Shown one piece after another: positions 1-64,000 of a stretch of DNA of 64,000 bases. The stretch covers positions 1-64,000 of the forward strand of contig CANJJS010000020.1 of NCBI GenBank assembly GCA_947474705.1, written 5' to 3'. The notes under the pieces were generated by a model, which saw only the letters and a program-made list of their open reading frames with translations, had not been told where the DNA came from and made no database searches. The number at the start of each line of letters is the position of its first letter. The stretch's first letter is position 1. The translations under genes and the position numbers were made by a program. The DNA is from Acetobacteraceae bacterium (GTDB lineage Bacteria > Pseudomonadota > Alphaproteobacteria > Acetobacterales > Acetobacteraceae).

Positions 1-2
1 AT

Positions 3-128
3 TTCACGACCATCAAACACATGGCACACAACCTGCTTCGAAGGCCGTCCGGCAAGGACTCGTTCCGCCTCCGCAGGAAGGTCGCCAGCTGGGATGTTGA
101 GTTCCTCGCGGGCCTTATCACGGCGTGA
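3..128 (+). pseudogene. ISAs1-family transposase, C-terminal remnant
   Basis: The third frame reads 41 residues to a TGA with no upstream part in the window. It contains IKHMAHNLLRR, then a basic RLRRKVASWD stretch and EFLAGLI. This is the usual end of ISAs1-type DDE transposases, in which a final 'H-M-A-x-N-L-L-R' helix precedes a short basic tail. The piece starts at the window edge, so it may be longer outside. Immediately to its right lies an oppositely oriented N-terminal piece of the same family, so this is part of a rearranged element and not a working transposase. Family assignment is from motif recall only. Confidence 0.6.
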
Positions 129-162
129 TTCGTTCACCCGATTCGCCTAGCTTCGCCCCAGG

Positions 163-311
163 CGCGATGGTGCCACAAACGACAAGGAACAGGAGCTCCG
201 CCAGCGGGTGCAAGAGCAGGCGGACATCGCGCGGATCGTCGATCGTGGAGGTGCTCCAGAAGGATCGAGAGGTGGGACTTTTCAGACGGCAGGGCATGGG
301 CGGCGGACATG
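163..311 (-). pseudogene. ISAs1-family transposase, N-terminal remnant, frameshifted
   Basis: On the minus strand the translation contains TIDDPRDVR and then HPLAELLFLVVCGTIA, the standard ISAs1 N-terminal signature (D-P-R, then a hydrophobic helix with VVC). The residues expected just before it (LSILLEHL, with a possible ATG start at 311) are in a different frame, so a frameshift lies near position 245. After GTIA the similarity stops abruptly near 163, where a large deletion must have removed the catalytic core. It points toward the C-terminal remnant at 3-128 on the other strand, so the two pieces cannot come from one undisturbed copy. Confidence 0.6.
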
Positions 312-479
312 GCATGGGACTCCGAATCCAAACATGCCACATCGAATCAACCAAAGGTCGTGTTGTCTACCCTCTGTAACTTGAGTTCGGAGCCCTGGAC
401 CCGAGCGCAACCCAATGGACAACCCCATCCCGAAAATGCGAACTGACCCCGCACCCAAACCGCAGGGACCAACCACCCC

Positions 480-1649
480 ATGACCAACCAGATGCGCGGC
501 CTGGATTTCGACCTTGGCGAGACCGCCGATCTCCTCCGCGACCAGGTCGAAGCCTTCGCCGCCGACGAGATCGCCCCCCGCGCCGCCGCCATCGACCGCG
601 ACAACGACTTTCCCCCCGACCTCTGGCCTAAACTCGGCGCCATCGGCCTCCTGGGCGTTACCGTCGCGCAGGAATACGGCGGCGCCGCCATGGGCTACCT
701 GGAACACGTCGTCGCGATGGAGGAAGTGAGCCGCGCCTCCGCCTCCGTCGGTCTGTCCTACGGCGCCCACTCCAACCTCTGCGTCAACCAGATTTTCCGA
801 AACGGCAACGAAGACCAAAAACGGCGATATTTGCCGAAACTCGTCTCCGGCGAACATGTCGGCGCCCTCGCCATGTCGGAACCCGGTGCGGGGTCCGACG
901 TCGTGTCGATGCGGCTGAAAGCGGAGAAAAAGGGCGATCGTTACGTCCTCAACGGCACGAAAATGTGGATCACCAACGGCCCCGACGCCAACGTCCTGGT
1001 CATCTACGCCAAAACCGATCCCGACGCCGGCTCCCGCGGCATCACCGCCTTCCTCGTCGAGAAAACCTTCAAGGGTTTTTCCACCTCCCCAAAACTCGAC
1101 AAATTGGGCATGCGGGGATCCAACACCTGCGAACTCGTCTTCCAGGACTGCGAAGTCCCGGAAGAAAACGTCCTGGGAACGATCGGCCGAGGCGTCAATG
1201 TCCTCATGAGCGGCCTCGACTACGAACGCGCCGTGCTGGCGGCGGGACCCCTTGGCATCATGCGGGCTTGCATGGACGCCGTCGTCCCCTATATCCACGA
1301 ACGCAAGCAATTCGGACAGGCGATTGGCGAGTTCCAGCTCATGCAAGGCAAAGTCGCCGATATGTACACCACCATGAACGCCGCCAGAGCCTATGTCTAC
1401 GCCGTCGCCAAAGCCTGCGACCGCGGCCAGACCACGCGGAAAGACGCCGCGGGCGCGATTCTTTACGCCGCCGAAAAAGCCACCTGGATGGCGCTGGAAG
1501 CCATCCAAACATTGGGCGGCAACGGTTACATCAACGACTACCCCACCGGGCGCCTGTTACGAGATGCGAAGCTCTACGAAATCGGCGCCGGCACCAGCGA
1601 AATCCGCCGCATGCTGATCGGCCGGGAATTGTTCGCGGAGACCGCCTGA
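480..1649 (+). CDS. liuA: isovaleryl-CoA dehydrogenase
   Basis: This is an FAD-dependent acyl-CoA dehydrogenase of 389 residues that oxidises isovaleryl-CoA to 3-methylcrotonyl-CoA in leucine breakdown. It has the full family layout: an N-terminal helical domain, the FAD/substrate-binding stretch [10 protein letters not shown] (131-140) with WITNG (163-167), and the C-terminal helical domain with QTLGGNGY and [11 protein letters not shown]. The catalytic base typical of isovaleryl-CoA dehydrogenases is the glutamate in the helix LDYERAVLA (Glu249). General acyl-CoA dehydrogenases use a glutamate near the C-terminus instead. The methylcrotonyl-CoA carboxylase genes follow at once, which supports the substrate. 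An internal ATG at 492 is a possible later start. Confidence 0.93.
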
Positions 1650-1650
1650 C

Positions 1651-3258
1651 ATGCCCGTCATCGAAAGCGTCGTCGATCGCCGTTCCGCCAGCTTTCAGGC
1701 GAACCGGCAGGCGATGGAAATCGTCGTCGCCGACCTGAAAGCCCAGGCCGAAAAAACCAGTCTGGGAGGGGGAAAAACCTCCCGCGACCGCCACGTCTCT
1801 CGCGGGAAATTGTTGCCCAGAGACCGCATTCAAACTCTGATCGACCCCGGCTCGCCCTTCCTGGAAATCGGCCAACTCGCCGCTTACGGCATGTATGGCG
1901 AAGACATCCCCTCCGCCGGGATTATCACGGGCATCGGCCGCGTCTCCGGCCGCGAGTGCATGATCGTCGTCAACGACGCCACGGTCAAAGGCGGCACCTA
2001 TTACCCCGTGACGGTGAAAAAACATTTGCGCGCGCAGGAAATCGCCGCGCAAAATCGGCTCCCCTGCATCTACCTCGTCGACTCCGGCGGCGCCAACCTA
2101 CCCAATCAGGACGAGGTCTTTCCGGATCGCGACCATTTCGGCCGGATTTTTTACAACCAGGCCAACATGTCCGCCGCCGGGATCGCGCAAATCGCCGTCG
2201 TCATGGGCTCCTGCACCGCCGGCGGCGCCTATGTCCCCGCCATGTCGGACGAGGCCGTTATCGTCCGTAACCAGGGCACGATCTTTCTCGCCGGCCCCCC
2301 GCTGGTCAAAGCCGCCACCGGCGAAATCGTTTCCGCCGAGGAGCTCGGCGGCGCCGACGTCCATTGCCGCGTCTCCGGCGTGGCCGATCATTACGCCGAA
2401 AACGACGCCCATGCCTTGGGCATCGCCCGCGGAATCGTCTCCCATCTGAACACCGTCAAGCCGGTATCTCTCGCGTTACGAAAACCCGCGCCACCGCGTT
2501 ACGACCCAGGCGAAATATACGGGATCGTCGAGGCCGACCGCCGCCGCCCCTTCGATATCAGGGAAATCATCGCCCGCATCGTCGACAACAGCGAATTCGA
2601 CGAATTCAAACGCCTCTACGGCGCCACGCTCGTCACCGGCTTCGCCCATATCTGGGGCATGCCCGTGGGCATTGTCGCCAATAACGGCATCCTGTTCAGC
2701 GAGAGCGCGCAAAAAGGCGCCCATTTCATCGAACTCTGCGCCCAACGCGGTATCCCCTTGGTGTTTTTACAAAACATCACGGGTTTCATGGTCGGCAAAA
2801 AATACGAAACCGGCGGCATCGCCAAGGACGGCGCCAAAATGGTGACCGCCGTTGCCACCGCGAACGTCCCAAAATTCACCGTGATCGTCGGCGGTTCCTT
2901 CGGCGCCGGGAATTACGGCATGTGCGGCCGCGCCTACAGCCCGCGCTTCCTGTGGATGTGGCCGAACGCGCGGATCAGCGTCATGGGCGGCGAACAGGCT
3001 GCCAGCGTGCTCGCCACCGTGCGCCGCGACAACATGGAAGCCCGCGGACAAACCTGGCCCGCCGAAGACGAAGAAGCCTTCAAAGCCCCGATCCGCGAGC
3101 AATACGAAGTACAGGGCCGCCCTTACTATGCCACCGCCCGACTCTGGGACGACGGCATCATCGACCCCGCCGACACGCGCCGCGTCCTGGGGTTGAGCCT
3201 GTCCGCCAGCCTGAATGCCCCGATCGAACCGACCCGGTTCGGCTTGTTCCGGATGTGA
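1651..3258 (+). CDS. liuB: methylcrotonyl-CoA carboxylase, carboxyltransferase (beta) subunit
   Basis: This 535-residue protein is the biotin-dependent carboxyltransferase subunit that moves CO2 from carboxybiotin to 3-methylcrotonyl-CoA, giving 3-methylglutaconyl-CoA. It has tandem crotonase-fold carboxyltransferase domains. Family hallmarks are [14 protein letters not shown] near residues 211-224, and the glycine-rich [16 protein letters not shown] stretch near residues 413-430, which forms an oxyanion hole. Its length matches MccB/LiuB. The ATG lies one base after the stop of liuA, so the two are co-transcribed and probably translationally coupled. The propionyl-CoA carboxylase beta subunit is the nearest alternative, but gene order and the [14 protein letters not shown] motif favour methylcrotonyl-CoA. 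Confidence 0.93.
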
Positions 3259-3265
3259 GGCCGCG

Positions 3266-5239
3266 ATGTTCCGCAAAATCCTGATCGCCAATCGCGGCGA
3301 AATCGCCTGCCGCGTCATCGCCACAGCGCGGCGCATGGGCATCGCCACCGTCGCGGTTTATTCCGAGGCCGACGCGAACGCCCGGCACGTCGCGCTGGCG
3401 GACGAAGCCTGGCCAATCGGCGCCTCGCCCGCCCGCGAAAGCTACCTGGTGGGCGACCGAATCATCGAAGCCGCGAAACAATCGGGTGCCGAGGCGATTC
3501 ATCCCGGCTACGGTTTCCTGTCGGAAAACGCCGATTTCGCCGACGCCTGCGCCGCCGCGGGGTTCGTCTTCATTGGCCCGCCGGCCTCCGCGATCCGCGC
3601 CATGGGCTCCAAATCCGCCGCGAAAACCTTGATGGAAAAGGCCGGGGTGCCGTTGGTGCCAGGCTATCATGGCGACGACCAGGACCCCGCGCTGCTCGCG
3701 TCGGAAGCGGAACGGATCGGCTATCCCGTACTGATCAAGGCCTCCGCCGGGGGCGGCGGCAAAGGCATGCGCGTCGTCGAAAGCGCCGCCGAATTTCCGG
3801 CCGCTCTGGGCGGGGCGAAGCGGGAGGCGGCGGCGTCGTTCGGCGACGATCGTGTGCTGGTCGAGAAATATCTGACGCGTCCCCGGCATATCGAAATTCA
3901 GGTGTTTTTCGATACGCACGGCGCGGGCGTGTCATTGTTCGAGCGCGATTGTTCCATTCAACGCCGCCACCAGAAAGTGCTGGAGGAAGCGCCCGCGCCC
4001 GGCATGACCTCGGAACGGCGCAAGCAGATGGGCGACGCGGCGTTGGCCGCCGCGCGCGCGGTCGGATACGCCGGTGCCGGAACCGTCGAATTTATCGCAG
4101 AAGACGAAAAATTCTGGTTCATGGAAATGAACACAAGGTTGCAGGTGGAACATCCGGTGACCGAAGGGATCACCGGTCTCGACCTGGTGGAATGGCAACT
4201 CCGCGTCGCCGCCGGCGAACATTTGCCGCTGACCCAGGATCGGATCCAGTTGCGCGGACACGCGATCGAGGCGCGGATTTACGCGGAAGATCCGGACCGG
4301 GATTATCTGCCCTCGATTGGGACGCTGGCGCATTTGCGGCAACCCGAGACATCCGCGGATGTCCGTGTCGATACCGGTGTGCGTCAAGGCGATGCCATAG
4401 CGCCGTACTACGATCCCATGATCGCCAAGCTGATCGTTTGGGGACCGGACCGGGATGCCGCGGCCCGGCGCCTGGCATCGACGTTGCGGGACTACGAGGT
4501 CGTGGGGGTATCCACAAATCTCGCCTTGTTGCGCGCGATCGTTTCGGCGCCAGCGTTTCTGAGCGCCGATCTGGATACCGGATTCATCGGACGGCATATC
4601 CGGCCGGAACCCGACACCGCGGAGCCGGATGCGGTGTCCATGGTGGCTGTGGCTCTGACACTTCTCGATGGGTCGCGGCCCGGTGAACCCGCCGATCCCT
4701 GGGATGTCGCCGATTCATTCCGGGTGAATCTGGAGGGCTGGCGGGAGATTCAACTCCGGTTCGGCGGCACGACGCGGACGGTCCGAGCCTCGCCCGGCCC
4801 GGACATTGCCTATCGCCTGACAGTCGACGGCCACGCCTGGGCTGCGCGGGCGGTGCCCGGCGGAGTCAGCCTGGACGGCATTTCCCATCGGGTCTCGGTG
4901 GCGCGGCGCGGGGATGAGCTGACGGCGATTCGGGACGGGCGGAACGCCGTGTTTGAGGTCGTCGATCCTCTGGTGCCCTTGGGCGCCAAAGGCTCGGGCG
5001 ACGATCGGGTGGTGGCGCCAATTCCCGCGCGGGTGACGCAGGTATTGGTCGCGGAGGGCGACGTCGTGACCAAAGGGACGCCGCTGATCGTCCTGGAGGC
5101 GATGAAGATGGAGATCACGCTTCCCTCGCCGCGCGACGGGACGATTGGCGTTGTTCGTTACGCCGTGGGCGATATGGTCGAGGAAGGGACGGACCTTGTT
5201 CAGTTCGCCGCGAGCCCGGCCGGCGCCGAAAGCGCCTGA
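3266..5239 (+). CDS. liuD: methylcrotonyl-CoA carboxylase, biotin-carboxylase (alpha) subunit
   Basis: This 657-residue biotin-containing subunit charges its own biotin with bicarbonate using ATP. The start chosen is the ATG seven bases after the liuB stop, giving MFRKILIANRGEIA, the classic biotin carboxylase beginning. The ATP-grasp glycine loop (AGGGGKGM, about 158-168) and the FMEMNTRLQVEHPVTE stretch (about 286-301) are intact. The biotinyl domain near the C-terminus carries EAMKMEI with the biotinylated lysine at about residue 614. The middle segment is the poorly conserved BT region. It is the last gene of the liu operon here. The hydratase (liuC), HMG-CoA lyase (liuE) and MerR-type liuR usually found with it are not adjacent. 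Confidence 0.92.
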   Translation: MFRKILIANRGEIACRVIATARRMGIATVAVYSEADANARHVALADEAWPIGASPARESYLVGDRIIEAAKQSGAEAIHPGYGFLSENADFADACAAAGFVFIGPPASAIRAMGSKSAAKTLMEKAGVPLVPGYHGDDQDPALLASEAERIGYPVLIKASAGGGGKGMRVVESAAEFPAALGGAKREAAASFGDDRVLVEKYLTRPRHIEIQVFFDTHGAGVSLFERDCSIQRRHQKVLEEAPAPGMTSERRKQMGDAALAAARAVGYAGAGTVEFIAEDEKFWFMEMNTRLQVEHPVTEGITGLDLVEWQLRVAAGEHLPLTQDRIQLRGHAIEARIYAEDPDRDYLPSIGTLAHLRQPETSADVRVDTGVRQGDAIAPYYDPMIAKLIVWGPDRDAAARRLASTLRDYEVVGVSTNLALLRAIVSAPAFLSADLDTGFIGRHIRPEPDTAEPDAVSMVAVALTLLDGSRPGEPADPWDVADSFRVNLEGWREIQLRFGGTTRTVRASPGPDIAYRLTVDGHAWAARAVPGGVSLDGISHRVSVARRGDELTAIRDGRNAVFEVVDPLVPLGAKGSGDDRVVAPIPARVTQVLVAEGDVVTKGTPLIVLEAMKMEITLPSPRDGTIGVVRYAVGDMVEEGTDLVQFAASPAGAESA

Positions 5240-5254
5240 CCGGGCGGGCGCGGC

Positions 5255-6163
5255 TTATCCCGCGCCACGCAACCGCGGGTCGAGCGCGTCCCGGATGCCG
5301 TCGCCCAGAAGGTTGAATGCCAGAACCGTCAGCGTGATCGCGCCGCCGGGGAACAGGACCAGCCACCACGGCGGCACCAGACCGGCGTTCAGGGAGTCGG
5401 CCAGCATGTTGCCCCAGGTTGGCGTTGGCGGCGGAATGCCGACGCCCAGAAACCCAAGCGAGGCCTCGATCACGATCGCCACGCCCAGATGGGTGGTGGC
5501 AAGGATGAGGTAGGGAGCGACGCATTGCGGCAGAATGTGCCGCAGCATCATCCGGACATGGGAGGCGCCCAGGCCGCGAGCGGCCTCGACGTAGGACATT
5601 TCTTTGAGGGAGAGGACGACGGAACGGATCACGCGGCCGCCGAAGGGTATTCGGGTGATGGCGATCGCGACGATGACGGTTCCGAACCCCGCGCCGAGCG
5701 CCATGGATATGGCCATCGCCAGGATCAGGTCCGGAAAGGACTGCAGGAACTCCATGATCCGTTGGCTGTACAGATCGAAGCGTCCGCCGAAATATCCGCA
5801 GGCGAGGCCCCAGAAGGCACCGAACGTCGTCCCCAGCACCACAGCGGATACGGCCACGGTCAGGGAGGCCCGGCTGCCATAGATGACGCGGGCCAGCGTA
5901 TCGCGCCCGATCTGGTCGGTGCCGAAAACGTGCTTCTCGCTCGGCGGTTTGGTCATCGCGCGAAAATCGGACTTCAACGGCGGATAGGGTGCCAGCACTG
6001 GCGCGGAAATCGCCATGATCACGATCAGCGCCGCGACGATCCCCCAGAACGCCGACAGGGGAGACCGGCGCGCGAACGTCGACAAGGCCTTCCCGATCCG
6101 CCGCGCGCGGCCCGGATGGGAGATGTTTTCGACATCGTCGATGGGTGCCGCCGCGTCGCTCAT
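5255..6163 (-). CDS. ABC transporter permease, DppC/OppC type
   Basis: This inner-membrane permease (302 residues) belongs to a peptide/nickel-type ABC importer. It has a hydrophilic N-terminus, a first membrane helix at about 38-57, and FGTDQIGRDTLARVIYGSRASL, which is characteristic of the DppC subfamily. The cytoplasmic EAA loop (EAARGLGASHVRMMLRHILP) contacts the ATPase. Five further hydrophobic segments follow. Its start codon overlaps the stop of the upstream DppB-type gene by four bases (ATGA), so the two are one transcription unit. No ATPase or solute-binding protein gene adjoins the pair. The substrate cannot be told from sequence. Confidence 0.88.
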   Translation of the reverse strand: MSDAAAPIDDVENISHPGRARRIGKALSTFARRSPLSAFWGIVAALIVIMAISAPVLAPYPPLKSDFRAMTKPPSEKHVFGTDQIGRDTLARVIYGSRASLTVAVSAVVLGTTFGAFWGLACGYFGGRFDLYSQRIMEFLQSFPDLILAMAISMALGAGFGTVIVAIAITRIPFGGRVIRSVVLSLKEMSYVEAARGLGASHVRMMLRHILPQCVAPYLILATTHLGVAIVIEASLGFLGVGIPPPTPTWGNMLADSLNAGLVPPWWLVLFPGGAITLTVLAFNLLGDGIRDALDPRLRGAG

Positions 6164-7116
6164 TGGTAACGGATCCTCGGGTCGAGCCAGGCGATCGTCA
6201 GATCGATCAGGATATTCAGAAGGACAAACACGCTCGCGTAGATGAACACGAGGTTCTGCATGACGAAGACATCGCGTTCGTTCACCGCGATGAACATGGC
6301 ATAGCCAAGGCCGGGCGTGGCGAAAGCGCGTTCCACCGGAATCGAGCCCGCGAGAACGAAGCCCAGCAAGATGCCCGACAGGGTGATCACCGGCAGGAGC
6401 GCATTGGGAAGCGCGTGGAACGCGACCACCAGCTTGCCGCTGACGCCTTTGGCGCGGGCCGTGCGGATGTAATCCTCGCGGATGACTTCCAGCAGGCTGG
6501 AGCGCGCCATGCGGGCGATATAAGCGGCCTGCCCAAGGCCGAGCACGATCGCCGGCGGCACGACAACCTGAAGATTGCCCCAGGGGTTTTCAAAGAAACC
6601 GACATTGGTCAGCGGCGGCCGGTAGCCGAACCAGAACAGCATCGCCAGCACGACCAGCATGCCGATCCAGAAGCCTGGCACGGCGAGGAACAGGATGCTG
6701 ACGAAGCGGGCGATGTTATCGCCGATGCTGTTTTGGCGAAGCGCCGACACCAGGGCGACGGGAATGCCGACCAGCCAGGAAATCAGCACCGAGAACAGCG
6801 CGATTTCCGCCGTCAGCGGTCCGCGCCGCAGCAGCATGTCGGCGACGCTTTCCGACCGGAAGAACGAATGTCCGAAGCTGCCGTTCAGGATATCGCGGAT
6901 CCAGTGCATGTACTGCACGGTCAGCGGGTCGCTTAACCCGAGATCCGCCATGTAGCGAGCACGGTCGGCGTCGGAGAGCTTTTGCAGGCCCTCCGGCCCG
7001 AACACGGCCAGAAGCGGGTCTCCTGGGAGAACCCGCATGATAACGAAGACGACGATCGAGACGCCGATCACCGTCAGCAGCCCGTACGCCAGCCGCCTCG
7101 CGATATATCGATACAT
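6160..7116 (-). CDS. ABC transporter permease, DppB/OppB type
   Basis: This 318-residue partner permease begins MYRYIARRLAYGLLTVIGVS, with a first membrane helix directly at the N-terminus followed by MRVLPGDPL, as in DppB/OppB. The EAA loop is present as REDYIRTARAKGVSGK with HALPNALLPV after it. Six membrane segments are expected. It overlaps its DppC-type partner by four bases, which fixes co-translation. Without the ATPase genes the pair must rely on components encoded elsewhere; the solute-binding protein gene at 22839-24416 is one candidate partner, but that is only inference. Confidence 0.88.
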   Translation of the reverse strand: MYRYIARRLAYGLLTVIGVSIVVFVIMRVLPGDPLLAVFGPEGLQKLSDADRARYMADLGLSDPLTVQYMHWIRDILNGSFGHSFFRSESVADMLLRRGPLTAEIALFSVLISWLVGIPVALVSALRQNSIGDNIARFVSILFLAVPGFWIGMLVVLAMLFWFGYRPPLTNVGFFENPWGNLQVVVPPAIVLGLGQAAYIARMARSSLLEVIREDYIRTARAKGVSGKLVVAFHALPNALLPVITLSGILLGFVLAGSIPVERAFATPGLGYAMFIAVNERDVFVMQNLVFIYASVFVLLNILIDLTIAWLDPRIRYQ

Positions 7117-7140
7117 GGTGTGGCTGGCGCCTTTACCTGT

Positions 7141-7434
7141 TCACTCGGCGCCTTCGACGATCCGGATGTCCCGCACCGCCCCATCGCCCAAAGCCGCCAA
7201 CGCCGCCTGATACCCTGGGCTGTCATGCGCGGCAATCGCGGCGGCGACGGATTCGAACTCGATCAGCACCGTGCGTTCCGTCTGGCCGGCCTCGTAGACC
7301 TTGGCCGGCGCGCCGCGCACCAGGAATTTGCCGCCCGCGGCGGTAATCGACGGGCCCGCGAGTTTGGCATAGGCCGCGAGCTTGTCCGGGCTGGAGATGG
7401 AACGATAGACGCTGAACCAATAGGCTTTGGCCAT
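7141..7434 (-). CDS. DUF1330 domain protein
   Basis: This small protein of 97 residues begins MAKAYWFSVYRSI and contains KFLVRGAP and ERTVLIEFES, the pattern of DUF1330 proteins. They adopt a ferredoxin-like alpha/beta-barrel fold related to the dimeric EthD/antibiotic monooxygenase group. No catalytic role is established for the family. The gene sits between the dppB-type permease (24 bases away) and an MFS transporter gene on the same strand (13 bases away) and may be co-transcribed with them. It has no signal peptide, so it is probably cytoplasmic. Confidence 0.82.
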   Translation of the reverse strand: MAKAYWFSVYRSISSPDKLAAYAKLAGPSITAAGGKFLVRGAPAKVYEAGQTERTVLIEFESVAAAIAAHDSPGYQAALAALGDGAVRDIRIVEGAE

Positions 7435-7447
7435 GGGATGAGTTCCT

Positions 7448-8785
7448 TCAGTCGATATGTGGCAGATCCTGGTCTCGCGTTTCCCGGCCCAGAGCCATCG
7501 CCAGGATGCTCAACGCCGCGAAGCAGGTCATGATGGCCGCCGCGGTGCTGAATTGCCCGCCCAGCATCGGCGTGACAAGCCCCGCGATGAGAGGACCGAA
7601 GCTGGTGATGACGCGGCCGCTGCCATTGCAGAACGACACGGCGGTCGCGCGCACATGGGTCGGGAACAATTCGGGCAGATAAACCGCGTGGCCGGAGAAC
7701 ACGCCGAACACGAAATATCCGAAAATCGGCAGCAAATACGGATACAAATCCCAGGTTTGGACGCCGAGATACATATAAAGGCCGGATGCCATCGCGCCGA
7801 CATTAAAGAACACGATGGTCGCCCGCCGCCCGATCGCGTCGGCGATGAACCCGAAGGTCGCGTAGCCAAAGATGCCGCCCAGGCCCCAAAGGGTCATGCC
7901 GTGGCCGACATAGGGCGCGCTGGCGGCGCCGACGATGCCGGCCTTTTGCAGCAACTGTGTCTGAATGGTCGGCAGCCAGATCTGGCTGGTCCAGATCGAA
8001 AGGAGTGTCCCCAGGCAGAACATGACCCCGATCAGGGTGCTGAACCGCATCTCCTTGGTGAAGAGTTGTTTCGGCGCGAACATGAGGAATTTTTCTTCGG
8101 CCGCGGTCCGGCTTTTCGCCGCCTGCAATTCCAGGCGGCGGGCCTGTACGTCGCGGAAGCGTTCCGGTTCTTCCATGCCGCGGCGGATGAACAGCAGCAC
8201 GATCGCGGGCAGCACGCCGGCGATCATGACGTAGCGCCAGCCGTATGGGCCAACATACGCGAAGATCTGGCCGGCGATCAGGTTTCCGAAGGCGCCGCCG
8301 GTCATCATGATGCCCAGCACTTTGGCGCGTTGTTCGGTGTTGAAGGCCTCGGCGACCAGGGGGATGCCGACGACGATTTCCGCGCCGGTGCCAACGCCCG
8401 CGAAGAAGCGGAAGAACCCAAGCATATAGGTGCTGGTGGCGAGGCCCTGGAGGCCCGTGAACAGGCCGACCATGATCACGCTCAGCGCCAGGGTGCGGAC
8501 GCGGCCGATATAATCGCCGACGATGCCGAAGAAGAAGCCGCCCAGCGCCCATCCCAGCAGGCCGACCATGCTGAGCCAGCCGCCGGTCTGACCGATTTCG
8601 GCGATGGTTGGGTTCCCGCCCAGAAGCTCCGTCACCGCGGGCCGCAGGACGATGTTGAACAGGCCGAAATCGGTGCTGTCCAATGCCCATCCCAGCCAGG
8701 CGACGAGGAACACCATCCATTGGTAATGGGTGATGTCTTTAATCCAGGCCAGGCTCCAGGCCGACGTGCTCGACGACGCGCTCAT
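7448..8785 (-). CDS. MFS transporter, aromatic-acid/sugar:H+ symporter-like
   Basis: This is a major-facilitator permease of about 445 residues with twelve predicted membrane helices. The first helix carries WALDSTDFGLFNIVL, and the cytoplasmic loop between helices 2 and 3 holds GDYIGRVRTL, the MFS signature G-D-x-x-G-R. The loop between helices 6 and 7 is long and charged (EEPERFRDVQARRLE...). Helix 1 has the D-x-x-D pattern of aromatic-acid/H+ symporters. The start at 8785 (MSASSST) is chosen over a possible codon 18 residues upstream because GGGGGAGAAGGAC lies just before it. Substrate unknown; an organic acid is most likely. Confidence 0.82.
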   Translation of the reverse strand: MSASSSTSAWSLAWIKDITHYQWMVFLVAWLGWALDSTDFGLFNIVLRPAVTELLGGNPTIAEIGQTGGWLSMVGLLGWALGGFFFGIVGDYIGRVRTLALSVIMVGLFTGLQGLATSTYMLGFFRFFAGVGTGAEIVVGIPLVAEAFNTEQRAKVLGIMMTGGAFGNLIAGQIFAYVGPYGWRYVMIAGVLPAIVLLFIRRGMEEPERFRDVQARRLELQAAKSRTAAEEKFLMFAPKQLFTKEMRFSTLIGVMFCLGTLLSIWTSQIWLPTIQTQLLQKAGIVGAASAPYVGHGMTLWGLGGIFGYATFGFIADAIGRRATIVFFNVGAMASGLYMYLGVQTWDLYPYLLPIFGYFVFGVFSGHAVYLPELFPTHVRATAVSFCNGSGRVITSFGPLIAGLVTPMLGGQFSTAAAIMTCFAALSILAMALGRETRDQDLPHID

Positions 8786-8852
8786 GTCCTTCTCCCCCGT
8801 GGCGTCTCTGATGGACGCTCGCGCCGCAAGTCTAGGCATGGGAGGAAGAAAG

Positions 8853-9386
8853 TTACAATCGCTCGCTGAGACGAATCGCGACCCGGCAGCCGGTGCGGAT
8901 GGCCGCGGTCAGCAGGCGGTAGCCGGGGGCCTGTTCCGCCTGGTTGTCGAGGGCGATGTCGCGGTGTTCGCGTTCTTCGGCGCGGAAGGAGTCGAGGGTT
9001 TCGCGCAGCGCGGTTTCGGACGCGGGCAGGCGGTCCAGTTGATCGGTGTAGTGGGCGTCGATGGTTTCCTCGACCGCGACGGTGCAGGCCATGGCGGCGC
9101 GTTCGCCCATGGCGGCGGTGATGGCGCCAAGGGCGAAGCCGGCGATGTGCCACAGGGGGAGCAGCGCCGTGGGCCGGACCCGGCGATCGGCGATCAGGCC
9201 GTTGAAGGTTTTTAAATGCGCCTGTTCCTGGTCGCGCATGTGGCGCAGCAGCGGGGCTTTCGCGCTATTGCCCAGGACGGCGAGTTGTCCGGCGTAGATG
9301 CGGGCGGCGCCATACTCCCCCGCGTGATCCACCCGGATCATGCGGCGCGTGGCCTGGGCCTCGGGTATGTCTCCGGGAAAGGTCAT
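8853..9386 (-). CDS. coq7: demethoxyubiquinone hydroxylase (Coq7)
   Basis: This is a membrane-associated di-iron monooxygenase (177 residues) that hydroxylates 2-polyprenyl-3-methyl-6-methoxybenzoquinol in ubiquinone synthesis. All six ferritin-like metal ligands are visible: Glu24 in DHAGEYGA, Glu54 and His57 in EQAH, Glu106 in EETI, and Glu138/His141 in EREH. The length matches bacterial Coq7. Its ATG overlaps the stop of dsbB by four bases (ATGA), so the two are translated from one message. The overlap also makes 9386 the clear choice of start. Confidence 0.92.
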   Translation of the reverse strand: MTFPGDIPEAQATRRMIRVDHAGEYGAARIYAGQLAVLGNSAKAPLLRHMRDQEQAHLKTFNGLIADRRVRPTALLPLWHIAGFALGAITAAMGERAAMACTVAVEETIDAHYTDQLDRLPASETALRETLDSFRAEEREHRDIALDNQAEQAPGYRLLTAAIRTGCRVAIRLSERL

Positions 9387-9889
9387 GCGCGAGGTCTCCG
9401 GATCGTGGCCCAGAAGGCGAAAGTGGAGAATGCGGTGGCGAGGATTAGGTTCATCTGGGCCATGGAAACGGGCAGGCCGCGGAGAAGATAGGTCGGATCG
9501 TCGCAGGGTTTGGCGGGGGCCGCGGGCATGCGGGCGAGCATGTCGGCGATGGAACCTCCGCCGCTGAATTTCGGCGCGGCGCATTGGGGCAGGGGGGAGG
9601 GCCACCAATGGAATTCGACGCCCACATGGATCGCGCCGAGGACGGTGCCGGCCAGCATGGCGATGGCGGTGAGGCCAAACGCGGCGCGGGCCGGTTTTCC
9701 GGGCCAGATCGCCGCGAGGAAGCCCAGACCGGCGACGATCCGATACGGCCATCGCTCCCAAAGGCACAAGGCGCAGGGCACCAGCCCGCCCCAGGACTCG
9801 GACCCATGGGCGATTCCGAGCGCCAGGGCCGCGACCAACGCGGTGGTGAGACCGAGTACGCGATCTGACGAAACAGCCATGGCCGCCAT
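9383..9889 (-). CDS. dsbB: disulfide bond formation protein B (DsbB family)
   Basis: This four-helix inner-membrane protein (168 residues from the ATG chosen) reoxidises periplasmic DsbA and passes electrons to quinone. It shows both required cysteine pairs: C39-A-L-C42 in the first periplasmic loop (PCALCLWERWPY) and C103/C129 in the second. Quinone reduction fits with the downstream coq7, which makes ubiquinone. A GTG eleven codons upstream (9922) keeps the frame open, but the ATG at 9889 gives a more usual N-terminus; a third option is the ATG at 9880. Confidence 0.88.
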   Translation of the reverse strand: MAAMAVSSDRVLGLTTALVAALALGIAHGSESWGGLVPCALCLWERWPYRIVAGLGFLAAIWPGKPARAAFGLTAIAMLAGTVLGAIHVGVEFHWWPSPLPQCAAPKFSGGGSIADMLARMPAAPAKPCDDPTYLLRGLPVSMAQMNLILATAFSTFAFWATIRRPRA

Positions 9890-9955
9890 GTGCTCTTGGC
9901 GGCGCCGTGGCGCAAGGGCCACTGAAAGATGCCGGTCGCGGCGTTCGGCGGTTAC

Positions 9956-11689
9956 TTACGTGGTTTTAAGGGTTGTCAGGTTTTCGGGCCGCGAGCCGCG
10001 AGCCGCGCGCTTCGCGGGTTGGCTTTTCGTTGGCTCTGCCTGGACCTTGGCCCAGGTGTCGCGGAGGCCTGTGGTGCGGTTGAAGACGGGGCGGGATGGG
10101 GTGCTGTCGCGGTCGCGGCAGAAATAGCCGAGGCGTTCGAATTGCACGGCGGCGCCGATGGGCGCGTCCGCCAAGGCGGGTTCCAGCAGGCAGTTCGACA
10201 GGATTTCGACGGAGGCCGGGTTCAGGTCCGCCATGACATCGCCTTCCGCGCCGGGGTTGGGGTGGGCGAAGAGGTGATCGTAAAGCCGGACTTCCGCGGT
10301 CACGGCATCGGCGGCGGCGACCCAGTGCATGGTGGCCTGGACTTTGCGGCTGTCGGGGGCGTTGCCGCCTTTGGTGGCGGGGTCGTAAGTGCAGCGTAGC
10401 GCCAGGATTTCGCCGTTGGGGCCGCGGTCGATGCCGGTGCAGGTGATGAAAAAAGCGTAGCGCAGGCGAACTTCCTTGCCGGGCGCGAGGCGGAAGAATT
10501 TCTTCGGTGGGTCTTCCATGAAGTCTTCGGCTTCGATGTAGATCTCGCGGCCGAAGGTTACTGTACGCGTGCCGGCGGACGGATCGTCGGGGTGGTTGAT
10601 GGCCTCTAATGTTTCGGTCTGGCCCTCGGGGTAATTTTCGATAATCACCTTTAATGGTCGCAGCACGGCCATGCGGCGTGGCGCGGCCGGGTTCAGCGTG
10701 TCACGGATGGCGGCGTCGAGTTGCTGGACATCGACGGTGCTGTAAGCGCGAGCGACGCCGATGCGGCGGACGAATTCTCGCAACGCGGCGGCGGGGACGC
10801 CACGGCGGCGGATGCCCGCGATGGTCGGCATGCGGGGATCGTCCCAGCCGGAGACATGATTTTCCGAGACCAGCCGCGTCAGAATCCGTTTCGACAGCAC
10901 GGTGTAGGTGATGTTCAGGCGGGCGAATTCGTATTGGCGCGGGCGCGAGGGGGCGGGGATGTTGTCCAGCAGCCAGTCGTAGAGGGGTTTATGGTCCTCG
11001 AATTCCAGGGTGCAGACGGAGTGGGTGATGTGCTCGATCGCGTCGGACTGGCCGTGCGCGAAGTCGTAGGTCGGGTAGATTTTCCAGGCGTCGCCGGTGC
11101 GGGGGTGGTGAGCGTGCAGGATGCGGTAAAGGACGGGGTCGCGCAGGTTCATGTTGCCTGACGCCATGTCGATTTTCGCGCGCAGGACGCGGGCGCCGTT
11201 GGGGAATTCGCCGGCCCGCATGCGGCGGAACAGGTCCAGGTTTTCGTCCACGGACCGGGTGCGGAAGGGGCTGTTCTGGCCGGGTTCCGTCAGGGTGCCG
11301 CGCTGGGATCGCATGGAATCGGGCGGGGTGTCGTCGACATAGGCCAGGCCCGCGTGGATCAGGTGCTCGGCCCAGTTGTAGAGCTGCTCGAAATAGTCGG
11401 AGGCGTAATAGAGGTGTTCGCCCCAGTCGAAGCCCAACCAGCGGACGTCGCGCTGGATGGAGTCGATGAACTCCTGTTCTTCCTTGACGGGGTTGGTGTC
11501 GTCGAAGCGCAGGTGGCAGGCGCCGCCGAACTCGGCCGCGACGCCGAAATTCAGGCAGATCGACTTGGCGTGGCCGAGATGGAGGTAGCCGTTGGGTTCC
11601 GGCGGGAAGCGGGTCGCGACGGTTTGGGTCCGCCCGGACGCAAGGTCGGCGCGGACGATATCGCGGATGAAGTCGGTGGTCTCGGACAT
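9956..11689 (-). CDS. glnS: glutaminyl-tRNA synthetase
   Basis: This class I aminoacyl-tRNA synthetase (577 residues) attaches glutamine to tRNA-Gln. The start of the Rossmann domain has RFPPEPNGYLHLGHAKS, with the HIGH-type motif HLGH at 37-40, and CLNFG follows. The KMSKS-type loop is VLSKR near residue 270. The eukaryote/gamma-type GlnRS features RFDDTNP and the anticodon-binding beta barrels follow. The protein ends in a basic tail (KSQPAKRAARGSR), an addition relative to the E. coli enzyme. Most Alphaproteobacteria make Gln-tRNA by transamidation, so a dedicated GlnRS is worth noting. It is a single gene between two minus-strand units. Confidence 0.95.
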   Translation of the reverse strand: MSETTDFIRDIVRADLASGRTQTVATRFPPEPNGYLHLGHAKSICLNFGVAAEFGGACHLRFDDTNPVKEEQEFIDSIQRDVRWLGFDWGEHLYYASDYFEQLYNWAEHLIHAGLAYVDDTPPDSMRSQRGTLTEPGQNSPFRTRSVDENLDLFRRMRAGEFPNGARVLRAKIDMASGNMNLRDPVLYRILHAHHPRTGDAWKIYPTYDFAHGQSDAIEHITHSVCTLEFEDHKPLYDWLLDNIPAPSRPRQYEFARLNITYTVLSKRILTRLVSENHVSGWDDPRMPTIAGIRRRGVPAAALREFVRRIGVARAYSTVDVQQLDAAIRDTLNPAAPRRMAVLRPLKVIIENYPEGQTETLEAINHPDDPSAGTRTVTFGREIYIEAEDFMEDPPKKFFRLAPGKEVRLRYAFFITCTGIDRGPNGEILALRCTYDPATKGGNAPDSRKVQATMHWVAAADAVTAEVRLYDHLFAHPNPGAEGDVMADLNPASVEILSNCLLEPALADAPIGAAVQFERLGYFCRDRDSTPSRPVFNRTTGLRDTWAKVQAEPTKSQPAKRAARGSRPENLTTLKTT

Positions 11690-11724
11690 GCGGAGGGAAC
11701 CCAGGGGCAGTGCGGGGGGCCGGT

Positions 11725-12612
11725 CTACCGGTCCCGCAGCTTCGGGTCCAGCGTATCGCGCAGCGCGTCGCCAAAGAGGTTGATGCCGAGGACCGACAGC
11801 ATGATCGCCACGCCCGGGAAGATGGCGATCCAGGGGGCGGTGGAGGCGTATTCCTCGGCGCCGCCTTGCAGCATCAGGCCCCAGGCGGGGACGGGTTCCT
11901 GCACGCCCAGGCCCAGATAGGACAACGACGCTTCCGCGAGGATGGCCTGGCCGACGAAGGCGGTGACCATGATCAGGAACGGCGCCATCACGTTCGGCGC
12001 CATGTGGCGCAGGATGATGCGGACATGGCCGTATCCCATGGCGCGGGCGGCATCGACGTAGGGGACTTCGCGGATGACCAAAGCGGCGGAGCGGACGACG
12101 CGGGCGCAGCGGGGAATCAGCGGGATGGTGATGGCGATGATGACGTTATGCACGCCGGTGCCGAAGATGGAGACGATGGCGAGGGCCATGATGATCAGCG
12201 GGAAGGCCATGATCACGTCGAAGACCCGTTGCAGGATCATGTCCCAGACTCCGCCGAAATAGGCGCTGCCGACGCCGAGGACCAGACCAAGGATGCCGCC
12301 GACGAAGGCCGATGACAGGCCCACGATCAACGCCGTGCGGGCGCCGAAGACGATGCGGCTGAACAGGTCTCGCCCGAACTGGTCGGTGCCCAGCAGGTGG
12401 GTGAGCGAGGGGGGCTCGGTCATGGCGGCGAAGTCGTTGGCGGTCGGGTTGAAGGGCGCCAGGGCCTCGGCGAAGAGTCCGGTGATGGCGATGACGACGA
12501 CCAGGAACAGGCCGAATGTGCCCAAGGGCTCGCGCCGGAGGAAGCGGAGGATGCGGGTGACGACGGGCGGGCGGAGGTCGATGGCGTCGGGGTCGGCGGT
12601 CGTGGCTGACAT
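11725..12612 (-). CDS. ABC transporter permease, DppC/OppC type (second system)
   Basis: This 295-residue permease carries LLGTDQFGRDLFSRIVFGARTAL near residues 78-100 and the EAA-loop region DAARAMGYGHVRIILRHMAPN, both typical of DppC. Six hydrophobic segments are visible, and a proline/glycine-rich VQEPVPAWGLML loop precedes the last. It follows its DppB-type partner by 12 bases and ends 35 bases before glnS. It shares the architecture of the pair at 5255-7116 but not close sequence, so the two are separate systems. No ATPase gene is in the neighbourhood. Confidence 0.88.
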   Translation of the reverse strand: MSATTADPDAIDLRPPVVTRILRFLRREPLGTFGLFLVVVIAITGLFAEALAPFNPTANDFAAMTEPPSLTHLLGTDQFGRDLFSRIVFGARTALIVGLSSAFVGGILGLVLGVGSAYFGGVWDMILQRVFDVIMAFPLIIMALAIVSIFGTGVHNVIIAITIPLIPRCARVVRSAALVIREVPYVDAARAMGYGHVRIILRHMAPNVMAPFLIMVTAFVGQAILAEASLSYLGLGVQEPVPAWGLMLQGGAEEYASTAPWIAIFPGVAIMLSVLGINLFGDALRDTLDPKLRDR

Positions 12613-12624
12613 GGGGCGGCCCGA

Positions 12625-13596
12625 TCAATTGAAACGAATACGCGGGTCGAGCCAGCCATACAGCAGGTCGACCGCGAGGTTGGTGAACACGAACACCGCC
12701 ACCGTCAGCATCACCAGCGCCTGTGTCAGCGTGTAATCCTGGTTCTGCACGGCCTGGACGAACAGGCGTCCCACGCCGTTGAGGTTGAAGACCTGCTCCG
12801 TCACCACCAGGCCGCCAATGAGAAACGCGAACTCGATGCCGATCAGCGTGACAATCGGCAAAAGCGCGTTTTTCAGGGCGTGGCGGTTGATGATCAGCTT
12901 GTTGATCAGGCCCTTGGCGCGGGCTGTCCGGATATAGTCTTCCTTCATGACCTCCAGCATCGCGGAGCGGGTCATGCGCATGCTGACAGCGGCGTAGCGG
13001 TAGCCGACGGTCAGGGCGGGGAGCGCCGCCATCGACAGATTATGGATCGGGTCTTTCCAGATCGGCACGTAATCGATGGGCGGCATCCAGGGTTTGCCGC
13101 CGATCCAGTTGGTGAGGTCCAGGATCAGCAGCACGGAGACAATACCCAGCCAGAAGGACGGTGTGGCGATGCCGCCGATCGCGAAAATCCGCACGGCGAC
13201 ATCCAGCCAACTGTTTTGTTTCAGCGCGGAGATGGTGCCCAATGGAATGGCCAGCCCGACGGCGACGACCGTGGCGAGAATGGCGATCTCCAGCGAGATC
13301 GGCAGCCGCGCCGCGATCTCCGTGATCACCGGTTTGCCGGACCACATGGACGTCCCGAAATCGAGCCGGATCGCGCCCCACATGAAGTCCAGGAACTGCA
13401 CGATCATGGCGCGGTCGACGCCAATTTCCTTATGGCAGGCGGCCAGGGCCTTGGGGTCGAACGACGCGCCGCCGCCGCCCAAGCGGACGAGGCAGATATC
13501 CCCGGGGATCAGGCGCATCAGCAGAAAGACCAGCGCGGCGGCGCCGATCAGGGTCGGAATCGTCAGCAGCACCCGTTTCGCGACATATTGAAACAT
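12625..13596 (-). CDS. ABC transporter permease, DppB/OppB type (second system)
   Basis: This 323-residue membrane protein begins MFQYVAKRVLLTIPTLIGAA with the N-terminal helix and MRLIPGDIC typical of DppB. The EAA region reads KEDYIRTARAKGLINKLIINRHALKNALLPIV. It differs from many DppB proteins in a longer first periplasmic loop that includes a run of glycines (RLGGGGASFD). Its ATG directly abuts the stop codon of the solute-binding protein gene, so the order is binding protein, DppB, DppC in one operon. If the binding-protein frameshift is real, these two genes may be expressed less through loss of translational coupling. Confidence 0.88.
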   Translation of the reverse strand: MFQYVAKRVLLTIPTLIGAAALVFLLMRLIPGDICLVRLGGGGASFDPKALAACHKEIGVDRAMIVQFLDFMWGAIRLDFGTSMWSGKPVITEIAARLPISLEIAILATVVAVGLAIPLGTISALKQNSWLDVAVRIFAIGGIATPSFWLGIVSVLLILDLTNWIGGKPWMPPIDYVPIWKDPIHNLSMAALPALTVGYRYAAVSMRMTRSAMLEVMKEDYIRTARAKGLINKLIINRHALKNALLPIVTLIGIEFAFLIGGLVVTEQVFNLNGVGRLFVQAVQNQDYTLTQALVMLTVAVFVFTNLAVDLLYGWLDPRIRFN

Positions 13597-15196
13597 CTAT
13601 TTGTCCAGCCAGATATTGGCGAGGTCCTGATTGAGATAATGGCTGGTGCTGATCTTCCAGCCCTTCACATAGGAGCGGATCGGCAGGATGCGGTAGAACC
13701 ACAATGTCGGGAGTTGATGCGCGCCGACCGAAATCACCTGGTTCTCATATTCGCGCATCAGCACACGGGCTTTACCGGGGTCGGTTTCCCTGACCAGGCG
13801 GTTATAGATTTCGACCTGTTTCGGGTCGTCGTGGTAAGCAAAATTTTCCGGGTAAAGCTCGTGCGGCAGATAACGCCCGACATCGGCGATGGGGTTCACC
13901 ACCATCTGGCAGTTGGCTTCCATGGCCAGGGCGAAATCGCCCGCGCGCATCGAATCGAGCCAGGGTCCGGTGGGGACGATTTTCTGCGTCACGTTGACAC
14001 CGATCTTTCGAAATTCATCGACCAGCCAGGTGCCGACGATGATATAGGGCTGATCGACGTTGCGGTTCAGCATTTCGACCGACAGACCCTCCGCGCCGGC
14101 CTCGCGCAGCAGGCGGCGGGCTTCGGCGCGGGATTTCTCGATATCGGTGGCGAAGCCGGGCATGGCGGCGAGGTCTTGCTGGCTCGCCGCGAACTCGGAC
14201 CCCGGAAAAACAACACCGCCGACAGTGCGGACGATGGCGATTTTTTGCAGCGCCTTGGCACCGGCCCATTGATCCACGGCCATGAACAGCGCCTTGCGCA
14301 CGCGGACGTCGTCGAAGGGTTTGCGTTTGTGGTTGGGCGTGAACACGTTGCCGCAGTTCCAGTCGCTCTCCTGGACGGTAATCTGATCGCCCAAACGCTT
14401 CACCAGTTGATCGCGGCCGGACGGCGAGTTGCCGCGGAACTCCAGCGCGGCGCGATCCGCCATCACCGCATCGACGCGGGTCTGTTGCTTCGGCGCGAAG
14501 ATGGCGTTGAAGCCGTCGAGATCACGGTTGCCCCGCGTGATAATAATCCGGATTGCGCACCCCCGACACCGACTGGCCGATTTCGTATTTGTCGAGCTTG
14601 AACGGGCCCGAGCCCAGGATGTTGCGTTCGTAATAATGCGCGTCTTTTTCCAGGATCTGACCCGAATAAATATAAGCCCACGGATCCGCCAAAGCGGGCA
14701 CGAAGGACAGCGTGGCGAATTTCAGGCGGAAAATCACCGTCTCGGCGTCGGGGTCCTCGATTTTATCGACCATCAAATAGCTGTTCTGCCGCGCGCTGAC
14801 CGTGCCCGCAGGCGGCGAGACAATCCGCCGCCAACTGACCGCGACATCGCGCGCGTCGAGCGGCGAACCGTCGTGGAATTTCACGCCCTTGCGGATTTTG
14901 AACGTCCAGGTCAGCCCGTTATCGGTGGGCTTCGGCATCTCCGTGCAGAGATCGCAGACGAAATCAGTCGTCGAGGACGGGTTTTCCGGATTGACCCGGA
15001 TCAGCACCGAATAAAACGGTGCCGTCGCGTGCAGCACCGCATACGTCGTCTCCCGGTGCCCGTCCAAACTCGGCCCGCCATCGGCGGCGATCATGTAATT
15101 CAGCACACCCCCGCGCTTCGGCGCGTCGGCGGCGGGCACGGCGGCACCAAACCCCAGGGACAGGAACAAGGCGGCGAGGACAAGGCGGATGGACAT
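13597..15196 (-). pseudogene. ABC transporter solute-binding protein (DppA-like), one-base frameshift
   Basis: Two abutting frames together make one periplasmic binding protein of family 5. The first (from ATG 15196) has a signal peptide MSIRLVLAALFLSLGFGAAVPAADA and runs to RNPDYYHAGQP, then meets TGA at 14522-14524. The second resumes at once as LDGFNAIFAPKQQTR and runs to the stop at 13597. Removing a single base, the C at 14523 on the plus strand, gives QP-Y-LDGF, which is exactly the family consensus. So this is one gene broken by a one-base insertion, either a real recent mutation or a sequencing error. The permeases of the same operon are intact. Confidence 0.85.
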
Positions 15197-15384
15197 GCTG
15201 GCTCCCTGACCGACACTTTTCGGGCGATCTTATCGCGGCCTCCTTACCGGTCCCGCCGGGTCCATACAAGCATCGGCCCAGCGCACACCGCCGCCGCCGA
15301 TCTGAGATTGACGCGGCTTCGGGGCGTCCGTCACGATGGCGCACCGCGATAGGCAACCCGCTGGCTGGAATCCGCTTGGACAGT

Positions 15385-16458
15385 GTGCTCGAACTCCCTT
15401 TGGACCAGATACTCCGGGGCGACTGCATCGATTTGATGCGGATGCTGCCCTCGGGGTCGGTGGACTGCGTCTTCGCGGACCCGCCATATAACCTGCAATT
15501 GCGGGGCGAGTTGCGCCGCCCCGACGACAGCTTGGTCGATGGAGTCGACGACGACTGGGACAAGTTCCAGGATTTCGCGACGTACGACACATTCACGCGG
15601 GACTGGCTGACGGAGTGCAAGCGCCTGTTGCGCAAGGACGGGACGCTGTGGGTGATCGGCTCCTACCACAACATTTTTCGCATTGGCGCGATCCTCCAGG
15701 ACCTGGGCTTTTGGGTGCTGAACGATGTGGTCTGGCGCAAGTCCAATCCGATGCCGAATTTCCGCGGCCGCCGCTTCACCAACGCCCACGAAACCCTGAT
15801 CTGGGCTGCCCGCGGTAAAGAGGCGCGGTATAAATTCAACTACCAGGCCATGAAGGCGCTGAACGACGACGTGCAAATGCGCAGCGACTGGCTGATCCCG
15901 CTGTGCACCGGCCCCGAGCGCATCCGTAACGGCCACGGCCTGAAACTCCATCCGACGCAGAAACCCGAGGCTCTGCTCTATCGCGTTCTGCTGTCCAGCA
16001 CCGGTCACGACGACATCGTCCTCGACCCCTTCGCCGGCACCGGCACCACCGCCGTCGTGGCCAAGCGTCTTGGCCGCCACTTCATCGCCATCGAACGCCA
16101 CCCGGCCTATGTCGAGGCCGCCTGGGTGCGGGTGCTGCGGACGCGCCGTGGCTCGGACGAGGGGATCGCGATGTCGCCGACCAAGCGCGACGCGCCGCGG
16201 ATTCCGTTCGGCACGCTGGTGGAGCAAGGGCTGGTGCCGCCGGGCACACACCTGTTCGACCGGCGGAAACGGGTTAGCGCGGTGGTGGGGGCGGACGGGA
16301 CGATCTCGGTGGGGGATACAAGAGGGTCGATCCATAAGGTCGGGGCCGCGGTGCAGAACGCGCCGACGTGCAATGGCTGGACGTTCTGGCATCTGGAGCG
16401 GGATGGGGCGTTGGTGCCGCTGGATACGGTTCGGGTGGCGGCGTTGGCGGGGGGGTAG
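15385..16458 (+). CDS. ccrM: cell-cycle-regulated adenine DNA methyltransferase CcrM (GANTC)
   Basis: This beta-class N6-adenine methyltransferase (about 357 residues) is expected to methylate GANTC. It shows DPPYNLQL at 32-39 (catalytic DPPY), then the CcrM-specific VDDDWDKF, WVIGSYHNIFRIG and PMPNFRGRRFTNAHETLIWA, and the SAM-binding DPFAGTGTT from residue 214. From about residue 270 a C-terminal domain (IPFGTLVEQGLVPPG ... WTFWHLERDG) matches the RAMA/DNA-recognition domain of CcrM. No ATG fits the N-terminus. A GTG at 15385 giving VLELPLDQIL is the best start; TTG at 15376 is an alternative. One GAATC site, itself a GANTC sequence, lies at 15368-15372 just ahead of the start. Confidence 0.92.
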   Translation: MLELPLDQILRGDCIDLMRMLPSGSVDCVFADPPYNLQLRGELRRPDDSLVDGVDDDWDKFQDFATYDTFTRDWLTECKRLLRKDGTLWVIGSYHNIFRIGAILQDLGFWVLNDVVWRKSNPMPNFRGRRFTNAHETLIWAARGKEARYKFNYQAMKALNDDVQMRSDWLIPLCTGPERIRNGHGLKLHPTQKPEALLYRVLLSSTGHDDIVLDPFAGTGTTAVVAKRLGRHFIAIERHPAYVEAAWVRVLRTRRGSDEGIAMSPTKRDAPRIPFGTLVEQGLVPPGTHLFDRRKRVSAVVGADGTISVGDTRGSIHKVGAAVQNAPTCNGWTFWHLERDGALVPLDTVRVAALAGG

Positions 16459-16468
16459 GGCGGCGCGT

Positions 16469-16575
16469 CGCCATCGTCAACCGGTTCTCGAACGCCGGCG
16501 TCCGGTGCCGTCATAACGCGTCGCGCGCGTTGGCGCCGGTCGTCATGTCATTCAACTGGATACCGTAATACAGGC
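16469..16575 (-). pseudogene. 3' fragment of a duplicated 2-oxoglutarate oxygenase gene
   Basis: The minus strand reads YGIQLNDMTTGANARDAL, then a TGA (plus-strand 16511-16513), then RHRTPAFENRLTMA. This aligns without gaps to the C-terminus of the intact oxygenase at 19356-19988 (YSIQLNYMTTDTKARSEL, R, RHRLSAFVKRLTMA). The stop falls exactly where the intact protein has arginine, so a CGA-to-TGA type change is likely. Similarity fades upstream of the YGIQ residues, near 16575. The copy lies right after the ccrM stop, just as the intact gene lies right after the FG-GAP gene stop. The rest of the gap up to 16714 holds no recognisable gene and probably carries the FG-GAP gene promoter. Confidence 0.8.
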
Positions 16576-16714
16576 CCAATATCGGCGCCGGCATCGGCCG
16601 GACACCGGCGAGGGAAACCGACGATTGCCGGACCCGGGAGAATGGAGTTACATTCCGTCATAATAACAGCCGTTCGTGCCTGCCCCGTCCACACCGCAAC
16701 GCGGGAACCTGCTC

Positions 16715-19345
16715 ATGGCGACTTCCATCGATCTGACCAACGTCGCCGCCGGCAGTGGCGGGTTCGTGCTCCACGGGCAGGATTACGACGACCGCTCCGG
16801 CCTCTCCGTCGCGTCGGCCGGGGATATCAATGGCGACGGTTTCGGCGATTTTATCATCGGGGCGTTCCGTGGCGGCGCGGCGGGGAACCTCAAACACTAC
16901 GCGGGCGAAAGCTACGTGGTGTTCGGCAAGGCGGCGGGCTTTGGGGCTCCGATCGCTCTGGCCGACGTCGCCGGGGGAACCGGCGGGTTCGTTATCTTCG
17001 GGCAGAGTGCCAATCACCGGTCGGGCTACTCGGTCGCGTCCGCCGGCGACATAGACGGCGACGGGTTCGGCGATTTGATCGTCGGGGCGCCTGGCGCCGG
17101 CGCGAGCTATGCGGTGTTCGGCAAAGCGACGGGCTTCGTGCCTACGATCGATTTGGCCGGCGTCGCCGCGGGGACCGGGGGTTTCGTCATTCTTCAGCAG
17201 GATGGTGGCGATGGTGTCGGCTACTCCGTGGCCTCCGCGGGGGATGTCAACGGCGACGGACTCGGCGATCTGATCGTTGGGGCACGCGGTGGCGACGCGG
17301 CGGGGAACCTGAAATCCGGCGCGGGCGACTCTTATGTGGTGTTCGGCAAAACGGGGGGCTTTGGGGCGTCCATCAGCCTGGCGGAGGTCGCGGCGGGGAC
17401 CGGAGGTTTCGTTATCCTCGGGCAGGATGCCGGGGATGCGTCCGGGTCTTCCGTCGCATCGGCCGGAGATGTCAACGGCGACGGGTTCGGCGATCTGATC
17501 GTCGGTGCCCGCGGCGGCGACGCGGCGGGGAATCTTAAATCCGGCGCGGGCGACAGCTATGTGATCTTTGGCAAGGCGGCGGGCTTCGCGGCATCCATCG
17601 ACCTGGCCGATGTCGCCGCGGGGACCGGAGGCTTCGTCATCCTCGGGCAGGATGCCGGCGACGGCGCCGGGTACTCCGTCGCGTCGGCCGGGGATGTCAA
17701 CGGCGATGGGTTCGGCGATCTGATCGTCGGGGCACGCACCGCCGCCGGGGCGGGGAATCTCAGAACCTACGCGGGCGACACCTATGTGGTGTTCGGCACG
17801 GCGGCGGGCTTCGGGGCCGCCATCGATCTGGCGAGTGTCGCGGCGGGGACCGGCGGGTTCGTCATGCACGGGCAGGATGCCAATGACCGCTTCGGTCATT
17901 CCGTCGCCTCCGCCGGGGATATCAACGGCGACGGGCTCGACGATCTGGTCGTCGGGGCGCCTATCGCCGCCGCGGCCGGGAACCTCAAATACTCGGCGGG
18001 CGAGAGCTATGTGGTATTCGGCACCACGGCGGGGTTCGCGGCATCGGTCGATCTGGCCGTCATCGCCGGGGGAACCGGAGGGTTCGCCATCTTCGGGGAG
18101 GATGGCGGCGACCGCGCGGGGTTCTCCGTCGCGTCGGCGGGCGATATCGACGGGGACGGGTTCGGCGATCTGATCGTCGGGGCGATGTTCGGGGCCGGGG
18201 CGGGGAATCTTACACAGAGCGCGGGCGATAGCTATGTCATCTTCGGCCGGGACTTCACCTTCGCGGTCACCGATCCCGGCTCCACCGGCGACGACACGCT
18301 GAACGGGGGCGGTCTCGCAGACGACATGGTCGGGGGTCAGGGCGCCGATACGTTGAACGGCAAAGGCGGCGCCGATGTGCTGTTGGGCGGTGCCGGGAAC
18401 GATGTGTTGCGCGTGTCCGATCTGAACTTCGTCCGTTTGGATGGCGGTTCCGGGGTCGACACGTTCTCGCTCGCGGCCGGCGGGGTGACGCTGGATCTCA
18501 GCACGATCGCCGATACGCGTCTGCGGAACATCGAAATCATCGATATCGCGGGGACCGGCGACAACAAGCTGAAACTCTCCGCGCTGGAGGTGTTGAACCT
18601 GTCTTCCACCAGCAACCAACTGGTCGTGGCGGGCGACGCGGGCGACCGGCTGGATTTCGGCGGGGAAGTCTGGACCAACGCGGGCGTGGTTTCGGGGTTC
18701 ACGCTGTTTACCCACGGCAATGCCGGAGTTCTGGTGAACCAGCTTGTCACCATCGCCTGCTTCGCCGCCGGCACGCGCATCCGGACGCCGCATGGCGACG
18801 TGGCGGTGGAGACATTGCGCGAAGGCGGGACCGTCCTGACCGCGGACGGAGAGGTCCGGCCCATCCGCTGGACCGGTCACCGCTCGGTCGATCCGGCGCG
18901 CCATCCCGACCCCGCCAAAGTCCAACCCGTCCGCATCAGCGCCAATGCTTTGGGTTTCGGGCAACCCGCGCGCGACCTGCGCGTGTCCCCGGATCACGCG
19001 ATGTTCCTCGATGGCGTGCTGATCCCGGCGCGGTTGCTGGTGAACGGTGTGTCGATCGTTCAGGAAACCGCCTGCCGCGCGGTCACTTATTACCATATCG
19101 AGCTCGACAGCCACGACCTGCTGCTGGCCGAGGGCGCCGCCGCCGAAAGCTATCTGGATACCGGGGACAAGGCGGCCTTCTCCGGCGGCACGGTCACGGC
19201 GCTGCATCCAGACTTCGCGGCCCGGACCTGGGAGATGGCAGGGTGCGCGCCGCTGATCCTGACCGGTCCCGCGCTGGACCGGGCGCGCGCCCGGATCGAC
19301 GCGCGGGCGGGTTTCGGGGCCGGTGGATTGGCGATGGCGGTGTGA
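16715..19345 (+). CDS. FG-GAP seven-bladed propeller protein with RTX-like segment and C-terminal Hint domain
   Basis: This is a predicted 876-residue secreted or surface protein. Residues about 1-515 are seven repeats of roughly 60-75 residues, each with SVASAGD-(I/V)-(N/D)-GDG-(F/L)-G-D-L-I-V-G, the calcium-binding FG-GAP blade of integrin-alpha-type beta propellers. Seven is the number needed to close a propeller; blade 2 lacks the AGNLK..AGDSY insert. About 525-570 is a glycine/aspartate-rich RTX-like run (GDDTLNGGG, GGADVLLGGAGND). From Cys682 (CFAAGTRI) a Hint_2 domain follows, ending with YYHIELDSHDLLLAEG and AESYLDTGDK, so autoprocessing at Cys682 is plausible. There is no classical signal peptide; RTX-linked proteins usually leave by type I secretion. 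The start at 16715 is chosen for its GCGGGAA upstream. Confidence 0.85.
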   Translation: MATSIDLTNVAAGSGGFVLHGQDYDDRSGLSVASAGDINGDGFGDFIIGAFRGGAAGNLKHYAGESYVVFGKAAGFGAPIALADVAGGTGGFVIFGQSANHRSGYSVASAGDIDGDGFGDLIVGAPGAGASYAVFGKATGFVPTIDLAGVAAGTGGFVILQQDGGDGVGYSVASAGDVNGDGLGDLIVGARGGDAAGNLKSGAGDSYVVFGKTGGFGASISLAEVAAGTGGFVILGQDAGDASGSSVASAGDVNGDGFGDLIVGARGGDAAGNLKSGAGDSYVIFGKAAGFAASIDLADVAAGTGGFVILGQDAGDGAGYSVASAGDVNGDGFGDLIVGARTAAGAGNLRTYAGDTYVVFGTAAGFGAAIDLASVAAGTGGFVMHGQDANDRFGHSVASAGDINGDGLDDLVVGAPIAAAAGNLKYSAGESYVVFGTTAGFAASVDLAVIAGGTGGFAIFGEDGGDRAGFSVASAGDIDGDGFGDLIVGAMFGAGAGNLTQSAGDSYVIFGRDFTFAVTDPGSTGDDTLNGGGLADDMVGGQGADTLNGKGGADVLLGGAGNDVLRVSDLNFVRLDGGSGVDTFSLAAGGVTLDLSTIADTRLRNIEIIDIAGTGDNKLKLSALEVLNLSSTSNQLVVAGDAGDRLDFGGEVWTNAGVVSGFTLFTHGNAGVLVNQLVTIACFAAGTRIRTPHGDVAVETLREGGTVLTADGEVRPIRWTGHRSVDPARHPDPAKVQPVRISANALGFGQPARDLRVSPDHAMFLDGVLIPARLLVNGVSIVQETACRAVTYYHIELDSHDLLLAEGAAAESYLDTGDKAAFSGGTVTALHPDFAARTWEMAGCAPLILTGPALDRARARIDARAGFGAGGLAMAV

Positions 19346-19355
19346 CGGCTGCCCC

Positions 19356-19988
19356 CTACGCCGCCATCGTCAGCCGCTTTACGAACGCCGATAGCCTGTG
19401 CCGCCGCAGTTCGCTGCGTGCCTTGGTGTCCGTCGTCATGTAGTTCAACTGGATACTGTAGCGCTGTCCCACGAATCGCCGGTGCCCGTGCCAGGTCGAT
19501 GGCCCGTTCGGGAACACCAGCAGCGTCCCATTCACGGGCGGGACCTCCACCGCGAAATCCTCGAGGTCCGAGTGGCCGCGCAGCAGGCGCAGGCAGCCTT
19601 CCTGGCGGCCGAAGGCCTCGGTTTCCTGGTTCAGATACAACAGCACCGTCACCCGTTTCGCGGTCGAGTCGCAGTGGATGCGGCCATCCCGCTCGCTGGT
19701 CCAGCCACGCAGAGTCAGCATCGTCGGTGCGCCGTTCAGGTCCAGGCCGAACCGCGCCGCGATCGCCGCGCGCAGGCGGGGGCCTTCCATCTGGGCCACC
19801 AGGTCTTTGGCCGCAGCGCCGAGACGCACGGACTCCGGCGGAAACGAGCCGCGCCGGTTCAATGGCGGCAGAGCGGCCAGCACCTCCCGCAGACTGTCCG
19901 CCGGCACGAAGTCCGGCACGACCATGTGCGGGAAGGGCTCGGCCGTCGCGGGCGTGGCGTCGAATTTGTCGAAGTCCAACTGGATCAT
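19356..19988 (-). CDS. 2-oxoglutarate/Fe(II)-dependent oxygenase (prolyl-hydroxylase-like)
   Basis: This 210-residue protein has the double-stranded beta-helix oxygenase pattern: His105 and Asp107 in RIHCDST, His167 in STWHGHR, and Arg176 in GQRYSIQLNY for the 2-oxoglutarate carboxylate. VTVLLYLNQ and LLVFPN are typical strands of P4Hc-type prolyl hydroxylases. The substrate is unknown. The gene ends ten bases from the stop of the convergent FG-GAP/Hint gene. A decayed copy of its 3' end lies on the far side of that gene (16469-16575), so the oxygenase has been duplicated around it. A role in modifying the FG-GAP protein is possible but is inference from position alone. Confidence 0.82.
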   Translation of the reverse strand: MIQLDFDKFDATPATAEPFPHMVVPDFVPADSLREVLAALPPLNRRGSFPPESVRLGAAAKDLVAQMEGPRLRAAIAARFGLDLNGAPTMLTLRGWTSERDGRIHCDSTAKRVTVLLYLNQETEAFGRQEGCLRLLRGHSDLEDFAVEVPPVNGTLLVFPNGPSTWHGHRRFVGQRYSIQLNYMTTDTKARSELRRHRLSAFVKRLTMAA

Positions 19989-20021
19989 GCGGTCATTCCG
20001 GGCAGCTTCGTGTCGATTGTC

Positions 20022-21440
20022 TCAGAGCGCGGACCGGGCGCGGCGCGCGAGCGCTTCCGCCAGGTCCACCAAATCGTCGGTCCAGCATATGTCGGGTCTC
20101 GGTTGCGCCGCGCCAAGCCCCGCCTCGGGCCGCCAGCTCAGAACGCGCATCGCCTGTGGTACGGAAAACATGTTCCGCCCCCCGATCGCGCCGGCCAGCG
20201 CCGCCCGCACCGAGGCCGGACAGACGCCACCCGCCTGGTCCTCGGGCGCCGGGTCCGGCGGCTCGTCCCGCAGACGCCCCGCGATCGAGCCGGCGATCTC
20301 CGCGTGCAACGGATCGCCGGGACGGTCGAGCCGGGCGGCCTCGCGCGCGGCCGGAACATCCGGCGCCCACAGCCCAATCGCCACCGCCCGCGCCAACGGC
20401 GAAGCGCCCTGGGCCTGTCCACCAGCCCGCTTCCAGGCGCCGATCGCCTCCTCCACAATACCTGGATCGAACCGCGCCTGACCCACCAGCGCGCGGGCGA
20501 CGACAACGCCCAGTTCCGTGTCCGGCCCCAGATCGCCGCCGATCGCCAGTCCGAACAGGCAGCCCGCGGCACGGTCGAGCACCTCCTCCGGCACCGTCCG
20601 CGGCCAGTCCAGCGTTACCCGGGGTTCGCGGCGCGGTTCCTGGCTGCCGCGCCATTTCCGCGCGCGCAAAGCCTCGACCACTTTTGCCGGTCCGCCAAAA
20701 CAGGCGGAGGGGCGGCTTTCGCCTTGCTCGTTATAGGTGACGGTCTCGCCGTCCTCGGTGACCAGCACGCCGCCCGCCGCCATCAGCAGCGCGTGGCCCG
20801 CCGCGATGTCCAGCGCGTTGACTGGCCGCAGCGTCTGCGTCGCGATCCCGTCGCCCACGGCGATCCGGGCGAGACGGTAGGCGATCGAGGGCAGCGGCAT
20901 GAACGCCGCCGGCGCGCAGGCAATGCCGTTCCAGACCGGACGCTGCCAGGCGCCATGGTTCAGAAACACGACATCTCCCGCGGCGAGGTCCCGGTCCGTC
21001 AGGTCGATCGCAATGGCCTGGCCGTTGCGCTCGATCCGGCCGCCCTCGCACCAGGAGATCATGTCGGGCCCGCGATCCGGGCTGGTCGGCGCGTACACGA
21101 CCGCCAGAATGGGAACGCCCATGCGCAGCAGCGCGATTGAGACGGCGCTGCCGCGTTTGCCCTCCAGGAAGGCGCGCGTGCCGTCATGCGGATCGACCAC
21201 CCAGCAGTACCCGTTGGCGGGGGCGTCGAGCACGCCCGCTTCCTCGCCGACGAAGCGGGCGGGTACCAAGGCCAGCAGGCGGTCGCGCAGCATCATTTCG
21301 ATTTCGTGGTCGAGCGGCGCGGTCACGTGGTCGCTGAAGCGCGGACCGTCGGGGCGGGCGAACTCGGCGGCGACCAGATCGCCCGCTTCCCGCGCGGCGG
21401 CGATGGCGTGGGGCAGGATCGACATGGGGTCTGGGGACAC
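20022..21440 (-). CDS. inositol-monophosphatase-like / ADP-ribosylglycohydrolase-like fusion
   Basis: This 472-residue protein has two domains. Residues about 7-262 are an inositol monophosphatase/CysQ-type phosphatase: GEE at 65-67, DPHDGTRAF from Asp83, and ALDIAAGH with Asp211, which are the three metal-binding motifs. Residues about 285-470 resemble ADP-ribosylglycohydrolases (DRAAGCLFGLAIGGDLG; the family has 'DRxxGcllGlaxGDalG'). However, the usual T-D-D-T magnesium motif is only GPDTE, and the C-terminal D-D-T-D-T motif is not recognisable, so this half may be catalytically inactive. The gene is alone, divergent from zapE. A frameshift or gene merger is unlikely because the frame is continuous. 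Several internal starts exist (for example Met6). Confidence 0.72.
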   Translation of the reverse strand: MSPDPMSILPHAIAAAREAGDLVAAEFARPDGPRFSDHVTAPLDHEIEMMLRDRLLALVPARFVGEEAGVLDAPANGYCWVVDPHDGTRAFLEGKRGSAVSIALLRMGVPILAVVYAPTSPDRGPDMISWCEGGRIERNGQAIAIDLTDRDLAAGDVVFLNHGAWQRPVWNGIACAPAAFMPLPSIAYRLARIAVGDGIATQTLRPVNALDIAAGHALLMAAGGVLVTEDGETVTYNEQGESRPSACFGGPAKVVEALRARKWRGSQEPRREPRVTLDWPRTVPEEVLDRAAGCLFGLAIGGDLGPDTELGVVVARALVGQARFDPGIVEEAIGAWKRAGGQAQGASPLARAVAIGLWAPDVPAAREAARLDRPGDPLHAEIAGSIAGRLRDEPPDPAPEDQAGGVCPASVRAALAGAIGGRNMFSVPQAMRVLSWRPEAGLGAAQPRPDICWTDDLVDLAEALARRARSAL

Positions 21441-21570
21441 GGGAACTCCTTTGGCGCCCGGCTTTCCGCGGGATTCGGGTCATTTCATGGCTGCCAGGCG
21501 ATACAAGGGGCATTGACCCGGCGGATCAATCTAGGCGCGGCGGCCAGGACGCGCTATCCGGCCTCGCCCC

Positions 21571-22743
21571 ATGGATACCAACGTCACATCGAACGGCCCT
21601 GGGCCGTTACCGGCTTACCGCGCGATGATCGCGCGGGGCGAGCTGGCGTCCGATCCTTCGCAGGAAAACGCCGCCAAACGGCTGCAAACCCTGTGGGAGT
21701 CGCTGCGCGGCTACACGCCCGCCCCTCCAGCGGCGGCGGCGCCCGCTTCGTCCGGCCTGTTCAGCCGGTTCCTGCGGCGTGGGCCGGAGAAGCCGGCGGC
21801 GGCGCCCAGTGGCGCGCCGAAGGGCCTGTATCTGGTGGGCGAGGTGGGCCGCGGCAAATCCATGCTGATGGACCTGTTTTTCGCGGGCGCCGATCTGCCG
21901 CGCAAGCAGCGCATCCATTTCCACCGGTTCATGCAGACCTGCCACGCGCGGGTATTCGCCTGGAAGAAGGCCAATCCCGGCGGGTCCGATCCGATCCCGC
22001 CGCTGGCGGACTCGATCGCCGCCGAGTCGACCCTGCTCTGCTTCGACGAGTTCCAGGTCAACGACATCGCCGACGCCATGATCCTGGGGCGCCTGTTCCA
22101 GGCTCTGTTCGCGCGCGGCGTCGTCGTCGTCGCGACGTCCAACGTCGAGCCCGGCGATCTGTTCAAGGGCCAGCCCGGCCGCGACGCCTTCCTGCCGTTC
22201 ATCGCGCTGATCCAGGAGCGGCTGGATGTCGTCGTCATGGACGCCGGCCGGGATTTCCGGCGCGAACGCATGCGCGGGCTGCGCACCTGGCACGTGCCCG
22301 CGGACGAAATGTCTCGCCGTGCCCTGGACGAGGCGTTTTCGACCCTGACCGGCGGCGCCGCCGCCAAACCCCAGACACTGACGGTGATGGGGCGCGCCTT
22401 GCATCTGCCGGTCGCGGCGGAGGGCGTGGTGCGCTGCGATTTCTCCGAACTCTGCGGCACGGCGCTTGGCGCGGGCGATTATCTGGCCGTCGCGACAACG
22501 TTTCACACAGTGATTCTGGACGGAATCCCGCGGCTGTCGCCGGACAATTACGACGTCGCGCGCCGCTTCATCGTGCTGATCGACACGTTGTACGACCACC
22601 GCGTGAAGCTCGTGGCTTCGGCCGACGCGGTGCCGGACCAGCTTTACCGGCGCGGCGAGAACGCGAAAATGTTCGAACGCACCGCATCGCGGCTTGACGA
22701 AATGCAAAGCGAGGACTGGCTGGAGCAACAGCACCTCCTTTAA
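21571..22743 (+). CDS. zapE: cell division protein ZapE (AFG1-like P-loop ATPase)
   Basis: This 390-residue AFG1/LACE1-type AAA ATPase associates with FtsZ at constriction in gamma- and alphaproteobacteria. GLYLVGEVGRGKSMLM carries the Walker A loop (90-97), RIHFHRFM follows, and the Walker B is LLCFDEFQVND. GVVVVATSNVEP is sensor 1 and FIALIQERLDVV is also family-typical. It has an N-terminal extension with an Ala/Pro-rich linker (about 49-82), longer than in E. coli. It is divergent from the fusion gene across 130 bases. A solute-binding protein gene starts 95 bases downstream and is probably independent. Confidence 0.92.
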   Translation: MDTNVTSNGPGPLPAYRAMIARGELASDPSQENAAKRLQTLWESLRGYTPAPPAAAAPASSGLFSRFLRRGPEKPAAAPSGAPKGLYLVGEVGRGKSMLMDLFFAGADLPRKQRIHFHRFMQTCHARVFAWKKANPGGSDPIPPLADSIAAESTLLCFDEFQVNDIADAMILGRLFQALFARGVVVVATSNVEPGDLFKGQPGRDAFLPFIALIQERLDVVVMDAGRDFRRERMRGLRTWHVPADEMSRRALDEAFSTLTGGAAAKPQTLTVMGRALHLPVAAEGVVRCDFSELCGTALGAGDYLAVATTFHTVILDGIPRLSPDNYDVARRFIVLIDTLYDHRVKLVASADAVPDQLYRRGENAKMFERTASRLDEMQSEDWLEQQHLL

Positions 22744-22838
22744 CGCCCCGCTTGACCTGGGCCTTCGCGATCGCCCAAACACCCGCGAGATCGGCGCCCG
22801 CTCGGGCCAAGAACACATCCTCCAGGGAGATTTCGAAC

Positions 22839-24416
22839 ATGATCCAGCGCCGCGCCTTTACCGCCGGACTCGCTTCGGTGTTGGCCGCTCCGTCCATGGC
22901 GCGCGGGGCGGGGAGCAATGTGCTGAAATTCATTCCGCAGTCGGATTTGACGATCCTCGATCCCATCATCAACACCGTCTATACCGTGCGAAATCACGGC
23001 TATATGGTGTTCGACACGCTGTTCGGCATGGACGGCGACACCCGCATGCAGCCGCAGATGCTGGAAGGCTATACCGTCGAGGACGACGGCAAACGCTGGG
23101 TGCTGAAACTGCGCGAAGGCCTGATGTGGCACGACGGGGAGAAAGTGACGTCGCGCGATTGCATCGCTTCCATCGCCCGCTGGTCGGTGCGCGACGGTGT
23201 GGGGTCTCTGCTGAAGGCCCGCACTGAGGAAATGATCGCGGTCGACGACCGGACGTTTCATATCCGGCTGAAAAAGCCGTTTGCGTTGCTGCCCTACGCG
23301 CTCGGCAAAATCTCGACGCCGATGTGCGCGATCATGCCGGAGCGGCTGGCGAAGACCGATCCGTTCAAGGCAGTGCCGGAAATGATCGGCAGCGGCCCGT
23401 TCCGGTTCAAGGCCGACGAATGGATTTCCGGCGCGAGGGCGGTTTACACGAAGAACGAGAAATACGTACCGCGGCAGGATGTCAGCAAGGGTTGGACGGC
23501 CGGTGGAAAAGTTGTCCATTTCGAACGAGTGGAGTGGCACACAAGTCCCGACGATGGGACCTCGGCCAGCGCGATGCAATCCGGGGAAATGGACTGGTGG
23601 GAACTGCCGGTCGCCGATTTGCTGCCGCTGCTGAAAAAATCCGGTAAGGTCCGCGTGGAAATCAAGGATCGCAACGGCACCATGGGCATGTTGAAGATGA
23701 ACAATCTTCAGCCACCTTTCGACAAGGCCGCCATCCGTCAGGCGCTGCTGGGCGCGGTTAACCAAAAGGATTTCATGACCGCCATCGTCGGCGACGATCC
23801 CACGATGTACCGTGACAAAGTCGGGATTTTCACGCCGGGCACCGACATGGCGTCCGACGCGGGGATGGAGGTTCTGACCGGCCCCCGCGACATGGCGAAA
23901 GTCCGCGCCGCGATCAAGGCCGCCGGTTATAACAACGAAAAAGTCGTTCTGCTGTCGCCGAATGAGCCGCATTACCGCAAATCCATGGCCGCCGTCACCG
24001 ACGACATGTTGCGCGGCGCCGGACTGAACGTCGAAGCCCAGACGATGGACTGGGGCACCGCGGTCGAGCGCCGGGAAAACAAGCAGCCCATCGATAAAGG
24101 CGGGTGGAGCGTGTTGTGCACGACAGCCAATGGGCTGGACATGCAGACGCCGACTCTGCACTTCCTGCGCACGACGGGTCAGAAAGCCTGGTTCGGCTGG
24201 ACCGACAGCCCCAAAATCGAGGAACTCCGCGCCGCCTGGGTTGATGCCGCCGACGTCCCCGCACAGAAGAAAATCGCCTCGGAAATCCAGAAACAATGCT
24301 GGATCGATGTGCCGCATTTGCCGCTGGGTATTTGGTATCAGCCGATGGCCTGGCAAAAAACGGTCGACGGGATCCCGGATGGGTTTCCGTTGTTCTGGGG
24401 CGCGCGAAGGGTCTGA
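22839..24416 (+). CDS. ABC transporter solute-binding protein, family 5, Tat-exported
   Basis: This periplasmic dipeptide/oligopeptide-type binding protein has 525 residues. The N-terminus QRRAFTAGLASVLAAPSMARGA has a twin-arginine motif (RRxF) and a hydrophobic core, so Tat export is likely. Family 5 features follow: QMLEGYTVEDDGKRWVLKLREGLMWHDGEKVTSRDCIAS, then IGSGPFRF and MNNLQPPFDKAAIRQAL. The start is set by AGGGAGA eight bases ahead of the ATG. The binding protein stands alone with no permease beside it. Residues near the end (LGIWYQPMAWQKTVDGIPDGFPLFWGARRV) are common to a large alphaproteobacterial subgroup of unknown ligand. Confidence 0.87.
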   Translation: MIQRRAFTAGLASVLAAPSMARGAGSNVLKFIPQSDLTILDPIINTVYTVRNHGYMVFDTLFGMDGDTRMQPQMLEGYTVEDDGKRWVLKLREGLMWHDGEKVTSRDCIASIARWSVRDGVGSLLKARTEEMIAVDDRTFHIRLKKPFALLPYALGKISTPMCAIMPERLAKTDPFKAVPEMIGSGPFRFKADEWISGARAVYTKNEKYVPRQDVSKGWTAGGKVVHFERVEWHTSPDDGTSASAMQSGEMDWWELPVADLLPLLKKSGKVRVEIKDRNGTMGMLKMNNLQPPFDKAAIRQALLGAVNQKDFMTAIVGDDPTMYRDKVGIFTPGTDMASDAGMEVLTGPRDMAKVRAAIKAAGYNNEKVVLLSPNEPHYRKSMAAVTDDMLRGAGLNVEAQTMDWGTAVERRENKQPIDKGGWSVLCTTANGLDMQTPTLHFLRTTGQKAWFGWTDSPKIEELRAAWVDAADVPAQKKIASEIQKQCWIDVPHLPLGIWYQPMAWQKTVDGIPDGFPLFWGARRV

Positions 24417-24505
24417 ACGGCTTTATGTCAACCGGCGTGAACACTGACTGACGCCATTTCGTCAGGGACCGCGAAGGCCGGCCATTCACGACTTTCGCGC
24501 GGGAC

Positions 24506-24530
24506 CGAAGGCGTGGATGCCGCGCCTTCG
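24506..24530. terminator. possible bidirectional hairpin between convergent genes
   Basis: CGAAGGCG (24506-24513) is a perfect inverted repeat of CGCCTTCG (24523-24530) with a nine-base loop. It lies in the 174-base gap between the convergent binding-protein and rnhB genes. There is no T-run on either side, so it is a weak candidate. Nothing else is seen in this gap. Confidence 0.35.
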
Positions 24531-24590
24531 CGCACCATGACGAGGAGGGGGGCGTTCGCCGCGAAAGGTCAATCTTTCGGGCTCCCGGTA

Positions 24591-25199
24591 TCAGCGTGCC
24601 AGCAGCCGTGCCACGGGGCCAAATCCCGCGCGGTGATGCGGGGTGACGCCCAGTGTTTCAAGCGCGGCGCGATGGGCGGCGGTGGGATAGCCCGCGTTGT
24701 TTTCCCAGCCATATTCGGGATACCGCCGCGCCAGACGGGCCATCGCGCGGTCGCGGACGACCTTCGCGAGGATGGACGCCGCGGCGATACTCAGGCTCGC
24801 GCCATCGCCGCCGACGATCAGGTGCGTTGGGCAAGAAAGCCCAGGGTCGCGGTTGCCGTCGATGAGGGCGTGGTCGGGGGGGAGTGGGAGGCGCGATACC
24901 GCGCGCCGCATCGCCAGCAACGACGCTCCCAATATGTTCAGACGGAGAATTTCCGCCACGGAGGCGGCGGCGATGGCGAATTCCGCCACGCCGGAACGGA
25001 CGATCGCGTCGAAAGCGGCGTCTCTTCGCGGCGCGCTCAGCTTTTTCGAATCGTCGAGACGCGCCGCGAGTTCGGGGGGCACGCCGTGGGGAAACACCAC
25101 GGCGGCAGCGACAACCGGTCCGCACAGCGGGCCTCGCCCGGCTTCGTCGACTCCCGCGACTCGCCCGCCAGCGGCCAGTTCGCGGGAGAAATCGGGCAT
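24591..25199 (-). CDS. rnhB: ribonuclease HII
   Basis: This endoribonuclease (202 residues) removes ribonucleotides embedded in DNA and RNA primers. The four catalytic acids are present: Asp18 and Glu19 in [10 protein letters not shown], Asp114 in ALIDGN, and Asp132 in [14 protein letters not shown]. The C-terminal signature GYPTAAH...HRAGFGPV is slightly different from the common GYGT...HR.SF.PV. The stop is 60 bases downstream of a small hairpin; the start lies five bases from the end of the upstream cytochrome gene, so the two are probably co-transcribed. Confidence 0.94.
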
Positions 25200-25203
25200 G
25201 CTG

Positions 25204-26067
25204 TCAGGGTTTGACCGGCTTCAGGGTTCGGAGATAGGCGACCAGGGCGTCGAGGTCCTTGTCCGTCACGGTTTTGTACCAATCGAACGCCATCAACCGC
25301 ACCAGTTGCCGCCCGTCCGGACGGACACCCGCCGCGATCGCGTGCTTCACCTGCGTGTTGGTCCATTTCGCGATCCCGTCCGGATTGCCGGGCGTCAAAT
25401 TGGCCGCGATCAGCACACCGCCCGCCGGTCCCGGAAGTTCGCGGCCGCCACCGCCGAGTTTCGAAACATCGAGTTGTCCGCGGACCATCGGCGTGTGGCA
25501 TTCCAGACAATGGCCGATATCCGCGAGATATTTGCCGTACGCGACCTTGTTGGATGGCGAGACATCCGGGACTTTGCCCAGAGGCGGACCGTAAGAGGCC
25601 GGGAGCGGGATTTTGTAGCTGGATTTCTCCACGGCGTTCCGGATCGGCCGGAGGGAGCGGAGGTAGGCGACGATCGCCTGAACGTCGGTGTCCGACATCG
25701 CGCGGTACATGTCCACCGGCATGGGCGGACCAAGGATCGATCCGTCCGGACGCTTGCCCTCCCGGATCGCCACGGCGACTTGCGCGTCGGTCCAGTTGCC
25801 AATGCCGGTTTCCTTGTCGGGCGTGATGTTGGGCATGACGGCACGGAACACGGGCGTTTCGATGACGAACCCGCCCGCCATTTCCTGGTCTGGCAGCGCG
25901 CGTCCGTCCGGTCCTTTCGGCGTGTGGCAATTGCCGCAGGCGGCGATCCCGCGCACCAGGTAGGCGCCGCGTTCGACCAGCGGGCTGGCCGCCATCGCGG
26001 GCGCGATATGAACAACTGGCGTCAGTACGAGGGCCAAAAGACCCAAAAGGCGGTGAAGGCGCGGCAT
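25204..26067 (-). CDS. dihaem cytochrome c, periplasmic
   Basis: This 287-residue protein has a signal peptide ([20 protein letters not shown], cleavage near Ala27) and two class I cytochrome c domains. Each has a haem-binding CxxCH: C44-G-N-C-H and a second CLECH near residue 187. Candidate axial methionines are MPNIT and MPVDM in the first domain. The two-domain form resembles the cytochrome subunits of membrane alcohol/aldehyde/gluconate dehydrogenases, but no dehydrogenase gene is near. It probably moves electrons in the periplasm to a terminal oxidase. The start of rnhB follows by a few bases. Confidence 0.85.
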
Positions 26068-26144
26068 GGGGTCCTCATCGGCGGCGGGTGACCGGGGTTG
26101 GAACGATACGTGGATGGAAGATTGCTAGCACGGCGGCCAAACAC

Positions 26145-26181
26145 GAGAAAACCCCCGCATCCTGAGTGGGACACGGGGGTT
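26145..26181 (-). terminator. Rho-independent terminator after luciferase-like monooxygenase gene
   Basis: On the minus strand, AACCCCCG (read from 26181) pairs with CGGGGGTT (ending at 26150) around a loop of about 16 bases and is followed directly by a TTTTCTC tract. It lies 32 bases after the stop of the monooxygenase gene, the expected place for a terminator. This separates that gene from the cytochrome c gene. Confidence 0.7.
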
Positions 26182-26212
26182 CGCGGGCACTCGCGGAAAA
26201 CGCGCGGCGATA

Positions 26213-27355
26213 TCAGGCGGGAACGAACACGCCCTCGTCCTGCAGCACCGGCGGCGCGGTGATGATTTCCGGCGGCGCGGTGAACAGTTTGTCCCGTTGC
26301 AGCACCGGCATGACCTTGTCGGCGAACAGGCGCATGTTCAGTTCCGCTTCGTGATGCGGCAGGCCGCCATAGCCAAACTCGCACACCAGATGGTCGAGGC
26401 CGGTATAAGTCCGCAACATCTTGATCTGATCCAGGCATTCGTCGGGGGAACCGACGATCTGGATCTTCACGTAGGTGTCGGTCATTTTGTTACGGTGCGT
26501 TTGGTCGGTCATTTTCGCGTAGGTGCGCCCGATCCGCCCATAGGCTTCGTAACCCTTCACCGACGCGAGACCGCCGTCCGAGAAGCGGTAATGGTTATCG
26601 ACCGAGTCCCACTTCTTGCCCAACCACTCGACGGCGCGGTCGCGGGCTTCGGCGCCGGTTTCCGCGCAGGAGATGTTGGTCAGAATGACCGGCGGGCGCG
26701 GCGTATGCCCGGCCTCCATGGCCATTTGATGGAAGTCGTAGACCTCGTGCGCGGCCTTCGACCATTCGTTGTGCATCACGATCAACAGACCGAGGCCCGC
26801 CCGCGCGATCAGCTTCGCCGATTCCGGGCTGTTCGCGGACCCATAAAACCGCGTTTCCGGGCGGGAGATCGGGCCCGGCCGGATCGAGGTCCGGGGGATG
26901 TTGAAATATTGGCCCTTATACTCGAAGCTCTCCTGGGTCAGGCCGAGTTGGATAATGTCGAGACCTTCCTTGAACCGCGGACGGGCCTCGTCCATCGGGA
27001 TGCGGAAGCCGTCGTATTCCACCCGGGCGGCGCCGCGGCCAAAGCCGAACAGGCAGCGCCCGCCAGAAATCACGTCGAGCAGCGCGATTTGTTCCGCGAT
27101 GCGGATCGGGTCGTGCCAGGGAATGACGATGACCGAGGTGCCAAGGTGAATGCGGCTGGTGCGGCCCGCGTAATAAGAAAGCAACTGAAGCGGCGACGGC
27201 GACATGGCGTAGCCGGTGAAATGATGCTCCAGCGCGAACAGGGAGTCAAAACCCAGCGGCTCGGCGAGGTCCCCCAATTGCATATGCTCGTTCAGAACGG
27301 CGACATCGGGCCGGCCGTCCTGGCTCAGCATGTTCAGCGCAACGCCAACTTTCAT
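26213..27355 (-). CDS. LLM-class flavin-dependent oxidoreductase (bacterial luciferase-like)
   Basis: This 380-residue TIM-barrel flavin monooxygenase begins MKVGVALNM. It contains GFDSLFALEHHFTGYAMSPSPLQLLSYYAGRT and LGTSVIVIPWHDPIRIAEQIALLDVISGGR, the luciferase-family FMN-site segments. The FGFGRGAARVEYDGF stretch is also typical. The start is fixed by AAGGAGG nine bases ahead of the ATG; an open frame continues 18 codons upstream but lacks such a site. Substrate is unknown; relatives act on alkanals, sulfonates or F420-linked substrates. It is a stand-alone gene with its own terminator. Confidence 0.85.
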   Translation of the reverse strand: MKVGVALNMLSQDGRPDVAVLNEHMQLGDLAEPLGFDSLFALEHHFTGYAMSPSPLQLLSYYAGRTSRIHLGTSVIVIPWHDPIRIAEQIALLDVISGGRCLFGFGRGAARVEYDGFRIPMDEARPRFKEGLDIIQLGLTQESFEYKGQYFNIPRTSIRPGPISRPETRFYGSANSPESAKLIARAGLGLLIVMHNEWSKAAHEVYDFHQMAMEAGHTPRPPVILTNISCAETGAEARDRAVEWLGKKWDSVDNHYRFSDGGLASVKGYEAYGRIGRTYAKMTDQTHRNKMTDTYVKIQIVGSPDECLDQIKMLRTYTGLDHLVCEFGYGGLPHHEAELNMRLFADKVMPVLQRDKLFTAPPEIITAPPVLQDEGVFVPA

Positions 27356-27471
27356 GATCGCGATCCTCCTTGGGTAGGCGATGCTACCCGTTGGTAGGGC
27401 CACGGTCAAATCGCCGGCGATGCGCCGGTGGGTGGCACGCGGTTATCGCCCCGGAAGCGGCGGCCGTCTTG

Positions 27472-28104
27472 TCAGCTCTTCTTGCCTTCCTTGGCGGCGA
27501 GCTCGCGCCGCAGGCGGTCGATTTCCGATCGCAACGCGGCGTTTTCCCCTCCGGCGTCGCCAGTGGGGGCGCCGCTGGGGGCGGTGTCGGTCCCCGGCTT
27601 GAACGTGGAGAACATCGAAAACGCGCGCTCCATCATCGCCATGTTTTGACGGCTGACCTCTTCCAGGTTGCCGAAGGGAAATATGGAGGACATCGACCCG
27701 ACCGTGTCGCGCATGGCCGTCTGCACCTGCTCCTGCTGCTGGGTGAAGGCTTTCATCGCCTGATCCAGGTAGCCAGGAACGACGCCCTGCATCGCGCCGC
27801 CATAGAAGCCGATCAACTGGCGCAGGAAGTTCGTGGGCAACAGGTTCTGACCTTTGCCCTCTTCCTCGACAATGATCTGGGTCAGCACGCCGCGGGTGAT
27901 ATCGTCGCCGGTCTTGGCGTCGTAGACGACGAAATCGCGTCCCGCCCGCACCATCTCCGCGAGGTTGTCGAGCGTGATGTAGCTGGAGCTTTCCGTGTTG
28001 TACAAGCGCCGGTTGGCGTATTTTTTCACCACGACCGGCGGTACCTGGGCGGTGGTCTTTTCGGCACCCCGGGAACCGGGGTCTTTCTGAGCGGGGTCGG
28101 CCAT
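27472..28104 (-). CDS. phaR: polyhydroxyalkanoate synthesis repressor PhaR
   Basis: This 210-residue DNA-binding regulator also binds PHA granules. VVVKKYANRRLYNTESSSYITLDNLAEMVR is the PHB accumulation regulatory domain (PHB_acc_N), and TQIIVEEE, LLPTNFLRQLIGFYGG and VVPGYLDQAMKAF follow as in the PHB_acc domain. The C-terminus is a predicted coiled coil (ENAALRSEIDRLRRELAAKEGKK). It is transcribed away from the phaC-like/phaA/phaB block across a 146-base gap (28105-28250), which is a natural site for autoregulation and for controlling the PHA genes. No specific operator was recognised there. Confidence 0.93.
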   Translation of the reverse strand: MADPAQKDPGSRGAEKTTAQVPPVVVKKYANRRLYNTESSSYITLDNLAEMVRAGRDFVVYDAKTGDDITRGVLTQIIVEEEGKGQNLLPTNFLRQLIGFYGGAMQGVVPGYLDQAMKAFTQQQEQVQTAMRDTVGSMSSIFPFGNLEEVSRQNMAMMERAFSMFSTFKPGTDTAPSGAPTGDAGGENAALRSEIDRLRRELAAKEGKKS

Positions 28105-28250
28105 GCATCCCTCGCGACTGGCTTTGAACACCACAATGGGGCACAAATCGTCCACGCGAAAGCCCCCTTTCGCACCGCGGCAAAACCGCTCTGGTTTCTC
28201 GCGCGATACTGCCCGATTATGCCGTGGCGCCGAAGGAGGCTGGATGAGGC

Positions 28251-28604
28251 ATGACCGAGACCGCCAGCCCGAACCAACCGGACGCGCCATCCGAACTGGC
28301 GCGCTTCCTCCAGGATTGGATTGTTCTGTGGGCGGAGGAGCTGCAAGCCCAGGCGGGAGAACCTGTGGGGACCGGACCGGCGGAGGATCTGGCACGGGCG
28401 ATGGCGGATCCCTTGCGCGCGGTACTCGGCGCCTGGCCCGGCGCGGGCATCGATGACCGGGACGGCGCCGCCACGGCGCGGCCCGCGGCCGTTGCTGCTG
28501 CATCTGACCTTCGCGATGCTACGATCGAGCATCTCGTTCGCCGGGTCGGCGAACTGGAAGCCCGCATCGCCCGGCTTGAATCTCGACGCGGCCGTCGCGG
28601 CTGA
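28251..28604 (+). CDS. small coiled-coil protein next to PHA genes
   Basis: This is a 117-residue protein not assigned to a family with confidence. It has an N-terminal helical part (SELARFLQDWIVLWAEELQAQ), a variable Ala/Gly middle, and a C-terminal amphipathic helix (TIEHLVRRVGELEARIARLESR) likely to form a coiled coil. The helix ends in basic residues. Small helical proteins of this sort (PhaE- or PhaM-like) accompany PHA synthases and activate them or bind granules. Position supports that role here: it is divergent from phaR and overlaps the PhaC-like gene downstream. Function is inference. It could be written off as a frame shadow, but codon use and the coiled-coil pattern argue for a gene. 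Confidence 0.6.
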   Translation: MTETASPNQPDAPSELARFLQDWIVLWAEELQAQAGEPVGTGPAEDLARAMADPLRAVLGAWPGAGIDDRDGAATARPAAVAAASDLRDATIEHLVRRVGELEARIARLESRRGRRG

Positions 28605-29631
28605 GGCCGCGTTTCTGCGAGGAATCCGCGCCTGGCGCGCGCATCCCTGGCGGCGCGACCTGCCGGATCCGCCGGTGGTGTGGACAGAGCGTGGCGCGCG
28701 GTTGCTGGATTATGGCGGCGCCGGGCCCGTGGTGTTGTTTGTTCCAAGCCTTATTAACCGTTGGACGGTGCTGGATCTGATGTCCGGGCATTCGATGGTC
28801 CGTTGGCTGGCGGCATCGGGTGTGCATCCGCTGTTGTTGGACTGGGGGCCGCCCGAGCCCGATTTTTCGCTGACCGATTATATCGCGGGACGGTTGACGC
28901 GCGCTTTGTCCGCCGCCGCCACCCAAGGTGACGCCGGGCGGGCGATTTTGGCCGGGTACTGTATGGGCGGGACGTTCGCCACGGCCGTGGCGGCGGCGAG
29001 ACCCGATCTGGTTCGTGCCCTTATTCTGCTGGCCGCGCCATGGGATTTCCACGCGGGCGGCGGCGATTTGCCGCGCCGGATCGCCGCCGGCGCGGTGTCG
29101 TGGCCAAAGGCCGGCGGGCTGGATGTTGTTCCCGTCGACTGGCTGCAAACATTGTTCGCGGTGGCCGATCCGGACGCGATCGCGGCGAAGTTCCGCCGTT
29201 TCCGCGCGATGGCCCAGAACAGCGAGGCGGCGAGATTGTTCGTGGCGATCGAAGATTGGTTGAACGACGGCGTGGCGTTGGGCGGCTCGGTCGCGCGCGA
29301 ATGTCTGCGCGATTGGTACGGCGCCAATCTGCCGATGGCGGGGGCGTGGCGGATCGCCGGCCTCGCCATCGATCCCACGGGGATCGCGATGCCCACGCTG
29401 GCGGCGGTGCCAGATCGCGACCGGATCGTGCCGCCGGACTCGGCGTTGGCATTGGCGCGTTTGTTGCCGGGCGCGACCTTGTTACGGCCCGGGGGTGGCC
29501 ATGTGGGGATGATGGCGGGACGTGGGGCGCCGGATGCGCTCTGGGCCCCGGTGCGGGACTGGATTCTGGCGCATGGCGCGGCACCCGGGCGGCCGCGCCG
29601 CCCGCGACGTGGAGATATGGCACTTTCCTGA
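28516..29631 (+). CDS. PhaC-like alpha/beta hydrolase (PHA synthase-type)
   Basis: This alpha/beta-hydrolase of about 371 residues has the PHA-synthase form of the nucleophile elbow, GYCMGGT, where cysteine replaces the lipase serine. The Cys is near residue 149 from the ATG used. VLFVPSLINRWTVLDLM, VHPLLLDWGPPEPDFSLTDYI and the late VPDRDRIVPP (Asp) and GGHVGMM (His) complete a Cys-Asp-His triad as in class III PhaC. The start is unsure: ATG 28516 overlaps the coiled-coil gene by 89 bases, and TTG 28576 would give LNLDAAVAAEAAF with 29 bases overlap. Either way the pair is likely translationally coupled. Polymerase or depolymerase activity cannot be separated from sequence alone. Confidence 0.75.
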   Translation: MLRSSISFAGSANWKPASPGLNLDAAVAAEAAFLRGIRAWRAHPWRRDLPDPPVVWTERGARLLDYGGAGPVVLFVPSLINRWTVLDLMSGHSMVRWLAASGVHPLLLDWGPPEPDFSLTDYIAGRLTRALSAAATQGDAGRAILAGYCMGGTFATAVAAARPDLVRALILLAAPWDFHAGGGDLPRRIAAGAVSWPKAGGLDVVPVDWLQTLFAVADPDAIAAKFRRFRAMAQNSEAARLFVAIEDWLNDGVALGGSVARECLRDWYGANLPMAGAWRIAGLAIDPTGIAMPTLAAVPDRDRIVPPDSALALARLLPGATLLRPGGGHVGMMAGRGAPDALWAPVRDWILAHGAAPGRPRRPRRGDMALS

Positions 29632-29697
29632 TTGTGCGTCGCAGCGCTATGTTGGTGTTCCTGGCGGGACGGCCCGCCCATCGGGAGTGCTCCCATT

Positions 29698-30873
29698 ATG
29701 AACGACATCGTCATCGTCTCCGCCGCGCGGACAGCGGTCGGCAGCTTCAACGGCGCACTCAGCACGCTTCCGGCCCATGAACTGGGCGCGATCGCCTTGC
29801 GCGCGGCCTTCGCGCGCGCCGGTCTGGAAGGCGGGGACGTGGACGAAGTGATTTTCGGACAGGTGCTGGCGGCCGGTGGCGGGCAAAACCCGACACGTCA
29901 GGCCGCGCGCCTCGCCGGACTGTCCGACGCCAACACCGCTTTCGGCATTAACCAGGTCTGCGGCTCCGGCCTCCGCGCCGTCGCGCTGGGTGCCCAACAG
30001 ATCCGCACGGGCGAAAGCGCCATTGTCGCCGCGGGCGGGATGGAGAGCATGAGCCTGTCCACCCACGCCGCGCATTTGCGCAATGGCACCAAAATGGGCG
30101 GGCTGGAATTCGTCGACACCATGCTGAAGGACGGACTGTGGGACGCGTTCCATGGCTATCATATGGGCAACACCGCCGAAAACGTCGCCAATAAGTATCA
30201 GATCACGCGTGAGCAGCAGGATGCTTTCGCCGTGGGATCGCAACAAAAGGCCTCGGCCGCGCGGAATTCGGGCCGCTTCAAGGACGAGATCGCGCCGGTC
30301 ACGGTGAAGACGCGCCGGGGCGAGACGATTGTCGCCGACGACGAATATATCCGCGACGATGCCTCGCTGGAGACGATGGCGAAGCTGCGGCCCGCGTTTA
30401 CGAAGGACGGATCGGTGACCGCCGGCAATGCCTCCGGCATCAACGACGGCGCGGCGGCTTTGGTGCTGATGTCGGCGGAAGAAGCCGCCAAACGCGGCCT
30501 GACGCCGCTGGCGCGCATCGCCTCCTTCGCCACCGCGGGCGTCGATCCCCAGGTCATGGGCACCGGTCCGATCCCCGCGACACGTAAGGCGCTGGCCCGC
30601 GCGGGCTGGAGCGTCGACGACCTCGACCTGATCGAAGCCAATGAGGCGTTCGCGGCCCAGGCGCTGGCGGTGAACAAGGATTTGGGTTGGGATCCCGCGA
30701 AGGTGAACGTGAATGGCGGGGCGATCGCCATCGGCCACCCGATCGGTGCCTCGGGCGCGCGCGTGTTGGTCACGTTATTGCATGAGATGGGCAAGCGTGA
30801 CGCGAAGAAGGGCTTGGCCACGCTGTGCATCGGTGGTGGGATGGGCGTCGCGATGTGTCTCGCGCGGGGGTAA
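29698..30873 (+). CDS. phaA: acetyl-CoA C-acetyltransferase (beta-ketothiolase)
   Basis: This 391-residue thiolase condenses two acetyl-CoA to acetoacetyl-CoA, the first step of polyhydroxybutyrate synthesis. The acylated Cys88 is in [12 protein letters not shown], the catalytic His347 in [10 protein letters not shown], and the second cysteine, Cys377, in LCIGGGMG. Its length is standard for PhaA/AtoB. The start is the ATG giving [15 protein letters not shown], 66 bases after the PhaC-like gene. The 3' end has a 25-base tandem duplication that includes the stop codon. phaB follows 64 bases on, consistent with a phaAB operon. Confidence 0.93.
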
Positions 30874-30922
30874 GACGATGTGTCTCGTGCGGGGGTAACA
30901 CGATGTGCCTGGCTCGTTAACA
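30851..30922 (+). repeat. 25-base tandem repeat spanning the phaA stop codon
   Basis: CGATGTGTCTCGCGCGGGGG and five further bases (30851-30875) are repeated almost exactly at 30876-30900, with two substitutions. A third, partial and diverged unit begins at 30901. The first unit encodes the end of PhaA and its TAA. The second and third units only lengthen the phaA-phaB spacer. Slippage or a short duplication is the simple explanation. Confidence 0.8.
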
Positions 30923-30937
30923 AAGGGAACGAAACTC

Positions 30938-31660
30938 ATGTCTCGCGTCGCATTGGTCACTGGCGGAACCCGCGGAATCGGTGCCGCCATCAGCATCGCG
31001 TTGAAGGCGGCGGGCCGGAACGTCGTCGCCAACTACGCGGGCAACGACGAAGCCGCGGCGGCCTTCAAGGCCGAGCACGGCATTCCCACTTACAAGTTCG
31101 ACGTCGGCGACTTCCCGGCCTGCGAGGCAGGGCTCGCGACGATCGTGGCCGAACAGGGGCCGATCGAAATCCTCGTCAACAACGCCGGCATCACCCGCGA
31201 CGCCACGATGCTGCGGATGCGGCGGGACATGTGGGACGCGGTGCTGGATACGAATCTTGGGTCCTGCTTCAACCTTTGCAAATTGACGTTCGAGGGCATG
31301 CGCGCCGCCAAATTCGGCCGCGTCGTCAATATCGGCTCCGTCAACGGACAGGCGGGTCAGTATGGCCAGGTGAACTATGCCGCCGCGAAGTCGGGCATCC
31401 ACGGGTTTACCAAAGCCCTGGCGCAGGAAGGCGCGCGTTTCGGGATCACCGTCAACGCGATCGCACCGGGTTATGTCGATACCGAGATGGTGCGCGCGGT
31501 TCCGGGCGAGGTTCTGAAAAAGATCGTCGCCAAAATTCCGGTGGGACGCCTTGGCCATGCCGAGGACATCGCCCGCGGTGTCGCGTTTTTGACGGCGGAC
31601 GACGCGGATTTCATCACGGGATCCACGTTATCGATCAACGGCGGTCAGCATATGTACTGA
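30938..31660 (+). CDS. phaB: acetoacetyl-CoA reductase (PhaB)
   Basis: This NADPH-dependent short-chain dehydrogenase (240 residues) reduces acetoacetyl-CoA to (R)-3-hydroxybutyryl-CoA. The TGGTRGIG nucleotide loop (8-15), NNAGITRD (81-88), and catalytic Ser134, Tyr147 and Lys151 (SVNGQAGQYGQVNYAAAK) are all PhaB-typical, as is INGGQHMY at the C-terminus. The start MSRVALVTGG has an AAAGGGA ahead of it. It is the last gene of the PHA block. Confidence 0.94.
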   Translation: MSRVALVTGGTRGIGAAISIALKAAGRNVVANYAGNDEAAAAFKAEHGIPTYKFDVGDFPACEAGLATIVAEQGPIEILVNNAGITRDATMLRMRRDMWDAVLDTNLGSCFNLCKLTFEGMRAAKFGRVVNIGSVNGQAGQYGQVNYAAAKSGIHGFTKALAQEGARFGITVNAIAPGYVDTEMVRAVPGEVLKKIVAKIPVGRLGHAEDIARGVAFLTADDADFITGSTLSINGGQHMY

Positions 31661-31746
31661 CGCCTCTCGGGGCGGATCGTCGGGCGGAAATTGACAGGGA
31701 CGGCGGCGCGGGTCACGGTTCGCGCTCTGTCACGAGGGGATCGCCC

Positions 31747-32679
31747 ATGGCCACGCCGGACACCATCGAAGTCGTTCCGCTGACGCTGCATATCGGCGCG
31801 GAGATCAGGGGCGTCGATCTGACGCGCCCATTGCCACCGGCCCAGACAAAGGCGGTGCGCGAGGCGTTTTTGAAGTGGAAAGTGATTTTCTTCCGCGATC
31901 AAAACCTGGACCACGCCCAGCACGTGACGATGGCGCGGCAGTTCGGCGAACCGACGATCGGACATGCCGTGTTTGGCCATGTCGAGGGTTATCCAGAGGT
32001 TTACTCGGTCGCGAAGAACCGCACGGCGAATCAGAAATATGAGGCGATGACGGTGACTCCCTGGTTTGGGTGGCACACCGACGTGACCGCCGCGGTGAAT
32101 CCACCCTGTGCGTCGATCCTGCGCGGTGTGACGATTCCGCCTTATGGCGGCGACACGTTCTGGACCAATTTGGCCGCCGCTTATAACGGCTTGTCGGAAC
32201 CGATGCGCCGATTCGTCGAGGGCCTGCGGGCCGTTCACGCGTTCGAGCCGCGTGGTGGCGGAACGTATAATGAGAGTGTGAAACGCCGGGCGCTGCGAAG
32301 CGAGCATCCGCTGGTGACGGTGCATCCCGAAACGGGCGAGCGGATGTTGTTCGTCAGTCCGTCGTTCATCAAATCGATCGTCGGGCTGTCGCCGCGGGAA
32401 AGCGCCAAAATCCTGGAGATTTTGTGGGAGCATGTGGTGCGCCCGGAATATACGGTGCGGTTCAAGTGGAACGGGGGCGATATCGCGTTCTGGGACAATC
32501 GCTCCACCGCGCATCTGGCGCCACGGGATATTTTCCAGTCGGATTTCGACCGGCAATTGTATCGGATCACGCTGGTCGGGGAGCCTCTGACCGGCGTCGA
32601 CGGCAGCCGGTCGACGTCGATCGAGGGGTTTCCGATTTTGTCCGCGGCCGAGGAACTGAAGGCGATAGCCGCGGAGTAA
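31747..32679 (+). CDS. TauD/TfdA-family 2-oxoglutarate dioxygenase
   Basis: This 310-residue Fe(II)/2-oxoglutarate dioxygenase shows the iron triad His110-x-Asp112 (WFGWHTDVT) and His256 (STAHLAPRD), with a late arginine near 273 (QLYRIT) for the co-substrate. N-terminal LHIGAEIRGVDLTRPL is the family start. Targets of the family include taurine, aryloxyacetates and alkylsulfates; this one cannot be assigned. GAGGGGA just before the ATG fixes the start. It ends one base before the convergent LLM gene, and it is one of three TauD-type genes in the window. Confidence 0.87.
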   Translation: MATPDTIEVVPLTLHIGAEIRGVDLTRPLPPAQTKAVREAFLKWKVIFFRDQNLDHAQHVTMARQFGEPTIGHAVFGHVEGYPEVYSVAKNRTANQKYEAMTVTPWFGWHTDVTAAVNPPCASILRGVTIPPYGGDTFWTNLAAAYNGLSEPMRRFVEGLRAVHAFEPRGGGTYNESVKRRALRSEHPLVTVHPETGERMLFVSPSFIKSIVGLSPRESAKILEILWEHVVRPEYTVRFKWNGGDIAFWDNRSTAHLAPRDIFQSDFDRQLYRITLVGEPLTGVDGSRSTSIEGFPILSAAEELKAIAAE

Positions 32680-32680
32680 G

Positions 32681-33538
32681 TCAGCCGCTCACGGTTTCCT
32701 TGAAGCGGCGCAGCATGTCGATTTGCGCGTCGTAATTGGGGATGGTGTAGACCGGATAAAGCGTGGCGATTTGCACGCCGAGCGCGCGCCACGCCTCGAC
32801 CTGCGGGGCCCAGACGGAGGGATCGGGGCCGGTGACGCGAATCCATGCTTCGAGCCCATAGGTGTCGGGGGCCCGGCCGTATTCGCGCAGGTAACCGCGG
32901 AGTTTGTCGAGCGCGGCCTTGCCTGCGTCGTCCGGCGCCATGATGGGCATCCAGCCATCGCCGATGCGCGCGGCGCGGCGGATGGCGGCGTCGGAGGAGC
33001 CGCCGAACCAGATCGGAATCGATTTTCGCACCGGCGCCGGCAGGATGTTGACGCTGTCCAGCGTGTGGAATTTGCCCTGGAAGGTGACGAGTTCGCCGGT
33101 CCAGAGGCGGCGCATGACGTCGATCTGCTCCGATTGCATGGCGCCACGCGCGGTCCATTGCGCGTTCAGGGCCTGATATTCGACGTGGTTCCAGCCGACG
33201 CCGACACCCAGCCGCAGCCGTCCCCCGCTGAGCACATCCACCTGGGCCGCTTGTTTCGCCACCAGACCGGTCTGGCGCTGTGGCAGGATCAGGACGCCGC
33301 TGGTCAGGCCGACTTTTTTCGTGACCGCGGCGAGGAAAGCCATGGTCGTGAAGGTTTCGTGGAACGTGTCTTTGTCGGTATAGACGGGTTTCCAGTCGCC
33401 GCGCGCGGTGGCGCCGAAGACGTGGTCGGGGACTTCGATGTGGTCGTAGCCCAGGTCCTCGGCGGCCTGCGCCCAATCGCGCATGCGGGCGGGATCGGTG
33501 CCGATGTCCCTCGTGGGGAAGAAGGCGCTGATTTGCAT
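32681..33538 (-). CDS. LLM-class (F420-type) oxidoreductase
   Basis: This 285-residue luciferase-like protein begins MQISAFFPTRDIG. The segments EDLGYDHIEVPDHVFG, KKVGLTSGVLILPQRQTGLVAKQAAQVDVLSGGRLRLGVGVGWNHVEYQAL, and IPIWFGGSSDAAIRRAARIGDGWMP are typical of the probable-F420-dependent subfamily. The cofactor (FMN or F420) is not certain. It lies head to tail with an SDR and an enoyl-CoA hydratase gene on the same strand, and the three together look like a degradative unit of unknown substrate. Confidence 0.84.
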   Translation of the reverse strand: MQISAFFPTRDIGTDPARMRDWAQAAEDLGYDHIEVPDHVFGATARGDWKPVYTDKDTFHETFTTMAFLAAVTKKVGLTSGVLILPQRQTGLVAKQAAQVDVLSGGRLRLGVGVGWNHVEYQALNAQWTARGAMQSEQIDVMRRLWTGELVTFQGKFHTLDSVNILPAPVRKSIPIWFGGSSDAAIRRAARIGDGWMPIMAPDDAGKAALDKLRGYLREYGRAPDTYGLEAWIRVTGPDPSVWAPQVEAWRALGVQIATLYPVYTIPNYDAQIDMLRRFKETVSG

Positions 33539-33551
33539 GTCGATCTCCCCG

Positions 33552-34283
33552 TTACAGCGTCGCGCCGCCGTCGATCGCGACCTCGGCGCCGGTGATGTAG
33601 CCGCTTTCCTCCGACAGCAGGAACAGAACCAGGCGCGACACTTCTTCCGCCGTGCCCATGCGGTTCATGGGGACGCGCGTCAGGCGCTCGCGGTTTTGTT
33701 CGGGCGTGCGGACTTTCAGCATATCGGTATCGATCGGGCCGGGATGGATCGAGTTCACCCGGATTTTTCGGGGTGCCAGATCCACGGCGGCGGCCTTGGT
33801 CATGCCGCGCAGCGCCCATTTGGTGGCGCTGTAGGCGATGGCGCCGGGGGAGCCGCGCAGACCCGCGACGGAGGAAATATTGACGATCGAGCCACCGCCG
33901 GATTGTTCCATCAGGGGGACGACGGCTTTCATGCCCAGAAAACAGCCGAGCTGGTTGATGCGCATGTGACGCTCGAACAACGCGGCGTCGGTTTCCATCA
34001 GGGTTTTCGGCTGGTAAATCCCGGCGTTGTTCACGAGGCCGTGCAGCCCGCCAAGCGCTTTCGCGGCGGCGATGGCGGCGTCCCAGTCTTCTTCCTTGGT
34101 GACATCCTGGCGCACGAAGACGGCGGTGGCGCCAAGTTCTTCCGCGAGTTGCCGGCCTTCGGCTTCGAGGACGTCGCCGATGACGACACGCGCGCCCTCG
34201 GCGGCGAACAGACGCGCTTCCGCCGCGCCCTGGCCGCGCGCGCCGCCGCTGATCAAAACGATTTTGTCTTTAAGACGGTCCAT
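33552..34283 (-). CDS. short-chain dehydrogenase/reductase
   Basis: This classical SDR has 243 residues. The nucleotide loop is ISGGARGQG (11-19), NNAGIY follows the fourth strand, and the catalytic Ser-Tyr-Lys is in NISSVAGLRGSPGAIAYSATKWAL. The stretch NSIHPGPIDTDML and the ending ITGAEVAIDGGATL are usual. ARGQG with a following Glu/Ala suggests NAD(H) preference like 3-alpha/20-beta-hydroxysteroid dehydrogenases. The start was chosen at the ATG after GGAGGAAAT. It lies 13 bases from the LLM gene and 17 from the enoyl-CoA hydratase gene, so it is mid-operon. Confidence 0.88.
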   Translation of the reverse strand: MDRLKDKIVLISGGARGQGAAEARLFAAEGARVVIGDVLEAEGRQLAEELGATAVFVRQDVTKEEDWDAAIAAAKALGGLHGLVNNAGIYQPKTLMETDAALFERHMRINQLGCFLGMKAVVPLMEQSGGGSIVNISSVAGLRGSPGAIAYSATKWALRGMTKAAAVDLAPRKIRVNSIHPGPIDTDMLKVRTPEQNRERLTRVPMNRMGTAEEVSRLVLFLLSEESGYITGAEVAIDGGATL

Positions 34284-34300
34284 GGGATTTCCTCCGGGGG

Positions 34301-35092
34301 TTATCGGCCAGTCCAGTTCGGGGCGCGTTTTTCGACGAAGGCGCGCGGGCCTTCCTTGAAGTCTTCGGTTTCTCTGACGCGCGCGCCGGCGGCGGCGCAG
34401 AGTGCCCATAATTCGTCCTCGGTCAGGTCGAGCGCCCGACGCGCGACGCCGAGCGATTCGCGGACGGCGATCGGCGCGTTGACGGCGACGCGCCGGGCGA
34501 GGGCGCGGGCGGTGGCGAGGACCTCCCCGGCCGGCACGACGGCGTTCACGAGCCCAAAATGACCCGCGCGGGTGGCGGAGATTGGGTCGCCCGAGGCGAT
34601 CATTTCGAGCGCGATGGCTTTCGGCAGCGCGCGCGGCAGGCGGAACACGCCGCCGGCCCCCGCGACCAGGCTGCGCTTGACTTCCGGCAGGCCCAAATTC
34701 GCGGTTTCGGCGGCGACCGCGAGGTCGCAGGCCAGCAGCAATTCGAGACCGCCCGCCAGTGCGTGGCCCTGCGCGGCGGCGATCCAGAGTTTGGTGCGTT
34801 TGGCGCGCACGAACCCGCCGAAGCCGCCGTTGGCCGTGGACAGCGTGCCGCCACGTCCGTTCGAGACTTCCTTGAGGTCGGCGCCCGCGCAGAACGCATG
34901 CGGCCCGGCGCCGGTGAGAATGGCGGCCCAGAGGTCCGGGTCGGCCTCGACCCTTTCGACGGCGGCTTCCAGGCCCGCGGCGACGGCGCCGTTGACGGCG
35001 TTGCGGGCTTCTGGCCGGTTGATGGTCACGAGGGCGATGTGGGGCTCGACGATCTCGAACAACACCGCGCCGGGTTGGTTCGCGCTGGTCAT
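34301..35092 (-). CDS. enoyl-CoA hydratase/isomerase (crotonase family)
   Basis: This 263-residue crotonase-fold protein shows [11 protein letters not shown], the first oxyanion segment [12 protein letters not shown], and the second, [15 protein letters not shown]. Both acidic residues of true hydratases are retained: the Glu in GGLEL and the Glu in [22 protein letters not shown] follows. It heads an operon with an SDR and an LLM oxidoreductase. Methylglutaconyl-CoA hydratase (LiuC) is an option, because the liu operon of this window lacks it, but nothing specific supports that. Confidence 0.86.
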
Positions 35093-35325
35093 ATCTCCAT
35101 CCCTTCATTGATTGGGCCGAGACCGGCCGGGCGGCGGGAGGTCAGCATGGGGGCGGTGGGGCGTCAATCGCGCTCCCCCCGTCGGCTCGGTGCGCGATGG
35201 CGGCGAGGGCCGCGTAGTCCAGGTGGGACATGCGATTTCCGGTACGGCGAGTAGCACGCCGACGTCGCCCAGAGATGCGGCGAGCCGGTTTCGCGGGTTC
35301 GGCGAGAATATTACCGCTACACGCC

Positions 35326-35354
35326 TTGCGGCGGCCCGGACGAGTTGCTAGTTT
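35326..35354 (+). promoter_or_regulatory. candidate sigma-70 promoter of tRNA-Lys
   Basis: TTGCGG (35326-35331), a 17-base spacer and TAGTTT (35349-35354) sit 18 bases ahead of the mature tRNA. A start near 35361 would leave a short leader. The spacing is ideal though the -10 box is imperfect. The rest of the 280-base gap from 35093 shows nothing else. Confidence 0.45.
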
Positions 35355-35372
35355 GCGGCCGCTGAGAACGGT

Positions 35373-35448
<76 letters not shown>

Positions 35449-35573
35449 ACAAATTTTCATTTTTCAGATGCCACGAAAGCTGCCCAGGCTTCTCGGTCGG
35501 TGAGACCCAGTGGACACGATGGGTCGCAGGTCCCGCCGGTCGCATATTTGTGCCGTGGAGCCGTCGCCGCCGG

Positions 35574-35748
35574 ATTGTTCTGTTGCGCCGCAGTCTGGCG
35601 AAGCTCGATCTGGAAGCCAGTGCGGCCTGGTTGCGGGAAAACCTGGATTCCGCTGTCTGCCCGCTGTTGCGCGAGCCCTGGATCCTGGATGTCGATAAGA
35701 CGGTGAAGCCGTTGTACGGGCATCGGGAAGGCGCGGGCGCCATCGGAG
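35574..35748 (+). pseudogene. DDE transposase fragment
   Basis: The plus strand reads LAKLDLEASAAWLRENL, then LLREPWILDVDKTVKPLYGHREGA. This closely follows a bacterial DDE transposase family in which 'PWILDxDxTVKPLYGHQEGAxxGYNPxKPGRPSH' holds the first catalytic aspartate. Here the similarity ends right after GHREGAGAIG, where the next residues should be YNPxKPG. At that point the sequence meets the stop codon of the minus-strand ctaG. The rest of the element is missing. The 35449-35573 stretch between the tRNA and this fragment has nothing recognisable. IS1380- or IS4-type affiliation is not certain. Confidence 0.65.
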
Positions 35749-36342
35749 TCAATTCGTTTTGGCGCCGCCCACATGCGGTCCGGCTTTGGCCAGCGCGCCG
35801 GACTTTTCCGCGTCCGTCATCGATGGGAAGAAGGTGTAGGACAGCGTGACGACCTTCACGTCGCGCGTGTTCGGATCGGTCGCGATGGCCGGATCGACCC
35901 AATAGCTGAGCGGGAAATCCATCGTCTGCCCGCCCTCCAGCGTCTGCTGGTTGAAGCAGAAGCAGGCCGTCTTATGGAAATATTTCGCGGCCTTTTCCGG
36001 CGTGACGTTATACGTCGCGACCCCGGTCACCGGACTCCGAGCCTTGTTATGGGCACGGTAGGCGGCGAGGTTGTCCTCGCCCAACGGCACCGTCACCTCC
36101 AGCTGGACCGGCACGAAACTCCAGGGCAGGCCCGGATTGGTGTCAGCGTTAAACCTCACCCGGATCGTCGTCCCATTCCCGCCTGGCGCCTGGGCCGCGG
36201 TCGTGTTGGGCGTGCCGGCATACCCTGTCGCCGCGCAGAACATGCGGTAGAGCGGGATGGCGGCGAACGACAATCCCACCATCCCCATCGCGACCGCCAC
36301 GAACGCCGTTGCGACCAGGCGGTTGGCGCGGCGCGTGTCCAT
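35749..36342 (-). CDS. ctaG: cytochrome c oxidase assembly protein CtaG (Cox11)
   Basis: This membrane-anchored copper chaperone (197 residues) inserts CuB into subunit I. It has one N-terminal membrane helix (LVATAFVAVAMGMVGLSFAAIPLYRMFC) and a periplasmic Ig-like domain with the copper-binding C127-F-C129-F. Cys36 just after the helix is also conserved in Cox11. NQQTLEGGQTMDFPLSYWVDP is family-typical. It follows the small membrane-protein gene with one base between stop and start. Normally ctaE (subunit III) follows; here a transposase fragment and tRNA-Lys do. Confidence 0.94.
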   Translation of the reverse strand: MDTRRANRLVATAFVAVAMGMVGLSFAAIPLYRMFCAATGYAGTPNTTAAQAPGGNGTTIRVRFNADTNPGLPWSFVPVQLEVTVPLGEDNLAAYRAHNKARSPVTGVATYNVTPEKAAKYFHKTACFCFNQQTLEGGQTMDFPLSYWVDPAIATDPNTRDVKVVTLSYTFFPSMTDAEKSGALAKAGPHVGGAKTN

Positions 36343-36343
36343 G

Positions 36344-36490
36344 TCAGTGGTGGGTCATTTTCACGATCGTGATCGCGAAAAACAGCGCCGCGAGTCCCGC
36401 CAGCACCGCGAACATCGCGATATTGCGTCCTTTCTGGCGGCGCCGGAACGCGGCGGCTTCTTCGTCGGACATACTGGGAGGATTTGCCAT
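36344..36490 (-). CDS. 48-residue membrane protein of the oxidase cluster (CoxF-like)
   Basis: The minus strand encodes MANPPSMSDEEAAAFRRRQK, then GRNIAMFAVLAGLAALFFAITIVKMTHH. It has a short charged N-terminus, a cluster of basic residues, and one membrane helix. The TGA is one base before the ctaG ATG and the start is three bases after the ctaB stop, so it is tightly embedded in the operon. Small proteins of this size and shape occur between ctaB and ctaG in many alphaproteobacterial oxidase operons and are thought to help assembly. It is easily missed because of length. Confidence 0.82.
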   Translation of the reverse strand: MANPPSMSDEEAAAFRRRQKGRNIAMFAVLAGLAALFFAITIVKMTHH

Positions 36491-36493
36491 GGT

Positions 36494-37438
36494 TCAGCCT
36501 ATGGAACGGTCGATGGCGAGGGCCGCGAACAGGATGAACAAATACGCGATCGAGTATTTGAACGCGGCCCGCGCGGGCGCGTCGTTGGTGAGGCTGACGC
36601 CGGTTTCGTCCTGGCGGTCATGCGCGACGCGCCAGACGCTAACCAAAAAGCCCACGCCCAGCACCGCGGCGGCGACGGCATAGACCGTGCCGGAGAAGCC
36701 GAGGAACCAGGGGACAAGGGTCAGCGGCACCAGCAGAAGCGTATAGATGACGATCTGCCGGCGCGTTTCTTTTCCGCCGGCGACCACGGGCAACATCGGT
36801 ACGCCCGCGCGGCGGTAATCCTCGTTCGCGAACAGCGCGAGGGACCAGAAATGCGGTGGCGTCCAGATGAAGATGATGGCGAAGAGGATGACCGGGATCA
36901 GGTCGACCGACCCGGTCACGGCGGCCCATCCGATCACCGGCGGGAAGGCACCCGCGGCGCCGCCGATGACGATGTTCTGCGGCGTACGGCGCTTCAGCCA
37001 CATCGTGTAGACGAAAACGTAAAACCCGATCGACAAGGCCAGCACGCCCGCCGCGGTGTGATTAACCGCGAGCCCCATGACGATGACCGAGCCGACCGCC
37101 AGGGTGATCCCGTACCCCAACGCCGCGCCGGGTTCGATGCGACCGGCCGGGATGGGCCGTTCGCGGGTCCGGCGCATCACCGCGTCGATATCGCGGTCGT
37201 ACCACATGTTGATGGCACCGCAGGCGCCCGCGGCGATTGCGATGCACAGCACCGCCGTGAAGGCCAGCACCGGGTGCAGATGCCCGGGCGCGACCAGCAG
37301 GCCAATCATGCCGGAGAAGACGACGAGGCTCATCACCCGCGGCTTCAACAGCGCGATCCAGTCCCGCACTTCGGAGTCCGGGTAGGCGGCTGAACGCATT
37401 TGCGGGGAAGATGACTCTTCCCCGCCAACACGCGACAT
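36494..37438 (-). CDS. ctaB: protohaem IX farnesyltransferase (haem O synthase)
   Basis: This integral membrane UbiA-type prenyltransferase (314 residues) adds a farnesyl group to haem B for haem O/A synthesis. The first Asp-rich motif is NMWYDRDIDAVMRRTRERPIPAG. The second conserved loop is FANEDYRRAGVPMLPVVAGGKETRRQI. WLKRRTPQNIVIGGAAGAFPPVIGW is diagnostic of CtaB/Cox10. About nine membrane helices are expected. The start is the ATG giving MSRVGGEESS, 17 bases after the ctaD stop; Met14 (37399) is an alternative. Confidence 0.94.
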   Translation of the reverse strand: MSRVGGEESSSPQMRSAAYPDSEVRDWIALLKPRVMSLVVFSGMIGLLVAPGHLHPVLAFTAVLCIAIAAGACGAINMWYDRDIDAVMRRTRERPIPAGRIEPGAALGYGITLAVGSVIVMGLAVNHTAAGVLALSIGFYVFVYTMWLKRRTPQNIVIGGAAGAFPPVIGWAAVTGSVDLIPVILFAIIFIWTPPHFWSLALFANEDYRRAGVPMLPVVAGGKETRRQIVIYTLLLVPLTLVPWFLGFSGTVYAVAAAVLGVGFLVSVWRVAHDRQDETGVSLTNDAPARAAFKYSIAYLFILFAALAIDRSIG

Positions 37439-37455
37439 CGATGTGGGTATGTCGC

Positions 37456-39081
37456 TCACTTGACCTTCGGGAGTTCCAGGAACGAGTGAAAAGCGGGCGG
37501 AGACGTCTGGGTCCATTCCAGGGTCGTCGCGCCTTCGCCCCAGTAATTGTCGGCCACATGTTCCTTCGAGGTGAAGGTCCGGTAGCAGACATACAGGAAC
37601 ACAACGAACGCGGCACCAGAGATATAGCCGCCGATGGAGGAGACGTAGTTCCACCCCGCGAAAGCATCCGGATAGTCCGGGTAACGGCGCGGCATGCCGG
37701 CCAACCCCAGGAAGTGTTGCGGGAAGAACAGCAGGTTCACGCCAACGAACGTCATCCAGAAGTGCACCCGGCCCCAGAACTCCGGATACTGGTGTCCCGA
37801 CATTTTGCCGATCCAGTAGTACCAGCCGCAGAAGATCGAGAACACAGCGCCGAGCGACAGCACGTAGTGGAAGTGCGCGACGACGTAGTAGGTGTTGTGG
37901 ATGATTTCGTCGATGCCGGCGTTGGCGCAGACGACACCGGTGACGCCGCCAAGGGTAAAGACGAACAGGAAGCCGACGGCCCAGAGCATCGGCGTGTCGA
38001 AGCGGATGGACCCGCCCCACATCGTCGCGATCCAGGAGAAGATTTTCACGCCCGTCGGCACCGCGATGACCATCGTCGCGCCCATGAAGTAAGCGCGGGT
38101 GTCGATGTCGATGCCGGACATGTACATGTGGTGCGCCCACACGACGAAGCCGACCACGCCGATCGCGACCATCGCGTAAACCATGCCCAGATAGCCGAAG
38201 ATCGGTTTTTTGGAGAAGGTGGAGATGACGTGGCTGACGATGCCGAAGCCCGGCAGGATCATGATGTAGACTTCGGGGTGGCCGAAGAACCAGAACAGAT
38301 GCTGGAACAGGACCGGGTCACCGCCGCCCGTCGGGTCGAAGAAGGCGGTGCCGAAGTTACGGTCGCAGATCAGCATGGTGATCGCCGCGGCCAGGACCGG
38401 CACCGACAGCACCAGCAGGAACGCCGTGATCAGCTCGGCCCAGATGAACAGCGGCATTTTGTGCAGCGTCATGCCGGGCGCGCGCATGTTGAAGATGGTG
38501 GTGATGAAGTTCATCGACCCAAGGATCGAACTCGCGCCGGCCAGATGGAGCGCGAAGAGCGTGCAATCCATGCCCATGCCGGCTTCGTAGGTCGCGTTCG
38601 ACAAGGGCGGATACAGCGTCCAGCCAGAACCGGACTCGCCCAGCACCAGGCCGATACAGATCAGCACGAAGGCGGGCGGCATAAGCCAGAAGCTGATGTT
38701 GTTCAGCCGTGGGAAGGCCATGTCGGGGGCACCGACCATCAGCGGAATGAACCAGTTGCCGAAGCCGCCGATCAGCGCGGGCATGACGGAGAAGAAGATC
38801 ATCAGCAGCCCGTGGGTGGTGATGATCGTGTTCCACTCCTGCCCCGAGGTCACGACATGGTTGTTCGGGAACTGGAGCTGCATGCGCATGATCATGGACA
38901 ACGCGCCGCCGACGGTCCCGCCGATGACGGCGAAGATCAGGTACAGCGTGCCGATGTCCTTGTGGTTCGTGCTGAACAGCCAACGCTGCACGAAACTGGG
39001 TTTGTGGTCGTGGTGGTGGTCGTCGTGCGCCCCATGGGCGTCGTGCCCATGCGCATCGTGACCGTGAGTCGCTTCAGCCAT
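37456..39081 (-). CDS. ctaD: cytochrome c oxidase subunit I
   Basis: This 541-residue haem-copper oxidase catalytic subunit of the aa3 type has twelve membrane helices. The N-terminus is His/Asp-rich ([24 protein letters not shown]), an unusual run that may bind metal. [18 protein letters not shown] holds the CuB histidine and the cross-linked tyrosine, and the haem-ligand regions ([22 protein letters not shown]) are intact. [20 protein letters not shown] of the D-channel entry is present. This is the A1-type (mitochondrial-like) oxidase. The gene lies between ctaC and ctaB. Confidence 0.97.
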
Positions 39082-39113
39082 CGTCTGTCTCCTTCACGCG
39101 CCGGCCCAACGGG

Positions 39114-39992
39114 TCAGCGCCGAATCTCCTGGGGCGCGGTCTGCTCGGCGGAAGCCAGCATGCGGATCGGGGCCGCCGCCGGGGCGATGCTGGCGGCCTT
39201 TTTGTTTTTCGCGACCCAGGCCTTGAAATCGGCTTCGGACACGGCCTGCACCGCGATCGGCATCCGGGCGTGATCCGGTCCGCAGATCTGGTTGCATTCC
39301 CCGTAATACACGCCGGGCTTATCGGCGGTCAGCCACAATTCGATCGTCCGGCCCGGGATGGCGTAACGCTGCACGCCCAAAGACGGAATGAAGAAACTGT
39401 GGATGACGTCGACACTGCTGCTCAGGATGCGGATTTTCTTGCCAACGGGAATCATCATCCGGTTATCGACGTCCAGCAAACGCAACTGGCCGGGCTTCAA
39501 ATCCTCGTCCCGGATATAGCGGCTTTCGATATCGACGTCGCCGTTGTCGGGGTAGGTGTACTGCCAGTACCATTGGTGCCCCGTGACCTTCACGGTCATG
39601 TCCGGGTCCGGGGTGCGGTCCAGATAGTAGATCAGCCGGAACGACGGGATCGCCATGACCACCAGGATCAGCACCGGAAGCACGGTCCAGGCGATCTCAA
39701 GCCCCGTGTGATGGCTGGTCTGGCTCGGCACGGGGTTCCGCTTTTCGTTGTAGCGGACACAGACCCAAACCAGCAGCACCGCCACGAAGATCGTGATGAC
39801 CGTGATCAGAACCAGCACGAGGTTATGGAGATCGATGATCCCCTGCTTCAGGGAGTTGGCCGCCGGCTGCATATCCATGCCCCAGGGACGTGGGGCATGG
39901 ACCTGCGCCTGGGCCGATTGCGAAACGAGCCCCGCCAGCGGCGAGAACACGGTGAGAAGAAGCGCGGCGAACAGCCGCTTCGGAAGCTGCAT
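39114..39992 (-). CDS. ctaC: cytochrome c oxidase subunit II
   Basis: This 292-residue subunit accepts electrons from cytochrome c at CuA. It has a signal peptide (LFAALLLTVFSPLAGLVSQSAQAQ), two membrane helices, and a cupredoxin domain. The CuA ligands are His198 (DVIHSF), Cys233, Cys237, His241 and Met244 in GECNQICGPDHARM. The residue between the two cysteines that is usually glutamate (CSE-x-C) is glutamine here (Gln235). The start MQLPKRLF is preferred over an in-frame site 26 codons upstream because it exposes the signal peptide. It is the first gene of the oxidase operon. Confidence 0.95.
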   Translation of the reverse strand: MQLPKRLFAALLLTVFSPLAGLVSQSAQAQVHAPRPWGMDMQPAANSLKQGIIDLHNLVLVLITVITIFVAVLLVWVCVRYNEKRNPVPSQTSHHTGLEIAWTVLPVLILVVMAIPSFRLIYYLDRTPDPDMTVKVTGHQWYWQYTYPDNGDVDIESRYIRDEDLKPGQLRLLDVDNRMMIPVGKKIRILSSSVDVIHSFFIPSLGVQRYAIPGRTIELWLTADKPGVYYGECNQICGPDHARMPIAVQAVSEADFKAWVAKNKKAASIAPAAAPIRMLASAEQTAPQEIRR

Positions 39993-40191
39993 TGACCGAA
40001 TACCCCGTTGCGTGCCCGATGGGCGAGTCCGGTGTCCGCGACACGCCGCGGATCGCCGGGATTTCCCCATCGGGATTTCAATGACATGGCCTAATGGACC
40101 AGCGGTCCAAGATCAAGGGTGGGGGCCAATAAACACTGGCCCGTGTGGCTTTCCCGCATCCATTTCGCGGCGATTTCGCCCGGCGCGCGCT

Positions 40192-41819
40192 TTAACTTCG
40201 CGCGCGGCCGGGGGTTTCCGCCGCGTCCCGGGGATCGACGGCCAGATATCGCATCGGGCGTCCCGTTTCCAACGCGAACGTGGTCGTGCGGGCCAGGAGT
40301 TGTTTGTCGTCGTCGGTCAGGCGGGTGGCTTCGCGCAGATGGTCGGTCCAGCTTTCCATCGACCAGACTTCCAGCCAGCCCTCTGGGTGGGCGACGTCTT
40401 CGTAAATTTGCCAGAACAAGGCGCCCGCGCGGCCTCGGACCTGGTGGATGTCCTTCATCAGCGCCAGAAATTCGCTCCTGCGTTCCGGTGGCACGCGGTA
40501 GCTCGCGGTTTCCATCACCCGTCCCCGCGCGGTGCGCAGCACGCCCGCCAGTTCCGGTGCCGGTGCCTCTGGGCCTTGCAATGCCGCGATTTCGGCGGGT
40601 GGCGCCTGGGGGCGGATCGCCTCGATCCGGGCGTAACGGGCCAGCAGCATCAGCACCAGGCCCACCGCCGACGCGGCGAGAAAGGTGCGGGGCAGGCCCG
40701 CGTGCTCGCCGACCCAGCCCCAGAGGAACGAGCCCAGTGTCAGGGCGCCGTTCTGGGCCAGTTGGTAGATTGAGAGCGCGCGGGCTCGCACCCAGGGCGG
40801 GCAGACCAGTTGCGCGGCGGATTGAATGGTCGCGTAGGCGGCGGTCCAGCCGACGCCGACCAGCAGCATGCCCAACGCCGCGAACACCCAATGTTGTGCC
40901 AGTCCGACGATCGCCATGCCGGCGCAGGATGAGACGGTGCAGGCCATGACCGTAGCGCCCCGGCTCATGCGCGCGCGGGCCATGGGCAGCAGCATGCCGG
41001 AGGTCACGCCGCCGACTCCCATCATCCCCAGGATCACCCCGTACATCCCTGGGCCGAGGTCGAGGTCGCGCCGGACATACAGGGGGAGGAGAGCCCAGGG
41101 GGCGGAGGCGGGGATGGAATAGGCGATGGTGCGGATCATGGCGTGGCGGATCGCGGGCGTGTTGCGGACGAAGCGCATGCCCGCGCGCATGGCGGATAAC
41201 AGGTGCTCCCGTGGCAGGCCGGTGAAGCGGCGTCCGGCGCGGTGCCACAGGATCGGGCGCCGATGACGGTGAAGATGGAGGCGGCGTAGAGGGAGAAGGT
41301 CAGGCCGGAGCCGCCGAGCAGGATCAGGAAGCCCGCCAGCGCCGGGCCGATGGCGCGGGTGAGGTTGAAGCCGATGCCGTTGAGGGCGATGGCGGGGACG
41401 AGGTCCTCGCGCGGGACGAGTTCGGGGACGATGGCGCTCCAGGCCGGCGCGGTCAGGGCGGCGCCGATGCTGATGGCAAAGGTCAGGATCAGCAGCCACA
41501 TGGCGGTCATGCCGCCGTTGAGGGTCAGCACCGCCAGCAGGATGGCGGCGGAGGCGGTCCAGATTTGGGTGGCGATCAGGAAAATCCGGCGGTCGACGAT
41601 GTCGGCCATGGCGCCGCCGGGCAGGGCCAGCAGGAACACCGGCATGATGGTCGCGGCCTGCACCGTGGCGACGATCAGCGGTTCTGGCGCGAGCGAGGTC
41701 ATTAGCCAGCCCGCGCCGGTGTTTTGCAGCCACGTGCCCAACCAGACGACCACGCTGGCGAGCCAGAGCGTGCGAAAGGTTCCGTTGCGTAGGGGCACGA
41801 GCGCCGGGGGCAGCCGCAT
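40192..41819 (-). pseudogene. MFS exporter with C-terminal ABM-like domain, one-base frameshift
   Basis: From ATG 41819 the protein reads MRLPPALVPLRNGTFRTLWL and has MFS_3 (EntS-type exporter) features up to SLYAASIFTVIGA. There the frame shifts: the next residues, ILWHRAGRRFTGLPREHLLSAM, continue in another frame, near plus-strand 41254-41258. Restoring one base between GGCGCC and CGATCC rejoins them. The rest holds the second half of the transporter and then about 110 residues with ASYRVPPERRSEFLALM and GWLEVWSMESWTDHLR, which resemble dimeric alpha/beta-barrel (antibiotic-monooxygenase-like) domains. This fused form occurs in other MFS_3 proteins. The break may be a mutation or a sequencing error. 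Confidence 0.8.
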
Positions 41820-41896
41820 GGTCGCGATCTCTGTCGGGAAGAGCGCGGCTTATAGCGGCACCGGCTGGCGTTCGGGGGAAATTCGGCGCGGTGTCG

Positions 41897-42577
41897 TCAG
41901 GCTCCGCGGCGGCGGGCGGCGCCAAGGGCGGCGAGTCCCGCGCCCAACAGGGTCAGGGAGGCGGGTTCGGGCGCGGGGATGAAGTCGTACGTGATCGAGA
42001 ATTGCAGCCCGGCGGTGGTCGACACGTTCGGCGAAAGGAAGAGCGGCGGATAGGCGAGGTGCGTGGCGGTCGAGATCGATATCGTGTCGGCGCCGCCGCC
42101 CGTCTGCTGGAGGGACGATAAGGGCGCGGATAAAGCCACGTCGCTGTGTCCGGCCAGCGAGTATGGCGCGCTCCCGTGCGATGGCAGGTTAAGGTTCACG
42201 GACCCAGAGGGGTTTGCGGTCAGCGCCGCGAACGCCGCTGCCAGCGCGCTCGTGGGCCGGGTGGTGTCGCTGAGCGTGAAGCGGACGTTTTCGTCCACGA
42301 TGAAAGAGCCCGCGACCGCGGTGAGGTTGGTGACGGTGCCGGTCGTGGACAGGAACGGCAGCACATGGATGGAGGCATGGAACAGCGTGCCCATGTTGCT
42401 GTCGAACAGGTCGAGCGCGAGGCTGGTGTTCAGCTCGGCGGCCATCATGCCGGTGTCGGCGAGGCCGGTGCACTGGGTGGCGGTACAGGGCAGCGTCGCG
42501 CCGGCGGTCCCTCCCATGCTCAGAGTGGCCGCGCCGGCGAGAAGCAGGGCGCGGAAGAGGCGGGTCGTGTGTCGCAT
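41897..42577 (-). CDS. PEP-CTERM sorting-domain protein
   Basis: This secreted protein of 226 residues has a signal peptide (LFRALLLAGAATLSMGGTAGA) and a C-terminal sorting tag: a PEP-type motif (PAPEPASLTLLGAGLAALGA) followed by ARRR. Such tags are processed by exosortase/archaeosortase-type enzymes and are linked to exopolysaccharide production. The body has no recognised domain; it is rich in Ser, Thr, Ala and Leu, with few charges and one Cys pair (CTATQC) near the N-terminus. No exosortase gene is in the window. AAGGA lies before the ATG. The gene is divergent from the deacetylase gene over 265 bases, where I see nothing definite. Confidence 0.78.
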   Translation of the reverse strand: MRHTTRLFRALLLAGAATLSMGGTAGATLPCTATQCTGLADTGMMAAELNTSLALDLFDSNMGTLFHASIHVLPFLSTTGTVTNLTAVAGSFIVDENVRFTLSDTTRPTSALAAAFAALTANPSGSVNLNLPSHGSAPYSLAGHSDVALSAPLSSLQQTGGGADTISISTATHLAYPPLFLSPNVSTTAGLQFSITYDFIPAPEPASLTLLGAGLAALGAARRRGA

Positions 42578-42842
42578 GGGTCGATCCTTGGTCGGCGTCG
42601 GCTGCCCGTGGGAGTCGGTGGGCAAGACGTCCACGCAATTTTCGGGCCAGTTAACAAAACTGTTTGAAAACAGTGCTCTGATGGCCTGGCGTGGTGACCC
42701 CGGCGCGATCCTGTAATGGCTTCCTTACATGTGCGCCTTTCTCGCTACCGCTTGCGCGCGGTCATGGACCGCCGCTGCCGCGGCATGGCAATGTCGGCCC
42801 GTTGGACGAACCGGCCGCGGGCACCATGGAGGCGGAATCGCG

Positions 42843-43874
42843 ATGAAAGTCCTCTGGCACGACGCGCAATTGAAACACACGCCGGGCTTTTTCCTGGCCC
42901 GCGGCAAGGTGCGCGCGAATTTCGAGGTGCCCGCCCGCGCGACGGCCCTGTTGTCCGCCTGCCGGACCATGGGCCTCGAGATCGCGGCACCGGCGCCCGC
43001 GAGACGGGAAGATTTGCTGACGGCGCATGACGCCGCCTATTTGGATTTCGTTCGCGACTCGCACGCGGCGTGGTCGGCGATGCCGGACGCGGGGGACGAG
43101 GTCGTGGCCAATCATCATCCTGGTCTCGACATGATCGCCAGCGGTGCCAGTATGCCGGACCACGTTGTCGGCCAGGCCGGCTGGTTCACCGCCGACGCCG
43201 CTTGTCCCATCGGCCCCCATACATGGGAGTCCGCCAATTGGGCCGCCGCCTGCGCCTTGGCCGCGGCCGAGGAAGCGGTCGCGGGACGGTCCGCCTACGC
43301 GCTGGCGCGGCCGCCGGGACACCACACGTTCCGGGCGCGGGCGGGCGGGCATTGCTACGTCAACAACGCGGCGCTGGCGGCGGAACGGTTGCGGGCGAAG
43401 GGCGCGGCGAGGGTCGCGGTGCTGGACATCGACAGCCATCACGGCAACGGCACGCAGGGGATTTTCTGGGACCGGCCCGATGTGTTGTTCGTTTCGCTGC
43501 ACGGCGATCCGAACCGCTATTATCCCTGGTTCACTGGTCACGCGGCGGAAACCGGCGGTGGCATGGGTCAAGGCGCCACACGGAATTTTCCGCTGGCGAT
43601 TGGCACGGGCGACGCGGGCTGGCTGGCGGCGCTGGCGGACGGGCTGACCGCGATTCGCGCGTTCCGGCCGGACGCGCTGGTCGTCAGCCTCGGCTTCGAT
43701 GCCTCGGAACACGAGCCGTTGAACGCCCTGGCCGTCACCGAAGATGGGTTCGCGCGCGCCGGCGCGGCGATCGGCGCACTGAGGTTGCCCACGGCGCTGG
43801 TGCAGGAAGGCGGCTACAACACCGATCTCATCGGCGCGCTGCTGACCCGCTTCCTGGACGGGTTCGGCGCATGA
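42843..43874 (+). CDS. histone-deacetylase-family amidohydrolase (acetylpolyamine-type)
   Basis: This 343-residue zinc amidohydrolase is related to bacterial acetylpolyamine amidohydrolases and AcuC/HDAC proteins. The active-site His pair is at 160-161 (RPPGHHTFR); zinc ligands are Asp197, His199 (DIDSHHGNGTQ) and Asp286 (LGFDASEHEP), and the transition-state Tyr325 is in QEGGYNTD. All catalytic residues are present. The natural substrate is unknown; acetylated polyamines or small amides are likely. The start MKVLWHDAQL has GGCGGAATCGCG ahead, a modest ribosome site. A CMD-family gene follows 43 bases on. Confidence 0.86.
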   Translation: MKVLWHDAQLKHTPGFFLARGKVRANFEVPARATALLSACRTMGLEIAAPAPARREDLLTAHDAAYLDFVRDSHAAWSAMPDAGDEVVANHHPGLDMIASGASMPDHVVGQAGWFTADAACPIGPHTWESANWAAACALAAAEEAVAGRSAYALARPPGHHTFRARAGGHCYVNNAALAAERLRAKGAARVAVLDIDSHHGNGTQGIFWDRPDVLFVSLHGDPNRYYPWFTGHAAETGGGMGQGATRNFPLAIGTGDAGWLAALADGLTAIRAFRPDALVVSLGFDASEHEPLNALAVTEDGFARAGAAIGALRLPTALVQEGGYNTDLIGALLTRFLDGFGA

Positions 43875-43917
43875 GCCGGTCTGGACCCGGCGCGGTGCGT
43901 CATGCTTTGATACGGCC

Positions 43918-44505
43918 ATGAGTGAATCGCCCTCGGTCGCGAACGAAGCCGAAACCGGCCAGCGCGGCGCCGCCGACCTCGCCGCGACCGCGCGCTGGCT
44001 CGAGGACAAATACGGCTACGTCTCCAACCTCGCGCAAACCATGGCGCATGCGCCGGGCGCGCTGATGCCGTGGCTGGATATGGAGCATTACTGCCGGTTT
44101 GAGTCGGACCTGACGGAACGCCAGCGAATGTTGATCGTGCTGATCGCCTCGCGCGACGTGCATTACTGTTGGCCGCATTACCGTCCTTTGGCGGGCACTG
44201 TCGGCTTCAGCGAAGATCAGATCGGATTGATCCGTCTGGGCCGCGTCCCCCAGGACATCGCCGAGGTGGAGCAGGCGGTCTGTCAGATCGCCAACGAGAT
44301 CGTCGCGGGCCGCCGCGTGCCGCAGACGATGTTCGAGGAAATCGTGAAACTGCTGCCGCCCCGCCAGATCGTGGATATCGCGATCCTCGCGTCGTTTTAT
44401 CTGGCGATGGGCGTTCTCAGCACGGGACTTTGCGTCGAGGTCGAAGCGCCGGAGATTCTCCGGAAAGAGCAGGTTCACCACAAGAAGTCGATCGGGCTGG
44501 CCTGA
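43918..44505 (+). CDS. carboxymuconolactone-decarboxylase (AhpD-like) family protein
   Basis: This 195-residue all-helical protein carries ERQRMLIVLIASRDVHYCWPHYRPL (68-92), which matches the CMD family segment where a 'xxYCWxxH' follows an acidic start. It has a single Cys84 and not the CxxC of the peroxidase AhpD, with His87 three residues on. So a disulfide-reductase role is unlikely, and a decarboxylase or lyase-like or structural role is more fitting. The protein has extra helices (about 95-150) beyond the core. The gene follows the deacetylase and may share its transcript. Confidence 0.72.
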   Translation: MSESPSVANEAETGQRGAADLAATARWLEDKYGYVSNLAQTMAHAPGALMPWLDMEHYCRFESDLTERQRMLIVLIASRDVHYCWPHYRPLAGTVGFSEDQIGLIRLGRVPQDIAEVEQAVCQIANEIVAGRRVPQTMFEEIVKLLPPRQIVDIAILASFYLAMGVLSTGLCVEVEAPEILRKEQVHHKKSIGLA

Positions 44506-44685
44506 GGCCTGGTGAATGCGCCGCGCGCGAGCGGTGCGGCTGGCCACTTCGCGATGGCCAGGAATAACATCTCCGTTTCAGGTATTTTTGCCGGCATCGC
44601 CCGGCATGATCGAATGATCGGTCTCGGCACAGGATAGCGGGGCGGGTCGCTTGTCCCCGCGGAGGTGGCTTATAACTTCCGCGCC

Positions 44686-44724
44686 GTACCGCTCCCGGTC
44701 GCCCGATCGAGTCGGGCGATGACG
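44686..44724. repeat. REP-like palindromic intergenic repeat
   Basis: The core TCGCCCGA-tcgag-TCGGGCGA (44699-44719) is a perfect eight-base-pair palindrome flanked by GTACCGCTCCCGG on the left and TGACG on the right. The same unit, with TCCCCCGA/TCGGGGGA, recurs at 51854-51899 and inverted at 51681-51723. It lies in the 282-base gap after the CMD gene, in which I see no gene. Confidence 0.75.
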
Positions 44725-44787
44725 TGGGCGTTTGGATCATAACGGGATCGCGCGCACCGAACGACTCGTCAATCTTCGCCCGTCGCC

Positions 44788-44934
44788 TTAGGCGGCGAGC
44801 TGTTCCAACTCCGGGCTGGCGCGGGCGATGTCTTCCATCAGCGACCAAATACGGTCGGGACGCAGATCGGTCTCGGGATCGTTCAACAGGCGGTCGAGCT
44901 CAGCCTGTTTGCGCTCAAATTCAATGTCGGTCAT
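44788..44934 (-). CDS. 48-residue hypothetical acidic helical protein
   Basis: This is a small protein beginning MTDIEFERKQAELDRLL and ending RIWSLMEDIARASPELEQLAA. It is predicted to be two helices, is acidic, and has no membrane segment or cysteine. I do not recognise a named family. GAGG nine bases before the ATG supports translation; a GTG 13 codons upstream (44973) is an alternative start giving MKPFKVPSRRGYA. It stands alone, 79 bases from aroC, on the same strand. The codon pattern and the tidy ribosome site make it more likely real than not. Confidence 0.5.
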   Translation of the reverse strand: MTDIEFERKQAELDRLLNDPETDLRPDRIWSLMEDIARASPELEQLAA

Positions 44935-45012
44935 GGCGTAACCTCGTCTCGAAGGAACCTTGAATGGTTTCACCTTACAAAATGGCTACCGTGTGGCGCA
45001 AATAAGAAATTT

Positions 45013-46116
45013 CTAATTTCTGGGCAGACGTGTGTCTGTCGGTGAGTCCGGGTTCTGGGCACGGTGCCGCAGCAGATGATCGGCCAGCACGCAGGCGAGC
45101 ATGGCCTCGCCCACCGGGACCGCGCGGATGCCGACGCAGGGGTCGTGGCGGCCTTTGGTGCTGACGTCGATCTCCTGGCCGTGTTTGTCGACGGACTGGC
45201 GCGGGGTCAGGATCGAACTGGTGGGTTTGACCGCGAAGCGCGCGACGATCGGCTGGCCCGTGGAGATGCCGCCAAGGATGCCGCCCGCGTGATTGGAGCC
45301 GAACGTGGCCATTCCGTCGCGCATGCGCATTTCGTCGGCGTTGTCCTCGCCGGACAGCATCGCGGCGGCGAACCCGTCGCCGATTTCGACGCCCTTCACT
45401 GCGTTGATCGACATCAGCGCGCCGGCGAGGTCGGCGTCGAGTTTGCCGTAGATGGGGGCGCCAAGGCCGGGCGGAACGCCCTCCGCGATCAGTTCGATGA
45501 CGGCGCCGACGGAGGAGCCGGATTTCCGGATCGCCGCCAGCATGGTGTCCCATTCCGCCGCCGCGATGGGATCGGGGCAGAAGAAGGGATTGTCGTTCAG
45601 CGCGTCCCAGTCCCAGCGGGACCTGTCGATTTTGCTGGCGCCCATCTGGACCAGGGCGCCGCGGATGCGGATCCCCTCGCCAAGGATCTGACGGGCGACC
45701 CCGCCGGCGGCAACGCGCATCGCGGTCTCGCGCGCCGAGGAGCGGCCGCCGCCGCGGTAATCGCGGACGCCGTACTTTAGGTCGTATGTCAGATCGGCGT
45801 GGCCGGGACGGTAGGACGCGGCGATGGCGGAATAATCGCGGGAGCGTTGATCCACATTTTCGATCGTCAAGGCGATCGGCGTTCCCGTGGTCACGCCATC
45901 GAACACGCCCGACAAAATTCGTACCTGATCCGGTTCCTGGCGCTGCGTCGTGAACTTCGACTGGCCGGGACGGCGGCGGTCGAGCCAGGGTTGCAGATTG
46001 GCCTCGCTCAGCGCCAGCCGCGGCGGGCAGCCATCGACGACGCATCCGATCGCGGTCCCATGGCTTTCGCCCCAGGTGGTGACCCGGAACAAATGTCCGA
46101 ACGTGTTGTGGCTCAT
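45013..46116 (-). CDS. aroC: chorismate synthase
   Basis: This flavin-dependent enzyme (367 residues) converts EPSP to chorismate in the last common step of aromatic amino acid synthesis. The signatures are all present: [14 protein letters not shown] near residues 7-20, the second motif [20 protein letters not shown], and the third, [19 protein letters not shown], together with the C-terminal [18 protein letters not shown]. Its ATG overlaps the fabI stop by four bases (ATGA), so fabI-aroC are co-translated. Confidence 0.96.
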
Positions 46117-46952
46117 CCTTCGATGCCGATGTCCGGTGCGTCCGGGTGCTTCATACCGACGATGTGATAGCCGCTGTCGACGTGATGGACCTCGCCGGTA
46201 ACGCCGCTGGAGAGATCCGAGAGAAGGTAAAGCCCGGCGCCGCCGACTTCCTCGATGGTGACGTTCCGCCGCAGCGGGGCGTTCAACTGGTTCCAGCGCA
46301 GCAGATAATGGAAGTCGCCGATCCCCGAGGCTGCGAGCGTCTTGATTGGACCGGCCGACAATCCGTTCACACGGATGCCCTGAGACCCGAGATCGGCGGC
46401 CATGTAACGAACCGAGGCCTCCAGCGCCGCCTTCGCCACACCCATGACATTATAATGCGGAATCCATTTCTCCGCCCCATAATAGGTCAGGGTGAGAATA
46501 CTGCCGCCCGCTGTCATCAGCGGCAACGCGCGCTGAGTCACCGCCAACAGCGAATAAGCCGAAATATCCATCGCCTGAAGAAACGCGGCCCGCGGCGTAT
46601 CGACATATCTGCCCCGCAGATAAGCCTTATCGGCGAAGGCGATCGCATGCACCAGGAAATCGATCCGGTCCCATTTCGCCCCGATCGCCTGGAACGCGGA
46701 ATCGACGCTCGCCTCGTCCGAGACGTCGCAATTGACCAGGAAATCGCACCCGATCGACGCCGCCAGCGGGCGGACCCGGCGTTCCAGCGCCTCGCCCTGA
46801 AACGTGAACGCCAGTTCGGCGCCTTGCGCGGCGCAGGCCTCCGCGATCCCCCAGGCGAGGGACCGGTTGTTCGCGGCGCCCATGATGACGCCGCGCTTGC
46901 CCTCCAGCAGATTGCCTTTGCGGACGGCGGACGAAGGGGCACTGTCGGCCAT
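46113..46952 (-). CDS. fabI: enoyl-[acyl-carrier-protein] reductase (NADH)
   Basis: This type II fatty acid synthesis enoyl reductase has 279 residues. [17 protein letters not shown] is the FabI-type nucleotide site. The catalytic pair fits the Y-x6-M-x3-K pattern: Tyr157, Tyr167, Met170 and Lys174 in [37 protein letters not shown] is characteristic too. It heads the fabI-aroC operon. A 140-base gap separates it from the divergent pdxH, so both promoters should lie there; none was recognised with confidence. Confidence 0.95.
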
Positions 46953-47092
46953 GTCGATCCTCTGAAAACGCTCGCGTCATGCGGGTACCGTCTGGCTGTC
47001 GTGACACAGAGGCCGGTCCCCGGGCAAGAGGGACCCTTGCGCCGCACGGGCCAAAGCGCACAGTACCCCGCGCGAGACAGGATACCGACCGA

Positions 47093-47692
47093 ATGACCCA
47101 CACCGACCAAACCGAAACCGACCCCTTCGCGTGGTTCGCCCGCTGGATGGCCGAAGCCGAGGCCAGCGAACCCTCCGACCCCAACGCCATGGCGGTCGTC
47201 ACCGTCGGCGCGAACGGCCGCCCGTCGGCCCGCACGATCCTGCTGAAAGGCACCGATCCCCGAGGATTCGTGTTCTATACCAACACCAACAGCCGCAAAG
47301 GCGACGAACTCGCGGCCAACCAGGCCATCTCGCTCCTGTTCCACTGGAAGTCGCTGGGCCGCCAGATCCGGATCGAAGGCAGCGTCGAACCCGTGACCTC
47401 CGCCGAGGCCGACGCCTACTACGCCACCCGCCCCCGTATCTCCCGCCTTGGCGCATGGGCTTCCGACCAATCCCGCCCCTTGTCCGAGCGCGCCGAACTC
47501 GAACGCCGCCTGAAACATTTCGAGGAAAAATACCCCGGCGAAGACATCCCCCGCCCGCCGCACTGGTCCGGCTACCGCGTGCTGCCCGACCGGTTCGAGT
47601 TCTGGCAAAACATGGAATTCCGCCTGCACGACCGGAACATTTTTACGCAGGCACCCGGTGGCGGCTGGACCCGCGGCAAGTTGTTTCCATAA
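47093..47692 (+). CDS. pdxH: pyridoxamine 5'-phosphate oxidase
   Basis: This FMN enzyme (199 residues) makes pyridoxal phosphate. RPSARTILLKG, FVFYTNTNSRKGDELAANQ, SLLFHWKSLGRQIRIEG and RPPHWSGYRVLPDRFEFWQ are the FMN- and substrate-binding segments, and the C-terminus includes RLHDR. The start MTHTDQTETDPF is chosen because the extension upstream is not conserved-looking. The kinase fusion gene begins four bases after its stop. Confidence 0.95.
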   Translation: MTHTDQTETDPFAWFARWMAEAEASEPSDPNAMAVVTVGANGRPSARTILLKGTDPRGFVFYTNTNSRKGDELAANQAISLLFHWKSLGRQIRIEGSVEPVTSAEADAYYATRPRISRLGAWASDQSRPLSERAELERRLKHFEEKYPGEDIPRPPHWSGYRVLPDRFEFWQNMEFRLHDRNIFTQAPGGGWTRGKLFP

Positions 47693-47696
47693 CCGC

Positions 47697-49223
47697 ATGA
47701 ACGCGTCCGCGGACCAGGCGGAAACCGTCGCGTTTCTGACCGCGCTCGCGGGCGCGCTACCGGTGGAAACCCATATTTCCTGTGTGTTTCTCGGCCCGGA
47801 TACGGTCTGGAAACTGAAGAAATCGGTTCGCCTGCCGTTCCTGGATTTTTCCACGATCGAAGCCCGGGAACATTTTTGCCGCCGCGAACTGGAACTGAAC
47901 GCTACCGCCGCGCCCGGTCTTTATGGCGACGTTGTTCCGGTGGTCCGCGCGGCGGATGGCGCGCTGACGCTCGGCGGCGAGGGGGAACCGGTCGACTGGA
48001 TCGTCCGCATGGCGCGCGTGCCCGCCGCGGATTTTCTGGATGTTCGGGCGGCGAAAGCCCCTCTGAACCCAGAGATGTTGGACGCGATCGCCGACGCGGT
48101 CGCCCTCTGGCACCTCTCTCTGCCCCCCGTGGCCTGCGTTCGCCCGGATCTGGCGGCGACCGCCAAGGGCAACGCCACCGCCGCGCGCGCCGCCGGCCTG
48201 AACGTGGAGCCGGTGAACGCCTGGCTCGCCGCGATGCACGCGGACCTCGCGGCGACCGCGGCCTGGCAGGACGCGCGCGCGGCGGCGGGCTTCGTCCGGC
48301 GCTGCCACGGCGATTTGCATTTGGGCAATCTCTGCCTGTGGCGAGGCCGCCCGGTCCTGTTCGACGCCCTGGAATTCGACGAGTCGATGGCGACGATCGA
48401 CCTGGGGTACGACCTCGCTTTCCTGCTGATGGACCTGGAACAACGCCAGAATCGGGCGTCGGCCAATCGGGTGCTGAACCGGTATGTCGCGCGCACCGGG
48501 GATGTTTGTCTGGTGGGCGGATTGCCGATGTTTCTGTCGATGCGGGCCATCATCCGCGCCCATGTGGAGGAACGCGTGGGGCGGCATACCGCGGCGGCGG
48601 CCTATCTGGGCGCCGCGGCCCGCTATCTGACCCGGCGGGTTCCCGTCCAGGCGGCCACGGGCTGCCCGGTCTCTGGGTCCCTTGGCGCGGTCGTTGTCGC
48701 GATCGGCGGCCTGCCGGGCACGGGAAAATCCACGCTGGCCCGTGCTGTTGCGCCCCTGCTCGGCCGCGCGCCCGGCGCGCTGGTGCTGCGCAGCGACGAG
48801 ATCCGCAAGCGCCAGCACGGAGTCCCGCCGGAACAGCGCCTGCCCCCCAGTGCGTATAGATCGGCCAAGAGCGCCGCCGTGTTCGACACGCTCACCCGCG
48901 ATGTGGAGACCGCCGCCGCCATGGGCCAGGCGGTTATCGCCGACGCGACATTTCTCAACCTGGCGCATCGGGACATGGTGGAAGCGGCGGCCGCGCGGGC
49001 CGGGTTGCCTTTCGTTGGGCTGTGGCTGATGGCGCCCAAAGACGAACTGGAACGGCGCGTTGCCGCGCGCACCGGCGACGCCTCCGACGCCACCGTCGAT
49101 GTCCTCCGCGGCGCCGCCAAAGCCGATCCGGGACCCCGCGCCTGGCACGCCGTCGATACTTCGGAGTCTTCCTCCGCCCTGACCCTGGCGAAGACGATTC
49201 TGGCTCCCCATATCGCGATCTGA
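47697..49223 (+). CDS. aminoglycoside-phosphotransferase-like / P-loop kinase two-domain protein
   Basis: This 508-residue protein belongs to the bifunctional APH/AAA group widespread in bacteria. Residues about 1-320 are kinase-like, with the lysine region VWKLKKSVRLPFLDFS, the catalytic loop CHGDLHLGNLCLW (His204) and the metal-binding FDALEFDE. From residue 337 GGLPGTGKST is a Walker A, with RSDEIRKR following, like the shikimate/zeta-toxin-type kinases. Both halves keep their key residues. The substrate is not known. It is four bases from pdxH, so they are probably one transcript. Confidence 0.84.
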   Translation: MNASADQAETVAFLTALAGALPVETHISCVFLGPDTVWKLKKSVRLPFLDFSTIEAREHFCRRELELNATAAPGLYGDVVPVVRAADGALTLGGEGEPVDWIVRMARVPAADFLDVRAAKAPLNPEMLDAIADAVALWHLSLPPVACVRPDLAATAKGNATAARAAGLNVEPVNAWLAAMHADLAATAAWQDARAAAGFVRRCHGDLHLGNLCLWRGRPVLFDALEFDESMATIDLGYDLAFLLMDLEQRQNRASANRVLNRYVARTGDVCLVGGLPMFLSMRAIIRAHVEERVGRHTAAAAYLGAAARYLTRRVPVQAATGCPVSGSLGAVVVAIGGLPGTGKSTLARAVAPLLGRAPGALVLRSDEIRKRQHGVPPEQRLPPSAYRSAKSAAVFDTLTRDVETAAAMGQAVIADATFLNLAHRDMVEAAAARAGLPFVGLWLMAPKDELERRVAARTGDASDATVDVLRGAAKADPGPRAWHAVDTSESSSALTLAKTILAPHIAI

Positions 49224-49224
49224 A

Positions 49225-49249
49225 GCAAGCGCATTGCAGGCTTGCATTT
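49225..49249 (+). terminator. weak hairpin after the kinase gene
   Basis: GCAAGC (49225-49230) pairs with GCTTGC (49240-49245) around a nine-base loop and is followed by ATTTC. The stem is short, and the T-tract weak. It could end the pdxH-kinase transcript. Confidence 0.3.
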
Positions 49250-49307
49250 CTCGCGGAACAACGCAGAGTTGAATGCCGCACAGGGACGACCAGGAAAGGA
49301 CCCGACC

Positions 49308-50174
49308 ATGGCCATCCGTAAAATTCTGCTGCCATTGACCGGAACCGCCGCCGGGGAAGCGGCGCTCACCACGGCGCTGACCATCGCCAATATCTGGAAA
49401 GCGCATGTCACCGCGCTGCATGTCCGCGTGGACAGCCGCGACGTCGCGCCGCTGGCGGGCGAAGGCTTGTCTGGTGCCATGATCGAGGAAATGATGACCG
49501 CGACGGAAAAAGAAAGCAGCGACCGCGCGCACGCCGTGCGGTCGATGTTTGAGCGTTTCGTCGCGCGCCAGAACGTCGTGGTCCGTGAAGCCCATGCCGG
49601 CCTCGAGCACGCCACCGCCAGCTTCGCCGCCGTCACCGGCCGCGAGGAAGATATCGTCGCGCAGCAGGCGCGTCTCGCCGATCTGACGGTCGTGCCGCAT
49701 CCGGACTCGGGCGAAGACGTTTCTTCCTCGGACGCGCTGCACGCGGTGTTGTTCGACTCGGGACGCCCCGTGCTGATCTCGCCGCAAAAGGCGGTCGAAA
49801 CGATCGGTAAACGGGTTTGCCTGGCCTGGAACGGCACGGCGGAATCCGCGGAATCGGCGCTGGCGGCGATCCCCTGGATGAAGCAGGCCGAGGCGGTGCG
49901 GATTTTGTCGGCGGAGGGCTACCAGCGCCGCGGACCCGCCGCGCCGGAACTGGCCGCTTATCTCGCGTTGCACGACATTAACGCGGATATCGTGATGTTC
50001 CCGTCGATCCGGAATTCCGTCGGGGCGGGCCTGCTGGAGGCGGCGCGTCAGTTCGGATGCGATCTGCTGTCGATGGGCGCCTATTCGCATTCTCGTTTGC
50101 GCCAGTTGATTCTGGGTGGCGTGACACGACATGTGCTGGAGAGCGCAACCATCCCGGTGATGATGACACGATGA
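49308..50174 (+). CDS. universal stress protein (UspA family, tandem)
   Basis: This 288-residue protein has the start MAIRKILLPLTG and a second Usp-like half ending LGGVTRHVLESATIPVMMTR, where the G-x-x-x-x-x-x-L-x-x-a-x-x-P-V pattern is the Usp end motif. ADLTVVPHPDS in the middle closes the first half. The ATP-binding G-2x-G-9x-G-S/T motif is only partly kept, so ATP binding is unclear. AGGAAAGGA before the ATG is a strong ribosome site. Its stop overlaps the start of the pirin gene (ATGA), so they are coupled. Confidence 0.86.
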   Translation: MAIRKILLPLTGTAAGEAALTTALTIANIWKAHVTALHVRVDSRDVAPLAGEGLSGAMIEEMMTATEKESSDRAHAVRSMFERFVARQNVVVREAHAGLEHATASFAAVTGREEDIVAQQARLADLTVVPHPDSGEDVSSSDALHAVLFDSGRPVLISPQKAVETIGKRVCLAWNGTAESAESALAAIPWMKQAEAVRILSAEGYQRRGPAAPELAAYLALHDINADIVMFPSIRNSVGAGLLEAARQFGCDLLSMGAYSHSRLRQLILGGVTRHVLESATIPVMMTR

Positions 50175-50872
50175 TCGAAGTCCGTCCGTTCGGCCGTCTC
50201 GGCCGATTCAAGAATGAGTGGCTGAACGCCCGCCACCATTTCAATTTCGGCAATTATCGCGACCCCGCGCGGACGGGATTCGGCAAGCTGATGGTGTGGA
50301 ATGACGATGAGATCGCGCCGGGGACGGGGTTCGATCCGCATCCGCATCGCGACATGGAAATCGTTACCTATGTCCGCGAAGGCGCCATCACCCATCAGGA
50401 CAGTCTGGGCAACGAGGGCCGCACGGTGGCCGGCGATGTGCAGGTGATGCACGCGGGCACCGGGATCACGCACGCGGAATATAACAAGGAAACGCGAGCG
50501 ACTCTGTTGTTTCAGATCTGGATCCGGCCGGACATATATGGTGTCGATCCCGGATGGGAAGCGCGGACCTTCCCGAAGGAAGGCAGCGGTCTTGCCGTGT
50601 TCGCCAGCGGGCGAGCCCAGGACGCGGGGAGCGGCGCGTTGGCGTTGCATGCGGACGCGGCGGTGTTCGCGGGGACGTTGAAGGCGGGTGAGACGATCCG
50701 TTTCCCGATCGGAGCGGGGCGGCGGTTGTATTTGGTGCCGGTGAACGGGACCGTGACGGTGAACGGAATTGTCGCGAAACAACGCGATGGTGTGGCGATC
50801 GGGGACGAGACGGAAGTTTCCATCGCCGCGGCCCATCCGGTGGAACTGGTCGCGGTGGACGTCGCCGCTTAA
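50171..50872 (+). CDS. pirin family protein (bicupin; YhaK type)
   Basis: This 233-residue cupin protein has intact pirin metal ligands in the N-terminal cupin: His57 and His59 in FDPHPHRDMEIVTYV, and His101 and Glu103 in ITHAEYN. Related proteins include quercetinase-like YhhW and YhaK. The second cupin is degenerate as usual. It begins MIEVRPFGRLGRF, overlapping the Usp stop by four bases. Its 3' end overlaps by four bases the end of the convergent hydrogenase-like small subunit gene, an unusually tight tail-to-tail arrangement. Confidence 0.88.
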   Translation: MIEVRPFGRLGRFKNEWLNARHHFNFGNYRDPARTGFGKLMVWNDDEIAPGTGFDPHPHRDMEIVTYVREGAITHQDSLGNEGRTVAGDVQVMHAGTGITHAEYNKETRATLLFQIWIRPDIYGVDPGWEARTFPKEGSGLAVFASGRAQDAGSGALALHADAAVFAGTLKAGETIRFPIGAGRRLYLVPVNGTVTVNGIVAKQRDGVAIGDETEVSIAAAHPVELVAVDVAA

Positions 50873-51372
50873 TCCGCGAACAGCGACAGCAATCCCGCGA
50901 GGAGCTTCGTGGGTGAGGGCGGGCAGCCGGGGATGACCAGATCCACCGGCACCACCGACGACACGCCTCCCACGATCGCGGAACTGCCGGCGAAGATTCC
51001 GCCGTCGGCGCCGCAATCGCCCACGGCGACCACCCATTTCGGGTCGGGCGTGGCGCGCCATGTTCGCTCCAGCGCCTGGCGCATGTTCAGGGTCACGGGG
51101 CCCGTGACCAGCAGCACATCGGCATGGCGTGGCGAGGCGACGAAATGGATGCCGAACCGCTCGATGTCGTAAAACGCGTTGTTCAGCGCGTGGATTTCCA
51201 GTTCGCACCCGTTGCAGGATCCCGCGTCGACCTGGCGAATGGCGAGACTGTGTCCCAGCCGCTTTTGGGCGGCCGCGTTCAGGGTGGTGGCGAGCGCGGC
51301 GACCGCCGGATCGGGTGGCGGGCGGTTTTCGGTCAGGGGGCGGCGGAGGCCTTCGCGGAGGAATTTCAGCAT
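50869..51372 (-). CDS. hydrogenase-4-like iron-sulfur subunit (HyfI/NuoB-like)
   Basis: This 167-residue homologue of the small subunit of group 4 hydrogenases and of NuoB keeps all four cluster ligands: Cys53 and Cys56 in GSCNGCELE, Cys120 in VGDCGADGG, and Cys150 in PGCPPSP. So a proximal (N2-type) 4Fe-4S cluster should be present. It begins MLKFLREGLRRPLTENRP and starts 568 bases after the large-subunit homologue, a gap filled with palindromic repeats. The gap may need its own promoter or read-through. Its partner, the large subunit, lacks the NiFe cysteines. Confidence 0.88.
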   Translation of the reverse strand: MLKFLREGLRRPLTENRPPPDPAVAALATTLNAAAQKRLGHSLAIRQVDAGSCNGCELEIHALNNAFYDIERFGIHFVASPRHADVLLVTGPVTLNMRQALERTWRATPDPKWVVAVGDCGADGGIFAGSSAIVGGVSSVVPVDLVIPGCPPSPTKLLAGLLSLFAD

Positions 51373-51680
51373 TTTGGGCGATTCTCGCGAGGGGGCTTTG
51401 GGGAATATTCCGGCGAGGGGGCGGGTTCCCGGCCGTGCGCCGGGGCTGGCGAACGGGAGCGGCATGGGAACCGTTTGACACGGAGACCACGGAGAATGGC
51501 GGAGGACCTCGGAGGTTCTTTGGCGGTGGGCGGCGTGCCGGATGTTTCGCCGCGGCATCGGCCGATGGCGGCGGTTCTCATCTTGGGCGTCGTCGTTTCC
51601 CAATCGTTATCCTTGGGCTCGAGCCTGTGGCGGTCGTGTATCAGCGGAATGAAAATTCGAAGTCTGGTACAACCCTTCCT

Positions 51681-51723
51681 CGTCATCCCCCGGCTCGATC
51701 GGAGGGGCGGTCGCGGCACGAAC
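51681..51723. repeat. REP-like element, copy A of an inverted pair
   Basis: CGTCATCCCCCGGCTCGATC and GGAGGGGCGGTCGCGGCACG followed by AAC form a palindromic unit. It is the reverse complement, with a few changes, of the unit at 51854-51899. The similarity continues about 40 bases further inward in both arms. The two sit in the 568-base gap between the large and small hydrogenase-like subunit genes. Confidence 0.75.
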
Positions 51724-51853
51724 CGGCATTTCTGGCGCGTCCGGTGGTTCGATTGCGTTGTGCCATGATGCGGCGGGTAGCGTATCTCCGATCGTTCCGC
51801 GGTTGTACGAGCGCCGTCGGACGCGATCGGGGGACCCGAAGTGCCGGAAAAGC

Positions 51854-51899
51854 GAATTCGTGCCGCTCCCGGTCCCCCGATCGAGTCGGGGGATGACGG
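51854..51899. repeat. REP-like element, copy B of an inverted pair
   Basis: The perfect palindrome TCCCCCGA-tcgag-TCGGGGGA (51873-51893) is framed by GAATTCGTGCCGCTCCCGG and TGACGG. It pairs with copy A at 51681-51723 and matches the single element at 44686-44724. The rest of the 51373-51940 gap holds no plausible gene on either strand. Confidence 0.8.
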
Positions 51900-51940
51900 A
51901 AAAGCGCGGCCGGAAGCCGAAATGGTCATCGAACCTGCCA

Positions 51941-53398
51941 TCACAGGTCGTGACCGGAATAGGAACAGTTGAAACTTTTATTGCACAGCGGAAAATCCGC
52001 CACGATGTTGCCCTCGATGACCGCCTCCAGCAGCGGCCATTGAAACCAGGAGGCGTCGCGGATGTGGCAGCGCTCGACCTGCCCGGCATTCAGGCGGAGC
52101 CAGATCAGAACATCGCCGCGGAAGGCTTCGGTGAGCGACATGCCCTCGCCCGACCCACGGGGGATCGGCATTTGAATCGGGCCGTCCGGCAGGTCGCGGA
52201 GAATGCGTTCGATCATGGTCAGGCTTTGGCCGATTTCGCGCGCCCTGATCCAAACGCGGGCGTTGACATCGCCCTTGGTGAGCACGGGGACTTCGAAATC
52301 CAGGGCATCGTAAGGCGCGTAACCCGGGTATTTCCTGGCATCGAACCCTCGGCCGGAGGCGCGGCCGATATGGCCGCCCGCGCCGAATTGTTTCGCCAGC
52401 GCCGGTTTCAGGATACCCGTGGTGACAGTGCGGTCCTGTAATGAGGCGGTGCGGTCGTACAGCGCGGTCAAATCGGAAAATTTCGTCCGGATATCGGTGG
52501 CCAGAGCCGCGATGGCGGTGCGGTTGTCCGCGTCGAGATCCACCGCGACCCCACCGGGAATAATCCGGTCCATCATCGACCGATGCCCGAAAGCCGCGTC
52601 CGCCGCGCGCAGCACGCGCTCGCGCATAACCGCGCAGTGGGACAGGATGACGGTGAACGACGCGTCGTTGCATATGGCGCCGAAATCGCCGAGATGGTTG
52701 GCGATCCGTTCCATTTCCGCCATCAGCGCGCGCAGCCAGATCGCGCGCGGCGGCGGGCTCACGGCCAAAGCGGACTCGACCGCGCGCGCGAAGCCGATCC
52801 CATAGGCGACGGTGCTGTCGCCGGAGACGCGGCACGCCAGGCGCGCGGCGCGGTCCAGCGGCGCGTTCATGAACAACTCGTCGACGCCTTTGTGGACATA
52901 GCCGAGACGTTGTTCCAGACGAACAACGGTCTCGCCGTCGCAGGTGAAACGAAAATGGCCGGGTTCGATGATCCCGGCATGGACGGGGCCCACGGGAATC
53001 TGGTGCAGGCCCTCGCCGGTCACGGGCAGGAAGGCGTAATCCGTGCCGTCGCGGTGATCCAGCCATCCCCGCGGATCGGGCAGACCGATCGGTTCGTAGC
53101 CGAACAGATCGCGGATGGCGCGTTCAAGGCGGATCGCGGGCGGGTGCGCCGAGCCGATGGCGGGGTAGGTGCCGTCTGGGCAGGGCAACGTCAGGACCCC
53201 GATTGCCTGAGGTTCGTCTTCCAGCAGCGCCATGTGGATCTGGTGGGCGTCGCCCCAGACGCTGAGCAGGGTCATCTCGCCCGCCGCCAGATGCGCGATG
53301 GCCTGACGCCAGACGGCTTCGTCCACGGCCGCGCGCGGGAAAGGGCGGTGCGACAAAGCGGGCCGGCCGGCCGCCAGCAGGGGGGAAAGCACGCTCAT
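51941..53398 (-). CDS. hydrogenase-4-like large subunit lacking the NiFe site (HyfG/NuoCD-like)
   Basis: This 485-residue protein has a NuoC-like N-terminal part (about 1-115) and a NuoD/hydrogenase-large-subunit part. The position of the first NiFe motif, R-x-C-G-x-C in hydrogenases, reads R190-V-S-G-D-S here, with serine at both cysteine sites. The C-terminal motif D-P-C-x-x-C is replaced by PLCNKSFNCSYSGHDL (Cys472 and Cys478, five apart). So it cannot hold the NiFe centre and falls in the energy-converting-hydrogenase-related (Ehr) class. RDLFGYEPIGLPDPRGW, ERLGYVHKG-like and HLGDFGAIC are conserved. Its start overlaps the stop of the HyfF-like gene (ATGA). Confidence 0.85.
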   Translation of the reverse strand: MSVLSPLLAAGRPALSHRPFPRAAVDEAVWRQAIAHLAAGEMTLLSVWGDAHQIHMALLEDEPQAIGVLTLPCPDGTYPAIGSAHPPAIRLERAIRDLFGYEPIGLPDPRGWLDHRDGTDYAFLPVTGEGLHQIPVGPVHAGIIEPGHFRFTCDGETVVRLEQRLGYVHKGVDELFMNAPLDRAARLACRVSGDSTVAYGIGFARAVESALAVSPPPRAIWLRALMAEMERIANHLGDFGAICNDASFTVILSHCAVMRERVLRAADAAFGHRSMMDRIIPGGVAVDLDADNRTAIAALATDIRTKFSDLTALYDRTASLQDRTVTTGILKPALAKQFGAGGHIGRASGRGFDARKYPGYAPYDALDFEVPVLTKGDVNARVWIRAREIGQSLTMIERILRDLPDGPIQMPIPRGSGEGMSLTEAFRGDVLIWLRLNAGQVERCHIRDASWFQWPLLEAVIEGNIVADFPLCNKSFNCSYSGHDL

Positions 53399-54834
53399 CC
53401 GAGGATCGCCGCGACATGCTGGAACCAGGCGATCAGCGGCGGCGGCAGCCAGATCCCGGCGGCCAGGACCAGTGCGAGATGCGCGATCGCCGGGAGGTAA
53501 GAGGCGCGGACCGGTGGGATCGGGCCCTTCACCTCGCCAAACGCGATGTCGGTCAGGCGGAGCAGCAGGCCGCCAAAGGCGAGCAAAACGCCGAGCACGA
53601 AGACGATCGCCAGCCAGGGCGCGCGCGCGAAGGTCGTGGTGGCCAGCAGGAACTCGCTGGCGAAGACGCCGAAGGGCGGCAGTCCGGCGATGGCGGCGAC
53701 TCCCGCGACCAGCATCCAGCCCAGAAAAGGATGCGATGTGGTAAGGCCGCCCATATCGGCCATGCGCTGCGTGCCTTTGACCTGCGCGATATGCCCGACA
53801 ATGAAGAAAATCGCGGATTTCGTCAGACTATGCATCGACATTTGCAAAAGCCCGGCGAGGTTGTCGAGCGGCCCGCCCATGCCGAAGGCGAAGACGATGA
53901 TTCCCATATGCTCGATGGAGGAATAGGCGAACAGGCGTTTGATGTCGCGGCGGCGGTACAGCATGAACGCCGCGAAAATCAGCGAAACCAGGCCCATCGC
54001 GATCAGCAAAGGTCCAGGCGAGATCGCCCCTGGGCTTGCCGCCATCAGAATCTTGAACCGCAGTAGCGCGTAAAGCGCGACATTCAGCAGAAGACCGGAA
54101 AGGACGGCGGAGATCGGCGTCGGACCCTCCGCGTGCGCGTCCGGCAGCCAGGCGTGCAGCGGCGCGAGGCCAACCTTCGTGCCGTAGCCCAGAAGCAAAA
54201 AGACAAAGGCGATGTTGAGAAGGGAGGGGTCGAGCGTGGGCGCGTGCGAGACCAGCGTGGTCCAGACCATCGCGTCCAGACCTTCGCCCACGACGGGGCG
54301 GGCGGCCAAATACACGAGAATGGTGCCGAACAGCGCCAGCGCGATGCCGACGGAGCCCAGGATGAAATATTTCCAGGCGGCTTCGAGGGCTTCCGGCGTC
54401 CGGTAGAGCCCGACCATCATGACGGTTGTGAGGGTGGCGAGTTCCACCGCGACCCACATCAGGCCGATATTGTTGGCTGCCAGCGCGAGGTTCATCCCGA
54501 ACATCATCAGTTGGAACATCGCGTGATAAAAGCGCAGATGCCGGGAGGTCACGCGTCCCGTCTCGACCTCGTGCGCGATGTAGCTGGCGCTGTAGATACT
54601 GGTGGTGAAGGCGACGAAGGTATTCAGCAAAATGAACACGATGTTGAAGTCGTCTACCATCAGGAAGGTGTGGGGTGGTGGCCGGGACAGTGGCAGCGTG
54701 GCGGCGCAGACCAGCGCCGCCAGGGAGGCCGCGATGTTGAGGGCGGCGGAGAGGCGTTGGTTCGGGATCGTCGCGAGCAGCGCGGCGGCGCCCAGCGGGA
54801 TCAGCAAAATGCCCAGCAGCGGGTCGAGGGTCAT
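53395..54834 (-). CDS. hydrogenase-4-like subunit F (NuoN/antiporter-type membrane subunit)
   Basis: This proton-conducting antiporter-like subunit (479 residues) has about 13-14 membrane helices. The functional charges are kept: Glu in WVAVELATLTT (helix 5), Lys in GYGTKVGLAPLHAWLPDAHAEGPTP, Lys in RRRDIKRLFAYSSIEHMG and HSLTKSAIFF. The start is the ATG giving MTLDPLLGILLIP, overlapping HyfE by four bases (ATGA). A longer open frame exists upstream but is out of the reading of the next gene and not credible. Proton or sodium pumping is inferred from family. Confidence 0.9.
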   Translation of the reverse strand: MTLDPLLGILLIPLGAAALLATIPNQRLSAALNIAASLAALVCAATLPLSRPPPHTFLMVDDFNIVFILLNTFVAFTTSIYSASYIAHEVETGRVTSRHLRFYHAMFQLMMFGMNLALAANNIGLMWVAVELATLTTVMMVGLYRTPEALEAAWKYFILGSVGIALALFGTILVYLAARPVVGEGLDAMVWTTLVSHAPTLDPSLLNIAFVFLLLGYGTKVGLAPLHAWLPDAHAEGPTPISAVLSGLLLNVALYALLRFKILMAASPGAISPGPLLIAMGLVSLIFAAFMLYRRRDIKRLFAYSSIEHMGIIVFAFGMGGPLDNLAGLLQMSMHSLTKSAIFFIVGHIAQVKGTQRMADMGGLTTSHPFLGWMLVAGVAAIAGLPPFGVFASEFLLATTTFARAPWLAIVFVLGVLLAFGGLLLRLTDIAFGEVKGPIPPVRASYLPAIAHLALVLAAGIWLPPPLIAWFQHVAAILG

Positions 54835-55493
54835 TGGCGGCCGCCGCGGAACATGTGGAGGGTGCCGACATCGACGCTGTCGAAGCGTTCGCGGATGCGG
54901 AACAGGAAGACTCCGATGACGATGAAGGCGATCAGGACGGAGAAGGCGACGGAGATTTCGACGACCAGCGGCATGCCTCGGGCGCCGGTGGCGGCGAGGT
55001 TGATGCCGTTTTCCAGCGACATGAAGCCCACGACCTGGCTGACCGCGTTGCGGCGTGTGACCATCAGCAGGAGCCCGATCAGCACGACGGACAGCGCGAG
55101 GGCGATGTCTTCTCTCACGACGGGATCCGCCTTCGCGGTCAGCGGCAGCATGAACTCCAGCGACAGCGCGACCAGCGCCATCGCGGCGAGCATGGTGAGG
55201 CCGATGCCGACGACGTTCTCGATCTCCCGATGAATGCCCATGCGGACGACCATGCGGCGGAGCACCCAGGGGACGAGGATCGCCTTGAACAGCAGCGCGA
55301 TCGCGGCGGTGATGTAGAGATGTGGCGCGTCCTGGGTATGCGCCTGCCAGGCGACGGAGAGCGACAGCGCGAAGGCGTGCGCGGCGAGGACGTTCAGCAG
55401 CGGCGGCAGCCGGACCTGGTAGAGCATCAGGAAGCTGAGCAAGACCAGGAAACCCGCGAGCATGTGGGAGATATCGAAGGAAATGCCGGTCAT
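54831..55493 (-). CDS. hydrogenase-4-like subunit E (HyfE)
   Basis: This 220-residue membrane protein combines NuoJ/NuoK-like features. MLAGFLVLLSFLMLYQVRLPPLLNVLAAHAFAL and TRRNAVSQVVGFMSLENGINLAATG are HyfE signatures, the second containing the NuoK-type glutamate in a membrane helix. Six helices are likely. The start ATG shares one base with the stop of the HyfC-like gene (TGATG). It ends RERFDSVDVGTLHMFRGGRQ, the usual HyfE C-terminus. Confidence 0.88.
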   Translation of the reverse strand: MTGISFDISHMLAGFLVLLSFLMLYQVRLPPLLNVLAAHAFALSLSVAWQAHTQDAPHLYITAAIALLFKAILVPWVLRRMVVRMGIHREIENVVGIGLTMLAAMALVALSLEFMLPLTAKADPVVREDIALALSVVLIGLLLMVTRRNAVSQVVGFMSLENGINLAATGARGMPLVVEISVAFSVLIAFIVIGVFLFRIRERFDSVDVGTLHMFRGGRQ

Positions 55494-56458
55494 CACATTC
55501 CTCGCGATACGAACAGCAGCAGGACGCCCAGCAGACCCAGCATGAAGGCCGCTCCGACAAAGTTCGGGACACGAAACACCCGCATTTTCGCGATGCACAT
55601 TTCGAAGGCGCCCAACAGCACGGCGCCCGCCGCGAGTTTCGCCAGATAGAGGCCCAGCCCCATCAGGTATGCGACCGGCCCGCCGCCCATGCGGGCGATC
55701 CCAAATGGGAAGAACAGGCAGCCGATTAGCGAGATATACAGCAGAAGTTTCAGGTGCGACGCGAGGTCGATCATCGCGAGGTGGCGGCCCGAATATTCCA
55801 GGACCATCGCCTCGTGCACCATGGTCAGTTCCAGGTGTGTCGCGGGGTTATCGACGGGGATGCGGGCGTTTTCCGCCAGTGTCACGATGGCCAGCGCGAT
55901 CAGTGCCAGGGCCAGGGACACGCGCAGGCCCGCGGCGCCGGAGGCCATGTAATCGGCGATCGTCGAGAGTTGCGTGGATCCCGCGATCAGCGCGACGCAG
56001 AAGACGATCATGATGGTCGCGGGTTCGGCGAGGGTGGCGAACATCGATTCGCGGGAGGACCCAATGCCCCCGAAGCTGGTGCCGATATCCATGCCGGCCA
56101 ATGTCTGGAAAAAGCGTGCGGCCCCAAGCAGGCCGGAGATCGCCAGCAGGTCGCCGGTCCAGCCGAACATCAGTCCGGTGGCGAAGGTGGGCACCAGGGC
56201 GGCGGCAACCCAGGTGAAGGAGAAGATCAAATAGGGCGCGACCTGGAACAGCCAGGAGGCATTTTCGGCCAGCACGGATTCCTTGTTCAGGAGGCGGCGC
56301 AGGTCGCGATAGGGTTGGAGTAACGGCGGCCCTTGGCGGCGTTGGATGCGGGCTTTCGTTTTACGCACCAGCCCGGTCAGCAGCGGCGCGAGCCCCAGCA
56401 CCAGCAGCATTTGCGCGAACTGGATCGACAAGGCCCAGAGCGAGGCGGGCTGGTTCAT
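55493..56458 (-). CDS. hydrogenase-4-like subunit C (NuoH-like)
   Basis: This 321-residue membrane subunit connects the hydrophilic arm to the membrane arm. KTKARIQRRQGPPLLQPYRDLRRLLNKE is the NuoH/HyfC hallmark (ARIQxRxGP). ENARIPVDNPATHLELTMVHEAMVLEYSG holds the conserved Glu and His residues. FPFGIARMGGG and YLAKLAAGAVLLGAFEMCIAKMR follow. Start 56458 overlaps the HyfB-like stop by ATGA; an ATG six bases upstream (56464) is possible. About eight helices are expected. Confidence 0.9.
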   Translation of the reverse strand: MNQPASLWALSIQFAQMLLVLGLAPLLTGLVRKTKARIQRRQGPPLLQPYRDLRRLLNKESVLAENASWLFQVAPYLIFSFTWVAAALVPTFATGLMFGWTGDLLAISGLLGAARFFQTLAGMDIGTSFGGIGSSRESMFATLAEPATIMIVFCVALIAGSTQLSTIADYMASGAAGLRVSLALALIALAIVTLAENARIPVDNPATHLELTMVHEAMVLEYSGRHLAMIDLASHLKLLLYISLIGCLFFPFGIARMGGGPVAYLMGLGLYLAKLAAGAVLLGAFEMCIAKMRVFRVPNFVGAAFMLGLLGVLLLFVSRGM

Positions 56459-58464
56459 TGCCATAGGGCGAGCGCCAGGAGCAGCGCGACGAGCGAGAGG
56501 AACACGAAGGTCAGATAGCGCCGGATCGTCAGGAACTGGATCGTGTTCAACCGGGTGGAGACAATGCCCACATAAGTGGCGATGGGTGTGTAGATCCCAT
56601 CCCATGCCAGATCGCGGCTGTAACGGACGATCCCGCCCGCGCGCATTTCGCCGGGTGCCGGCATATCGACGGTTTCGCGGGTCCGGAACACCAGCGCGCC
56701 GAAGACGCGGCGGATCGGCTGGGAAAAACTTTCGGCGGTGTATTGGGTTTCCGGTCTTGGATCGGGGAAGCCGCAATCCCAGGCGGGCGCGCGCCGGGTG
56801 GCGCTCGATCCGAACCGATGCGCCAGCGCGACGACGATCATGGTGGAGGAGGCGAGGAACAGGAACACCAGCAGCCCGTTATAGGAGCTGCGGCTGGCGG
56901 AAATTGGGATCAGGCTCAGCCATTTGTCGCCGAGTTGCGGGGGCAGGCGCTCGCCCAGCAGGCTGGAGACGACGGGGGCCAGGCCGTCCACGGCGATCCC
57001 GGGGACGAGGCCGAGGACGAGGCACAGCGCGGCGAACAGCGCCATCGCGGCGGTCGACCAGGCGTCGGTTTCATGTGCCGTCGCGGCGGGCTCGCTTCTT
57101 GGACGGCCGAGAAAGGCGATGCCGTGCATGCGGACGAAGCAGGCGGCGGCCAGGGCGGCGGTCAGGGCCAGCAGGGCGCCGTCCACGGGGATCATGATTT
57201 TCAGCCCCCATTGCGGCAGGTCGGGGCGCAGCAGGATCGCCTGAAATGTCATCCATTCCGAAACGAAGCCGTTCAGCGGCGGCAGCGCGGAAATGGCGGC
57301 GCACCCCGTCAGCATCGCCGCGTGGGTCCAGGGCATGCGGTGGATCAGCCCGCCCAGACGGCCGATGTCGCGTGTTCCCGCGCCGTGCAACACCGCGCCC
57401 GCTCCAAAGAAAAGCAGACTTTTGAAAACGGTGTGGTTCAGCGCGTGAAACAGCGCCGCCGTCAGCGCCAGCACCGCGCCGGGGGTGAAGCCATTGCTCT
57501 GGAACGCCATCGCCAGCCCGAGGCCGATGAACACGATGCCGATGTTTTCGATGGTCGAGTAGGCGAGCAGCCGTTTCAGGTCGCGTTCCATCAGCGCGTG
57601 TAGTGCGCCGAGCGCGGCGGTGGCGCCGCCAAGGGCGAGGACAATGGCCGCTTCCCACCACACCGGCGGTCCCGCGAGATCGAAGACGATGCGGATAAAG
57701 CCGTAGACGGCGACCTTGGTCATGACGCCGCTCATTAGCGCGGAGACATGGCTGGGGGCGGCGGGGTGGGCGAGAGGGAGCCAGACATGCAGTGGCACGA
57801 GTCCGGCTTTGGCGCCCGCGCCGATGGTGGCGAGGACGAAGACCAGCGCGGCGGTGCCGCCGGTGGGGCGGGCCGCGCGGATGGCGCCGAAGGTGAAGCC
57901 GCCTTCCGTGCCCGCCAGGAGTCCGAAGGCCAGAAGGAGCGTCAGGCCGCTGAAGACCGCCATGACCAGATAGACGAAGGCGGCGTGGATGTTTCCGTCC
58001 TCGCGATGGCGGGCGAGGACGAGAGCCCAGGAGGCGAGGGACATGAGCTCCCAGGCGAAGAGGAAGACGAAGGCGTCGGCGGCGAGGACCGCCAGGGTCA
58101 TGGCGGCGATGAAAAGCGGGACGAAGGGGACGACGCGGGCGGGCTCGGCTTCGTGTTGGCCGTAGCCGATGGCGTAAAGGCAGGCGCCGGCGCCGCCAAG
58201 GCCGATCGGGATGAGGAACGCCGCCGCCAAGGGATCGAGGCTGAGAGTCACGCCGGTAACGGGCAGGCCGAGCGGCAGCTTCAGGCCGGAGACCGGTGCC
58301 GCGAGGGAGGTGGCGCCGCACCAGAGCAGCGCGAGGCAAACCAGTGTGGCGGCGGCGTAGATGGCGCCATGGCGGCGTGGGAGGCACACACTCAGGGCCG
58401 ACAATGCGAGCAACGCGGCGATACACCAGGCGGTTGGCTCAATCATCTCGGGCTGATGTCCCAT
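56455..58464 (-). CDS. hydrogenase-4-like subunit B (NuoL-type membrane subunit)
   Basis: This 669-residue antiporter-like subunit has the conserved Glu in FLFAWELMSLASW, AGAKAGLVPLHVWLPLAHPAAPSHVSALMSGVMTKVAVYG with its Lys residues, RDLKRLLAYSTIENIG, and HTVFKSLLFFGAG. The C-terminus has CGFPDPRPETQYTAESFSQPIRRVFG, which is found in HyfB and MrpA-like members. The start is uncertain: ATG 58464 follows GGAGGAC closely, and ATG 58446 (MIEPTAW) is also possible. It is the first gene of the operon B-C-E-F-G-I. No HyfA/HyfH ferredoxin, HyfD, hyp maturation or formate dehydrogenase gene is near. Confidence 0.88.
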   Translation of the reverse strand: MGHQPEMIEPTAWCIAALLALSALSVCLPRRHGAIYAAATLVCLALLWCGATSLAAPVSGLKLPLGLPVTGVTLSLDPLAAAFLIPIGLGGAGACLYAIGYGQHEAEPARVVPFVPLFIAAMTLAVLAADAFVFLFAWELMSLASWALVLARHREDGNIHAAFVYLVMAVFSGLTLLLAFGLLAGTEGGFTFGAIRAARPTGGTAALVFVLATIGAGAKAGLVPLHVWLPLAHPAAPSHVSALMSGVMTKVAVYGFIRIVFDLAGPPVWWEAAIVLALGGATAALGALHALMERDLKRLLAYSTIENIGIVFIGLGLAMAFQSNGFTPGAVLALTAALFHALNHTVFKSLLFFGAGAVLHGAGTRDIGRLGGLIHRMPWTHAAMLTGCAAISALPPLNGFVSEWMTFQAILLRPDLPQWGLKIMIPVDGALLALTAALAAACFVRMHGIAFLGRPRSEPAATAHETDAWSTAAMALFAALCLVLGLVPGIAVDGLAPVVSSLLGERLPPQLGDKWLSLIPISASRSSYNGLLVFLFLASSTMIVVALAHRFGSSATRRAPAWDCGFPDPRPETQYTAESFSQPIRRVFGALVFRTRETVDMPAPGEMRAGGIVRYSRDLAWDGIYTPIATYVGIVSTRLNTIQFLTIRRYLTFVFLSLVALLLALALWQ

Positions 58465-58552
58465 GTCCTCCGCGCCGGGCCAGTCGGTGGGTCCGGCGCG
58501 TGGGGAACAGTGACCCATTGGGGGGCTGGGTCAATGCCCTGGGCCTTGGGAG

Positions 58553-59221
58553 TCAGCGTGGCGGGGTGATTTCGTAATCGGCGACCAGCCAGTCCTCTGG
58601 CTCCTTGGCCGCGTCCGCGTACCATTCGTCGACCAGGGGAAAGGCGCGCACGGCGTTCATATAGGCCAGGCTGGCGGCGGAGAGATCCGGACGCCAGGTC
58701 AGGAAGCGCGTGACCACGGGGGCGAATATGATGTCGGCCGCGGTGAATTCGGTGCCGAACAGGAACGGTCCGCCGGCACCATGGCGCGCGCGGGCTCCCG
58801 CCCAAATGGCTTCGATTCGCGCGATATCCGCGAGGGCCTCTGGGACTCGTCCGTAGCCGGAATAATCGCGGCCAAGGTTCATCCACATGTTCTGACGCAG
58901 GCCGCGGAAGCCGGCGTGCATTTCCGCGGCGATCGAGCGGGCCTCGGCGCGGGCGATGCGATCGGCGGGCCACAGCGAGGTTTCGAATTCCGCGCAATAA
59001 TCGCACACGGCGAGGGATTCCCAGACCTTGGCGCCGCGATGTTCCAGGTACGGAACGAGGCCGTTGGGCGAGGTTTGGGCGATGACCGGTGTCGGTCCGG
59101 GCCGGACGAAACGCGCGACCTCGATCTCGACGTCGAGTTTCGCCAGGCGGACGGCGAGCCAGCCGCGCATGGACCAGGACGAATACCGGCGGTGGCCGAT
59201 CAGCAACTTACCTTCCGTCAT
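58553..59221 (-). CDS. glutathione S-transferase family protein
   Basis: This 222-residue protein begins with a thioredoxin-fold N-domain: LLIGHRRYSSWSMRGWLAVRLAKLDVEIEV and NGLVPYLEHRGAKVWESLAVCDYCAE, the latter being the cis-Pro and glutathione-binding 'ESLAI' region. A C-terminal helical domain follows (about 85-215). The SSWSMR motif puts a serine at the expected catalytic site. It resembles the zeta/maleylacetoacetate-isomerase-like branch. The start is the ATG after CGAAAGAAA. The divergent DUF805 gene begins about 100 bases away. Confidence 0.83.
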   Translation of the reverse strand: MTEGKLLIGHRRYSSWSMRGWLAVRLAKLDVEIEVARFVRPGPTPVIAQTSPNGLVPYLEHRGAKVWESLAVCDYCAEFETSLWPADRIARAEARSIAAEMHAGFRGLRQNMWMNLGRDYSGYGRVPEALADIARIEAIWAGARARHGAGGPFLFGTEFTAADIIFAPVVTRFLTWRPDLSAASLAYMNAVRAFPLVDEWYADAAKEPEDWLVADYEITPPR

Positions 59222-59322
59222 TTTCTTTCGCCGAATCCGTTTCGATGCTAAGGTGACCTCGGCCGTGCGTCGAAGCCGTTGGGCCGGTCGCAATCGGTAG
59301 CGCACAACATGGAGTATGGGCA

Positions 59323-59685
59323 ATGGGAATGCAGCAGGCTGTCTCTACGTGCTTTTCGAAATATGTCACCTTCCAGGGCCGCGCGGCCCGGTCGGAGTAT
59401 TGGTGGTTCACGCTGTTCGTTTTGATCGTGGTGACGGTTCTCACCATCGTCGCGGTCGTGACCGAACTTTCGATCCTTGGGATCCTGATCGCGATTTTCG
59501 AGTTGGCGATCCTGCTGCCCAGCCTGTCCGTGACAGTGCGGCGGCTTCACGATTCAGACAAAAGCGGCTGGTGGTTCTTCATCGCGCTCGTGCCGGTGAT
59601 CGGCGGGCTGTGGCTTCTGTACCTGCTCGTCGTCGGCGGCACGCCGGGTCCGAACCGCTTCGGCAATCCCGCGCAGCAGGCGTGA
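59323..59685 (+). CDS. DUF805 membrane protein
   Basis: This is a 120-residue protein with three to four membrane helices. FSKYVTFQGRAARSEYWWFTLF at the N-terminus and VRRLHDSDKSGWWFFI, then GTPGPNRFG near the end, are the DUF805 signature (F-x-G-R-x-x-R-x-E-[FY]-W; R-R-L-H-D; P-G-x-x-x-x-N-x-[FY]-G). Function is unknown in the family. It ends 48 bases before the convergent GrlR-like gene, with a hairpin between. Confidence 0.9.
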   Translation: MGMQQAVSTCFSKYVTFQGRAARSEYWWFTLFVLIVVTVLTIVAVVTELSILGILIAIFELAILLPSLSVTVRRLHDSDKSGWWFFIALVPVIGGLWLLYLLVVGGTPGPNRFGNPAQQA

Positions 59686-59691
59686 CGGATT

Positions 59692-59721
59692 GGCGGGCGG
59701 TTCTTTCGCGGGCCGCCCGCC
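59692..59721. terminator. strong hairpin between convergent genes
   Basis: GGCGGGCGG (59692-59700) pairs perfectly with CCGCCCGCC (59713-59721) around a 12-base loop. It is just after the DUF805 stop and before the GrlR-like stop. There is no T-run, so it may act with Rho or as a two-way barrier. Confidence 0.5.
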
Positions 59722-59733
59722 GCGTCGCGTGTG

Positions 59734-60060
59734 TCAGGGCGCGTCGGCGCGCCGCGTGAACGTGGCGGTGACCGCGGCGTCGCCCCAGTCGCGGCGGGCC
59801 TGCCCAACCCAGGTGTCGCCGTCTTTTTGGGCTTCGACCGTGATGTGAAAGCCCGGGGAATTGTCGCCCCACACGTTGCCGAGCAGGCCGTCGGGGTTGA
59901 ACAATTTCGCGTCCATTTCGAGGACGAGTTGCTCGCCGTCGATTTCGGCCGTGCCGACGTAATAATAACACCCGTCGCCGCCCACGGCCTTACCGTCGCG
60001 GATGGTGACGGTGCCGCCGACCCGGAAGATCGGGATCACCCACGTCCAAAGCCCGTCCAT
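59734..60060 (-). CDS. GrlR-like small beta-barrel protein
   Basis: This 108-residue protein resembles the GrlR family (named after the type III secretion regulator, with an avidin/lipocalin-like fold). The features are GLWTWVIPIFRVGGTVTIRDGKAVGGDGCYYYVGTAEIDGEQLVLEM, where G-G-D and Y-x-G are family-typical, and a TFTRR end. There is no type III secretion system in the window, and such small proteins are common outside it, so a regulatory role is not implied. The start is ATG 60060 (MDGLWTW). Not certain. Confidence 0.55.
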   Translation of the reverse strand: MDGLWTWVIPIFRVGGTVTIRDGKAVGGDGCYYYVGTAEIDGEQLVLEMDAKLFNPDGLLGNVWGDNSPGFHITVEAQKDGDTWVGQARRDWGDAAVTATFTRRADAP

Positions 60061-60138
60061 CCGCCGTTTCCTCCGGTTCGCGAAAATCGTTGACGATACG
60101 CGGATATATCGCGACCGGAGGAGGCTCGCAACCGACGC

Positions 60139-60924
60139 TCAGGCGGCGGCTTTGACGAATCTGTTGCGCAGCACGCCAAGGCCGGTCAGTTCGACCTCGA
60201 CCACGTCGCCGTGGACCAGGTCGGGCGAGGTGCCGTCGGTGCCCATCCAGATCACGTCGCCGGGATATAAAGTCATGTATTTCGTCATGGCGGCGATATA
60301 ATGCGCGATGCCGAAGATCATGTCGTTGGTTTTGAAGCGCAGGTCTTCCTTGTCGTTGACGCGGATCACGGTGTCCATCGCGTCCAGATCGACGTCGGTC
60401 TCGATCCAGGGGCCCATCGGTTTGAACGTGTCGGTGTTTTTGCCGCGCCAGAAGGTGCGGTCGCCGCGCTGCCAGGTGCGTTCGCTGACATCGTTGCCGA
60501 TCGTGTAACCGAAGACGCAGGAGAAGGCGTTTTCCTCGGTCAGGTTTTTGGCCTGTTTGCCGATGATGACGACCAGTTCGCCTTCGTAGTTCATTTTGGG
60601 CGGCGCATGGGCGGGGATGACGACGTCGTCTTCATGCGCGCACAGCGCGTTGATGGCGCGGTAGCCGATATCGGCTTTTTGCGGGAACACCGGTTCGACA
60701 CCGCGTTTTTCCGCCATTTCGCGGATGTGGGCGGCGTAGTTGATGCCGGCGCAATAGAAGGTGCGGGGGATGACCGGCACTTCCAGCTTCACGGCGGCCA
60801 GGCTGTGGGTTTTGCCCGTGGGGGTGGCGTCGGTCCAGGGCGCGCCGGCGACCTCGGTGATGGTGTCCCCGGAAAGGGAGCCGTAGGCGGTGTTCCCGTT
60901 GGCGGTGAATCTGACCCATTTCAT
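60139..60924 (-). CDS. fumarylacetoacetate-hydrolase family protein
   Basis: This 261-residue enzyme belongs to the FAH/YcgM superfamily, which hydrolyses or decarboxylates acylpyruvates and related dicarbonyl acids. Metal ligands are Glu114 and Glu116 (MNYEGELVVIIG) and Asp145 (GNDVSERTWQ). The segments CAGINYAAHIREM, KADIGYRAINAL and GDVIWMGTDGTSPDLVHGDVVEVE are usual. The start MKWVRFT overlaps the stop of a TauD-type gene by four bases (ATGA), so it shares a transcript with two dioxygenases, probably for one degradative pathway. Confidence 0.87.
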   Translation of the reverse strand: MKWVRFTANGNTAYGSLSGDTITEVAGAPWTDATPTGKTHSLAAVKLEVPVIPRTFYCAGINYAAHIREMAEKRGVEPVFPQKADIGYRAINALCAHEDDVVIPAHAPPKMNYEGELVVIIGKQAKNLTEENAFSCVFGYTIGNDVSERTWQRGDRTFWRGKNTDTFKPMGPWIETDVDLDAMDTVIRVNDKEDLRFKTNDMIFGIAHYIAAMTKYMTLYPGDVIWMGTDGTSPDLVHGDVVEVELTGLGVLRNRFVKAAA

Positions 60925-61844
60925 GCGTGTATTTCCTCCTGTGGCGCCGCGCGGGCGATTTGTATGTATGCCGGATCGAAGACCTTGGTGGCCATGACCT
61001 GACAGCGCCGGATCAGGCGGATTTCGTCGGGACTGTAGTCGGCGATCGCGCGGTGGATGGTGCCGAGATTGTCCCAGATGAGAAGGTCTTTCTCGGTCCA
61101 GTGGTGGGTGTAGCGGAACCGGTCCTGAAGTTGGAACTCGAACAGGAAGTCGAGCATTTTGTCGCTTTCGGCGCGGTCCATGCCTTCGATGTGATCGGTG
61201 AAGCCGGGGTTGCAATACAGGACCTTGCGGCCGGTGATTGGGTGCGTGAGGAAGACCGGATGCGGCACGGGCGGGCGCATCCGGCGTTGTTCGTCCGTCA
61301 GGGGCGGGCGGGGGGAATTGCGGTTGTTCCGCATGTGATCCCAGAACTTCGTGAAGTCGTGGATGCCGGTCTTGCCGTCGAGGCGGGCTTTGATGTCGTC
61401 CGGCAGTGCCTCGAAAACCATGTGCATGTTGGAGAATTCGGTGCCGCCCAGGGGCTTGCCGTCGCGTGTGGGGATGCGGACGCCGTAAAGGACGTTCACG
61501 AAGCCCGCGACGGTGCGATAGGTCATGTCGGTGTGCCAGTCCTGCCCCGCGTCGGGACTGCCGATATACAGGCCGTTTTCCTTAACATTAGATAAAATAC
61601 CGACTTCCGGAAACTCTCGTTTCGCGTCCGTTTTGCCGATGGGATTGCCCTGGATTTCCCCGAACAGCGCCGAGAACCGGCTGACATCGCCGGGTCCCAG
61701 GTCCTGGTCTGGAAAGCGCAGCACGCCGTGGTCGCCAAGCGCGCGGAGGATGACGCCGAGGTCGCTGTCCTTCATGGGCTTCGACAGATCGACGCCATGG
61801 ATGGTGGCGCCCAGCACGGCGCCGGTGGGTTCGACTGAGATCAT
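60921..61844 (-). CDS. TauD/TfdA-family dioxygenase (tandem copy 1)
   Basis: This 307-residue Fe(II)/2-oxoglutarate dioxygenase shows His104-x-Asp106 (GQDWHTDMTYR) and the distal His264 (LGTIHRAIADY), with arginines near 277-280 (EIRLIRR). It is clearly a paralogue of the next gene upstream: both share PTGA-LGATIHG, VLYGV/I-IP-RDGK-LGGTEFSNMH and a C-terminal RRCQVMATKVF/QVF. Their spacing is 12 bases. It overlaps the downstream FAH-type gene by four bases. The substrate is unknown. Confidence 0.87.
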   Translation of the reverse strand: MISVEPTGAVLGATIHGVDLSKPMKDSDLGVILRALGDHGVLRFPDQDLGPGDVSRFSALFGEIQGNPIGKTDAKREFPEVGILSNVKENGLYIGSPDAGQDWHTDMTYRTVAGFVNVLYGVRIPTRDGKPLGGTEFSNMHMVFEALPDDIKARLDGKTGIHDFTKFWDHMRNNRNSPRPPLTDEQRRMRPPVPHPVFLTHPITGRKVLYCNPGFTDHIEGMDRAESDKMLDFLFEFQLQDRFRYTHHWTEKDLLIWDNLGTIHRAIADYSPDEIRLIRRCQVMATKVFDPAYIQIARAAPQEEIHA

Positions 61845-61856
61845 GTTGGCTCTCCT

Positions 61857-62762
61857 TCAGGCCGCGCGGGCCAGTTCGGCGAAGCGGGGCCCGAACACCT
61901 GTGTCGCCATCACCTGGCAGCGCCGCATCAGGCGAATTTCGTCGGGCCGGTAATCGGCGATCGCCTGGTGAATCGTTCCGATATGGTCCCAGACCAGCAG
62001 ATCGTTTTCCGTCCAGCCGTGGGTGTAGCGGAACCTGGTTTCGAGCTGATGATCGTAGAAGAATTGCAACATCCGGCCGCTCTCCGCCTCGGGCAGTTCA
62101 TTGATGCGGATCGTGTATCCGGGGTTGCAGTAAAGAACCTTTTTGCCGGTGATCGGATGGGTCATGAACAGCGGATGCACGACCGGCGGGCGGCGGCGGC
62201 GCTGTTCTTCGGTCATCGGCGGGCGGCCGCTGTTCTTGTGCTCCCGCATATGGTTCCAGAATTTTTCGAATGTGTGGGTCACGGTGGCGTTGGCGAGCCG
62301 GGTTTTGATGTCTTCCGGCAGGGCTTCGTACGCGGCGTGCATGTTCGAAAATTCGGTGCCGCCAAGCGCTTTGCCGTCGCGGCGAGGGATTTTGATGCCA
62401 TAGAGCACGTTCGCGAAGCCGATCGTTTCGCGGTAGGACATGTCGGTGTGCCAGTCCTGTCCGGCGTCGGCGGCGCCGATGTATTTCCCGTTTTCCTTGA
62501 TATTCGACAGAATGCCGACCATCGGGATTTCCTTGCCGTCGGGGCCCAGCGGTCCGGACGAAGGTCCCTGAATGTCGCCGAACAACTGGGAAAAGCGCCT
62601 TATGTCGTTCTCCTCCAGATGCTGATCCGGAAAGCGCACCACGCCATATTTCCCAAGCGCGGCGAGGATCTGGCCGAACGCCTGGTCCGGGACCGGCCGC
62701 CGCGCGTCCAGGCCATGAATCGTGGCGCCAAGAATGGCGCCGGTGGGTTCGATCGTGAGCAT
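61857..62762 (-). CDS. TauD/TfdA-family dioxygenase (tandem copy 2)
   Basis: This 301-residue paralogue of the preceding dioxygenase has iron ligands His105 and Asp107 (GQDWHTDMSYR), and distal His in IGTIHQAIADYRPD. It has an extra segment around residues 66-80 (GPSSGPLGPDGKEIP) where copy 1 has a different loop. Both halves of the pair keep complete active sites, so both are probably functional, perhaps with different substrates or as partners. The gene leads the operon of TauD, TauD and FAH-type genes. Confidence 0.86.
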   Translation of the reverse strand: MLTIEPTGAILGATIHGLDARRPVPDQAFGQILAALGKYGVVRFPDQHLEENDIRRFSQLFGDIQGPSSGPLGPDGKEIPMVGILSNIKENGKYIGAADAGQDWHTDMSYRETIGFANVLYGIKIPRRDGKALGGTEFSNMHAAYEALPEDIKTRLANATVTHTFEKFWNHMREHKNSGRPPMTEEQRRRRPPVVHPLFMTHPITGKKVLYCNPGYTIRINELPEAESGRMLQFFYDHQLETRFRYTHGWTENDLLVWDHIGTIHQAIADYRPDEIRLMRRCQVMATQVFGPRFAELARAA

Positions 62763-62826
62763 CTTCAGCCTCCGTCAGCTACCGGACGGTATTTTACGCG
62801 ACCCTGGGCTTTCGGTCGACTCCCGC

Positions 62827-63900
62827 TTATCGCGTCAGGGCCCGGACCATGGCGGCGGCGCCGGCGGAGATGCGATCGATGGCGCGGACGGCCACCGCGT
62901 GGGGCCAGCGGTCGCGAGGCAAATGGAACAAGGGATTGGTGCCGACCAGCGTGACGTAGCGGCCGCCGTTCTTGTGAATATCTCTCGTTTCGCCATTGGG
63001 CACCTGGTGCCTCGGCGCGATCGTGTCCGGCGGTTGACCGGCGGCGGTCAGCGCGCGCTGCATGGCCGTCCGCAGGTCCAGGTCCGACGACTGGATCGAC
63101 AATTGTCCGCCCGTGGCGCCGATATTGGCTCCGAAATGAACCCAGATCGCGCCATCCGGCCCGTCCCAGCCGGGCCGCCGCGCCAGGAACGCGTCCAGGC
63201 CCAGATGATCCAGCTCGTGCCCGCTGTTCGCGGTCATCACGACATCGCAAACAGGCGGATCCATTCGCAGCGCGCGCAGGGTCTCCAGCCAGCACACCAG
63301 CCCGCCGCCGCGTTCGGAGGTGGAATGCCACCATGACGAGCGGGGGGTCATCGCCACCACCGGCGGCCGGGCGCGATCGCGCCCAGGGATATGGATCACC
63401 ACGTTTTTCGCGGTGGTGGCGATGCGGCGGTAATGGCTGACCAGCCGCGACGGCACCGATTGGGGCGCATGGGCGACATGGATCGCGGGACACCCATGAG
63501 GATGCCGGAACTGTTCGGCGTTCAACAAGGCAAGTCCCGGTTCGGCGCCCTGACACACGATAACGAGGCCGGAATGGCCGGTTTCGCGGCGCAACGCGCG
63601 GTACTCTTCCGTATATACAGACCAGGGCGAGAGCGGAACGACCGCGATGGGTCCGGCCACGCCCTCCGGCCCCGTGGACGGGGAATCGAAGACCGGCACT
63701 CCCTCAATGCGGCCTGCTTCGGTTTTGAGCCAGCAGTCGATTGGATCGATCCGGTCGAGCGTCCAGGTTTCGAATGTGACCGTGGCGCCCAGAATTTCGG
63801 CTTCGCGCGCGAGCCACAGGGCCCCGGCATCGTCGCATTCGGTGCCGGTGCGATGGGGACCGTGGGAATCCCAGGCCTGAAGCCACGCGGCGGTGGTCAT
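62827..63900 (-). CDS. M28-peptidase-like protein with altered metal site
   Basis: This 357-residue protein has an overall layout like M28-family aminopeptidase-like enzymes: an N-terminal part with a PA-like insert (EGVPVFDSPSTGPEGVAGPIAVVPL), then VVAMTPRSSWWHSTSERGGGLVCWLETLRAL, where M28 enzymes have HxD...GAxDNxxG, then VMTANSGHELDHLGLDAFLA, where they have a G-E-E motif. The expected His and Asp ligands are replaced (T-P-R, E-R-G-G-G), while the His/Glu of SGHELDH may serve instead. So either a changed catalytic site or an inactive homologue. It lies on the strand of, and 64 bases upstream of, the TauD pair. The 63901-64000 end holds nothing visible. Confidence 0.55.
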   Translation of the reverse strand: MTTAAWLQAWDSHGPHRTGTECDDAGALWLAREAEILGATVTFETWTLDRIDPIDCWLKTEAGRIEGVPVFDSPSTGPEGVAGPIAVVPLSPWSVYTEEYRALRRETGHSGLVIVCQGAEPGLALLNAEQFRHPHGCPAIHVAHAPQSVPSRLVSHYRRIATTAKNVVIHIPGRDRARPPVVAMTPRSSWWHSTSERGGGLVCWLETLRALRMDPPVCDVVMTANSGHELDHLGLDAFLARRPGWDGPDGAIWVHFGANIGATGGQLSIQSSDLDLRTAMQRALTAAGQPPDTIAPRHQVPNGETRDIHKNGGRYVTLVGTNPLFHLPRDRWPHAVAVRAIDRISAGAAAMVRALTR

Positions 63901-64000
63901 GGAAGGGTCCGCATCCGCGCATCTCCAGAAGGGCGGCGGAAGATGGCGCCGGTTTGGCGTGGGATCAAGCGGCGGCCCTGATCCAGATCAAAGCGGGCCA

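Follow-up and report, generated by a model that had tools for sequence, protein, structure and literature searches.

The six-gene operon described here lies on a 64,000-nucleotide stretch of an Acetobacteraceae genome (the window) and appears, from its sequence, to be the orthologue of hyqBCEFGI of Azorhizobium caulinodans, a system already named Hyq. We propose, with a probability of about one half, that Hyq is a reversible proton-pumping ferredoxin (or flavodoxin):quinone oxidoreductase. More tentatively, we suggest that it is a widespread nickel-free six-subunit ferredoxin:quinone pump mis-named as a hydrogenase, which together with EtfABCX/FixABCX can replace complex I, which in diazotrophs acts as a two-way valve between nitrogenase ferredoxin and quinone, and whose effects on H2 are indirect. 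The three papers that we found, dating from 2009 to 2012, tie Hyq to H2 and nitrogen fixation and describe an H2-recycling "endo-hydrogenase" (PMC2650096, PMC2930871, PMC3357923). Hyq itself is thus already published; what is new is that most of the hyq carriers searched have neither hypD nor nitrogenase, together with the context of hyq in one reduced genome, G232.

The operon and its family

The hyqBCEFGI operon of the window is real: open reading frame positions and family profile matches bear out the preliminary description of six minus-strand genes in the order B-C-E-F-G-I (Table 1). The stop/start coupling described for all six holds for B/C (10 nt), C/E (1 nt), E/F (4 nt) and F/G (4 nt) and not for G and I, which are 568 nt apart. 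A 40-nt piece of the gap between them is found again at 44685-44724 of the window, and the hyqI stop (50869) overlaps a convergent pirin ORF (end 50872) by 4 nt. Among 100 related loci, 79 have the full order, the other 21 being cut by a contig end or having no neighbouring I.

Table 1. Features of the hyq operon in window coordinates
Feature	Position	Strand	Basis or remark
hyqB/HyfB-like antiporter subunit (NuoL/M-like), 669 aa	56455..58464	-	NF005086 hydrogenase 4 subunit B, 820 bits (cut-off 667)
hyqC/HyfC-like NuoH-type subunit, 323 aa	55493..56464	-	PF00146, E 9e-40; alternative start possible at 56458
hyqE/HyfE-like NuoJ/K-type subunit, 220 aa	54831..55493	-	NF008556 hydrogenase 4 membrane subunit, E 1e-23, below its cut-off
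hyqF/HyfF-like antiporter subunit, 479 aa	53395..54834	-	NF005043 hydrogenase 4 subunit F, 834 bits (cut-off 533)
hyqG/HyfG-like NuoC-NuoD fusion-type large subunit, 485 aa, lacking Ni ligands	51941..53398	-	sequence, alignment, tree, fold
RVSGDS, HyqG residues 190-195, replacing RxCGxC	52814..52831	-	alignment of 102
HyqG C-terminal CNKSFNCSYSGHDL, residues 472-485; Ni-ligand columns S479 and G482	51944..51985	-	alignment to HycE
hyqG-hyqI gap, 568 nt, with 78-nt inverted repeat	51373..51940	.	arms 51681-51758 and 51821-51898, 76% complementary
hyqI/HyfI-like NuoB-type [4Fe-4S] subunit, 167 aa	50869..51372	-	PF01058, E 3e-34

The closest solved relative of HyqG by sequence is HycE (7z0s_E), at an E value of 3e-52 that leaves chance out of the question. 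In the fold comparison HycE (Z 37.9) was tied with complex I chains (Z 35.5-37.1), and this match adds little beyond the sequence. The tree does not place HyqG inside the true group 4 hydrogenases: a 34-row clade, with the Ni motifs in none of its rows, stands beside HycE/HyfG with support of 99/97; L051, one of the 102 aligned relatives discussed below, is grouped by the tree with group B. The tree and the lost ligands support the original view of an Ehr-type redox complex that resembles complex I, pumps ions and has no [NiFe] site. HyqG shows neither the Ni cysteines nor the HycE/HyfG tree position of a group 4 [NiFe]-hydrogenase, and its genome has no hypD; of complex I, the operon lacks the NADH module and NuoI, and HyqG lacks the NuoD quinone His. 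The operon does show the group 4-like subunits without Ni-binding motifs that define Ehr.

The charged ion-pathway residues noted earlier in the membrane subunits are invariant among the aligned sequences: E139, K219, K348 and E403 of HyfB (86/86), E131, K220, K339 and E394 of HyfF (97/97) and E147, E212, E218 and E223 of HyfC (90/90). The NuoB-like subunit keeps its four cluster cysteines, C53, C56, C120 and C150, in all 88 aligned sequences, and HyqI is an intact N2-type cluster subunit. A weak HyfI-like match (E 4e-4) also occurs on the genome's own contig C101 (L086 and L172 around it), where a neighbouring ORF is that of a glutamate-cysteine ligase.

No NuoI-type ferredoxin subunit is present in the operon, and nuoE, F, G and I have no match in the 64-kb window; the host NuoD is encoded apart from hyq, on contig C44 of the same genome. 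The reported lack of ferredoxin and formate dehydrogenase genes was reproduced by tblastn, in which E. coli hycB, hycF, fdx and fdhF matched nothing in the window. A CCG-domain search of the window's own genome gave 8 matches.

A lost nickel site and a rebuilt pocket in HyqG

The alignment shows that HyqG lacks a [NiFe] site, all four Ni ligands being gone. RVSGDS is indeed found where hydrogenases have RxCGxC. The C-x5-C, in contrast, had been misplaced at the C-x2-C position: C472 and C478 stand off, and in the HycE alignment the Ni-ligand columns are S479 and G482, so that the four HyfG Ni-ligand positions read Ser, Ser, Ser and Gly (S192, S195, S479, G482). Among the 102 aligned relatives (L087, on the same contig as L034, is omitted from protein counts; L036/L088 and L052/L137, which look like doubled contigs, are kept in this count and in that of 99 loci), position 192 is Ser in 100 and Cys in 2, position 195 is Ser in 98 and Ala in 4, S479 occurs in 100 and G482 in all. 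Because the ligand loss is common to these relatives, with only the one Cys at 192 left in two of them, sequence error does not account for the missing cysteines. HyqG has no CxxC pairs and three conserved cysteines, C243 (99/102), C472 (101/102) and C478 (98/102).

The pocket around the old site has been rebuilt. I144, D194, N244, D245, N473, N477 and Y480 are each found in 102/102, and such a distinct and strongly conserved pocket looks like an active site under selection, not like a decayed hydrogenase. The NuoD His, which we take to be the quinone ligand of complex I, is present in NuoCD and in the host NuoD; its position is I144 in 102/102 HyqG, so that quinone binding there would do without the known ligand, a point against the proposed function. 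The position of the Tyr partner is Phe in 99/102 HyqG and also in the host's own NuoD, and is therefore not diagnostic. Nor is the C-terminal tail of HycE/HyfG, which is missing from HyqG and also from a Ni-ligand-bearing Ech-type protein. The structure model of HyqG has a mean pLDDT of 82 and is confident in the RVSGDS part; of the three parts of the pocket (112-126, 128-170, 463-485), two have a pLDDT below 50, and therefore no substrate or cofactor can be placed in it.

Carriers of hyq without hypD or nitrogenase

The preliminary description had found no Hyp maturation gene, and hypD, the hyp gene searched for, is absent from the whole 99% complete genome; the search control was positive in E. 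coli and three more of 14. We then considered 72 hyq genomes, of which 50 come from the best 80 of 582 loci and 22 are genomes with completeness figures. Within this sample hypD is absent from 41, nifD is below the cut-off in 46 (two with fragments) and both are absent from 37, the window's genome included; in most of these hosts there would accordingly be no H2 from nitrogenase for Hyq to recycle. Neither hypD nor nifD was found in, for example, Caldovatus sediminis (L096) and Mesorhizobium qingshengii (L106), both free-living. When 231 Alphaproteobacteria were drawn evenly, hyq was found in 21, three times as often as nifD, and 16 of the 21 have neither hypD nor nifD. The same draw shows hyq over-represented among genomes with hypD (5/21 hyq genomes versus 10/210 others, Fisher p 0.006) and with nifD (3/21 versus 4/210, p 0.018), which is a point against the ferredoxin:quinone reading. 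Sixty-two plasmid records also carry hyq; in the 40 of them listed, the labels given to it are NADH-quinone oxidoreductase subunit C, nickel-dependent hydrogenase large subunit and even HypE.

Neighbourhood and regulation

With the exception of the small regulator hyqR, every gene family that directly adjoins the operon does so in at most 5 of 99 hyq loci, and no partner dehydrogenase gene is conserved beside hyq, which fits a general diffusible carrier. FixA, FixC, FixX and G232-type ferredoxin genes had no match near hyq in the window and 101 loci. In 52 of 87 loci a hyqR gene is found at most 300 nt upstream; since it is not there in the other 35, we do not treat it as defining, and it is absent directly upstream of the window operon. 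In 13 relatives hyqI is detached, and in 12 of these it directly follows a same-strand gene for an acyl-CoA dehydrogenase, with gaps of -1 to 67 nt and in one case 371 nt (two of the 12 were run against Pfam); a different partner for Hyq is therefore conceivable.

Since the window operon has neighbours for a phosphotransferase-kinase, a Usp and a pirin, a link to dormancy or stress through a hypoxia module like DosR of mycobacteria was considered; it was rejected, as apart from the closest relative (L034/L087, a single contig) no locus has the whole trio. The first two also stand beside hyqI in G004 (L085), and a lone Usp-like gene is found at L131 and L066. The window has no perfect FNR-type box, and its two one-mismatch matches, far from the operon, are not above chance (two or more occur in 20 of 100 shuffles). 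For NifA/sigma-54 control as in A. caulinodans, the sequence upstream of 87 loci was scanned over at most 400 nt: the sigma-54 pattern was found in none and TGT-N10-ACA in 5, neither pattern having a positive control.

A reduced genome that retains hyq

G232, a draft genome of 0.9 Mb and 33% G+C, retains hyq, and its complex I is a relic: nuoB, nuoC and nuoD are in broken pieces, alongside a weak nuoN-like one. NDH-2 of E. coli, Rnf and cytochrome bd/bo oxidase had no match in the sequence covered, 789 kb of about 900 kb, searched mostly with E. coli queries. Of these queries, cyo does find such genes in the window, the others being without a control of this kind. The genome has a four-gene EtfABCX/FixABCX-like cluster and a YfhL-type 2[4Fe-4S] ferredoxin, the FixX, FixC and ferredoxin matches being below their NCBIfam cut-offs, along with GlpABC, fumarate reductase and ATP synthase. 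Simple motif searches gave no aa3, cbb3, [FeFe] enzyme or NifH, a weak form of evidence because they covered part of the genome and used motifs without a control. Apart from the bifurcating enzyme, no route from NADH to quinone is visible in G232 other than ferredoxin plus Hyq; the ferredoxin link comes from this one draft genome. EtfABCX of Thermotoga is reported to couple NADH to ferredoxin and menaquinone (PMC10734219), and a Rhodopseudomonas palustris strain to require FixABCX (PMC9973337).

Proposed function and alternatives

In the mechanism that we propose, a soluble carrier of low potential, either a 2[4Fe-4S] ferredoxin or a flavodoxin, would dock directly on HyqI, electrons would pass between the single HyqI cluster and a quinone close to the rebuilt pocket of HyqG, and the potential drop would drive proton translocation through HyqC, HyqE, HyqF and HyqB. 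Under an excess of low-potential reductant, electrons would flow from reduced ferredoxin to quinone; with the quinone pool over-reduced, quinol and the proton-motive force would reduce ferredoxin. Working with FixABCX/EtfABCX, which would deliver electrons from NADH to ferredoxin and quinone, Hyq would complete a pair that does the job of complex I. In A. caulinodans, hyq is reported to be under NifA control and growth on N2 to be slower without it (PMC2650096), which could fit the loss of a ferredoxin-quinone valve. If Hyq is such a pump, it would be a complex I-type pump of just six subunits with such a donor, and it could explain the low-potential electron balance of aerobic diazotrophs.

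The old puzzle is how an enzyme without a Ni site gives H2 phenotypes. A hupSL mutant has a high microaerobic H2 output, about 80% of which is hyq-dependent, and high output persists in a nifK hupSL strain (PMC3357923). Nodule H2 recycling is lost in hup hyq double mutants (PMC2930871). Full recycling is said to persist in A. caulinodans with the whole hup/hyp operon deleted, and Rhodocista centenaria, with hyq and no hup/hyp, is stated to recycle H2, the data not being presented. The ferredoxin mechanism explains these genetics only indirectly, and they are unexplained evidence against it. The published reading, by which Hyq is a true H2:quinone oxidoreductase that does without a canonical [NiFe] site and may use a different metal or chemistry in the rebuilt pocket, accommodates both the A. 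caulinodans genetics and gas measurements reported in PMC2650096, PMC2930871 and PMC3357923 and the over-representation of hyq in hypD and nifD genomes. We nevertheless consider it unlikely, given the four absent Ni ligands and the many genomes without hypD (41/72) or without nifD over the cut-off (46/72) in the sample drawn mainly from the best 80 of 582 loci; the 2012 paper had itself noted the missing cysteines and judged it uncertain or even unlikely that HyqG has a Ni,Fe site.

The acyl-CoA dehydrogenase gene upstream of detached hyqI raises a second alternative, a pump linked to quinone that takes its electrons from an acyl-CoA oxidation flavoprotein (acyl-CoA dehydrogenase or ETF) docking on HyqI, and in G232 a second EtfAB pair adjoins fumarate reductase. 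We judge this improbable: the detachment could be a single ancestral event in one genus, so that the 12 loci may amount to one observation, the G232 sequence read gave no acyl-CoA dehydrogenase match, and no such family appears among neighbours found at at least 5 of 99 hyq loci. A thiol/disulfide or sulfane-sulfur oxidoreductase using C472 and C478 would take advantage of two near-invariant cysteines that adjoin the old Ni site, but is more doubtful still, as the diverged L051 and three other relatives have no C478, group B (15 rows) and L066-L068 have neither cysteine, and no sulfur gene was recognised among neighbours at at least 5 of 99 loci. A degenerate, non-functional hydrogenase-4 remnant, as the loss of every Ni ligand and of hypD might suggest, is scarcely credible in view of six open genes, a near-identical C-terminus in 102 proteins, invariant cluster and ion-pathway residues and the retention of hyq in a reduced genome that lost complex I.

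Comparison with known systems

The closest known system is hyqRBCEFGI of A. caulinodans, matched here through its published description and through orthologues of species named there rather than through its own sequence: it has the same six genes in the same order without HyfA or HyfD (PMC2650096, PMC2930871, PMC3357923), a HyqG without CxxC pairs in which Cys 258, 491 and 497 are spaced like C243, C472 and C478 of the window, and a HyqI with four cysteines. The window differs in having no hyqR at the operon, in the 568-nt gap before hyqI and in a host with neither hypD nor nifD. Ehr complexes, compared by description, are likewise group 4-like without Ni-binding motifs, but the published examples considered come from other phyla and some have a formate dehydrogenase, which the window lacks (PMC6349859, PMC10284858). 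Hydrogenase-4 and -3 of E. coli (hyf, hyc) are near enough for HyfB and HyfF of the window to exceed the NCBIfam cut-offs, whereas the window operon lacks hyfA, D, H and J and the Ni ligands, and its genome lacks hypD. Finally, the 11-subunit complex I-like enzyme of, for example, Desulfitobacterium is reported to be likewise a complex I relative without NuoEFG (PMC11238625); Hyq differs from it in having six genes and in dispensing with NuoI as well.

Operon structure and the large-subunit pocket

Six genes lie in the order HyfB-C-E-F-G-I, as the preliminary description had it, and their proteins match Proton_antipo_M (twice), NADHdh, Oxidored_q2 (weakly), Complex1_49kDa and Oxidored_q6 in Pfam. 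In NCBIfam, HyfB and HyfF score above the cut-offs of the hydrogenase 4 subunit B and subunit F models, respectively, and the large subunit reached no cut-off. The proposed stop/start coupling of all six genes holds from B through G, where neighbours overlap by 1 to 10 nt, but not for HyfI, whose start is separated from the HyfG stop by 568 nt. In this gap lie a 40-nt piece that recurs elsewhere in the window and an inverted repeat whose arms are 78 nt long. Both genes occur in 88 related loci; in 74 of these the gap does not exceed 30 nt, in 5 it is 31-100 nt and in 9 it is longer than 100 nt, the last including the nearest relative (400 nt, counted twice among the nine) and one locus with 2187 nt.

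Coordinates of the features discussed
Feature	Sequence	Position	Strand
HyfB-, HyfC-, HyfE-, HyfF-, HyfG- and HyfI-like genes, in that order	window	58464 down to 50869	-
Operon gap: repeat-like DNA with VIPRLDRG-type reading frames	window	51373-51940	
Partial copy of the gap (40-nt piece)	window	44685-44724	
Phosphotransferase-AAA kinase, universal stress protein and pirin genes, converging on the operon	window	47658-50872	
Terminal oxidase cluster (matches to E. coli cyoA, cyoB, cyoE)	window	36614-39851	
Two adjoining similar proteins, TauD-type dioxygenase-like by eye	window	60921-62762	
Group B middle gene (611 aa)	L058	8024-9859	
Third large-subunit kind without Ni cysteines	L066	9986-11521	
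Third large-subunit kind without Ni cysteines	L067	3060-4613	
Group 4 large subunit, both CxxC motifs intact (RVCGIC, DPCISC)	L071	247-1326	

The ion-pathway residues of the membrane subunits and the cluster ligands of HyqI, the NuoB-type subunit, are present as first described. The best solved sequence relative of the large subunit, HyqG, is HycE of formate hydrogenlyase (E 3e-52). We aligned E. coli HycE, HyfG and NuoCD with 102 hyq-type proteins, of which one is the window's, 99 come from related loci and two are additional. The Ni site is absent: its four ligand columns hold Ser in 100 and Cys in 2, Ser in 98 and Ala in 4, Ser in 100 and Ala in 2, and Gly in all 102. The C-x5-C noted earlier (C472, C478) does exist and flanks the old Ni site, but it is not a substitute for CxxC. 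Because I144, D194, N244, D245, N473, N477 and Y480 are identical in 102/102 proteins, the pocket is, to judge from conservation, not in decay; Ile144 occupies the position of the complex I quinone His. HyqG stops where E. coli hydrogenase precursors continue for about 30 residues, but so does an Ech-type protein that has the full set of Ni ligands.

Identity, relatives and neighbourhood

The operon is recognisable as the hyqBCEFGI of Azorhizobium caulinodans by its gene order, its lack of hyfA, hyfD and hyfH, and three conserved cysteines, matched to the description in passages of three papers (PMC2650096, PMC3357923, PMC2930871); no other publication on it appeared among the matches listed for hyq names. 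In a tree of 39 large subunits, the window's protein fell into a clade of 34 (24 labelled hyq, 7 from group B, a second Ni-less operon type of the same genus, and 3 odd ones) separate from HycE and HyfG (support 99/97), next to true group 4 hydrogenases and not among them. The hyq label is not monophyletic: L051, from the same family, joins group B (100/99), and L066, L067 and L068 form long branches of uncertain placement. HyqG of a same-genus genome (G025) groups with Afipia at 100/100 (the pair L049 and L094), which on this tree is a sign of horizontal transfer.

The group B operon (L054-L065; HyfG about 38% and HyfI about 60% identical) was not found in the window's genome, and its middle gene has no Pfam match. 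The operons of L066 and L067 contain all six subunit types, with HyfB last. The genome of the relative carrying L071 (G014; 91% complete) gave no match to HypD, the [NiFe]-hydrogenase maturation marker.

A small HTH gene, hyqR, stands directly upstream of the operon in 54 of 99 hyq loci (in a separate count, within 300 nt in 52/87) and is not in the window; no other family is a direct neighbour of the operon at more than 5 of those 99 loci, and ABC transporter parts and some other families recur farther away. The kinase, stress protein and pirin set is common to the closest relatives only. In 13 same-genus loci hyqI is separate from the other hyq genes, in 12 of them behind an acyl-CoA dehydrogenase gene, which may reflect one old event; in two of these 13 genomes (G020, G022), hyqG was not found or is only a contig-end piece.

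Distribution

A passage of the 2010 paper describes hyq as generally absent from non-diazotrophs (PMC2930871). This does not hold. HypD was found in 31 of 72 hyq-bearing genomes and the nitrogenase marker NifD, over cut-off, in 26: both in 22, NifD only in 4, HypD only in 9 (two with NifD fragments) and neither in 37. The window's genome is among the 37, and no HypD was found anywhere in it, in agreement with the absence of hydrogenase maturation proposed earlier. Rhizobium johnstonii 3841 (L120) has nifD and no HypD match. HypD is absent from 14 of 20 hyq genomes of known good quality, completeness not being stated for the locus-derived genomes. Among 231 evenly sampled Alphaproteobacteria at least 90% complete (hyq counted at E <=1e-100, NifD at E <=1e-120), 21 have hyq, 15 HypD and 7 NifD. 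HypD occurs in 5/21 genomes with hyq versus 10/210 without (Fisher p 0.006) and NifD in 3/21 versus 4/210 (p 0.018), so hyq is over-represented among HypD and NifD genomes; neither marker occurs in 16 of the 21. Hyq therefore needs neither HypD nor NifD in its genome. The over-representation is predicted by a role in H2 metabolism, and shared microaerobic life could also cause it.

The hyqG gene also occurs on 62 plasmid records. Among the matches listed, which include at least two Rhodococcus plasmids, its product goes by the name of NADH-quinone oxidoreductase subunit C, nickel-dependent hydrogenase large subunit or HypE.

A reduced genome that retains hyq

One genome of the even draw, G232, is AT-rich (0.9 Mb, 33% G+C, 50 contigs) and rated 100% complete; its pieces include L170, L177, L190, L191, L195, L197 and L206. 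HyqG is its sole Complex1_49kDa match, whereas the same search found a real NuoD besides HyqG in each of the other 19 draw genomes with hyq. HyqC, split across two contig ends, is its sole NADHdh match. The complex I operon is a relic: a stretch of about 1.4 kb has short, broken remnants of nuoB, nuoC and nuoD along with a weak nuoN-like match (E 0.03). Apart from the contig break in HyqC, the hyq reading frames are open, and HyqG has the pocket motif RISGDS and the C-terminus CNKSFNCSYSGVDL.

In the 789 kb read for gene content, ATP synthase was seen by motif. Similarity searches identified GlpABC, GlpK, GlpF and fumarate reductase there, FrdB and GlpC exceeding their NCBIfam cut-offs, and also a FixA-FixB-FixC-FixX-like cluster (FixC and FixX under cut-offs) and a small 2[4Fe-4S] ferredoxin (under cut-off). 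E. coli queries against these 789 kb matched no NDH-2, Rnf, cydAB or cyoABCE, and no citrate synthase, sucABCD, aceEF or YdbK. Bifurcation in which NADH feeds ferredoxin and quinone is shown for Thermotoga EtfABCX in a passage of PMC10734219. From this gene content, ferredoxin-to-quinone transfer by Hyq would be the coupling site of G232 if a bifurcating enzyme feeds both from NADH.

Discussion

We propose that ferredoxin or flavodoxin would dock on HyqI, that one HyqI cluster may relay the electrons, that quinone would be the other redox partner and that HyqC, HyqE, HyqF and HyqB would pump; the donor, the quinone, the direction and the stoichiometry we infer. The H2 reports from A. caulinodans count against this mechanism. 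Passages of these papers describe hyq-dependent H2 recycling, said to continue without hup/hyp genes (PMC2930871), about 80% of microaerobic H2 output as hyq-dependent in a hupSL mutant, and a nifK hupSL strain whose H2 output is likewise high (PMC3357923). To act indirectly, by way of the ferredoxin pool, Hyq would require another enzyme that makes H2; the 2012 text does report that about 20% of the H2 comes from an uncharacterised source dependent on nifA (PMC3357923). Full reconciliation fails.

Hyq is real and conserved, its family is already known and its name is doubtful. The 2012 Discussion states that HyqG of eight genera lacks both CxxC motifs and rates a Ni,Fe site as uncertain, if not unlikely (PMC3357923), and complexes without Ni motifs are elsewhere called Ehr, according to passages of PMC6349859 and PMC10284858. 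What is new is the distribution of hyq and the reduced genome G232; the operon itself was already known.
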